DNA of 35,382 bases, taken from positions 1 to 35,382 of the forward strand of contig JAFGBL010000093.1 in assembly GCA_016933115.1 (NCBI GenBank), written 5' to 3'. The notes beneath the pieces are model-generated. The model was not told where the DNA came from, did no database searches, and saw only the letters and a list, made by a program, of their open reading frames with translations. Shown here piece after piece: positions 1-35,382 of the stretch (the stretch's first letter is position 1; each line of letters opens with the position of its first letter). Both the position numbers and the translations under genes were made by a program. The stretch comes from Bacteroidales bacterium (GTDB lineage Bacteria; Bacteroidota; Bacteroidia; Bacteroidales; JAADJA01).

Positions 1-2064
1 AAACAGATCCGTGAGGAGATGCCAACGCTTGATCCGAAAGACCGTTTGAATTTTAAAGAGGTGGAACTGGGTTACGACAGCGAAGAAGTGGCTATTCATG
101 AAACCCAGCGCTGCATGGAGTGCGGTTGTTCCGAATATTTCACCTGTGATCTGAAAAAACACAGCACCGAGTACAATGCTGAACAGGGCAAGTACAAAGG
201 AGAATTCAAAGAATATGAAGTTGATTTCAGGCATCCCTTCATCGAGATTGACAACAACAAATGTATCCTATGTTCGCGCTGTGTGAGGATTTGTCGTGAT
301 GTGGTAGGAGCTAATGCCCTCGGGCTTGTTAACCGTGGATTCGATACCTACGTTGCTCCCAGCATGGGCGACAAGCTGCAGGATACCTTTTGTGAATCCT
401 GTGGATTGTGTATCTCCACATGTCCGACAGGCGCCATCACCGAAAACGTACTGTTCAAACCGGGCCCGGTAAAACTTGAAAAAGTGGAAACGGTTTGTAA
501 TTACTGTTCCATTGGTTGTAAAGTGGAATTAAATCACAAGAACGGTTTTGTGATGAACGTGACGGGAGCAGAAGGATTGGTTAACAAAGATGGTAACCTT
601 TGCCGTTTCCCGAAATTCGGGTACAATTACATCAACGATGTCAGCCGGATCACAAAACCGATGTTGAAGGTGAACGGCCGGTTTGAAGAGATCTCTTTTA
701 AAAAAGCGATCGACCTGATCGCCGAAAAGATCAAAGCTTCCAATCCGGATGAAAATGGTTTCTTTGCAGGAGCAAGGTTAACCAATGAAGAGCTCTTCCT
801 GATCCAGAAACTGGCACGGGGAGCTGCTAAAACCAACAACATCACCAGCTTCCATTACCTGAACCGCGGCGATGGATATATTTTTGATTCATTTGCCAGC
901 GTACCTTTTGAACAACTGGGAGGAGCAAGCAAAATTTATCTGCTCGGATCAGAGATCAATATGGACAATGCGGTAGCCGGGTTTATGGTGAACAATGCCA
1001 AAAACAAAATCAGCATTCCTGTTGAGCTCGTGACGGTTCATAATGAGAGTAAGATGGCACATAAGGCAGATAGCTTACTGAAAATCAAATCCTATTACCA
1101 TTTCATCAAAGCAGTGAATTATTACCTGGTCTCCAACGGTTTTCAAAACGGGCTGTTCATCAAGGATCGCTGCGAAGGGTATGAGGAATACAAGGAGCAT
1201 TTGTTGAAGGAAAATTTCATGGACCTGGTGAACAAGTCCGGTGTTGAATTTATGGATCAGATCATTGAGTTTGCCAAGGAATTCAACAACCAGATGAATG
1301 CGATCATCATCTTTTCAGAAAAAGAGATTTGTGCCGATGCTGCATTTGAACTGAAGAACCTGGCGATGATCACCGGTAAACTTGGTAAAACTTCGATGGG
1401 ATTAATGCCCCTGAAGGAGAAAAACAACTCACAGGGACTGTTCGACATGGGCATCTGCCCGAAACTGGGAGTCGGTTCGCAGGACATCAATGATAAAGAC
1501 CTTCAGAAAAAGCTGAAACAAACCTGGAAGGTGAAAGAACTGCCCGGAACGCTGAATAGCAATCAGTACGAAAGCCTCGAAAATGGAACCCTGAAAAACA
1601 TGTTCATCTTCGGGGAAGACCCGCTGGGTTGTGCACAGAATAAGGTGAAAGTCTCCGGTTGGTTGTCGGTGGCCGATTTTGTGATGGTGCAGGATTATTT
1701 TATGACTGAAACGGCCAAACATGCCGATTTGATCCTGCCGGCTTCCATGCCGTTCGAGATGGGTGGAAGTTTCACCAACACTCAGAAGGTGATACAGGAG
1801 TTTGAAGCAGTACTGCCCTCGAAAGTAGAGATGACTACATTGAAACAGTTGAGCACACTTCTCGGCAAGTTCAAGCTGAATGGTTACGAATCTCCGAAGG
1901 ATGTGATGATGGAGGCGATCGCACTGTTGCCGGAAGAACCAAAAGACAATAAACTGAAGTTCCAAAACACCGAAGATCAAAACTGCAACCGTATGTTCAA
2001 CTATGGCTGCGATATGGTTGTGAAACGGTTTGAGGAGCAATTTAAGAGTTCATTGAAAGCATAA
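1..2064 (+). CDS. Fe-S / molybdopterin oxidoreductase fusion, formate-dehydrogenase-alpha/NuoG-like (5' end outside window)
   Basis: The reading frame is open to the left edge, so the ATG at 19 is probably internal. Residue numbers below count from that ATG. Residues 1-45 (EVELGYDSEE, then C32, C35, C37, C43) resemble the cysteine-rich tail of GltD-like FAD oxidoreductases, suggesting a fusion whose flavin part lies upstream. Next comes a two-cluster ferredoxin domain (C82/C85/C88/C92 and C125/C128/C131/C135), then the [4Fe-4S] domain that opens molybdopterin oxidoreductases (C160, C163, C167, C195), then the molybdopterin fold to about residue 640. The C-terminal dinucleotide-binding domain of full formate dehydrogenases seems to be missing. 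Where formate dehydrogenases carry catalytic Cys/Sec-His, this protein has N282-R283. Electron transfer, as in NuoG, or a different substrate is therefore more likely than formate oxidation. Probably cytoplasmic. The fold assignment is firm, the reaction unknown. Confidence 0.85.
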   Translation, partial: KQIREEMPTLDPKDRLNFKEVELGYDSEEVAIHETQRCMECGCSEYFTCDLKKHSTEYNAEQGKYKGEFKEYEVDFRHPFIEIDNNKCILCSRCVRICRDVVGANALGLVNRGFDTYVAPSMGDKLQDTFCESCGLCISTCPTGAITENVLFKPGPVKLEKVETVCNYCSIGCKVELNHKNGFVMNVTGAEGLVNKDGNLCRFPKFGYNYINDVSRITKPMLKVNGRFEEISFKKAIDLIAEKIKASNPDENGFFAGARLTNEELFLIQKLARGAAKTNNITSFHYLNRGDGYIFDSFASVPFEQLGGASKIYLLGSEINMDNAVAGFMVNNAKNKISIPVELVTVHNESKMAHKADSLLKIKSYYHFIKAVNYYLVSNGFQNGLFIKDRCEGYEEYKEHLLKENFMDLVNKSGVEFMDQIIEFAKEFNNQMNAIIIFSEKEICADAAFELKNLAMITGKLGKTSMGLMPLKEKNNSQGLFDMGICPKLGVGSQDINDKDLQKKLKQTWKVKELPGTLNSNQYESLENGTLKNMFIFGEDPLGCAQNKVKVSGWLSVADFVMVQDYFMTETAKHADLILPASMPFEMGGSFTNTQKVIQEFEAVLPSKVEMTTLKQLSTLLGKFKLNGYESPKDVMMEAIALLPEEPKDNKLKFQNTEDQNCNRMFNYGCDMVVKRFEEQFKSSLKA

Positions 2065-2079
2065 CAATCAATCCCACGT

Positions 2080-2207
2080 GTCATTGCGAGCAAAATACAG
2101 GGCAAAAGCGTTGGAGCGAAGCAATCTCATAGCTATTGAGCAACATATTAGCCGGGAGATTGCTTCGTCAGCCAGCACACCTGCCAACCCAATTTCCTCG
2201 CAATGAC
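2080..2207. repeat. Palindromic intergenic repeat (REP/MITE-like)
   Basis: Two nested perfect inverted repeats are visible: an outer 11-bp pair, GTCATTGCGAG at 2080-2090 and its complement at 2197-2207, and an inner 12-bp pair, CGAAGCAATCTC at 2117-2128 and its complement at 2156-2167. The whole could fold into a long hairpin. It encodes nothing convincing. The sequence type (TCATTGCGAG with GAAGCAATCTC) is familiar to me as a dispersed element in Bacteroidota genomes. It fills the gap between the oxidoreductase stop and the next gene, ending 22 bp before that start codon. Confidence 0.8.
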
Positions 2208-2229
2208 GGGGGTACAAAAATATAACAAT

Positions 2230-2685
2230 ATGAAAAAATTTGAATCTGTTGACGATATTCTCAACTTTGCCATGAACGAAGAGCAAATGGCAGTAGATTT
2301 TTACAGCGAACTGGCCGAAAACGCCAAAACCGACGACATGCGGCAGGTGTTCACCGACTTTGCTGAAGAGGAGATCAAACACAAAATGCGCCTGATGAAG
2401 ATAAAGGAAGAAGGTTTTTACACCCTCGAGCCGGAAGTAATCCAGGACCTGAAGATCGCCGACTTTGTGGTGAACATCAAACCCTCCACCAACATGACCT
2501 ACGAGGAAGCCCTCATCCTGGCCATGAAAAAGGAGAAGGCTGCGTTCAAGCTGTATATGGCCCTCGCCGATCGTGCTCCCAATGCTCAGCTCAAAGATGT
2601 ATTCATCGGCCTGGCACAGGAAGAGAGCAAACACAAGCTTCGCTTCGAGATTGAGTATGATGAGTATGTGCTGAGAGAGAATTAA
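2230..2685 (+). CDS. Rubrerythrin/ferritin-like diiron protein
   Basis: A 151-residue four-helix-bundle protein with the duplicated helix-pair pattern of the ferritin-like superfamily. Likely diiron ligands are E18 and E48-x-x-H51 in the first half, and E102 and E132-x-x-H135 in the second. There is no C-terminal rubredoxin domain, so this is the short erythrin type rather than full rubrerythrin. Relatives reduce peroxide or bind iron in the cytoplasm of anaerobes; which of these it does cannot be told from the sequence. An in-frame ATG at 2203 lies inside the palindromic repeat. The start at 2230 (MKKFESVDD) is preferred because the fold begins there. The same-strand oxidoreductase upstream is 165 bp away with the repeat between them. 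I saw no clear promoter of its own. Confidence 0.88.
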   Translation: MKKFESVDDILNFAMNEEQMAVDFYSELAENAKTDDMRQVFTDFAEEEIKHKMRLMKIKEEGFYTLEPEVIQDLKIADFVVNIKPSTNMTYEEALILAMKKEKAAFKLYMALADRAPNAQLKDVFIGLAQEESKHKLRFEIEYDEYVLREN

Positions 2686-2809
2686 ATTGGTGTCAATTTT
2701 TTCTCTATGCTCTTTGCGGCTCCTCTGCGGTTGAAGTTTACAAAGCTTAATAAAATTATAATTATATTTTTAAGCAGCCTCTTAATATTCACAAATATTT
2801 ATGGCATTC

Positions 2810-2865
2810 TTAACTTAAAATTAAACCTCAATTAGAAAGCCATATCATGTATGGATTTATCTTCG
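2810..2865 (+). promoter_or_regulatory. Candidate Pho-type promoter: 11-bp TTAA array plus -7 element
   Basis: Three pentamers, TTAAC (2810), TTAAA (2821) and TTAGA (2832), sit exactly 11 bp apart, the pitch expected for OmpR/PhoB-family operators. After 21 bp comes TATCTTCG (2858-2865), one mismatch from the Bacteroidota -7 element TAnnTTTG. Transcription would start near 2869, which favours ATG 2881 as the start of the next gene. The same layout occurs upstream of the tandem-repeat protein and of the PhoB-like regulator. Function is inferred, not known. Confidence 0.5.
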
Positions 2866-2880
2866 CAGAAAATTATAGCT

Positions 2881-4200
2881 ATGGATTGCAGGAAAAATCT
2901 TTTCTATTTGGTGGTTGGTATTATAATTCTGACGGCATGTCAGCAACCGCAACCTTCCCGGGAAAATTCCACGGAAAATGCAACAGGGAGTGTCATTTTC
3001 ATTCATCCCGACGGTAGCGGGGCCAATATGTGGCAGGCGATGCGTCTTTTGAAAGTCGGGCCTGACGGCATTACAAACTGGGATAAAATGGATCACATGG
3101 GTTTGTACCGCAGCCATCAGAAGGATTGCATAACCACCAGCAGCCATGCCGGGGCGACCGTTCATGCTTTTGGCGTTAAAGTTCCCTATGAAACTTACGG
3201 CATTCATCCCGACAGACCCATCAAATCACTTTCAGGAAAGGATTACAGCATAATGATTGAGGCACAAAAGGCCGGTTTAAAGACGGCCCTCATCAACAGC
3301 GGGCATATCTGTGAACCGGGAACCGGCGTATTCGTCGCCAATTCCGACAACCGCAATAATACCGATACTATCTCAGAGCAGATCATCAGAAGCGGAGTGG
3401 ACATCCTTTTGTCAGGAGGAGAAATTTACCTGTTGCCGGAAGGAATGGTGGGTGTGCATGGCAAACCAGGGAAAAGGAAAGACGGGAAAAACCTGATTGT
3501 CATAGCTGTTGAGCTAGGATATAATGTGGTTTACACAAAGGAAGAAATGGAAAAACTTCCGTTGACCACCACCAAAGTCCTGGGCGTGTTTGCTGCCAAA
3601 CATACTTTTAACGACATGCCTGAAGAAGAATTGAACGGACAAAACCTTCCATTTTACAACCCGGAGGCTCCCACCATTGCTGAAATGACCTCTTTTGCAC
3701 TAAGACTGTTCGAAAACTCGGGTAAAAACTTTTTATTGGTTGTTGAAGAAGAAGGTTCGGATAACTTTGCCAATGAAAACAATGCATTGGGAGCACTCAA
3801 AGCCCTTTCCCGCGCCGATGATGCCATTGGTGTGGCGATGCAATTCACGGATAAACATCCCAATACCCTGTTGATTACTGCAGCTGATAGCGATGCAGGC
3901 GGACTTCAGGTCGGTACTTTTGGAAATGATCTTATCCCTGACCAGCCCCTGCCTGCAACAAATCAAAATGGGGCGCCAGCAGATGGACAAAATGGAACCG
4001 GGTCATTACCATTTAAAGCCAAAACCGACCAATTTGGAAATGAACTGCAATTTGCCATAACCTGGGCAACTGATCAGGATGTATACGGTGCAGTGATCGC
4101 AAAAGCACATGGATTGAATGCCGTGAAACTCCCCAATAATGTGGATAATACGGCTATTTATAAACTGATATACCTTTCTTTGTTTGGCGTGGAATTGTAA
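2881..4200 (+). CDS. Alkaline-phosphatase-superfamily lipoprotein with altered metal ligands
   Basis: A 439-residue protein with a short lipoprotein signal (lipobox LTAC, C20), so probably membrane-anchored outside the cytoplasm. It aligns along the classical alkaline phosphatase fold: D44 in PDGSG (E. coli D51), S88 (nucleophile S102), GVK at 98-100, E291 (E322) and D336 (D369). By my hand alignment several canonical ligands differ: D101 is S87, D327 is F296, H331 is N300, H370 is S337 and H412 is W395. I believe these motifs (EEEGSDNF, AADSDAGG) are typical of a divergent subfamily rather than random decay, so it may use different metals or substrates. ATG 2851 would add ten residues; 2881 is preferred because it gives a compact signal peptide and fits the promoter upstream. 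It faces the phytase operon convergently. Confidence 0.82.
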   Translation: MDCRKNLFYLVVGIIILTACQQPQPSRENSTENATGSVIFIHPDGSGANMWQAMRLLKVGPDGITNWDKMDHMGLYRSHQKDCITTSSHAGATVHAFGVKVPYETYGIHPDRPIKSLSGKDYSIMIEAQKAGLKTALINSGHICEPGTGVFVANSDNRNNTDTISEQIIRSGVDILLSGGEIYLLPEGMVGVHGKPGKRKDGKNLIVIAVELGYNVVYTKEEMEKLPLTTTKVLGVFAAKHTFNDMPEEELNGQNLPFYNPEAPTIAEMTSFALRLFENSGKNFLLVVEEEGSDNFANENNALGALKALSRADDAIGVAMQFTDKHPNTLLITAADSDAGGLQVGTFGNDLIPDQPLPATNQNGAPADGQNGTGSLPFKAKTDQFGNELQFAITWATDQDVYGAVIAKAHGLNAVKLPNNVDNTAIYKLIYLSLFGVEL

Positions 4201-4238
4201 TTCGGCCTGGTAAATTTGAATAAAAATCCACAATTGCA

Positions 4239-4275
4239 GAGGTAATCGAGGTCAATTGAGAATACCTCCATTTTT
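4239..4275 (+). terminator. Weak terminator-like hairpin after the alkaline phosphatase gene
   Basis: GAGGTA (4239-4244) pairs with TACCTC (4263-4268) across an 18-nt loop, followed by five T at 4271-4275. It lies in the 97-bp gap between convergent genes. The stem is short, so confidence is low. Confidence 0.35.
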
Positions 4276-4297
4276 AAGAGTTTATATATACAATTAT

Positions 4298-5437
4298 CTA
4301 TTCGCTGATATTATATTCAGCATCAATAATGAGTTTTGGTTCAAAAATGTTCGCAATTTTATCCCAGCCGACGATTTTAAAGTTTTGGTTGGTCAGATTT
4401 CCCGTTTCCATGTTATAACCATCCTGGGCGATGAAAATTCCATGGGGAAATTTTTCTCCCAATCCCAGGTTGATCACATCAATACCATCTGTTTCAGATA
4501 CACCGTCTATCGTTTCGGAATTTACGATCATAAAGCTTCCCAGGTATTTGTTTTCGTTAGCCCTCTCAAAAACGGCATAAGAATTATTCCCCTGGCTGGA
4601 TGCCAGCAAATATCCTGCTCCGTTATCGGCATAATAAATGGTAAGGCCCTCAATATCGTCCTTCAGGTAGATGTTCGATAAATCTGTGATCAATTTTCCT
4701 TCTTCTTGGTCCGGTTCTGCGCTGAACTTCCAGATACCCCTGTCTTCTTCAGCAATAAAAAGTATACCTGATTCATCATCAGCCACCATTCCTTCGCAGG
4801 TATTTCCCAATGTAAATTTCCTCACAATATTTCCAGAGATTTCCTCATTATCGGCTTTTAACTCCCACTGTTCGAATGAACCGTCTTTGCTTACAAGGTT
4901 TGCATAAAGTATACCTGTATTTTTCGAATGATAAAAACAAAACCCATAAATTTCATCGGTTTTCGAAATGATATTTTTGAGTGAAATTTCTTTAAGTTCA
5001 CCGGTTTCCCGATTTATTTTAAAAAGTGAGATGCTGTTGTACGACCGGTTGGTACAACCCACAATATCGATTGATTCTGTTCCGATAAGAAAACCGTACC
5101 TGATATCAACATTGTTCACCTTGCCAACGGGGTAAAAGAATTGTTCCTCACCATTGAGGTCATAGACCACCAGGCCCAATTTTTTATTTGTCCCGATAAT
5201 TTTACTGTTTGCAGGATCAGCTGCATTGTACCATATAGCAGGGTCATCGGCAGCATCATCCGGATTTTGAACCGGTGTGGTTTGTATATCTGCCGATACT
5301 TTATAAAAATCGAACTTCTTCAGGGTTTTTTCTATTGCAGCTTGTTCATTGGTGGTTTTGCAGTTGAACAATCCCAATGTTAAGAACAGGAAGAAATACA
5401 AAAGCGTTAGTCTGCCGTAATTTAGTTTATATTGCAT
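4298..5437 (-). CDS. Beta-propeller phytase (3-phytase) lipoprotein
   Basis: A 379-residue protein with a lipoprotein signal (hydrophobic stretch to about residue 24, C26), predicted on the periplasmic or outer surface. It carries the hallmark motifs of beta-propeller phytases: DDPAIW (64-69), IGTNKKLGLVVYDLNG (81-96), NNVDIRYGF (108-116), then EGM...FIAEED, a DIEGL segment, and the SETDGIDV and FPHGIFIAQDG motifs near the C-terminus. Family members are Ca2+-dependent six-bladed propellers that remove phosphate from inositol hexakisphosphate and related esters. The start lies 18 bp after the TonB receptor stop, so the two genes almost certainly share a transcript. That pairing matches a recurrent phytase-TonB receptor arrangement in Gram-negatives, with uptake of inositol phosphates as the likely purpose. 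Confidence 0.93.
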   Translation of the reverse strand: MQYKLNYGRLTLLYFFLFLTLGLFNCKTTNEQAAIEKTLKKFDFYKVSADIQTTPVQNPDDAADDPAIWYNAADPANSKIIGTNKKLGLVVYDLNGEEQFFYPVGKVNNVDIRYGFLIGTESIDIVGCTNRSYNSISLFKINRETGELKEISLKNIISKTDEIYGFCFYHSKNTGILYANLVSKDGSFEQWELKADNEEISGNIVRKFTLGNTCEGMVADDESGILFIAEEDRGIWKFSAEPDQEEGKLITDLSNIYLKDDIEGLTIYYADNGAGYLLASSQGNNSYAVFERANENKYLGSFMIVNSETIDGVSETDGIDVINLGLGEKFPHGIFIAQDGYNMETGNLTNQNFKIVGWDKIANIFEPKLIIDAEYNISE

Positions 5438-5455
5438 GGCTCGAAAATTAATTGT

Positions 5456-8347
5456 TTAAAAATTCAGTTTAACTCCCATCCGCCCGGTCCAGGAATAATA
5501 TTCCTGTTTCAGTATTTTATCCGGTGATGATAAATAATATTTTAACGGTTGATTGGTTAAATTTACCAGATTAATAAATATCCTGAGATGATCACTTATG
5601 GCATAATGCCCTGTAAAGTCAAGGTGCCAGGCTTTGTCGTAAAATTCATCTAGGTCGCTGTCAGCTCCCAGTTCATATAAAAAAGCATCGTGGAAATTGG
5701 CCGACAGTTTAGCATATATTTTTTTTGTATCATAAAAAACAGCCAGGTTGGTTGCATGTTTCGACTGGCCGGGCAGGGTGATATTCTCTGTGCCTTCCGA
5801 AATGATCTGATCCAGAAAAGGCTTTGAATAATCAATGACGGCGGTAGAAAAGTTACCGGGTATTCGTTGGTAAATAGAGGCATCAGAATATGTGAAGGTG
5901 TAATTCATATAAAATCCGAAGTTATTCCAAATTTCAGGTAGGAAAAACAGTTTTGTCTGGGCCTGGATCTCTGCACCGTAAACATACGATTTAATACCAT
6001 TGACCGGAATGGTAAAAAGCAGGTTGTTGCTGAATGTAGAATCTTCGTGAAACCATTTTTTATAGTAAAAAACGAAATCATCGACTTTTTTATAGAACAA
6101 ACCACCGGAAATGATGCCGTCTCCCTTGATATATCTTTCAGCCAGGAAGTCAATATTCAATGCTTTTGGGAATATCAGATCGGGATTTCCCAACTTTACT
6201 TCATTACGGTCCTTTTCACGGTACTGGATCATATCTTCAAAATTCGGCCGCGAAAAAGTATAGGTGATGGCCACCCTGAGGTTAAAATTATCGTTAAAAC
6301 TATATTTTAGCTGAAACTGAGGCAGTAGGAATTCGTAGGTTTTGCTGTCGGGGATCGTGTCGACATCGATGAATTTTAGAGTTACCGGATGATAAATCGC
6401 ATATCGTCCTTCGTTGTACACATCAGTCTTTTCAAACCTCAATCCTCCAAGGATCATTAACTTGTTAAAATCGTGCCTTAACATGATATAGGCAGCATAA
6501 ATATCTTCACGCGCAAAGTAGTCCTCCAGGGTTGTAGCTTCCCTGACGTTATCCCGACTCATGACAAAAAACCACGGGTAAAATTCATATTGCTGGTTCA
6601 GTTTCTCAGCCGAAGGGATATATTCAAGTGTGTATCCCTGCCCCATGAAATCGTTTTCTGTAAAATTATAACTTACCGAAGGCAGTGTCATTGGAGGTGC
6701 TACTCCAGGATAAAAAGGATTGACCGTATCGTATTTCCCTAAGACCATGGAATTAACGTCCCGTTCTTTTTCTTTGTGTCGGTATTTACCGCCAAATTTA
6801 ATATATCCCGAATTGTTCGGGTTCGAGAGGTATGGTATCTGAAAATTCAATTTCGCGGTTACATTATTGTCTTTCACATTCCGCTTTTCTATCAGGAGTT
6901 CGTCGAATTCGTAATTTTTATAATCATATGCATTTTGTGAATTTTCAGGAAAAGGGAAATAGGGTTTTGGCCATTGGGGGTCGGATTGGTCAAATTTGAT
7001 TGCAATGGCCTGACCGGGACTGCTAAACTCACCCTCAATCCGGTTCGGAGTGTCTTCGGTTGCCAGTGCATATGCTACTTCATAGTCGATGATATACTTT
7101 TTCCAATGATGTTGGCCTCCTGCATTCACCGTCGTAAGTCCCTGGATTTTCGTACGGTCTTTTACATCATGAACAATGCCACCATATAAGTAATAATCAA
7201 GGGTAAGCGGGTCGTCAGTCTCATAAATTTTTCTTTTCCTTATTTCATCATCAGAAAAACTATTGAACATACCCCGGATATAAACAAAGGAATTTTTACT
7301 GAATTCATAATCCAGTGTAGCACTTATAGCTGTCCTTTTGCGCGTGATGTCGTAATACCTTAGCTGGAATTCCTTGTAATGAACCAAATAGTTTTCTTCC
7401 TCCTGCCCCTGGTTGGTCCAAACCGGCCCTTTTGCATAGAGGATTTCCAGGTTATCCGATCCGTAATTATTCACATAGTAGCTGCCATTGAAAAATATTC
7501 CAAACTTGTTTATCCTCAGGCCCGATGAAAACTGGAGATTGTAATTTCCGGTTTTCCTGAGGTTATTGTAACCACCGGAAACAGTAGCATTGATCTCAGG
7601 GTTTTCACTTTTTGCCCTTTTCGTCGTAATATTGACAGTCCCTCCGATCCCGTCTGCATCCATGTCAGGTGTGAGTACCTTTGTGATTTCAATTTCATCG
7701 ATCTGGTCAGCCGAAATGATGTCCATTCCTACGTATCTTACACCACCCTCGGGTGACGGTATCTGTTCCCCGTTGATATTGAAGTTGGTCAACTCAGGAG
7801 GTGTACCTCTTAACTGAATAAACCGGCCTTCACCCTGATCCCGTTGAAGCGTAATACCCGGTATTCGCTGAATAGCTTCGGCGGCGTTCATATCGGGGAA
7901 TTTTTCAATTTGTTCTGAGGATACTATGTTTTTAATGTTGGCCGCATTCTTTTGATCGATAAATGCTTTCACCTGTCCTTCCGATTCAGCCTCTACTTTA
8001 AATTGCTCCAGTTCTGTTGCCGTTGGCTTCAATTGGATGGTGAAGTAGGATTTTTTATCGGTGATAAAATCATGCTCCAGGTAAATGGGGTCAAATCCCA
8101 CATAACTGATCACCAACGTGATTTTATCCTGTTTGATATTGGATAGTCTGAATTCACCTTTCGATTCGGTTGTAGTTCCCACCTGGGTCCCTTGAATGAT
8201 CACGGATGCACCGGGTAACGGATCACCGGTGGATTGATCGGTTACTTTTCCTTGTATGGAAAATGATTGCTGAGAAATTGCGATAAAAGAAAGGCAAAAA
8301 TTGAGCAATAAGTTTATGGTTATTGTCCGGAGTTTTGATTTTAACAT
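5456..8347 (-). CDS. TonB-dependent outer-membrane receptor, phytase-linked
   Basis: A 963-residue outer-membrane receptor. Signal peptide about 1-26; carboxypeptidase-regulatory-like beta-sandwich about 30-115 (GKVTDQSTGDPLPGASV start); plug domain about 135-245 with AIQRIPGITLQRDQGEG and the IDEIEITK...DADGIGGTVNI motif; then the 22-strand barrel, ending in GVKLNF with the C-terminal aromatic residue used in outer-membrane assembly. The plug resembles the TIGR01782-type receptors common in Xanthomonas, Caulobacter and Bacteroidota. No SusD-like partner follows; the next gene is the phytase. The probable ligand is a phytate-derived inositol phosphate or another phosphoester, inferred from context only. 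I could not find a clear promoter in the short upstream gap. Confidence 0.92.
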   Translation of the reverse strand: MLKSKLRTITINLLLNFCLSFIAISQQSFSIQGKVTDQSTGDPLPGASVIIQGTQVGTTTESKGEFRLSNIKQDKITLVISYVGFDPIYLEHDFITDKKSYFTIQLKPTATELEQFKVEAESEGQVKAFIDQKNAANIKNIVSSEQIEKFPDMNAAEAIQRIPGITLQRDQGEGRFIQLRGTPPELTNFNINGEQIPSPEGGVRYVGMDIISADQIDEIEITKVLTPDMDADGIGGTVNITTKRAKSENPEINATVSGGYNNLRKTGNYNLQFSSGLRINKFGIFFNGSYYVNNYGSDNLEILYAKGPVWTNQGQEEENYLVHYKEFQLRYYDITRKRTAISATLDYEFSKNSFVYIRGMFNSFSDDEIRKRKIYETDDPLTLDYYLYGGIVHDVKDRTKIQGLTTVNAGGQHHWKKYIIDYEVAYALATEDTPNRIEGEFSSPGQAIAIKFDQSDPQWPKPYFPFPENSQNAYDYKNYEFDELLIEKRNVKDNNVTAKLNFQIPYLSNPNNSGYIKFGGKYRHKEKERDVNSMVLGKYDTVNPFYPGVAPPMTLPSVSYNFTENDFMGQGYTLEYIPSAEKLNQQYEFYPWFFVMSRDNVREATTLEDYFAREDIYAAYIMLRHDFNKLMILGGLRFEKTDVYNEGRYAIYHPVTLKFIDVDTIPDSKTYEFLLPQFQLKYSFNDNFNLRVAITYTFSRPNFEDMIQYREKDRNEVKLGNPDLIFPKALNIDFLAERYIKGDGIISGGLFYKKVDDFVFYYKKWFHEDSTFSNNLLFTIPVNGIKSYVYGAEIQAQTKLFFLPEIWNNFGFYMNYTFTYSDASIYQRIPGNFSTAVIDYSKPFLDQIISEGTENITLPGQSKHATNLAVFYDTKKIYAKLSANFHDAFLYELGADSDLDEFYDKAWHLDFTGHYAISDHLRIFINLVNLTNQPLKYYLSSPDKILKQEYYSWTGRMGVKLNF

Positions 8348-8417
8348 CTCGTTAACCTTGAATTAATTAGCAACCAGCTTTAATTGACTTGATACTTATT
8401 TAAATAAATTCAAAATC

Positions 8418-8472
8418 GAGGCTGTCAAACCGGAAGGGAGAAAAAGTTTACCTGTTTCCTTCTGACAGCCTC
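8418..8472 (-). terminator. Terminator-like hairpin after the tandem-repeat protein gene
   Basis: GAGGCTGTCA (8418-8427) is perfectly complementary to 8463-8472, and GAAGG/CCTTC (8433-8437/8458-8462) extends the fold inward. Read on the minus strand, it follows the stop at 8500 and is followed by T-rich sequence (8417 to 8400). It would separate this gene from the receptor starting at 8347. Confidence 0.65.
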
Positions 8473-8499
8473 AATCGATTATTTTCCGGGATGGAAAAC

Positions 8500-10155
8500 C
8501 TATCTCACGATAATTTTCTGAGAATAGGAATTTTCATCCTGAATGGCCCGGATAAAATAGATTCCTTTGGGAAGATCCCTCAAATCAAGATTTACTAATA
8601 TTGTATTTTCAGTGGTCTTTTCCAAAACGACATTACCTTTTGCGTCTGTAAGGGTTAAACTGCAGATGGCATCCGACTCAAGCCGGATATTGAGCAGGCC
8701 ATTTGTTACCGGATTTGGAAAAATATCCAGTGTTTTATGTTCTGCAAAAATATCAGTTACTGATTGTGAACCCGAGAAATATACCAACAATCTGGGAACT
8801 CGTTCGGGGTGATTTTGCCCGTCACCACCGTCTTCGGGATCGGCAATGTTTTCAAATGATTCGAATTCCCTTGCATTTTCATAATCACTTGTGCCCTGGT
8901 TTTCACCAAGCATATGTATCCCCAGCGAGTTTCCTGAAACCCAATTTTCCCTGTCAATGATCTCCTGGATTATATCTGAGATATCCGGTGTGCGGTGATA
9001 GGTCCACAACCCCCATTCTTCAGCTACTTCCCACATAACGGAAGCATCGGTTTTGGGCCTGTCGGTGATCAATTGGTCCATAGTGAAAGTCGGAGCATTA
9101 TCGTATGTTTCACCGACAATTGTTATTTTAGCCACATCTTCTGCATTTTTTGATTCGTGGGAACAAAGAAGGATATAGGCTGAATCAATTTGAGCGCCAT
9201 GAGGAATTTCTATACTTTGGAATCTTAATCCTGTAGATAATATATTAAGATCCTCCGGGTCTCCTTCCCATCCGGCGTCCAAATCATCATCATGCAATGT
9301 ATCCATTTCGTCATTCTCCTGTTCTGCATCATCAGATGAAAGCTGATAGGTAACCAATTGGCCGTTTTCCAAAGTATCGGTTACTATTTCTCCATTGGCA
9401 ATAATGGGAACCTCCAGGAAAGTTGATTCGACCGAATATTCGATAACAAGTTTGGGAACCCTTTCAGGATGGTTTTGTCCGTCGCCGCCGTCTTCGGGAT
9501 CTGAAATATTTTCAAATGATTCGAATTCCCGGGCATTTTCATAATCGCTGGTTCCCTGGTTTTCTCCCTTGAGGATCAGGACAAGAGAGTTGCCATAATT
9601 CCATCCATTGAGATCTATAATCTCCTGAATGATGGAAGATATATCAACCGATTGATGTGGTGTCCAAAGGCCCCATTCTTCGGCTACTTCCCACAATACG
9701 GAAGCATCGGTTTGTGGCCGTCCGGTGATGAGAGCATCCATGGTAAAAGTTACCGGATTCGGATCTTTTTGGCCAACCATTGTAATTTTTGCTACATCTT
9801 CTGCATTTTTTACCTCATGTGAAGTAACCTCAAGATATGCCGATTCAATGGTTGCTCCTTTCGGTACCGGTACTCCCTGGAATCTTAATCCCGTACTGAG
9901 GATGTTCAGATCCTCCGGATCACCTTCCCATCCGGCATCCAGGTCATCATCATGCAAACTATCCATTTCATCATTTTCCTGTTCGGCATCGTCAGAAGAA
10001 AGGGAATATGTTACCAGTTGACCGTTTTCAAGGGTATCCGTTACCACCTCACCATTCTGGATGATGGAGACATCAACTGTAGTTGTTTGTCCGTAATTGG
10101 ATTTTACAAAAAGTAATAACGTAATAATTCCAAAAAATAGTAGAAATTTTTTCAT
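8500..10155 (-). CDS. T9SS-exported protein with two tandem 220-residue acidic units
   Basis: A 551-residue secreted protein: signal peptide about 1-23, unit A about residues 31-240, unit B about 251-460, and a C-terminal type A T9SS sorting domain over roughly the last 80 residues (FPNPVTNGLLNI ... LPKGIYFIRA ... KIIV). The units start at NGE(V/I)VTDTLENGQLVTY and carry an acidic block (SSDDAEQENDEMD, HDDDLDAGWEGDPEDL) that could bind Ca2+. The rest (TGLRFQ, A-x-I-x-SAY, ASVxWEVAEEW, DISxIIQEII, PxLxIEY) matches a beta-sandwich module I have seen in surface and extracellular proteins of Bacteroidota and other bacteria. No enzyme active site is evident, so adhesion or ligand binding is possible. 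It forms its own transcription unit, with a Pho-like promoter upstream and a terminator downstream, inside the phosphate locus. Confidence 0.85.
   Translation of the reverse strand: MKKFLLFFGIITLLLFVKSNYGQTTTVDVSIIQNGEVVTDTLENGQLVTYSLSSDDAEQENDEMDSLHDDDLDAGWEGDPEDLNILSTGLRFQGVPVPKGATIESAYLEVTSHEVKNAEDVAKITMVGQKDPNPVTFTMDALITGRPQTDASVLWEVAEEWGLWTPHQSVDISSIIQEIIDLNGWNYGNSLVLILKGENQGTSDYENAREFESFENISDPEDGGDGQNHPERVPKLVIEYSVESTFLEVPIIANGEIVTDTLENGQLVTYQLSSDDAEQENDEMDTLHDDDLDAGWEGDPEDLNILSTGLRFQSIEIPHGAQIDSAYILLCSHESKNAEDVAKITIVGETYDNAPTFTMDQLITDRPKTDASVMWEVAEEWGLWTYHRTPDISDIIQEIIDRENWVSGNSLGIHMLGENQGTSDYENAREFESFENIADPEDGGDGQNHPERVPRLLVYFSGSQSVTDIFAEHKTLDIFPNPVTNGLLNIRLESDAICSLTLTDAKGNVVLEKTTENTILVNLDLRDLPKGIYFIRAIQDENSYSQKIIVR
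8776..10065 (-). repeat. Tandem intragenic duplication, 660-bp period
   Basis: The two coding units (about 9436-10065 and 8776-9405) match at DNA level with an offset of 660 bp. For example the block at 8831-8904 recurs at 9491-9564 with few changes. This indicates duplication within the gene, recent enough to remain visible in nucleotides. Confidence 0.9.
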
Positions 10156-10190
10156 TGTGTTATCTTTTTAGTTATTTATAATTTTTCAGC

Positions 10191-10246
10191 CAAATGTATT
10201 TTCGAAACCTGATGTAATTACTAACTGAACCTTAATTTAAGGTTAA
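10191..10246 (-). promoter_or_regulatory. Candidate Pho-type promoter of the tandem-repeat protein
   Basis: Read on the minus strand: TTAAC (10246-10242), TTAAG (10235-10231) and TTAGT (10224-10220), each 11 bp apart, then 21 bp, then TACATTTG (10198-10191), a perfect TAnnTTTG -7 element. The predicted transcript leader is about 30 nt. No separate -33 TTTG is visible, which fits an activator-dependent promoter. This is the best of the three candidate sites. Confidence 0.55.
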
Positions 10247-10248
10247 AA

Positions 10249-10280
10249 AAAAGCCCCGATTTATTAAAATCGAGGCTTTT
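10249..10280 (-). terminator. Intrinsic terminator after the MORN-repeat gene
   Basis: A 14-bp stem with one C-A mismatch (10249-10262 with 10267-10280) and an ATTA loop. It is flanked by A-runs on one side, read as T-runs on the minus strand, and ends 20 bp past the stop at 10301. A strong rho-independent terminator. Confidence 0.85.
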
Positions 10281-10300
10281 GTGTGTATTATAAAGTGGGT

Positions 10301-10768
10301 TTAATATTTTCGCTCGTTTAAAAGGGTTCCGTCCTTGTCAAACATTTTCCATGTTCCGGATTTGTTGCCTTCTGAGTAGTGCATCTCATACAGCAAATTA
10401 CCATCATCATCCCAAATAAACCAATCGCCATTTTTGAGGTCGTCTTTATAGCGTGCTTCTCCTACTTTGGTTCCCTTCTGATTCCAGTTTATCCACAAAC
10501 CGTCCTTTTTTCCTTCCTTGTATGATCTTAATTCGTGCTTTTGTCCGTTTTCGAAATAGGTTATTACTTCACCGTCTTCGATCCCGTTTTTAATGTTCAA
10601 TTCAATCCTAATGTTGCCATTTTCAAAGTACTCCTTGTGGGTGCCGGTATAAAGCATATTCCGTTTGTAGAAATAACCGTCTTTCTGAATCACCTCCTGT
10701 GTATAACCTGTGGCAACAAAAATTAAAATTGAAGCAAATGTCAAAAGAATTCCAATATATGTTTTCAT
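10301..10768 (-). CDS. Exported MORN-like repeat protein (YwqK-type)
   Basis: 155 residues from the ATG at 10768, which opens a clean signal peptide (MKTYIGILLTFASILIFVAT, cleavage near residue 24). An in-frame ATG at 10816 would put 16 polar residues before it and is less likely. The mature part is a chain of about five repeats of the form YFENGxxxxExxxKxGxxDGxWxxW (residues 47-155), the MORN-variant pattern found in many Bacteroidota exported proteins annotated as YwqK-like. Such repeats form beta-hairpin ladders; no specific activity is known to me. It lies 62 bp downstream of the receptor stop on the same strand and ends at a strong terminator, so it is probably the last gene of the lipoprotein-receptor operon. 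Confidence 0.82.
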   Translation of the reverse strand: MKTYIGILLTFASILIFVATGYTQEVIQKDGYFYKRNMLYTGTHKEYFENGNIRIELNIKNGIEDGEVITYFENGQKHELRSYKEGKKDGLWINWNQKGTKVGEARYKDDLKNGDWFIWDDDGNLLYEMHYSEGNKSGTWKMFDKDGTLLNERKY

Positions 10769-10830
10769 TTCATCTGTTTTTGATACAATACCTGGTTTGT
10801 AAAAAAAAGTTTTCAAATTTATAAAAATAA

Positions 10831-13734
10831 TCAGAACTGATAGCTGACTCCCAGGCCCACGGAAATGCCGGGGTTTAAACTACTGTAAACCTGGTCTTCT
10901 GCCTCATACGACCTGTAGTGGCTCACCACTTTTTCATTTAAAAGATTTGACACTTTAAAATCGATCATTGTTCTCTTATCTTTTCCGAATCTCTTATTCA
11001 AACTAAAATTAAGGCTGTTGAAAGGATCGGCATAGATGTCGGGAAATAAGCCGGCTCCAACGATGCTGAGAGTGGTTCCTTTTACGTTGTAAAACACGCC
11101 GGCGTCCAGGCCATGATCCGGATCGCTGTATGTAATTCCGGCATTGACCACAAAGGGCGATTGCCCGGCCATAACCCTGTTATTTTCTATGGATTCTCCT
11201 GCCTTTTCGTAAGTCTTCCGTGAATTATACTCAGTATCAGTCATATCAATACTTGATTTTACGAGGGTGAGATTTCCATTCACTGACAACTTATTCAATG
11301 CAATGGCAATGAAACTTAAATCCTTCCTGAATTCCAGCTCTACACCATACAATTGGCCGTCACCCACATTGCGCGGTTGGTATTCGGTGCTGGTTTGCTG
11401 TTCGGGTATGCGGACCAGTTCAATCGGATTATCAAATGTTTTATAGAAGCCGCTAACAGAGTACATCTGGCCGGCGGGCAGGTACCATTCCCAACGGATA
11501 TCAAAATTATTAATGCGGGTCTCTGTCAGGTTGCCATCCCATCCGGAGTAAGTAAATAAACTTCCGTTAAAGATACGATTTGAGATCGGATCAATTATTT
11601 GGGCAAATGATAGCTCTTTGAAAGAAGGCCTTGCAATAGTGCGTGAATATGAAATCCGGAGGTTTTGTTCGTCGCTCAGGGCATAAATAAGGTTCACCGA
11701 AGGAAACAGGTCAGTTGATTCCAACACCTTGTCATTATCGAGGTTTTTACCATTGATGATATCGCCGCTGGCATAAGTCTGGTCACGGCCGGTATGTTTT
11801 TGCACATAATACTCTATACGAACGCCCACGATGGTTTTAAGTTTAGGCAGAGGATTGAACTCCTCTGATATATAAGCCGCAAAATTGTTTATATTCGATG
11901 CATAAGTATTGGGGTTCGGATTTCGGTTACCCGATTGATAATAAATACTGTTGGGCTTGTTGGGATAAATGTTTTCGGCATCAAGCACATGAGCCGGATC
12001 AGGGTTTGTCCATGACTGGGTCCCGAAAAATTGCATATCAAAAAACAAGATTTCATAATCTCTTTGTTTGTAAATATGGCTCAAACCGAATTTAAGTCGG
12101 GCATCCCGTTTCATCAACTCATGTTTTTTTGAGAGATCTATTTTCGAGGTATTGTTCAATTCTTCAAGTGATCTCCAGATTCTTGAAGGATTTCCGCCGG
12201 CTCCTCCACTAAACAGAGTGTCGAGCGGTTGATAAGTAAAGGCTGTTTTGCGGATGTCGGGATCATTTGAAGTTGAATAGGTGGGAGAAATCCGCCAATC
12301 AATTTCCCAACCAGTAGTTGGCCAGAGATGTAAACCATTCAACAATCCGTTAGTGAGCGAACGCTGATTGTACTCAATGTTATCGGAACTGGCACGGTAA
12401 CCCGATTGTCCAACGGCTTCCCCGTCATTGACAATATAAAATTTACCGGCCCTGCTTTCACCGTTCTGAAGGTGCATGAGGGTTAACCTGATTTTTGAGT
12501 GATCGGTTTTATAGGCCAATCCCCCCAGCGCTCCAAGCAGGACGTTTTGTTCGCCCAACTGCCCTGTTTGGATGGTGGCATATCGCATTTCGTAAAGGTT
12601 GGGATCGATATACCGCTGGTATTCTCCGAAGATCACTTCATCATAAAATTTTGTATCGGTCTTGTAGGACAGTGAGAACACATATCCCAGTTTTCGTTTC
12701 TTAGCTGGATCACCTTTCTTTTTTCCCAAATCTATTTGATTACCCATGGAAATCCCCATGCTATAATCCATAAAGCTTGTCTTCTGTTTGGCAGCTAATT
12801 GGGAATCAAAACTGGTTACAAAGTCAAATACTTCCTGGTCGGAAGCGCCGCTGATGGGCGTGGGGATATTGTCTTTTCCTGCACGGGCAGGTAAAGCCCG
12901 CGTACCATCATCAAAACCCAGCATATCCGTAGAACCACCTTCGTATGTAAGCCAATCGGAATTGAAGTGCATGGATGGATTGTAGGTAAGCCCTAAAGAT
13001 ACCGATATGGACTTTTCTTCAGGGAAATCCTTGGTTTCAATATTAAGCATCCCACCGGTAAAATCAGCGGGCATATCAGCTGTATAATTTTTACTAACGA
13101 ATATATTGTCGATCAGGTTGGTGGGGAAAATATCCATTTGCAAGCTGTTACGGTCGGGGTCAAGGCCCGGTATGTCAACCTGGTTCAGCATTGTTTTCGA
13201 ATACCGATCACCCAATCCTCTCACATAAACATACTTACCGTCTTCCACCGAGACACCGGTAACGCGCTTGGCAGCCTCAACTGCGGTTGCATCGCCGGTA
13301 AGTTTGATTTTCGAGGAAGATATCCCATCCAGAATAACAGCCGATTTCTTTTTAATGGTAAGCAACGCAGATTCTGTTCGCCGGATCACCTCGGCGCTTA
13401 CCACCACTTCTGATAGCTCAAGACTTACTTCTTTAAGTACCAAATTTTCCAGCATGGTCACTTCACCCGCTTTCACCTGCACATCGTTAATCAGGATGGT
13501 TTGAAACGAAATGTAAGATATCTGGGCCTGGTAGCTACCCGGATCGGCATCGATGCTAAATTTTCCATCCAGATCGGTGGTTGTACCAATGGTGGTACCA
13601 GTCAAAAATACGGTTACACCAACCAGGGATTCACCGGTAGCTTCTTCATAAACGGTGCCCCTTATCTTTCCTTTTTGAGCCATTGTCTGAAGGCCCATTC
13701 CAAGTATCAGCAATAACCAGATTATTTTCCTCAT
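10831..13734 (-). CDS. TonB-dependent outer-membrane receptor paired with a beta-helix lipoprotein
   Basis: 967 residues: signal peptide 1-19 (cleaved near MAQ), carboxypeptidase-regulatory-like domain about 22-110 (GTVYEEATGESLVGVTV ... TDLDGKFSI), plug about 125-245 (AAKRVTGVSVEDGKYVYVRGLGDRY, DNIFVSKNYTADMPADFTGG), then the barrel to a terminal SYQF. The VRGLGDRY plug type is widespread in Bacteroidota and usually pairs not with SusD but with a separate surface lipoprotein; here the gene before it encodes such a lipoprotein. The operon is divergent from PhoB/PhoR-like genes, suggesting a substrate linked to phosphate limitation, such as a phosphoester or phosphate-bearing polymer. The ligand is inferred from position only. 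Confidence 0.9.
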   Translation of the reverse strand: MRKIIWLLLILGMGLQTMAQKGKIRGTVYEEATGESLVGVTVFLTGTTIGTTTDLDGKFSIDADPGSYQAQISYISFQTILINDVQVKAGEVTMLENLVLKEVSLELSEVVVSAEVIRRTESALLTIKKKSAVILDGISSSKIKLTGDATAVEAAKRVTGVSVEDGKYVYVRGLGDRYSKTMLNQVDIPGLDPDRNSLQMDIFPTNLIDNIFVSKNYTADMPADFTGGMLNIETKDFPEEKSISVSLGLTYNPSMHFNSDWLTYEGGSTDMLGFDDGTRALPARAGKDNIPTPISGASDQEVFDFVTSFDSQLAAKQKTSFMDYSMGISMGNQIDLGKKKGDPAKKRKLGYVFSLSYKTDTKFYDEVIFGEYQRYIDPNLYEMRYATIQTGQLGEQNVLLGALGGLAYKTDHSKIRLTLMHLQNGESRAGKFYIVNDGEAVGQSGYRASSDNIEYNQRSLTNGLLNGLHLWPTTGWEIDWRISPTYSTSNDPDIRKTAFTYQPLDTLFSGGAGGNPSRIWRSLEELNNTSKIDLSKKHELMKRDARLKFGLSHIYKQRDYEILFFDMQFFGTQSWTNPDPAHVLDAENIYPNKPNSIYYQSGNRNPNPNTYASNINNFAAYISEEFNPLPKLKTIVGVRIEYYVQKHTGRDQTYASGDIINGKNLDNDKVLESTDLFPSVNLIYALSDEQNLRISYSRTIARPSFKELSFAQIIDPISNRIFNGSLFTYSGWDGNLTETRINNFDIRWEWYLPAGQMYSVSGFYKTFDNPIELVRIPEQQTSTEYQPRNVGDGQLYGVELEFRKDLSFIAIALNKLSVNGNLTLVKSSIDMTDTEYNSRKTYEKAGESIENNRVMAGQSPFVVNAGITYSDPDHGLDAGVFYNVKGTTLSIVGAGLFPDIYADPFNSLNFSLNKRFGKDKRTMIDFKVSNLLNEKVVSHYRSYEAEDQVYSSLNPGISVGLGVSYQF

Positions 13735-13777
13735 AACGATTTGAAGGTGATTTATTTAATTTGATAAAAAATACAGA

Positions 13778-13811
13778 AAACAGACCCGCAATCTGAATTG
13801 AGGATCTGTTT
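13778..13811 (-). terminator. Intercistronic hairpin between lipoprotein and receptor genes
   Basis: AAACAGA (13778-13784) pairs with TCTGTTT (13805-13811), and CC with GG just inside, across a 14-nt loop. It lies in the 108-bp gap after the lipoprotein stop. It may attenuate or stabilise the transcript; no clear T-run follows on the minus strand, so full termination is doubtful. Confidence 0.35.
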
Positions 13812-13842
13812 CCCACAGAAATAATATTGTTTTAAACCTTGA

Positions 13843-15039
13843 TTATAGTCCTGCCAATTTTCCAGCATTTGAAGCCCATGTCCAACCAAAAACACCTGCA
13901 TTGGCTTTGGGTGATCCGCCAGCAGTAACACCAGCAGGCACTTCGCCGTTTACATAGTTGGCTAAATCACCGGCCGGCACATTGAGTTCAATGCCCTCGA
14001 AGCTCACTCCGGCGGCAGTTACGCGGTTGATTTGCTGGCCTTCTTCGATACCTGTAAAATAAATGTTTTTTAGGGCAACAATGGAGTTGTCATCAACATT
14101 GATCAAGTCGCCAGAACTTCTTTCATACTCGGTATCGCTGCAAACCACGGTTCCATTTTGGATGGTATGACCTCTTTCGAAAGAACCTTCCGGGCCATCA
14201 AGTTCATAATTGTGTCCACCCGGAGCCACTACGATAAAGTTATCAAGGGTTCCGCCCCACGACTGGTCGGTGTCGATAGCATCATCGTTTACATTCCAAA
14301 CCAGCAGATTTTTCACATTTACTGTTCCACCGAACCATTCCACACCGTCATCCTGGTTGGCAACTACCTCAATGTTTTCAACTATTGTGTTGGAACCCAC
14401 ACCACCCAGGGTAAGGCCATTGATCTCGTTTCCTGATCCGATATTGGTACCTCCATGACGGATAGAAATATATTTGAGCACACCCGAATTATCCTCATCA
14501 TTATTTCCACCATACAATCCGTTGGGATCGGAGGTTGGAATACCTTCAATCTGAACTTCGTTTACATCGCCGTTTTCATTGGATGCCGAGATGCTTGCAT
14601 TTCCCAACACAATCAGTCCACCCCAGAGTCCGTCAATATCAGGATCAAGGTTGGGGCTTTCTATCTGCCCGGGTACAATCTCATCGGCCACCGATGTGAA
14701 AATAATAGGTTGATCGGCTGTACCTTCAGCCATTAATTTACCCCCCCGTGCAATTAATAAGGCTGTTGCGTTGGCGCCTGTACCAGCTTGACCTTTAATA
14801 ATTACTCCTGGCTGTATGTTGAGGGTTGCTCCTGATAATACGGTAATACGGCCCGCAAGAACATAAACATTACCGGTTGTCCAGGTGGTATTTTGGGAAA
14901 TGTTTGTCGTAACAACAATACCACTGGTGTTGTTATTATTATTGTTGTCGTCGTCGTCATCATCCTTGCTGCAAGCCGAAAAAACACCAATAACTGTGGC
15001 AAACATTGCCAGGTAAAGTAAGAGATTTAATTTTTTCAT
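13843..15039 (-). CDS. Surface lipoprotein with right-handed beta-helix-like repeats
   Basis: 398 residues with a lipoprotein signal (FSAC, C23), then a run of six Asp and six Asn (26-37), a spacer often seen in Bacteroidota surface lipoproteins. The body starts with NVYVLAGRITVLSGATL and continues with GVIIKGQAG, LLIARGGKLMAEGT and PIIFTS, a pattern I recognise from Bacteroidota proteins with a pectate-lyase-like beta-helix. Further repeats occur at ISIRHGG, NTIVENIEVVANQDDGVEWFGGTVNVKNLLVWNV style segments (about 190-260). I see no obvious catalytic triad, so binding is more likely than cleavage. It is the first gene of an operon with the TonB receptor 108 bp downstream and is divergent from the PhoB-like regulator, so it is a plausible substrate-capture partner of that receptor. 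Confidence 0.82.
   Translation of the reverse strand: MKKLNLLLYLAMFATVIGVFSACSKDDDDDDNNNNNNTSGIVVTTNISQNTTWTTGNVYVLAGRITVLSGATLNIQPGVIIKGQAGTGANATALLIARGGKLMAEGTADQPIIFTSVADEIVPGQIESPNLDPDIDGLWGGLIVLGNASISASNENGDVNEVQIEGIPTSDPNGLYGGNNDEDNSGVLKYISIRHGGTNIGSGNEINGLTLGGVGSNTIVENIEVVANQDDGVEWFGGTVNVKNLLVWNVNDDAIDTDQSWGGTLDNFIVVAPGGHNYELDGPEGSFERGHTIQNGTVVCSDTEYERSSGDLINVDDNSIVALKNIYFTGIEEGQQINRVTAAGVSFEGIELNVPAGDLANYVNGEVPAGVTAGGSPKANAGVFGWTWASNAGKLAGL
14929..14964 (-). repeat. In-frame trinucleotide tract (Asp6-Asn6)
   Basis: Twelve consecutive GAY and AAY codons encode the Asp/Asn spacer after the lipid Cys. Because the unit is a codon, slippage would change spacer length without breaking the frame. 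Confidence 0.8.
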
Positions 15040-15077
15040 CGTAATGTAAATTTAATTAGTGACTTTTAATTTTGATG

Positions 15078-15134
15078 CAAAACAAGAAGATAAAAATCAG
15101 ATAAAATTTAAGTTTTTCTTATTTTTGTATTAAG
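15078..15134 (-). promoter_or_regulatory. Weaker Pho-like array facing the lipoprotein operon
   Basis: TTAA cores at 15130 and 15108 are 22 bp apart, with a degenerate TTAT core (15119) midway. TTGTTTTG (15085-15078, minus strand) lies 22 bp beyond and is one mismatch from TAnnTTTG. The match is poorer than at the other three sites and the DNA is very AT-rich. Offered as a possible promoter for the operon starting at 15039. Confidence 0.3.
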
Positions 15135-15149
15135 TTTTGTATCTTGAGT

Positions 15150-15204
15150 TTAATAAAAATTTAACATTAATTTAAGAATCGAAACCAAATTCAGAATAAA
15201 TTTG
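15150..15204 (+). promoter_or_regulatory. Candidate Pho-type promoter of the phoB/phoR-like operon
   Basis: TTAAT (15150), TTAAC (15161) and TTAAG (15172) are each 11 bp apart, then 20 bp, then TAAATTTG (15197-15204), a perfect TAnnTTTG. The ATG at 15214 follows so closely that the leader would be only about 6 nt. The layout suggests autoregulation of the two-component system. The TTAA cores are palindromic, so the array could also act toward the divergent operon. Confidence 0.5.
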
Positions 15205-15213
15205 TGTCCACTT

Positions 15214-15897
15214 ATGGAATCATCCAATACTAAAATTCTCATCGTCGATGATGAGAAGGACATCATCGAATTTCTCAGGTATAATTTCGAAAAGGAAGGA
15301 TTTCAGGTCTATTCTGCAAGAAACGGTAAGGACGGGAAAGAAGTTGCCATAAAGGAAAAACCCGATTTGATCGTTCTGGATATCATGATGCCCGGAATGG
15401 ACGGTGTTGAATTGTGTAAAGAACTTAGGGAAAAACCAGAATTTCAGGATACACTTATCATTTTCCTTACCGCCCGCGGTGAAGATTACTCCCAAATTGC
15501 TGGTTTTGAAGTGGGTGCAGATGATTACATTACCAAGCCCATTCGCCCACGTGTCTTAATTGCCAGAGTCAATGCCTTGCTCAAGCGCAAATCCAAAATC
15601 AGCTTGAGTGAAAATACCATTGATCTGAAATCCCTGATTATTGATAAAGATAGGAGAGACGTTAAAGTTGAAGGCAAATCCATTCACATCCCAAAAATTG
15701 AATTTGATTTGTTGGTTCTTCTCGTTTCCAATCCCGGTAAAATTTTTACACGCGAAGAAATATATTCCAAGATATGGGGAAATGAGGTTTATGTAAGTGA
15801 TCGTACACTGGACGTCCACATCAGAAAACTTCGCGAAAAAATTGGAAAACAATACATCAAAACAATAAAAGGTGTAGGATACGGTTTTACCGAATAA
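15214..15897 (+). CDS. phoB: OmpR/PhoB-family response regulator
   Basis: 227 residues from the ATG at 15214. A TTG at 15202 is also in frame, but it overlaps the -7 element and adds nothing to the fold. The receiver domain has the acidic pair D12-D13, phospho-acceptor D56 (LIVLDIMMPGMDG), the TAR switch motif and K in ITKP. The winged-helix DNA-binding domain starts about residue 130 (FDLLVLLVSNPGKIFTREEI) and ends in the recognition segment VSDRTLDVHIRKLREKIG and IKTIKGVGYGF. The kinase gene follows 17 bp later. Assignment as PhoB rests on the neighbouring phosphatase, phytase and receptor genes and the phased TTAA arrays; another OmpR-type regulator cannot be excluded from sequence alone. 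Confidence 0.88.
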   Translation: MESSNTKILIVDDEKDIIEFLRYNFEKEGFQVYSARNGKDGKEVAIKEKPDLIVLDIMMPGMDGVELCKELREKPEFQDTLIIFLTARGEDYSQIAGFEVGADDYITKPIRPRVLIARVNALLKRKSKISLSENTIDLKSLIIDKDRRDVKVEGKSIHIPKIEFDLLVLLVSNPGKIFTREEIYSKIWGNEVYVSDRTLDVHIRKLREKIGKQYIKTIKGVGYGFTE

Positions 15898-15914
15898 ACT
15901 AGTAGCCTCCTGAA

Positions 15915-16961
15915 ATGAAAAACGCAACTCCCCGACAAATTGCCTGGATTTCTACCTTGAGTATCTCCGGTTTAGTACTTATTATTCTGATTATACTTAA
16001 GATTCTTTCATTCCAAATGCTGAATTGGTTGGTTGTTTTCATTACCCCTTTGATAATTTTGATTGCAGGTTATTTTATCTTCAATTATATTATGGAAAAT
16101 TTTATCTACCGGAAGATAAAGTTGATTTATAAAACCATTTATGACACTAAACTGCCTGCAGAAGAAAAAAAGGATAAATCCAGAAAAAAAAATGACCTGA
16201 TCGATTATGCCGAGTCGGAGGTGATTGAATGGAAGAAGAATATATCCAGGGAAATGACCAAGCAAAAGCAAATGGAAAATTACCGAAAGGAATTTCTTGG
16301 AAATGTATTTCATGAATTAAAAACACCGATTTTCAATATTCAGGGTTATCTGGAAACATTGGTTGACGGAGGGATCAAGGATGATGAGGTAAATATCAAG
16401 TTTTTAAAAAAGGCCCGGAAAAATGTTAACCGGATGGCAGAGATTGTCGATGACCTGCAGATGATCTCCAACCTGGAAGATGGGAGTTTTGCCTTATCCA
16501 TGAAAAAAATCGATATCACCAAAATGGTGTCAGAAATTCTGGAACAACATGAATTAAGGGCAGGGAAAAAGGACATTAAACTGGAGATCAAGGAGGGATG
16601 CGATAAATCCTTTATGGTGCTGGTCGACCGGGAACTGATCCTTCAGGTATTGAACAACCTGGTCACCAATTCCATTAAATACGGCAAAGGGGGAGGACGT
16701 ACACAGGTTGGAATTTATGATATGAATGAAAATATCCTTGTTGAAATCTCCGACAACGGGATTGGAATCGAACAAAAACATTTGCCCCGTATTTTTGAGC
16801 GGTTTTACAGGGTAGATAATGCCCGTTCGCGTGAAATGGGTGGATCGGGCCTGGGTCTTTCCATTGTAAAACACATCATCGAAGCCCACCATCAAACCAT
16901 TAATGTGCGTAGTGCTCCGGGAGTAGGAACCACTTTTGGATTTACCTTAAAAAAGGCTTAG
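15915..16961 (+). CDS. phoR: PhoR-like sensor histidine kinase lacking a large sensor domain
   Basis: 348 residues with two adjacent membrane segments (about 11-31 and 37-58) separated by only a few residues, so there is almost no extracytoplasmic domain. A charged coiled linker (about 65-125) leads to the dimerisation/phospho-acceptor domain with H133 in FHELKTPIFNIQGY. The ATPase domain has the N box (LNNLVTNSIKYG), DNGIGIEQ (G1), the F box (IFERFYRVD) and GGSGLGLSIVKHIIEAH (G2). I see no PAS domain between membrane and kinase, unlike E. coli PhoR. Such compact kinases generally sense through membrane or cytosolic partners; for PhoR that would be the PstSCAB-PhoU system, not in this window. 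The gene is co-transcribed with the regulator and convergent with batE only 18 bp away, with no visible terminator between them. Confidence 0.88.
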   Translation: MKNATPRQIAWISTLSISGLVLIILIILKILSFQMLNWLVVFITPLIILIAGYFIFNYIMENFIYRKIKLIYKTIYDTKLPAEEKKDKSRKKNDLIDYAESEVIEWKKNISREMTKQKQMENYRKEFLGNVFHELKTPIFNIQGYLETLVDGGIKDDEVNIKFLKKARKNVNRMAEIVDDLQMISNLEDGSFALSMKKIDITKMVSEILEQHELRAGKKDIKLEIKEGCDKSFMVLVDRELILQVLNNLVTNSIKYGKGGGRTQVGIYDMNENILVEISDNGIGIEQKHLPRIFERFYRVDNARSREMGGSGLGLSIVKHIIEAHHQTINVRSAPGVGTTFGFTLKKA

Positions 16962-16979
16962 AAAGTAATATTAAGGAAA

Positions 16980-17735
16980 TTAAATCTGCTTAATTGATTG
17001 TCCGGGAAGCCAACCCACACTGCCATTGGCAATCTTAATCTCATACCAGTCACCTACTTTTTCCATGATTTGCACTTTGGAACCTTCGTGTATGACAAAT
17101 AAATCAACGCTGTTGGGATTTGGTGAACTTTTAACGGTAATGGTCGGCGTGAATACAATCGCCTCTTTTTGTTTGGTAACCAGGTTATATTTTTTATAGG
17201 CTATCGTAAAACTGAAAATCGTAAAAAACAGAATGACCAATCCCGAATAAAAAGCCAGTTTCCTTATTTTCATCAGCTTCGACAGCAGGTAAAATGCCAG
17301 CAATACAAAGAAAAGGATGAATCCTCCGATGCTTATTTTTGCCCAGGTATTTGCCGAAAACATGTTATAAAGCGAACGCCACCATTCTTTCAGGAACAAT
17401 TCGGGTACCGGTTCGATTTTGTCTACAATTTTAGTATTGGCTATTTTCAGGTTGAAATTGATATCCTCATCGTTTGGCCTAAGTTTTTTTGCTTTTTCGT
17501 AATACAAAATAGCAGATGGTATGTCATTGGTTTTGAAGTAAGCATTGCCCAAATTATAGTAAAGATCCGACGATTCATATCCCTTGTCAACAATTTGCTG
17601 GTACAAATGAGCAGCATCTGCATACATTTCATTCGAATAGGCTGCATTTGCCTTAAAATAAAGGGTGTCGACCGGAAGAGCGATTGTACTCCCGATTAAT
17701 AAAAACAATATGATTATGCCAATCAGCTTTTTCAT
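16980..17735 (-). CDS. batE: BatE, TPR and SH3 membrane protein
   Basis: 251 residues: signal peptide 1-19, tetratricopeptide repeats about 20-105 (AAHLYQQIVDKGYESSDLYYNLGNAYFKTND), two membrane helices about 130-150 and 160-180, and a C-terminal bacterial SH3 domain about 190-251 (TVKSSPNPNS ... GSKVQIMEKVGDWYEIKIANGSVGWL). This architecture and its place as last gene after batD match BatE of Bacteroides-type aerotolerance operons. It starts 9 bp after the batD stop. It is predicted at the cytoplasmic membrane with the TPRs facing the periplasm. The exact biochemical role of Bat proteins is not established. Confidence 0.9.
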   Translation of the reverse strand: MKKLIGIIILFLLIGSTIALPVDTLYFKANAAYSNEMYADAAHLYQQIVDKGYESSDLYYNLGNAYFKTNDIPSAILYYEKAKKLRPNDEDINFNLKIANTKIVDKIEPVPELFLKEWWRSLYNMFSANTWAKISIGGFILFFVLLAFYLLSKLMKIRKLAFYSGLVILFFTIFSFTIAYKKYNLVTKQKEAIVFTPTITVKSSPNPNSVDLFVIHEGSKVQIMEKVGDWYEIKIANGSVGWLPGQSIKQI

Positions 17736-17744
17736 TTTTCACCT

Positions 17745-19607
17745 TTATTTTAATTCACTTTCCATTTTGCTGATGATGTTTACCGATTCAATATATATTT
17801 TTTCCATCTCAACTGTGCTATCTCCTGGTGCAAACCGCGCAAACTCACAATTATTCAGCGTGTCGATGAACCGGTTCAGGGTATTCTCATCCACATCTCT
17901 TTGTTGAAGGGTTTCAGAAACGGTTGTCATGGAGAGGTTAGACAGCGGAATACTGAATTTATCGCTCAGGTAACCCCACAATGCCTGCGATACCTCCACG
18001 TAAAACTCATCCTTTTTGTTTTCCTTAAGGAATCCCTGTGCTTTTTTCATCCTTTTCTTTGCAACTTTTGTAGCCTTACGGTTCCTCATCAACGCGATAT
18101 TGCTCCTCTTTTTCAATTCATTTTTCCAGATGATGGTAAAAGCAATAAAAAGAATAACCGGTAAAATCAGCAGTATATAGAAAATTCCGGATCCGAAAAA
18201 GTAAGAACCTACTATCCGGAGATCTGGATTCATGGTTCGGATAAAGCGGATGTCGGAACCAATATATTTGATATCGGCCTGGTTCACACCACTGTAGCTG
18301 ATATTTGTTGCAGTCCCTTCGCCTTTCTCCACGTCTATATTGTACTCGGGTGATGTCAGAATTTTATACTGTTTGCTTTTCAGGTCAAAATAGCTGAAGT
18401 TAACCTTATCGATCGTAAATTTACCTGGGTTCCTCGGGATAATAAGATATTCAAAGGTTTTGCTTCCCGAAACTCCGTTTTGCGTCGTATTGATGTTCTT
18501 TGTTACCTTTGGATCATAAACTTCGAAATCAGGTGGGAAAGTAACATTTATCCTATCAATCAGCTCTACATTCCCGGTTCCGCTAACCGTAAATTTCAGG
18601 TTCAGGGCTTCGTTCGCTTTCAACTGTGTTTTGTCGATGGAGGAGCTGAAATTGAAATCTCCGACACCACCACTAAAGTTTGCCGGCTTATTGCTGGTTG
18701 GCAGGGCTTTGACATTTATTTTCAATCCATTTGATGTCAGCGGAACTTCTACTGTCCGGTAACGGTTGAAGAAAGGGTCATTGAAAAAGTTGTCGAAAAA
18801 CGGGTCACGCGAACGCTGCTGGTTTTGGGCCCTCACCTGTGCCTGAATGTTCAGTTCGACCGGATCGATTACAATATCACCGCTTCGTTGCGGAAAAAGG
18901 GCTGCTTTTTTAAGTTCAGCAACATTGTACTGCTGGCCATTGTAAGTTTCGGTATATTGTAAATATGATTTACGGTCTCTCATCAGATCACTTACCCAAA
19001 AGCCTTTAAAAGAAGGCTCCTTAATAAAATCCGGTGCCGAAACATTGATCCGGAAATATAGTTTGTAGGTGACAACGATTTGTTCTCCCTGATAGGGATT
19101 TGTTTTATTGACTACTGCCCTCACAAAAACATCATCTTTTAAGTTTTCCGTATCCTGAGTAGTTCCCGTACTCCCCTGGTTTTGCGTACCTTGTTGGGTT
19201 CCTTGCTGGGATTGTGTGTCGCCCTTTACCACCTGTATTTTTACAGCATTTGATTCGTAGGTCTTACCATCTAAATTTACCTTGGCAGGAGGTATTTCAA
19301 ATAAACCTTCGTCGTTTCCGGCGGACAGGAGATAGGTAAAAGTCAGTTCGACCGACTGGCTCACTTTACCGTTGATGATCTGGATACTTGAACTCTGGGA
19401 TGAGCTGGGGCCGCTAAGCACCCTGAAATTTTCAATCTGGGGTCCCCTGAACCCTGAACCTTCAGCATTGAGTGTATAGATCAGGTTGAAGCGTTCGCCG
19501 GTACGGACAACATTTTTGGCCGTAGCCTGAAAATTCACATCTTGAGCCACCCCTTGTATAGCAAAGAGTATCGTACAAAGTAATATGTTTAAAGTGAATT
19601 TCCTCAT
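17745..19607 (-). CDS. batD: BatD, oxygen-tolerance protein
   Basis: 620 residues: signal peptide 1-21, a long periplasmic part of beta-sandwich (Ig-like) segments to about residue 440, including FQATAKNVVRTGERFNLIYTLN at the start and NPYQGEQIVVTYKLYF near 170, one membrane helix about 452-472 (FYILLILPVILFIAFTII), and a cytoplasmic helical tail. A Gln/Gly/Thr-rich linker lies about 131-152. The profile matches the BatD (oxygen tolerance) family, and the gene sits between batC and batE. The segment RAQNQQRSRDPFFDNFFNDPFF (about 255-276) is a disordered, aromatic insert typical of the family in Bacteroidota. Function is known only at the level of operon phenotypes (aerotolerance, fitness). 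Confidence 0.9.
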   Translation of the reverse strand: MRKFTLNILLCTILFAIQGVAQDVNFQATAKNVVRTGERFNLIYTLNAEGSGFRGPQIENFRVLSGPSSSQSSSIQIINGKVSQSVELTFTYLLSAGNDEGLFEIPPAKVNLDGKTYESNAVKIQVVKGDTQSQQGTQQGTQNQGSTGTTQDTENLKDDVFVRAVVNKTNPYQGEQIVVTYKLYFRINVSAPDFIKEPSFKGFWVSDLMRDRKSYLQYTETYNGQQYNVAELKKAALFPQRSGDIVIDPVELNIQAQVRAQNQQRSRDPFFDNFFNDPFFNRYRTVEVPLTSNGLKINVKALPTSNKPANFSGGVGDFNFSSSIDKTQLKANEALNLKFTVSGTGNVELIDRINVTFPPDFEVYDPKVTKNINTTQNGVSGSKTFEYLIIPRNPGKFTIDKVNFSYFDLKSKQYKILTSPEYNIDVEKGEGTATNISYSGVNQADIKYIGSDIRFIRTMNPDLRIVGSYFFGSGIFYILLILPVILFIAFTIIWKNELKKRSNIALMRNRKATKVAKKRMKKAQGFLKENKKDEFYVEVSQALWGYLSDKFSIPLSNLSMTTVSETLQQRDVDENTLNRFIDTLNNCEFARFAPGDSTVEMEKIYIESVNIISKMESELK

Positions 19608-19665
19608 GTCCTAATCAACGGCAAAATTATTTAATTATCATATGGTTCTTCAATTTATTTCAAAA

Positions 19666-20454
19666 TTACCAATCCTTTTCAACCTTTTTTGCCCGTGTAG
19701 CCTGCATTTGCTGAATCCGGACCTTCTCCAACGTTTTATTCTCATCATTTTTAAGTGCCTGAAGCATACGCTCCGCATCCTGCTTTGAAATTTGCTGTGG
19801 CTGCTGCTGTTGCTGGCTGTTTTGCTGCTGTTTTTCCTGTTGCTGCTGATTTTGTTCCTGATTCTGTTGTTGTTGATCTTTTTGATCCTGCTCCTGTTCC
19901 TGTTGATCCTGCTTTTGCTGGTCTTTTTGATCCTGTTGCTGATCCTCGTTTTGATCCTGTTCCTTATTTTGCTGCTCCTGCTGTTGCTGTTGCAGCTTTT
20001 TCATCGCGTAAGCCAGGTTGTATTTGGCATCCAAATCATCAGGATTGTTGCGCAATGCATTTTTATAAGCTTCTACACTTTCAGCGTACTTTTCCGATTT
20101 TAACAATGAATTCCCAAGGTTATACCAGGCATCTGCCCTGGCATCTTTACCTGTCTCACGGGCTGTTAAATTGTTGTATAATTTTGTAGCATCTTCATAG
20201 TTTTCCTGTTTGTACAAAGCACCGCCCAGGTTATACTGGCCTTTGTACGATTCGGGGCTCTTTTCCAAAGCCTTCATATAATCCACTTCAGCTTCCTTAT
20301 AGTTTTTTTCTTCGTACTCGTTGTTGCCATTGCGGATATACTTGTTTTCTTTTTGTGCATAAGCGGCCGAAGTAAAAACCAATAATATCCAAACCAGTTT
20401 TTTCAAAACCGATAGGATCAGGATTTGCCGAAAATATTTAAATTGCTTAACCAT
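19666..20454 (-). CDS. batC: BatC, TPR protein with Gln-rich tail
   Basis: Signal peptide, tetratricopeptide repeats about 35-150 (NEYEEKNYKEAEVDYMKALEKSPES, then AWYNLGNSLLKSEKYAESVEAYKNAL), and a 67-residue tract made almost wholly of Q, E, D, K and N (155-221), then a short basic tail ending in KDW. It is probably a periplasmic scaffold for BatA/BatB. Start choice: ATG 20454 overlaps batB by 37 bp and gives an unusually long n-region. A TTG at 20406 would start MKKLVWILLVFTSAAYAQ, a textbook signal peptide, and leave an 11-bp gap after batB, so the true protein may be 246 residues. The larger frame is given because ATG is the commoner start. Confidence 0.88.
   Translation of the reverse strand: MVKQFKYFRQILILSVLKKLVWILLVFTSAAYAQKENKYIRNGNNEYEEKNYKEAEVDYMKALEKSPESYKGQYNLGGALYKQENYEDATKLYNNLTARETGKDARADAWYNLGNSLLKSEKYAESVEAYKNALRNNPDDLDAKYNLAYAMKKLQQQQQEQQNKEQDQNEDQQQDQKDQQKQDQQEQEQDQKDQQQQNQEQNQQQQEKQQQNSQQQQQPQQISKQDAERMLQALKNDENKTLEKVRIQQMQATRAKKVEKDW
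19792..19992 (-). repeat. Gln-rich low-complexity coding tract
   Basis: About 200 bp of CAG/CAA with GAT, GAA and AAG codons encode residues 155-221 of BatC. Internal repeats such as DQKDQQ recur. The opposite strand reads as an artificial Leu-rich frame and is not a gene. Confidence 0.85.
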
Positions 20455-21458
20455 TTACTTTTTCTTTCAAAAATTAATAATTCGATGATCAGAAATATCA
20501 GGCTTACCGCGATAAAATACTGGAACCTGTCTTCATAATCGCTGAACATTTTACTTTCGAATTCAGTTTTTTCGAGGGAATTTATTTCTTCATAAACCTT
20601 GCTTAATCCTGCCTGTGTGTTGTTGGCCCTCACATAAACACCATTTCCTGCCGAAGCGATTTGCTGTAGCATGCTTTCATTGAGTTTTGTCACCACGGTA
20701 TTTCCCTGCATATCCTTTTTGTAGCCTACCTGCCGGTTGTATTGATCATATTCAGGAATGGGTGTTCCCTCAGTTAACCCCATTCCAATCGTATAAACGT
20801 AAATCCCCTTTTTTGCGGCTTCTTCGGCAGCATCAACAGCATTATCCTCGTGGTTTTCACCATCAGTAATTACGATGATCGCCCGGCTGTGCGATTCATC
20901 ATCAAATGAACCGGCGGAGAGTTCGATTGCCTTTCCGATCGCAGTCCCTTGTGTAGGTACAACCTTTGTATTGATGGTCGTTAAAAACATCTTGGCTGCC
21001 GAGTAATCAGTGGTAATAGGCAATTGTACATAAGCATTTCCAGCAAAAACCACAATCCCGATCCGGTCATTCCCCAGTTTATCGATCAATTTGGAAATGG
21101 CCTGCTTGGCCCTTTCCAGCCTGTTCGGTTTGATGTCCTGAGCCAACATACTATTCGAAACATCCAGCGCGATCATGATATCGATCCCTTTTCTTTCTCC
21201 TTCGATCAGTTTCGAACCGATTTGCGGGTTGGCCAGGCCAATGATCAGGAAAATGTATGCGATCATTAATATTATGAACTTGGTTATTATTTTGCTGTTG
21301 GACAATCCGGGTAAAAGCCTTCGGATAATTACCCAGTCGCCGAAGCTTCTCAATGAACTACTTTTCCGGTAAAGCATCCAGATGAATAATGCGGTCAGAG
21401 CCGGGACCAGGATCAAGGCATATAAAATGTCGCTATGTTCGAATCGAAATATATTCAT
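20418..21458 (-). CDS. batB: BatB, membrane-anchored von Willebrand A protein
   Basis: 346 residues: two N-terminal helices (about 9-27 and 58-76), a von Willebrand factor A domain about 90-290 with the metal-binding MIDAS motif D-V-S-N-S (ALDVSNSMLAQDIKPNRLERAK), the GTAIGKAIELSAGSF threonine and VITDGENHEDNA aspartate, and a C-terminal helix about 314-330. This topology (helix, helix, vWA, helix) is that of BatA/BatB. It follows batA by 29 bp and precedes the TPR gene batC, which identifies it as batB. The domain faces the periplasm in the usual model and probably binds other Bat proteins through the metal site. Confidence 0.93.
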   Translation of the reverse strand: MNIFRFEHSDILYALILVPALTALFIWMLYRKSSSLRSFGDWVIIRRLLPGLSNSKIITKFIILMIAYIFLIIGLANPQIGSKLIEGERKGIDIMIALDVSNSMLAQDIKPNRLERAKQAISKLIDKLGNDRIGIVVFAGNAYVQLPITTDYSAAKMFLTTINTKVVPTQGTAIGKAIELSAGSFDDESHSRAIIVITDGENHEDNAVDAAEEAAKKGIYVYTIGMGLTEGTPIPEYDQYNRQVGYKKDMQGNTVVTKLNESMLQQIASAGNGVYVRANNTQAGLSKVYEEINSLEKTEFESKMFSDYEDRFQYFIAVSLIFLIIELLIFERKSKWLSNLNIFGKS

Positions 21459-21487
21459 TTAACAGTTCATCATCAAATTATCAAATT

Positions 21488-22483
21488 TTATGTTGTTGTC
21501 CTGAAAAATGTAAACCTCAGTACAATTTCCAACGTGATCAATATAAAAGCAACGAGGGCATAAATAAAAAATTCTTCATTTTTTTTCTGGAATTCCGTTA
21601 CATCGATTTTGGATTTTTCCAGTTTATCAATTTCACCGTAAATTTCTCTCAGCTTCTCGTTGCTGGTTGCCCTGAAATACCTGCCATCTGTCATTTCAGC
21701 CACCTGTTGCAGAAGATTTTCATCAATTTTTACCTCCATATCCCGAACCTCCATGCCAAAGGGTGTCTGAACCGGGTAAGGAGCCATTCCAATGGTTCCA
21801 ACCCCAATGGTGTAAATCCGGACGCCGTAAATCCTGGCAATTTCAGCTGCTGAAAGCGGATCGAGCGAACCCATGTTATTTACGCCATCGGTCAACAGAA
21901 TAATAACTTTACTCACTGCTTTGCTGTCTTTGAGCCTGCTGACGGCAGTAGCCAATCCGTCCCCAATGGCGGTCCCATCCTCTATCATACCACTCTTGAC
22001 GTCCTTGAACAGGTTTTTGATGACGGTATGATCCGTTGTTAAAGGACATTGTGTAAAGGCCTCCCCACTGAAAATTACCAGTCCGAAACGGTCGTTTGGC
22101 CTACCTGAGATGAATTCCGAGGCAACCTCTTTTGCAGCTTCAAGCCTGTCGGGTTTCAGGTCCATGGCAAGCATACTTCCCGATACATCAAGCGCCATTA
22201 CAATGTCGATTCCCTCGATGGTAACATCCTGCCTGCTCGAAGTTGATTGTGGCCGGGCAATTGCAATGATCAGCAATCCGATGGCAACCAACCGGAAAAC
22301 ATACAATGAAAAGTAAAGATATTGCTTAAAGCTTCTGGGAGTAGCCTCAAAACTTGCCGTTGATGAAACCTGTATCTCTGCATGATCCCTGACATACCGG
22401 TACCAATACCAACCTGCCAGCAAGGGAATCACCAGCAAGAAGTATAAAAATTCCGGTTTTGCAAATTCAATATTACTGAACAT
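21488..22483 (-). CDS. batA: BatA, membrane-anchored von Willebrand A protein
   Basis: 331 residues with the same plan as BatB: N-terminal helices (about 11-26 and 56-73), vWA domain about 88-290 with the MIDAS motif (DIVMALDVSGSMLAMDLKPDRLEAAK), GTAIGDGLATAVSRL and LLTDGVNNMG, and a C-terminal helix about 308-328 ending in a short basic tail. It is paralogous to the next gene. The start overlaps the previous gene by 11 bp, indicating tight coupling. A Bacteroides fragilis aerotolerance phenotype gave the family its name; the molecular activity is unresolved. Confidence 0.93.
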   Translation of the reverse strand: MFSNIEFAKPEFLYFLLVIPLLAGWYWYRYVRDHAEIQVSSTASFEATPRSFKQYLYFSLYVFRLVAIGLLIIAIARPQSTSSRQDVTIEGIDIVMALDVSGSMLAMDLKPDRLEAAKEVASEFISGRPNDRFGLVIFSGEAFTQCPLTTDHTVIKNLFKDVKSGMIEDGTAIGDGLATAVSRLKDSKAVSKVIILLTDGVNNMGSLDPLSAAEIARIYGVRIYTIGVGTIGMAPYPVQTPFGMEVRDMEVKIDENLLQQVAEMTDGRYFRATSNEKLREIYGEIDKLEKSKIDVTEFQKKNEEFFIYALVAFILITLEIVLRFTFFRTTT

Positions 22484-23546
22484 CCTTTCCCTCCTTATCT
22501 TGTTTCAATCCAGGAATATCATTTTCTACAGGTGAATTTTCGGTATTATTTTCCTTAGTATCTTCTAACGTGGTTTGCATGCTATTCGCCAATGTAACTT
22601 CGGAACCATTCTGTGGACCGGTATACATGGTTTCTTTTACAAAATCAATGGCGTTGTTCAGGCTGGCATCATGCTCCAGCGGAAGCGGTTGTTCTTTTGC
22701 AAACTTAACGAGATCTGCAAGCATCAGGGTTGCCCGAAGCTTGCTTTTTGCCTGTTCATTGGTTGAAGTTGCATTTATCGCCTCCATTATTTCATCAGAG
22801 GTGAACTCCATCGCATGCACCTGGAACCTTCCATGAATGTATTCCCTGATGATGTCCGTCAGTTCGGTATGGTATTCTTTGATATGGCCGTTCTGCCATA
22901 GTTTTTTATACCGCAATGATTCCAATGCATCCAATGCAATACGATGAGGTGGAAGTTTGGGCTTGGAAGCCACTTTGAAAATGGGTTCGGCTTTTTTCCT
23001 TTTTTTCAGATAATAGAAAACAAAAAACCCGATTGCCGCAAAGGCGACAAATCCGATTATCCAGGGCAGGGCTTCCCGAAAGGTAAATGGGGCTCGCAAG
23101 GGATCTTTGATGTCCTTGATATCTGCCTGTAAATCGACGGGCGGATTTGAAACCTGAAGCAGTTGGGCATCGGTCTCTGTAAAATGTGTAGTTGAATCGC
23201 CCGGTTTTATCCAGTTAAACCTGAATGGCGGAATGGCAAAATACCCTGAATCGAAACTTGTGATTTGAATGGTTTGCCGCAGCAGGATGTTATTCTGATC
23301 TTCACTGTAGACGGTATCTATGGCAGATTTACCGAGGATTTCAATTTCCGAGATGATTGTATCTCCGATCACCGGCCATTGCACTTGATAACCCGCTGGC
23401 CCATTATAGGCTAAGGTTAGGTTAACCTGGTCACCGATCAGGATGGCATTGGTATCAATGGATAGGGTAGCCTGTGGTTGAGCTGCCAGTTCTCCGGCAC
23501 CTACGATCGAAATCAATAAAATCAATATTTTGTAATAGATTTTCAT
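22473..23546 (-). CDS. BatD-related membrane protein of the Bat operon
   Basis: 357 residues: signal peptide about 1-22, a periplasmic beta-sandwich domain about 25-135 (ATLSIDTNAILIGDQVNLTLAY, FDSGYFAIPPFRF) resembling the BatD N-terminal module, one membrane helix about 161-180 followed by KKRKK, a cytoplasmic helical domain about 190-315 (LDALESLRYKKLWQNGHIKEYHTELTDIIREYI), and an acidic, Asn-rich tail. This gene regularly occupies the slot between DUF58 and batA in Bacteroidota. The cytoplasmic part resembles DUF4381-type sequences. It starts 1 bp after the DUF58 stop and overlaps batA by 11 bp. No enzymatic motif is apparent. Confidence 0.82.
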   Translation of the reverse strand: MKIYYKILILLISIVGAGELAAQPQATLSIDTNAILIGDQVNLTLAYNGPAGYQVQWPVIGDTIISEIEILGKSAIDTVYSEDQNNILLRQTIQITSFDSGYFAIPPFRFNWIKPGDSTTHFTETDAQLLQVSNPPVDLQADIKDIKDPLRAPFTFREALPWIIGFVAFAAIGFFVFYYLKKRKKAEPIFKVASKPKLPPHRIALDALESLRYKKLWQNGHIKEYHTELTDIIREYIHGRFQVHAMEFTSDEIMEAINATSTNEQAKSKLRATLMLADLVKFAKEQPLPLEHDASLNNAIDFVKETMYTGPQNGSEVTLANSMQTTLEDTKENNTENSPVENDIPGLKQDKEGKDVQ

Positions 23547-23547
23547 C

Positions 23548-24423
23548 TTAAAATCTGGCTTCCCTTCGTTTAAACAGATTTACCAACGGTTTCACATAAT
23601 CCTGATCGGTTCGGATCAGCGCAGAATCGATGCCACTTCTTAGGAACAGCGTGTTCAGGTAATGGTCGTGTTCTTTCCACCAGTTTTTATAATTTTCCCT
23701 GACTTTGCTGCTTGTCGTATCTACCCACATTTTTTTACCGGTTTCCTTATTGTAAACTTTAATCAAACCCATTTTCGGCAGATCTTCCTCACGTTGATCA
23801 TAAATCCGGAGGGCCACAATATCGTGTTTATTGCCGGCAATTTTAAGCGCATTCTCAAATCCCCGGTCCATAAAGTCGGAAATGATAAAAGCCGTGCAAC
23901 GTTTTTTGATGGCATTGGTGAGGTAACGCAACCCTTCGGCAATATTCGTTTTTTGGCTCTCCGGGTGAAAATCGATCAGTTCGCGGATGATCCTCAGGAT
24001 GTGTGAAGTTCCTTTTTTCGGTGGAATGAATTTTTCGACTTTGTCGCTGAAAAAGATCACACCCACCTTGTCGTTGTTTTGTATGGCTGAAAAGGCCAGA
24101 ACAGCAGCAATTTCGGTCATTTGCTCTTCCTTCAGCTGTTGTTTTGTTCCGAATTCATTGGAACCGCTTACATCAATAAGCAATAACACCGTCAGTTCCC
24201 GCTCTTCTTCAAAAATTTTGATATATGGATGGTTGAACCGTGCAGTTACGTTCCAGTCGATGCTGCGGATGTCATCGCCATACTGGTATTCCCGAACCTC
24301 ACTGAAGGCCATACCCCGCCCCTTAAAACTGCTGTGGTAGTGCCCCGAGAAGATCTGGTGCGACAAACCGCGTGTTTTGATCTCTATTTTACGTACCTTT
24401 TTGAATATGTCTTTTGTATCCAC
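23548..24423 (-). CDS. DUF58 vWA-like protein of the MoxR/Bat operon
   Basis: 291 residues, soluble, with no signal peptide. The N-terminal half holds the DUF58 signature (GHYHSSFKGRGMAFSEVREYQYGDDIRSIDWNVTAR style run about 28-61) followed by a vWA-like fold with DVSGS (about 88-92) in MIDAS position, TNIAEGLRYL and FIISDFMD. DUF58 proteins pair with MoxR-type AAA+ ATPases. It lies 119 bp downstream of moxR, separated by an inverted-repeat spacer, and 1 bp before the next gene. Probably a cytoplasmic partner linking the ATPase to BatA/BatB. Confidence 0.92.
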   Translation of the reverse strand: MDTKDIFKKVRKIEIKTRGLSHQIFSGHYHSSFKGRGMAFSEVREYQYGDDIRSIDWNVTARFNHPYIKIFEEERELTVLLLIDVSGSNEFGTKQQLKEEQMTEIAAVLAFSAIQNNDKVGVIFFSDKVEKFIPPKKGTSHILRIIRELIDFHPESQKTNIAEGLRYLTNAIKKRCTAFIISDFMDRGFENALKIAGNKHDIVALRIYDQREEDLPKMGLIKVYNKETGKKMWVDTTSSKVRENYKNWWKEHDHYLNTLFLRSGIDSALIRTDQDYVKPLVNLFKRREARF

Positions 24424-24458
24424 AAAGCTAAGTTTAGGGTTCAGTGTTATGAGTTTTG

Positions 24459-24541
24459 AGTTCTGGGTTCAATCTTCTGAGTTCAGAGTTTTGGGTTAAA
24501 CCAATAAAAACCCCAAAACACGAAACCCAGAACCCAGAACT
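24459..24541. repeat. Nested inverted repeat in the moxR-DUF58 spacer
   Basis: The outer arms AGTTCTGGGTTC (24459-24470) and its exact complement (24530-24541) enclose the inner arms GTTTTGGG (24488-24495) and CCCAAAAC (24512-24519). The spacer also has degenerate GAGTTYTG direct repeats from about 24451. There is no T-run after it on the minus strand, so it is probably not a terminator. Confidence 0.75.
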
Positions 24542-24542
24542 A

Positions 24543-25535
24543 CTAAGGAACTTCTACGGTATTTAATATCTCGTTAATGATATCTTCAGTTGCGATATTT
24601 TCGGCTTCAGCTTCATAGGTCAGGCCGATCCGGTGGCGCATGACATCATGTGCAACTGCACGCACGTCCTCAGGGATCACATACCCACGCCTTTTGATGA
24701 ATGCATAGGCTTTTGAAGCCAAAGCCAGGTTGATACTAGCACGTGGTGAAGCCCCGTAATTGATCAAGCCTTCGAATTTACTGAGCTTGAATTTTGAAGG
24801 ATAACGGGAGGAAAACACGATGTCGGTAATATAATTCTCGATTTTTTCATCCAGGTAAACTTCCCTCACCACGTTCCGGGCTTTAATGATATCGGCTGTT
24901 TTTAGCACTTTGCTGGTTACCGGAAAAGTACTTGTAACATTCTGCCGCATGATCATCTTTTCTTCATCCTGCTTGGGATAGTTTATGATCACTTTCAGCA
25001 TGAATCGGTCGACCTGCGCTTCAGGCAGGGGATAGGTCCCTTCCTGCTCTATGGGATTTTGGGTTGCCAACACAAGGAATGGTTCTTCCAGGCGGAAAGT
25101 GTTTTCTCCAATGGTGATCTGCCTTTCCTGCATGGCCTCCAACAGGGCACTTTGTACCTTGGCCGGTGACCGATTGATCTCGTCAGCCAGGATAAAATTA
25201 GCAAATATGGGTCCTTTCCGAACGACAAACTCCTCCTTTTTCTGGCTGTAGATCATGGTTCCAAGCAAGTCGGCCGGTAGCAGGTCGGGAGTAAACTGGA
25301 TCCGGGCGAATTTGGCGTCGATAGCATTGGCCAGTGATGTAATTGCCAGTGTTTTAGCCAGACCTGGTACACCTTCCAGTAAAATGTGCCCGTTGGCCAG
25401 CAATCCGATCAGAAGCCGTTCGACCATGTGCTTTTGCCCGATGATCACTTTATGCATCTCCATGTTGATCATATCGACAAATGCACTCTCCTTTTGAATA
25501 CGTTCATTAAGTTCTTTAATATCAGTCTGCATCAT
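24543..25535 (-). CDS. moxR: MoxR-family AAA+ ATPase
   Basis: 330 residues from the ATG at 25535. A TTG at 25562 would extend it by nine residues but lies in the -7 promoter element. It is a cytoplasmic AAA+ ATPase with Walker A GVPGLAKT, Walker B FILADEINRSPAK, sensor 1 (VLATQNPIEQEGTYPLPEAQVDRF, about 155-178) and a C-terminal lid with SPRASINLALASKAYAF. This is the MoxR subfamily, thought to act as chaperone-like remodelers together with vWA proteins. It is the first gene of the Bat operon and is followed by DUF58, its usual partner. Confidence 0.94.
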   Translation of the reverse strand: MMQTDIKELNERIQKESAFVDMINMEMHKVIIGQKHMVERLLIGLLANGHILLEGVPGLAKTLAITSLANAIDAKFARIQFTPDLLPADLLGTMIYSQKKEEFVVRKGPIFANFILADEINRSPAKVQSALLEAMQERQITIGENTFRLEEPFLVLATQNPIEQEGTYPLPEAQVDRFMLKVIINYPKQDEEKMIMRQNVTSTFPVTSKVLKTADIIKARNVVREVYLDEKIENYITDIVFSSRYPSKFKLSKFEGLINYGASPRASINLALASKAYAFIKRRGYVIPEDVRAVAHDVMRHRIGLTYEAEAENIATEDIINEILNTVEVP

Positions 25536-25559
25536 TTTTTCCGAATTTTTATGGAAACG

Positions 25560-25567
25560 CAAAATTA
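25560..25567 (-). promoter_or_regulatory. -7 promoter element of the Bat operon
   Basis: TAATTTTG on the minus strand is a perfect TAnnTTTG match, placing transcription start near 25556 and a leader of about 20 nt before ATG 25535. No good -33 element was found. Confidence 0.5.
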
Positions 25568-25604
25568 TGGAATTGATTACATGTAAAGGTTTGAGGTGGT
25601 GTTA

Positions 25605-25740
25605 AATATTGTTAAACCGGTTCGATTGCCCGATTGTTCGATTGCTTGATGGTTAAACCGTTAAATTGGTTAAACTTGTTGAATCTGTTGATCCCGATAG
25701 CTATCGTGAGGTTGAATCGGTGAATTGGTAAGTGGGATAT
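25605..25740. repeat. Degenerate repeat cluster upstream of moxR
   Basis: Three CGATTG copies at 8-bp pitch (25623, 25631, 25639), two copies of GTTAAACCG (25611 and 25652), further GTTRAA-type words, and a 12-bp perfect palindrome CGATAGCTATCG (25695-25706). There is no coding sense on either strand. It looks like the dispersed repeats common between genes in Bacteroidota. Confidence 0.7.
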
Positions 25741-25741
25741 T

Positions 25742-26263
25742 TTAAAGTTTTGCAATTTTTTGAACAGTGTTATAGTTCCGTGTGGTAATGTTTTTGCCGA
25801 ATTCCTTTTCCAGGATGTTCATGGCATCTACCGTGCTGGTTTTTTCAAGATCGAGAACGCTGAACAAGAAGCTACCGGTTTGTCGAATTATACTGAAAGA
25901 GCCGTCATCTGTTGTGAATGGAATAGATAAATTGGATTTCTGCTCAGTAGCCAGGAAAGTTACATAAAGTCGGGTTTTGGGTGTGACTTCAATTTTACCA
26001 AAAGGATCGTATTTTATTATTTCTTCAATTTTATCAAAAGGAATGGTAATGACAGGGATCTTAAAACCAAATGACTTATCCAAATGATCAGGGATTAATT
26101 GCAGTTTTTCTGCCTCTCCATCGAAAATTACATTTCCGGATGCAAGTACTGTTTTTACATTTTTAAACCCCAATTTCCCGAACTGTTTTTTAAGTTCGCC
26201 CATTGGCACTTTTTTATGGCCGCCCACATTGATTCCGCGAAGAAATGAAACATATTTGTTCAT
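25742..26263 (-). CDS. DUF1697 family protein
   Basis: 173 residues, soluble and cytoplasmic. It carries the family signature at the start (KYVSFLRGINVGGHKKVPMGELKKQF, about 3-28) and VKTVLASGNVIF (about 36-47), and the common family length is similar. The function of DUF1697 is unknown; the fold is ferredoxin-like as far as I recall. It is flanked by repeat-rich spacers on both sides and appears monocistronic. It has no link to the neighbouring operons that I can see. Confidence 0.88.
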   Translation of the reverse strand: MNKYVSFLRGINVGGHKKVPMGELKKQFGKLGFKNVKTVLASGNVIFDGEAEKLQLIPDHLDKSFGFKIPVITIPFDKIEEIIKYDPFGKIEVTPKTRLYVTFLATEQKSNLSIPFTTDDGSFSIIRQTGSFLFSVLDLEKTSTVDAMNILEKEFGKNITTRNYNTVQKIAKL

Positions 26264-26338
26264 TAATATAATCTTGCTAATAAATAACTCTGACTACAAA
26301 AGAATGTTCATTTAAAAGTTTATCATCCAATTGGTTTT

Positions 26339-26408
26339 GGATTACAAATCCTCAACTTTTAACTTTCGGATTTCAAATCCGAAAGAGCTTGTGTCGAAAG
26401 AGCTTGTG
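26339..26408. repeat. Inverted and direct repeats between DUF1697 and the dipeptidase
   Basis: CTTTCGGATTT (26363-26373) and its complement (26375-26385) form a near-perfect hairpin. GGATT/AATCC at 26339-26351 forms a small one beside it. GAAAGAGCTTGTG occurs twice (26381-26393 and 26396-26408). The hairpin follows the dipeptidase stop on the minus strand and could act as terminator, though the T-run is poor. Confidence 0.65.
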
Positions 26409-26438
26409 GGCTGGATCTCGCTTGAAACTATCAAAATA

Positions 26439-27890
26439 TCACTTAATCATCTCCATCGACTTTTCCAATTGTTCCATCGAAAATTCATTTACGGACTTTG
26501 AAAGTTTATCTGGTTCATTTACTTCCATCTTGAGTAACCTGTCTTCAAAGGTCTTTTGGTTTTGCAAAATTTCTTTTTCCAGCCTGTTGATTTGTTCCCT
26601 GATCTGATCTATCTGTTCACCATAATTTTCATCCACCTTTTTGGCATCCTTTACAAACTCAAGGAATTTGTTATCCGGAGCAAACTCAAATACGTTTTCA
26701 ATGGGATTGAAATGGGTTTCAAGGGCTTTCCGGTAGTTGCTTTCGGCAAATCCTCCGGGCATATCGCTCATTCCGAAATACCATGGTGTAAAAGGATGCA
26801 CACAAGGGCGGAAAGGGGCTAACCACAATACATATGCTATTTCTTTCGGCAAATCTTTACGCAGCTGTGCAACAAATCCATACTGAGTGGTACTGGAACA
26901 AATAGCCCTTCCAAACTCATGTGGGTTGCCTTTGGCATAACCTTCCGATTCGTCATATTTTGAACCTTCATTGTGATTTCTCAGAACCTGGAAAAGATCG
27001 GTCAGCTCAATTTTCTTGCCCGGTTTGTATGAAAAGGGGAATTCATCTTCAATTTCATATCCGTTAGAAAAGAGGTGATTGATGGCACTCCAGTGACGTA
27101 CAATATTTCCCATATTCTCCAGGTTGCCCGGATCGCTGTAAGCCAGCCGAAAATTGAATTTGCCGTCTTCTTCGGGATCATACCAATTGTTTTTAGCAGC
27201 ATATTCGATCAGATCGGTTGATCCGTAATAATTCATGGTATCTGAAAGATCAATTGAGGTGATTGTATAATAATTTGGAATAATGGCAACCTGATCATCC
27301 GGTACCCGTTTTGCAACCCAGTGTTTTCCGTTTACAACAGCCATCATCCAGGCTTCATTGGCGTCGGCAATACAATAAGTCCGTCCGGAGGAAGTATAGC
27401 CGTATTGCTCAACCAGCACACCACCGATCTTTACTGCATCCCTGGCTGAGTGAGCCCGCTCAGCCATGCCCCTCCTCAGCCAGTATCCGATCCCACCATC
27501 TGTGATTTCAGGGTTTTTTTCCCTGGATAAGCATGCATCACTGGCGATGGTGACACCCCATTCGTTCATGTATGTATCTGAGAATTCCATTTCGGGCATT
27601 TCGAGCCAGAGATAACTCCCGGTTTTTTCCGGTTGACTCAAGTCACCTCCCCCTTTCATTTGAACTGTTTCACCCGGTTTATGCATTGCAACGGGGACTT
27701 TAAAAATATTCACAATACGATCACCCCAGTCGTCTTCGTTATGGGCAAACATAACCGATCCGTCAGCGGATGCATCTTTCCCCACAAGGATCGAAAAGCA
27801 ATCGAATGTATTGATTTCATTGCTTTGTCCAAATCCAAAAAATATTCCCGAAAGGAGAATTGCTGCAGTGATTAATAGTTGGAACTTCAT
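26439..27890 (-). CDS. Secreted C69-family dipeptidase
   Basis: 483 residues with a signal peptide (1 to about 22). C31 in DCFSILVGKDASADGSVMFAHNED fits the N-terminal-nucleophile Cys exposed by processing in peptidase family C69 (PepD/U34 type); the NED motif and the YxNEWGVTIASDACLSRE segment support it. The family cleaves dipeptides, and secreted members in Bacteroidota probably work in peptide nutrition in the periplasm. The C-terminus (about 425-483) is a charged coiled coil. Repeat-bearing spacers bound the gene, which appears monocistronic with its own promoter. Confidence 0.9.
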   Translation of the reverse strand: MKFQLLITAAILLSGIFFGFGQSNEINTFDCFSILVGKDASADGSVMFAHNEDDWGDRIVNIFKVPVAMHKPGETVQMKGGGDLSQPEKTGSYLWLEMPEMEFSDTYMNEWGVTIASDACLSREKNPEITDGGIGYWLRRGMAERAHSARDAVKIGGVLVEQYGYTSSGRTYCIADANEAWMMAVVNGKHWVAKRVPDDQVAIIPNYYTITSIDLSDTMNYYGSTDLIEYAAKNNWYDPEEDGKFNFRLAYSDPGNLENMGNIVRHWSAINHLFSNGYEIEDEFPFSYKPGKKIELTDLFQVLRNHNEGSKYDESEGYAKGNPHEFGRAICSSTTQYGFVAQLRKDLPKEIAYVLWLAPFRPCVHPFTPWYFGMSDMPGGFAESNYRKALETHFNPIENVFEFAPDNKFLEFVKDAKKVDENYGEQIDQIREQINRLEKEILQNQKTFEDRLLKMEVNEPDKLSKSVNEFSMEQLEKSMEMIK

Positions 27891-27912
27891 TTGAATCGCT
27901 TTTATATGGAGA

Positions 27913-27940
27913 CAAATATATATAATTTATCCCTGCCAAA
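27913..27940 (-). promoter_or_regulatory. Promoter of the C69 dipeptidase
   Basis: Minus strand: TTTG (27940-27937), 16 bp, then TATATTTG (27920-27913), a perfect TAnnTTTG. The leader would be about 20 nt. This is the most conventional Bacteroidota housekeeping promoter in the window; the spacing is slightly short. Confidence 0.55.
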
Positions 27941-28018
27941 ATCAGAATAAAATCAGCTATTCTATTTCTAATAATAAATTGAAATCAATAGCAAAAGCAA
28001 ATAATTTACCTCCCAAAT

Positions 28019-31000
28019 CTACTGAATCTTCTGTGCGATCCTGATTCCCCAAAGTTTTACCTTGTACAGCGCGTGATACATGGCCGGAACAATGATCAAC
28101 GTAAGGAAAGTTGCAAACGACAACCCGAAAATGATGGTCCATGACATGGGACCCCAGAATGCTGCATTTGTCCCGCCAAAATAGATTTGCGGATCAAATT
28201 CACTGAGACCTGTAATGAAGTTTATATTCAATCCCGATGCCAGTGGAATTAGACCGAGAATGGTTGTGATGGCGGTTAACAACACAGGCCTGAGCCTGGT
28301 TTTCCCGGCTTCAACGATGCAATCAACCGATTCTTTTACCGGCAGGTTGGCAGTCATTTCCAATCCCAACTCCTTTCGCTTTCTCATTTTCAGCAGGATG
28401 ATGTAGTCAATCAAAACAATGGCGTTATTTACCACAACCCCGGCAAGAGAAACGATCCCGATACCGGTCATAATCACTATGAAATCCATTTTAAAGGTTC
28501 CTAATCCGCCGAATACCCCGATGGTACTTAAAACCACGCTGAACATGATGATGGCCGGTTTTACCACCGAATTGAACTGGCTTACCAGGATCATCATGAT
28601 AATGGCAATAGCAATCAAAAGCGCTCTTTCGAGAAACTCCATAGACTCTTGCTGTTCTTCCTGTTCACCGGTAAATTCGTATTTGTAACCTTCGGGCATT
28701 TCGAAGTTACCCATCAGCGTACGAAGCTGGTCGTTGATCTCGGTGGCATTATAACCTTCAATAACATTGGAGTATAGTGTAATGACCCTGTCCAGATCCT
28801 TTCGGAGAACGGCTCCGTAGGTTGTTCCGTACCTGACATTGGCCACAGCTGAAATAGGAACCTGAATAATCTTTCCGCTTGACTGGCTCCTGAATGTGAT
28901 TCTTTGGTTCAGCAATGAAGCCAGGTTGTACCTGTAATCTTTCTCAAGTCGCAGCTGGATAGGGTATTCATCTTCTCCGATTTTGTAATCGGAAATTTCT
29001 TTGCCGAATATTGCCGTACGCAGGGTGGTTGCAATCTGGTAAGTGGATAATCCGAACATCCTGGCTTTTTCCCGGTCGATCTCAACAATAATTTCGGGCT
29101 TTCCCATCTCCAGGTCAACCTTCAGGCCTTCAATTCCTTCGATATGGCTGTTTTCAATATAACCCTCTATTGAATCTGTCAGGGAGATCAGTTTGTCAAA
29201 ATCTTTTCCACTGATTTCAATGTTTACAGGTTTACCTGTGGGTGGCCCCATACCTTGTCTTTCAACGGAGACCTGAACCCCCGGATATTTATTCACGAGC
29301 CCGTCTGACAATACTTTAAGATCTTTTTCCGTACTCAATCCATCTCGCAACTCGTAATCGATATAGGATATGGTGATCAGTCCCCTGTTTGGGCCTCCCG
29401 ATTTTCCTGAAAATCCCTCATTTTCCCCGACAGCGCCTTTGCCGACGATGGTTACTACAGACTTGATGATCTCTTTGTGGCTATCCAGAAGTCGGTATAC
29501 ATCGTGTTCCAAATCTGACATTATATCATTGGTAGCATCAATATCGGTCCCGATCGGTAATTCGGCAAGTATGTTGATATAGTCGGGATCGGCAGATGGA
29601 AAGAATTCAACCTTCGGTTCACGGGCAAAATAAAAAATGATGGTAGCAAACATAAGAACGAATGTTCCGGTAATAAATAGCTGGGGGTTCCTTTTTCTCA
29701 ATACAAATGTCAACAATTTCAGATATGTGTTTTCGAGCCATACCAGGAATTTTTCCTGGAACCATTTAGCTATCTTGTATAAAAATAACAGGTTTAAAAT
29801 ACCGATAACTGCAAATATCATCAATAAATTGGCAGGAAGGTATAATTTTAATAAATAGAAAAAAATTGCCAGACCAGCCATTACAGCAGCCACCCTCAAT
29901 GATCTTTTTACATTGGGAGGCGGGTTTTGATCACCGGTTTTAATGTAAGTGGAGGAAATAACAGGAATAATGACCAATGCTACAAAAAGTGATGAGGTCA
30001 AGACAATAATTAAAGTTACGGGCAGGAATTTCATGAATTCTCCCATAATGCTATCCCAGAAGATGAGCGGGAAAAAGGCGGCAAGGGTAGTTGCAGTGGA
30101 AGATATGATCGGATATGCAATTTCGCCGACGGCTTTTTTTGCTGCTTCATATTTGGAGTAGCCCCGGTCGACAAAACGATAGATGTTTTCCACCACGACA
30201 ATGGCGTTATCAACAAGCATTCCCAGCGCCAGGATAAGTGAAAACAAAACGATCATATTGATCCGGTAATCCATGAGGCCAAGGATCATAAACGACATAA
30301 ACATGGATGTTGGGATTGCCAGGCCAACGAAAAGTGCATTTCGGATACCCAGGAAAAAATAAAGCACCAGCAACACGAAAATGACACCCATAATGATGCT
30401 GTTCTCCAGGTTGCTCAATTGCTTTTTGATCATATCTGACTGGTCATTGGTGATGGTGATATTGAGGTCGGCCGGTATAGCATCAGTTTCACGGGCATGC
30501 TCCAGTATTTTGAATATTTGATCCGTCGCATTCAGCAGGTTTTCTCCCCCTTTTTTCACCACTTGCAAGGTAACCACATTCTGAAGGTCCAGCCGTGCAT
30601 AACTTTCAGGATCGGCAAAACCATAGATCACTTCAGCAACATCCTTCAGGTAAACAATGTCCTGGTCTTCATTCTTCACAACGATGTCACCCATTTCTTT
30701 CGCATCCTTAAACTCCCCGATCACCCTGAGTGACCTTCGGGTCCCATTCAATCGCAATTCACCTCCGGAAATGGAAACATTTTCGGATGAAATGGCATTT
30801 TCGATATCATCAAAACTCAGTTCGTAAGATTGCAATTTAAGTGGATCGACATTGATTTTTACTTCCCGTTCATTCAAACCGGTAATTTCAACCTTTGATA
30901 TTTCGGGAACGCTTTCGATTTCGTCTTCCAGGTACTCCGCGTAATATTTTAATTCGTTGACGCTGTAATCTCCCGATAAATTGATGTTGATAATGGGAAA

Positions 31001-31450
31001 TTCGGAAAAATCAATATCTGTCACCATGGGGTCTTCCAGCAAATCGTTGGGGAGATCGCTTTTTGATTTATCCACTGCATCCCGAACTTCCTGTAAAGCC
31101 TGGTTAATATCAACGTCGGTATTAAATTCCACAAAAATAACCGAGACATCTTCCTGTGAATTCGATGTGATTTTTTTGACACCCCTGATTGATTCAAGCT
31201 CTTTTTCAATGGGCCTGGTGATCAGGTTTTCGATATCGATGGGAGGATTTCCATAATAGAGCGTTTGCACCATGACGGTGGGAATATAAATATCGGGGAA
31301 AAGCTCTTTTGGGAGCGACCGGTAACTGTATAACCCAAAGCCCAGGATAATCAGTAACAATAAAAAAACGGTGTTCTTATTGTCAAGGGCAAGGGTGGTC
31401 AATTTAAATTCCCTGCTCACCTTATCTTCATTCTTATATTGATTTTCCAT
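28019..31450 (-). CDS. RND-family efflux permease (AcrB-like)
   Basis: 1143 residues of the hydrophobe/amphiphile-efflux RND type. There is one helix near residue 30 (LLLLIILGFGLYSY), a periplasmic porter domain with PxELFPDIYIPTV and YGNPPIDIENLITRPIEKELESIRGV, a helix bundle about 335-540, a second periplasmic domain, and a final bundle about 960-1130. GMLVDNAIVVVENIY holds the first of the two AcrB TM4 aspartates (D407), the second being Asn. An extra pair of helices about 510-560 sits between the halves. It is the last gene of the operon after the HlyD-like adaptor (67-bp gap). The substrate cannot be predicted. Confidence 0.93.
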   Translation of the reverse strand: MENQYKNEDKVSREFKLTTLALDNKNTVFLLLLIILGFGLYSYRSLPKELFPDIYIPTVMVQTLYYGNPPIDIENLITRPIEKELESIRGVKKITSNSQEDVSVIFVEFNTDVDINQALQEVRDAVDKSKSDLPNDLLEDPMVTDIDFSEFPIININLSGDYSVNELKYYAEYLEDEIESVPEISKVEITGLNEREVKINVDPLKLQSYELSFDDIENAISSENVSISGGELRLNGTRRSLRVIGEFKDAKEMGDIVVKNEDQDIVYLKDVAEVIYGFADPESYARLDLQNVVTLQVVKKGGENLLNATDQIFKILEHARETDAIPADLNITITNDQSDMIKKQLSNLENSIIMGVIFVLLVLYFFLGIRNALFVGLAIPTSMFMSFMILGLMDYRINMIVLFSLILALGMLVDNAIVVVENIYRFVDRGYSKYEAAKKAVGEIAYPIISSTATTLAAFFPLIFWDSIMGEFMKFLPVTLIIVLTSSLFVALVIIPVISSTYIKTGDQNPPPNVKRSLRVAAVMAGLAIFFYLLKLYLPANLLMIFAVIGILNLLFLYKIAKWFQEKFLVWLENTYLKLLTFVLRKRNPQLFITGTFVLMFATIIFYFAREPKVEFFPSADPDYINILAELPIGTDIDATNDIMSDLEHDVYRLLDSHKEIIKSVVTIVGKGAVGENEGFSGKSGGPNRGLITISYIDYELRDGLSTEKDLKVLSDGLVNKYPGVQVSVERQGMGPPTGKPVNIEISGKDFDKLISLTDSIEGYIENSHIEGIEGLKVDLEMGKPEIIVEIDREKARMFGLSTYQIATTLRTAIFGKEISDYKIGEDEYPIQLRLEKDYRYNLASLLNQRITFRSQSSGKIIQVPISAVANVRYGTTYGAVLRKDLDRVITLYSNVIEGYNATEINDQLRTLMGNFEMPEGYKYEFTGEQEEQQESMEFLERALLIAIAIIMMILVSQFNSVVKPAIIMFSVVLSTIGVFGGLGTFKMDFIVIMTGIGIVSLAGVVVNNAIVLIDYIILLKMRKRKELGLEMTANLPVKESVDCIVEAGKTRLRPVLLTAITTILGLIPLASGLNINFITGLSEFDPQIYFGGTNAAFWGPMSWTIIFGLSFATFLTLIIVPAMYHALYKVKLWGIRIAQKIQ

Positions 31451-31517
31451 TGATAATTATTTTCAAAATTTGTTTGCTGTTGGATGTATAAAAAGAAGTT
31501 TTTACCGATTGACTGAA

Positions 31518-32645
31518 TTATCCTGTGATCTTAACCTTTGAACCATTTGAAACCTGGCTGTAGCCTTCCACAATCACAATATCTCCTTCGGAAATTCCGG
31601 AGGATACTACTGTTTCATCATGGTACGACCGGCCTGTTTCCACATAGGTTTTTTTGGCGGTCCGGTCTTTCGGATTTACTACATATAAGTATGAGCCCTG
31701 ACGGTCTTCTTTGATGATGATGGAGGGCACGAGCAAAGCATGATCATTGGTGTAATCGTTGATTTTGATCTTGGCCAGCAGGTTCGGTTTAAGCTTTTCT
31801 TTCTCATTTTTTATTTTTAGCTGTACTTTAAAGGTACGGTTGGCCGATTTAATGATATTTCCTGTTCTGTAAACAGGTACTTCCATATGGATTTCAGGAT
31901 AGGAAGGAAATTCCAAGACTACTTGTTCTCCGACTTTTACGCTTGAAATGTATGATTCGGAGACATCTGCATTAACATAGAGTTCCTGCAGGTTCACCAG
32001 TTGAATGATCTGTGTTCCCGGAGCTGCCATTTCGCCCTTTTTAATGATAATATCATCAACAATGCCATCGAATGGTGCCTTGATTTCAGCCAGATCCAGT
32101 TGGGCACTAAGAGTTTCAAGTTTGTTTTCAAGAGATTCAACATTGTTTTTTGCCTGAAGATAATCGATCTCAGAACCAATATTTTTATCCCACAGTTCCT
32201 GTTGCTTTTTATAAACTGTTTTGGCCAATTCCAGGTTTGTTTCCACCTCTTTTATGGTACTTTCTGTGATGCTGCTATTGATTTTCACCAACAGGTCTCC
32301 CTTCTTTACCCGCTGTCCTTCGACTACATAAATTTCCATAACCTGTCCGTTAATTTCAGGGCTGATATAGGCTTCGTGAAGCGCTTCGACTACACCTGAA
32401 ACTTCAATATAATGTTTAAAGGGCTGGTAGTCCATTTTTTTCGTAGTTACAGCTATCGCGTTATCGTCAGATAAACTTGAACTCAATTGTTGTTCAAGCT
32501 CAATGATTTTATTGTTCATCTCGCTCATTTGCTGTTTATATTCTGAGATTTTGGACAAAATCTCTTCATCGGTACTGGGTTCGTCAACTTTACTGCCGCA
32601 GGCGGCCAGAAAAATGATCAATGCCAAATAAATCAGCTTTTTCAT
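31518..32645 (-). CDS. RND periplasmic adaptor lipoprotein (HlyD/AcrA-like)
   Basis: 375 residues from ATG 32645, which opens a lipoprotein signal (MKKLIYLALIIFLAACG, C16). An upstream in-frame ATG at 32678 would overlap the FKBP gene and is rejected. Coiled coil about 28-60, biotinyl-lipoyl-like half motif (SPEINGQVMEIYVVEGQRVKKGDLL), an alpha-hairpin about 120-190, the second lipoyl half (APFDGIVDDIIIKKGEMAAPG), and beta-barrel and membrane-proximal domains to the end. It bridges the inner-membrane pump and the outer-membrane channel. It starts 13 bp after the FKBP stop. Confidence 0.92.
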   Translation of the reverse strand: MKKLIYLALIIFLAACGSKVDEPSTDEEILSKISEYKQQMSEMNNKIIELEQQLSSSLSDDNAIAVTTKKMDYQPFKHYIEVSGVVEALHEAYISPEINGQVMEIYVVEGQRVKKGDLLVKINSSITESTIKEVETNLELAKTVYKKQQELWDKNIGSEIDYLQAKNNVESLENKLETLSAQLDLAEIKAPFDGIVDDIIIKKGEMAAPGTQIIQLVNLQELYVNADVSESYISSVKVGEQVVLEFPSYPEIHMEVPVYRTGNIIKSANRTFKVQLKIKNEKEKLKPNLLAKIKINDYTNDHALLVPSIIIKEDRQGSYLYVVNPKDRTAKKTYVETGRSYHDETVVSSGISEGDIVIVEGYSQVSNGSKVKITG

Positions 32646-32658
32646 AAAATTTATTTTA

Positions 32659-33372
32659 CTATTTTTTAATAATATCAATTAACTCTATTGAATAAATCAA
32701 TGTTGATCCGGCTGGGATCACATTGGCAAAAGTTTGATCGCCATAAGCCAGTTCGGGAGGAATATAAAGCTCATAAATGGCTCCTTTACGCATGAGCTGT
32801 ATTCCCTCTGAGAGGCCTTTTATTACGGTATTTAATCCAATGCCGGCTGGTCCGCGGTCATACGACATATCAAAGACCGTACGATCGGTAAACATCGCCC
32901 TGTAATGCATAACTACACTGTCGCCAGGTTGCGGCCTGGGTCCTTCACCTTCTTTCAAAATCTTGTATTGTAACCCGGAGGCCAATTCCACAATGCCTTC
33001 CATCTGCCTGTTTTGCTCCATGAAATTTCTACCTTCTTCCCTGTTTTTCAGAAGGAATATTTTTCCTTCTTCCTCCATCTTTTTCTTCAGCTCTTCATTA
33101 AACTGATCGATAATTTTTTCCTTGACCGAATCGGGCAAAATACTTTTATCATCCAATCCGTCGACAAGGCCTCTGTATATGGCATATTGGTTTGCTTCAA
33201 TATTCTCTTCCCTGATTCCTGTCCCATAATCGAGGCCAATGATATAATTAATCGTATCCATCCTGTTTTCCAACTTTATTTGATCCGTATTTTCCATACC
33301 CGGTTTACACCCGGCCAACAACAGGATAATTGAAAAACTGAAAATTTTATTTTGATAGGTATTTGTCATCAA
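32659..33372 (-). CDS. FKBP-type peptidyl-prolyl isomerase lipoprotein
   Basis: 237 residues with lipobox LLAGC (C22), so anchored in a membrane and facing the periplasm. The N-terminal part (about 33-125) resembles the helical dimerisation region of FkpA/Mip-type isomerases (DTINYIIGLDYGTGIREENIE). The FKBP domain is about 130-237 (GLQYKILKEGEGPRPQPGDSVVMHYRAMFTDRTVFDMS ... IPPELAYGDQ ... LIYSIELIDI). It probably helps fold exported proteins. It sits between the tolC-like gene (6 bp upstream) and the adaptor (13 bp downstream), an uncommon place for a folding helper. ATG 33369 is an equally good start. Confidence 0.92.
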   Translation of the reverse strand: MMTNTYQNKIFSFSIILLLAGCKPGMENTDQIKLENRMDTINYIIGLDYGTGIREENIEANQYAIYRGLVDGLDDKSILPDSVKEKIIDQFNEELKKKMEEEGKIFLLKNREEGRNFMEQNRQMEGIVELASGLQYKILKEGEGPRPQPGDSVVMHYRAMFTDRTVFDMSYDRGPAGIGLNTVIKGLSEGIQLMRKGAIYELYIPPELAYGDQTFANVIPAGSTLIYSIELIDIIKK

Positions 33373-33378
33373 TTGCTG

Positions 33379-34746
33379 CTAATTAGCTTTGGTAAGTTCT
33401 TTTTCGAGTTCTGATTTTTTGTTCAGTAATGTTAATATTGAAGTGAGGTAATCGATCTGGGTTGTCAGGTACTGGTTGTAGGTTTGCGACAGGTTTAAAC
33501 TGGTCGACAGCCCTTCGCGATACTTGATCTCTGTTTTTTGATAAATTTTTTCAGCATTATCAACGGCCAATTGTTTGTTTTTGTAAATCATGAAAGCGTT
33601 GTTAAATTCAGATTTCACCGTTTTCACCTTCAATGATAACCCTTGTTTGAGTTGCTCATCCTGAACCTTGATTTTTTCAAGCTCCAGTTGCGCCTGTTGT
33701 ACCTTGAACCTCCTGTTGCCACTGCTAAAAATGGGAACATCAAGCTGTAACCCGACCATTTGGTTGGTAAACCATTTTTTATCGGAAGCTGTGAAATCGA
33801 ATTTTTCACGCTGAGCATCCTGCTGAAATGAATAAAAACCACTCAGTGTCGGATAATATTCCGATCGGTTCAACTTCAATTGCAACATGGCCATCCGTTC
33901 CTGGCCCTGCAATAATCTGTAATCGATGTGATTGCTGTAATCAAATGATGAATTTAAAAGGAATTCCCGGTTCACATCATCAAGCAGTTCATCCAGGTTG
34001 TCGGTCACTTCAATTTCCATTTCAAAAGGAATACCCATTTGGTATTTGAGCATGTTGTAAGCAATTTCAAGCTGGTTATCGATATTTACAATCGTAGTTT
34101 CCATGTCGGAAATCAGCAGTTTGATCTGATCGACATCGGTATCCTCAAGAAAACCGCTTTTATAATATTCTTCGGTTTCGTATAGCATTTTGCTAAGGCT
34201 GACCAACGTGCTGTCGAACAATTCTTTATTTTGTTTTAAGATGATGACCGGGTAATAGGCTTTGGCTATTTCCTCTTTAATATCGATTTCACTTTTTTCA
34301 AGGTTCGATTCAACAAGTCCCACATATGCCTGCGATGCCATCAATCCGACAATGTACTGCCCGCTGAATATCAACTGGTTCAAACTTGCATTCCAGGAGG
34401 CATTGTGGGGTAACCCGAATTTAAATTCCAGGTTTCCGCCTCCTCCGGTTGAGTCGCCAAACATGGGGAAATCTCCAGCCGGGATGATGGTTGTGGGTAG
34501 TTCAATATAATAGTTATAATTGGCGCCGGCACTGATTTGGGGCAATCCGATTGCAAGGTTTTCCTTTACCTTTTTTTCTGCTATTTCCACATCGGTAATA
34601 GCATTCCGGATGTTGTAATTATTTTCCAGGGCAAATGCCTGCGCTTCTTCCAATGTAAATTTCCTGGTTTCTTGTGCAATGCCCTCTGCGAAAAATACTG
34701 AAATCCAAAAAATTCCTATCCAAATAGCAATACTTTTTTTCTTCAT
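33379..34746 (-). CDS. TolC-family outer-membrane channel
   Basis: 455 residues from ATG 34746, which gives a clean signal peptide (MKKKSIAIWIGIFWISVFFA, cleaved near IAQ). A longer frame starting at 34839 runs into the TetR gene and is rejected. Two outer-membrane efflux repeats follow: FTLEEAQAFALENNYNIRNAITDVEIAEKKVKE opens the first, and LLQGQERMAMLQLKLNRSEYYPTLSGF the second. Long amphipathic helices dominate, as expected for the trimeric channel. It starts 1 bp after the TetR stop and precedes the FKBP gene, giving a full tripartite pump in one operon. Confidence 0.92.
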   Translation of the reverse strand: MKKKSIAIWIGIFWISVFFAEGIAQETRKFTLEEAQAFALENNYNIRNAITDVEIAEKKVKENLAIGLPQISAGANYNYYIELPTTIIPAGDFPMFGDSTGGGGNLEFKFGLPHNASWNASLNQLIFSGQYIVGLMASQAYVGLVESNLEKSEIDIKEEIAKAYYPVIILKQNKELFDSTLVSLSKMLYETEEYYKSGFLEDTDVDQIKLLISDMETTIVNIDNQLEIAYNMLKYQMGIPFEMEIEVTDNLDELLDDVNREFLLNSSFDYSNHIDYRLLQGQERMAMLQLKLNRSEYYPTLSGFYSFQQDAQREKFDFTASDKKWFTNQMVGLQLDVPIFSSGNRRFKVQQAQLELEKIKVQDEQLKQGLSLKVKTVKSEFNNAFMIYKNKQLAVDNAEKIYQKTEIKYREGLSTSLNLSQTYNQYLTTQIDYLTSILTLLNKKSELEKELTKAN

Positions 34747-34747
34747 A

Positions 34748-35382
34748 TTAAGTATGAATATTGAAGTTAAGTTTTTCCTTTTGTTTTTCAAAATATTTAA
34801 TTCCATTCTCGTTTGAAATGCCGCGGATATGGTTTTCAAACATTACCTCGAATACCTTTTCATATGAAAAATCTTCCAGTTGATCTCGTTCGAAGTTGTG
34901 GAAGTCTTCAATTTTTTGAAAATATAAATGAGCAATAATATCTTTATTCAAATCCTGACGGTACAGTCCTTCATTTATTCCTTTTTCCAGGTTGGTTTTT
35001 ATAGCACTGATAATAAGTATTTTTTTTGCAGACAGGTAATCCTCAAAAACCTGTGGATAAAATTTTCTGAGTTCAAATGTAATCATTGGATTGATCCGGA
35101 TGTGACGGATGCTTGATACTTTGCTCATTTCGAGCAGAACATCAATGGCATTCATCTCCAGCTTTTCCAGTTCGGAAATTCTTTGCTGGATTCTATCTTT
35201 AACGTATTCTGTAATTTTTTTGAGGAGATCCGCCTTGTTATCGACGAACCTGTACATGGTTTTTTTCGAAATGCCCATTTTGCGGCAAATATCGTCCATT
35301 GAAATATTGCGTATTCCGTTCTCGATGAAGATTTTATAAGCCCCTTCAATAACAGACTGGTATTTGTCAGTATCAATTTCCA
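34748..35382 (-). CDS. TetR-family repressor (5' end outside window)
   Basis: The frame is open to the right edge. The first in-window ATG (35299) lies inside the helix-turn-helix, so the true start is beyond 35382. The visible part begins in the first helix (YQSVIEGAYKIFIENG), continues with the helix-turn-helix (ISMDDICRKMGISKKTMYRFVDNKADLL) and then an all-helical ligand domain. As first gene of the efflux operon it is the likely local repressor, released by a pump substrate. Its operator would lie outside the window. Confidence 0.9.
   Translation of the reverse strand, partial: EIDTDKYQSVIEGAYKIFIENGIRNISMDDICRKMGISKKTMYRFVDNKADLLKKITEYVKDRIQQRISELEKLEMNAIDVLLEMSKVSSIRHIRINPMITFELRKFYPQVFEDYLSAKKILIISAIKTNLEKGINEGLYRQDLNKDIIAHLYFQKIEDFHNFERDQLEDFSYEKVFEVMFENHIRGISNENGIKYFEKQKEKLNFNIHT

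Follow-up and report, generated by a model that had tools for sequence, protein, structure and literature searches.

The Pho box of SphR in Synechocystis PCC6803 is built of 8-bp CTTAACCT units, three or more in tandem, separated by 3-bp linkers; the account cited places it before phosphatase and phosphate-transport genes and, in some genomes, before sphR (PMC1906773). The E. coli PhoB box is a set of CTGTCAT-type direct repeats at 11 bp, directly upstream of the promoter core (PMC4415409, PMC1906773), and residues R201 and R219 of E. coli PhoB contact bases (PMC3973317). Within the Bacteroidota, Bacteroides fragilis PhoB binds the pstC promoter in EMSA and is required for low-phosphate expression; the account of that assay gives a 512-bp fragment and no box sequence (PMC3547664). 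The DAP-seq motif of Riemerella anatipestifer PhoP is ArcA-like, with TTTAACA as its most conserved letters, and lies around 579 of 583 peaks (PMC9603813), while in a Riemerella PhoP/PhoR mutant pstS goes up 8-fold, unlike what is expected of a phosphate activator (PMC5399024). Phosphate-starvation responses of this phylum have been described at the protein level.

The window analyzed here, the whole stretch of 35,382 nucleotides from a Bacteroidales genome, carries repeats that we consider very likely to be Bacteroidota Pho boxes, the putative operator of a PhoB-like regulator. A short word that stands once per helix turn before phosphate genes in many Bacteroidota is probably the site of a phosphate-starvation regulator. 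The proposed box is an 8-bp word, NTTAACAT, plus 3 bp, with at least three such units following one another in the same orientation every 11 bp. The initial annotation of this locus knew of no described box of this form in Bacteroidota. The word itself is in fact known from the SphR box (PMC1906773) and the Riemerella PhoP motif (PMC9603813); what stands is that the literature searched, mostly open-access, yielded no defined Bacteroidota operator.

Like the SphR box, ours has tandem 8-bp units, the same pitch and a TTAAC core (NTTAACAT here, CTTAACCT there), a likeness of word and layout, but the phylum is another, the seventh letter is mostly A here and C there, the core promoter here is TAnnTTTG at -7, and the targets here are a PiT permease and an FII lipoprotein (PMC1906773 for SphR). 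With the E. coli PhoB box it shares direct repeats at 11 bp directly upstream of the promoter core, whereas the word is TTAAC and not TGTCA, as the initial annotation had remarked and as the unit matrix bears out, the units are mostly three, and the last unit lies mostly 26 bp (also 15 or 37) from the core. B. fragilis offers the parallel of a Bacteroides PhoB on a phosphate promoter (PMC3547664). R. anatipestifer PhoP is of the same phylum and the OmpR family and has the letters TTTAACA, the account cited giving neither a repeat geometry nor a -7 phase (PMC9603813), but does not resemble a phosphate activator in the mutant data cited (PMC5399024). A box with stated word, pitch and phase would make the phosphate regulon predictable in sequenced Bacteroidota, which is relevant to phosphorus cycling in soil, plants and the gut, and it offers a clear test of how a different word is read by a PhoB whose recognition helix is almost that of E. 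coli.

The phoB-lipoprotein region and the shared geometry

Scores below are in bits of a matrix of three 8-bp units at 11 bp, trained on 19 permease promoters of the genus, four of which have no clear box (7.7–11.3 bits). The unit has a TTAAC core, a first letter that is not fixed and a seventh that is mostly A (0.61, against 0.18 for C). On the plus strand of the window, words at 15150, 15161 and 15172 make up the phoB box triple (15149–15178; TTTAATAA AAA TTTAACAT TAA TTTAAGAA; 15.1 bits, shuffle p = 0.005), and the -7 element TAAATTTG follows at 15197–15204, 25 bp past the last word. Downstream on the same strand are the genes for the phoB-like OmpR-family response regulator (15214–15897; PF00072, PF00486) and a phoR-like histidine kinase (15915–16961; PF00512, PF02518). 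Divergent from phoB is an FII-type lipoprotein gene (13843–15039, minus strand), which has the same neighborhood in Flavobacterium. Facing it is a weak second triple, TTAA/ATAA/TTAA (15108–15133, minus strand; 7.9 bits), absent from the initial list of sites, with a -7-like element, TTGTTTTG, at 15078–15085 on the minus strand, 26 bp past the last word. This lipoprotein-side cluster is more distinct in other genomes of the genus than in the window.

Besides the phoB site, the initial annotation had listed one site before an alkaline phosphatase gene and one before a gene for a T9SS-exported protein. Re-read from the sequence, the words, coordinates and strands of all three are correct, and so is the shared geometry: counted between the T of the last word and that of the -7 element, the spacing is 26 bp (phosphatase), 26 bp (T9SS protein) and 25 bp (phoB). 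Written out in full (TTAR, 7N, TTAR, 7N, TTAR, then TAnnTTYG 25–26 bp on), this pattern matches exactly three times in the window, at these sites, and never in 500 dinucleotide shuffles of 11 intergenic segments of the window. Outside the window, 20 stretches of this genome totaling 313,319 bases held one additional match, before a gene adjoining the phosphate permease. Since the pattern was derived from the three sites, only this fourth match is an independent find.

Pitch, conservation and phase of the repeats

When permease promoters were excluded, a score of at least 11 bits was reached by 17 of 24 phoB/lipoprotein regions, compared with 17 of 134 others (Fisher 1.2e-8; this and the shuffle p-values overstate the case because related genomes are not independent). 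Seven of the 17 other regions belong to two gene families adjoining the permease. An earlier count of 24/32 versus 10/126 was dropped because two gene families had been assigned to the phosphate group once their boxes were already known. At pitches of 8–10 and 12–14 bp only 0–2 of the 24 regions passed, against 17 at 11 bp. The matrix test suggested by the initial annotation was thus run in outline: trained on permease promoters and not on the three sites, the matrix detects the box ahead of phoB and the FII-type lipoprotein gene genus-wide, with scores above those of shuffles and control promoters and at the 11-bp pitch only.

Plain TTAA-to-TTAA distances likewise reveal direct repeats at 11 bp. 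Fifteen phoB upstream regions have 31 such distances at 11 bp and 16 at 22 bp (next highest 14), the 19 permease promoters of the genus have 34, 27 and 13 at 11, 22 and 33 bp (next highest 17, at 6 bp), and 24 promoters of other families have 24 at 11 bp (next highest 10). The repeats stand before phosphate-acquisition genes and before the regulator's own gene (phoB, lipoprotein and permease; weakly so for the window's phosphatase). Each of the 13 genomes of the genus in which phoB and the lipoprotein gene diverge has a box in the region between them (p ≤ 0.01). Among permease promoters, 16 of 24 from other families of the order have one at p ≤ 0.035 (eight miss, ten reach 11 bits), as do, at p ≤ 0.04, six of nine from other parts of the phylum (three miss, one reaches 11 bits). 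Two further families gave p = 0.015 (G040) and p = 0.109 (G020) for their phoB regions. Ahead of phoB in G016, G011 and G009, which have no divergent lipoprotein gene, there is no clear box (best 8–9 of 12 letters), and the whole phoB intergenic region scores 10.6, 11.4 and 3.8 bits, respectively. None of 17 genomes of the genus, several of which are incomplete, yielded PhoU (TIGR02135), so there was no phoU promoter to serve as a test case.

The -7 spacing reported for the three sites recurs in other promoters. There are 19 cases of T[A/T]nnTTTG at 25–27 bp from the last unit (shuffle mean 0.4, maximum 4 in 200), and 10 when the TAnnTTTG form alone is counted. The phase to the promoter core is fixed: 28 of 40 T[A/T]nnTTTG elements stand at 15, 26, 37 or 48 bp (±1), where 1.6 are expected. 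Of 12 lipoprotein promoters passing 11 bits, nine have the element at 26, two have none and one has it at 20.

AT-rich spacers often contain TTAA, and the sites were chosen by eye: could base composition account for everything? The bare triple TTAA-TTAA-TTAR, which occupies 12 separate positions across the 4.47 Mb of the genome (four in the window, two in the permease locus), is indeed no commoner genome-wide than its reversed control (15 + 14 vs 12 + 20 hits), but the controls for pitch, gene and shuffling, like the phase to the -7 element, are all at odds with chance, and we give this explanation practically no credence. For the core promoters (phoB, lipoprotein, permease and neighbors), chance in AT-rich spacers was rejected on the unequal scores of phosphate and other promoters and on the pitch and shuffle controls.

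Candidate regulator and its rivals

The PhoB of the window has a recognition helix nearly identical to that of E. coli PhoB (VYVxDRTxDVHIRxLR), except that lysine replaces R201 and R219; among these regulators the two positions are lysine in 35 of 36 and 35 of 35, respectively. It is possible, though we would not expect it, that a TTAAC-type box of at least three units, its word and pitch shared with cyanobacteria, is read by a lysine-for-arginine PhoB from units 15, 26 or 37 bp from TAnnTTTG, in which case the TTAAC code would be older or more widespread than TGTCA.

When phosphate is scarce, the PhoR-like kinase would phosphorylate the PhoB-like regulator (15214–15897), which would most likely occupy the units as a head-to-tail row. 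Bacteroidota promoters have an element position at -33. In most cases the last unit would fall near it, at 26 bp from the -7, and in others a helix turn closer or more distant, at 15 or 37 bp. From this location near -33, in phase with the -7 element, we infer that the bound regulator could anchor the primary sigma factor at promoters whose -7 is good but which lack a -33 element. Under this scheme phoBR would be autoregulated, with the same control over the divergent FII-type lipoprotein and the PiT-type permease with its neighbors, and perhaps also over the T9SS protein and the phosphatase of this genome. Induction of the box genes by phosphate starvation is suggested by analogy with Flavobacterium johnsoniae, in which Fjoh_0546, 0545 and 0544 rise under phosphate depletion (PMC8115612). 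The gene order lipoprotein-TBDT-phoB-phoR occurs in six of six Flavobacterium genomes and equals Fjoh_0546-0543; close relatives stood in for F. johnsoniae UW101, and its list of induced genes was applied through gene order only. PhoX (PF05787) had no match above the cut-off in eight Flavobacterium genomes.

The repeats might instead be read by an OmpR-family regulator other than PhoB, the TTAAC word at 11 bp being common to many and the boxes answering to one or several of them. The R. anatipestifer PhoP motif, TTTAACA around 579 of 583 peaks (PMC9603813), speaks for such a reader; a TTTAACA-type word is present in our unit matrix. The strict triple (TTAAC three times, at most one mismatch) shows no enrichment in Flavobacterium SLB02 (five hits vs nine in the reversed control), where its two perfect copies adjoin other two-component genes (histidine-kinase and receptor/outer-membrane), not known phosphate genes; PhoB may therefore share the word with other regulators. 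The window's own genome also encodes many OmpR-type paralogues, one 52% identical to the PhoB-like regulator. Against this, the boxes track phoB and the lipoprotein (17/24 vs 17/134), one stands ahead of phoB itself in 13 genomes, and others stand ahead of permease genes that lie within 4 kb of the best phoB match in 11 other families. We therefore regard a non-PhoB reader as improbable and favor PhoB.

Phosphatase, T9SS and receptor sites in the window

The T9SS site has its words at 10246, 10235 and 10224 on the minus strand, within a triple at 10218–10247 (TTTAACCT TAA ATTAAGGT TCA GTTAGTAA; 12.6 bits, shuffle p = 0.010), and its -7 element, TACATTTG, begins at 10198 (10191–10198, minus strand), 26 bp past the last word. 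The gene (8500–10155, minus strand) encodes a T9SS-exported tandem-repeat protein with a Por_Secre_tail. At the phosphatase the plus-strand words lie at 2810, 2821 and 2832 (triple 2809–2838; CTTAACTT AAA ATTAAACC TCA ATTAGAAA), and 26 bp past the last one is the -7-like element TATCTTCG (2858–2865, plus strand), which differs from TAnnTTTG by one letter. The alkaline phosphatase gene follows at 2881–4200 on the plus strand (PF00245, E 3.5e-36). The Pho box interpretation of the initial annotation is supported overall, with this site weak at 5.6 bits; one unit upstream (2798–2827) the score in frame is 8.5 bits, and the best frame has a shuffle p of 0.035.

True boxes may be confined to the core promoters, the phosphatase site and perhaps the T9SS site being chance runs of TTAA. 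The low phosphatase scores point this way, and the T9SS protein has a single partial relative among 59 other genomes, with 7.8 bits upstream of it. The phosphatase gene has one close orthologue, in G008, and evidence from it cuts both ways: a 15.0-bit triple lies 144 bp ahead of the matched part, which argues against chance, but T[A/T]nnTTTG is absent within range of it. Both window sites, moreover, keep the full box-plus-minus-7 geometry, otherwise seen once in 313 kb. We hold such a restriction to be rather unlikely.

The phosphate cluster also includes phytase and TonB-dependent receptor genes, at 4298–8347 on the minus strand (PF02333; PF00593, PF07715). No box lies within 110 bp upstream of the window's TBDT2 (-3.5 bits). 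Phytase is present in one of 17 genus genomes, the window's own, in two copies; the 200 bases ahead of the reading frame of the second copy score at most 5.4 bits and hold no box, and its transcription may start further upstream. One strong triple is missing from the initial list of sites: TTTAACATCTCGTTAACCTTGAATTAATTA at 8340–8369 (plus strand). It runs over the start codon of the TonB-receptor gene, itself on the minus strand, a position that speaks against the Pho box reading, and scores 18.0 bits on the plus strand and 12.2 on the minus strand.

Geometry and repeat word of the candidate boxes

The three TTAA-type triples at 11-bp pitch that the initial annotation had placed before the alkaline phosphatase (AP) gene, the minus-strand gene of a T9SS tandem-repeat protein and phoB were all confirmed in position and strand. 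We defined the full geometry as three TTAR words 11 bp apart, followed by TAnnTTYG 25–26 bp from the last T. Searching the 35,382-base window with this pattern, which was derived from the three sites themselves, returned those three and no others, and 500 dinucleotide shuffles of 11 window intergenic segments (2,444 bases) contained none. Twenty other stretches of the same genome (313,319 bases), which are not a random sample since several were picked for a bare triple on their contigs, held one occurrence. This fourth match, an independent find, lies on the minus strand of contig C163 at 10535, 26 bp before a TATTTTTG element and immediately 5' of the gene for a small CarboxypepD_reg protein, which adjoins a PHO4-type phosphate permease (PiT) gene. 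The bare triple was found at 12 distinct places in the whole 4.47-Mb genome, four of them in the window and two in the permease locus, and its total was not above that of a reversed control pattern genome-wide (15 + 14 vs. 12 + 20).

Distances between TTAA words in 15 phoB upstream regions numbered 31 at 11 bp and 16 at 22 bp (next highest, 14). Nineteen genus permease promoters gave 34, 27 and 13 at 11, 22 and 33 bp (next highest, 17 at 6 bp), and 24 permease promoters from the order's other families gave 24 at 11 bp (next, 10). Interleaved copies, for example TTAACATTAACTTAA, account for the peaks at 5, 6, 16 and 17 bp. When a tied matrix of three 8-bp units was trained on the 19 permease promoters of the genus, its unit settled on N-T-T-A-A-C-A-T; four of the 19 had no clear box (7.7–11.3 bits).

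The shared geometry claimed for the three promoters thus stands as a pattern at all three, but the matrix scores the AP site weakly (5.6 bits, or 8.5 one unit upstream; phoB 15.1, T9SS 12.6), and we trust AP less than the other two. A 15.0-bit triple lies 144 bp upstream of the matched portion of a close AP orthologue in a relative, G008, with no T[A/T]nnTTTG within range. Compared with shuffles, the window regions gave p = 0.010 for T9SS, 0.035 for AP, and 0.070 and 0.736 for the two TonB receptor genes (TBDT1 and TBDT2). That the AP site, and perhaps also the T9SS site, is a chance TTAA run, with true boxes limited to core promoters, seems to us possible but rather unlikely.

Matrix scores and phase to the promoter core

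The proposal of a Pho box enriched before phosphate genes held up outside the training set. All 13 genus phoB–lipoprotein regions scored above shuffles (p ≤ 0.01), as did five of six Flavobacterium phoB–receptor regions (p ≤ 0.02); the latter share a single genus and are hardly independent. Two further phoB regions from the order gave p = 0.015 (G040) and p = 0.109 (G020). Among permease promoters of other families, 16/24 were at p ≤ 0.035 and 10/24 reached 11 bits. An even draw of 80 genomes across the phylum yielded 10 permease loci besides our own, one without a recognisable start; of the nine scored, six reached p ≤ 0.04 and only one reached 11 bits.

We also surveyed intergenic regions, excluding those of the permease, drawn from the window, from 20 phoB neighbourhoods in relatives and from 20 further stretches of the window's genome. 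At a threshold of 11 bits, 17/24 phoB/lipoprotein regions matched, vs. 17/134 others (Fisher 1.2e-8). The same 24 regions gave 0, 1, 1, 1, 0 and 2 matches at pitches of 8, 9, 10, 12, 13 and 14. Seven of the 17 "other" matches fall among the eight CarbopepD_reg or 354-aa outer-membrane gene regions adjoining the permease; counting these as phosphate genes, a choice made after the boxes had been seen, gives 24/32 vs. 10/126. Those ten include the T9SS and TBDT1 regions from the window itself.

A gene-strand triple of at least 11 bits was present in 57 of 80 promoters assembled, 56 of them usable for phasing. The Bacteroides -7 consensus is TAnnTTTG (PMC4747536). Nineteen T[A/T]nnTTTG elements stood 25–27 bp from the last T, against a mean of 0.4 and a maximum of 4 in 200 shuffles, and 28/40 such elements lay at 15, 26, 37 or 48 bp (±1; 1.6 expected), figures that overstate independence because the promoters come from related genomes. 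Of the remaining 12, seven were at 12 bp, and each of these belonged to a permease promoter. The T at the second position was admitted after lipoprotein promoters had been seen; TAnnTTTG alone accounts for 10 at 25–27 bp.

Gene neighbourhood and the predicted regulator

Genes in the window encode alkaline phosphatase, a T9SS-exported tandem-repeat protein and PhoB–PhoR, along with two TonB receptors, one paired with phytase and the other with an FII-type lipoprotein. Of 16 genomes compared in the genus (our own and 15 relatives), 13 have the lipoprotein gene divergent from phoB; a 17th, G002, has no close phoB. All six Flavobacterium genomes retain the order lipoprotein–TonB receptor–phoB–phoR, which is Fjoh_0546–0543 of F. 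johnsoniae; there, phosphate depletion raises the lipoprotein, receptor and PhoB and not PhoR (PMC8115612). Eleven other families of the order have the long PiT gene no more than 4 kb from the best phoB match.

The boxes are very probably PhoB binding sites, judging from sequence. PhoB would bind rows of NTTAACAT units and, once bound, would recruit RNA polymerase to promoters that have the -7 but lack the -33 element of Bacteroidota promoters. PhoB of the window and of Flavobacterium sp. SLB02 retains nearly the whole E. coli recognition helix. Arg201 and Arg219 of E. coli PhoB contact bases in the crystal complex (PMC3973317); they are replaced by Lys in 35/36 and 35/35 of the best-match regulators compared, some of whose more distant members may be paralogues. 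These replacements are consistent with a changed word and do not prove its cause.

In the window's genome, the PiT permease (contig C163, L160:10561-12831, minus) has 755 aa, its C-terminal 255 residues matching a PhoU domain weakly and below cut-off (PF01895, E 0.0023). Searches of 17 genus genomes revealed no separate PhoU (TIGR02135); PhoR may receive its signal from a PiT–PhoU fusion rather than from Pst–PhoU. Divergent from PiT is the gene for a 354-aa protein (L160:13010-14026) with a weak Porin_O_P match (E 0.022, below cut-off), whose position suggests a phosphate porin; an FII-like lipoprotein gene follows (455 aa; likeness judged by eye). A possible paralogous cluster on contig C182 (L172:1440-11898) encodes a second PhoB-like regulator (52% identical), then a TonB receptor and a large, partly FII-like protein; its boxes are weak (9.9–10.1 bits). 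Phytase matches number two in this genome (window 4298-5437; L068), and a search of 16 further genomes of the genus, several of them incomplete, gave none, so phytase looks recently gained or often lost.

The word in other systems

Several observations run counter to the PhoB-box reading. In SLB02 the strict TTAAC triple is not enriched (5 matches vs. 9 for the control), and only two units hold the 11-bp pitch in the Flavobacterium phoB region. No clear box was seen upstream of phoB in G016, G011 and G009, genus members without the divergent lipoprotein gene. The TonB receptor gene of the phytase pair, on the minus strand, has its start codon overlapped by an 18.0-bit plus-strand triple (window 8340-8369); so placed, the triple cannot act as a conventional activator site for the gene, and it may reflect repression or chance. 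A 19.2-bit triple (contig C162, L166:5887-5916) stands 197 bp upstream of a ribonucleotide reductase gene, where we recognised no adjoining phosphate gene, and other genes also have high-scoring boxes. It is therefore probable that the word serves more than a single regulator, or that some lineages have relaxed it. SLB02 has two perfect TTAAC triples at 11-bp pitch, at 786513 and 2465558, between outer-membrane receptor-like and histidine-kinase genes. These kinases are not the phoR beside phoB and the genes belong to other systems, so other OmpR-type Bacteroidota systems may use the word.

Full-text searches of the accessible literature found no Pho box definition in Bacteroidota. The initial annotation knew of no described box of this form in Bacteroidota; the cyanobacterial SphR box comes close to it in word and in 8+3 layout (PMC1906773), so the word is not without precedent. 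In B. fragilis, PhoB binds the promoter of pstC, the accessible text portions giving no box sequence (PMC3547664). The nearest Bacteroidota report concerns PhoP of R. anatipestifer, with the DAP-seq motif TTTAACA (PMC9603813); this PhoP may not be the phosphate regulator, because pstS is up 8-fold in its mutant (PMC5399024). PhoP is also reported to bind the moxR promoter (PMC9603813). In the window, the bat operon adjoins phoBR, and several TTTAACC/TTTAACA words at about 8–10-bp spacing, then CATAATTTTG, precede its moxR (25600-25680, minus).
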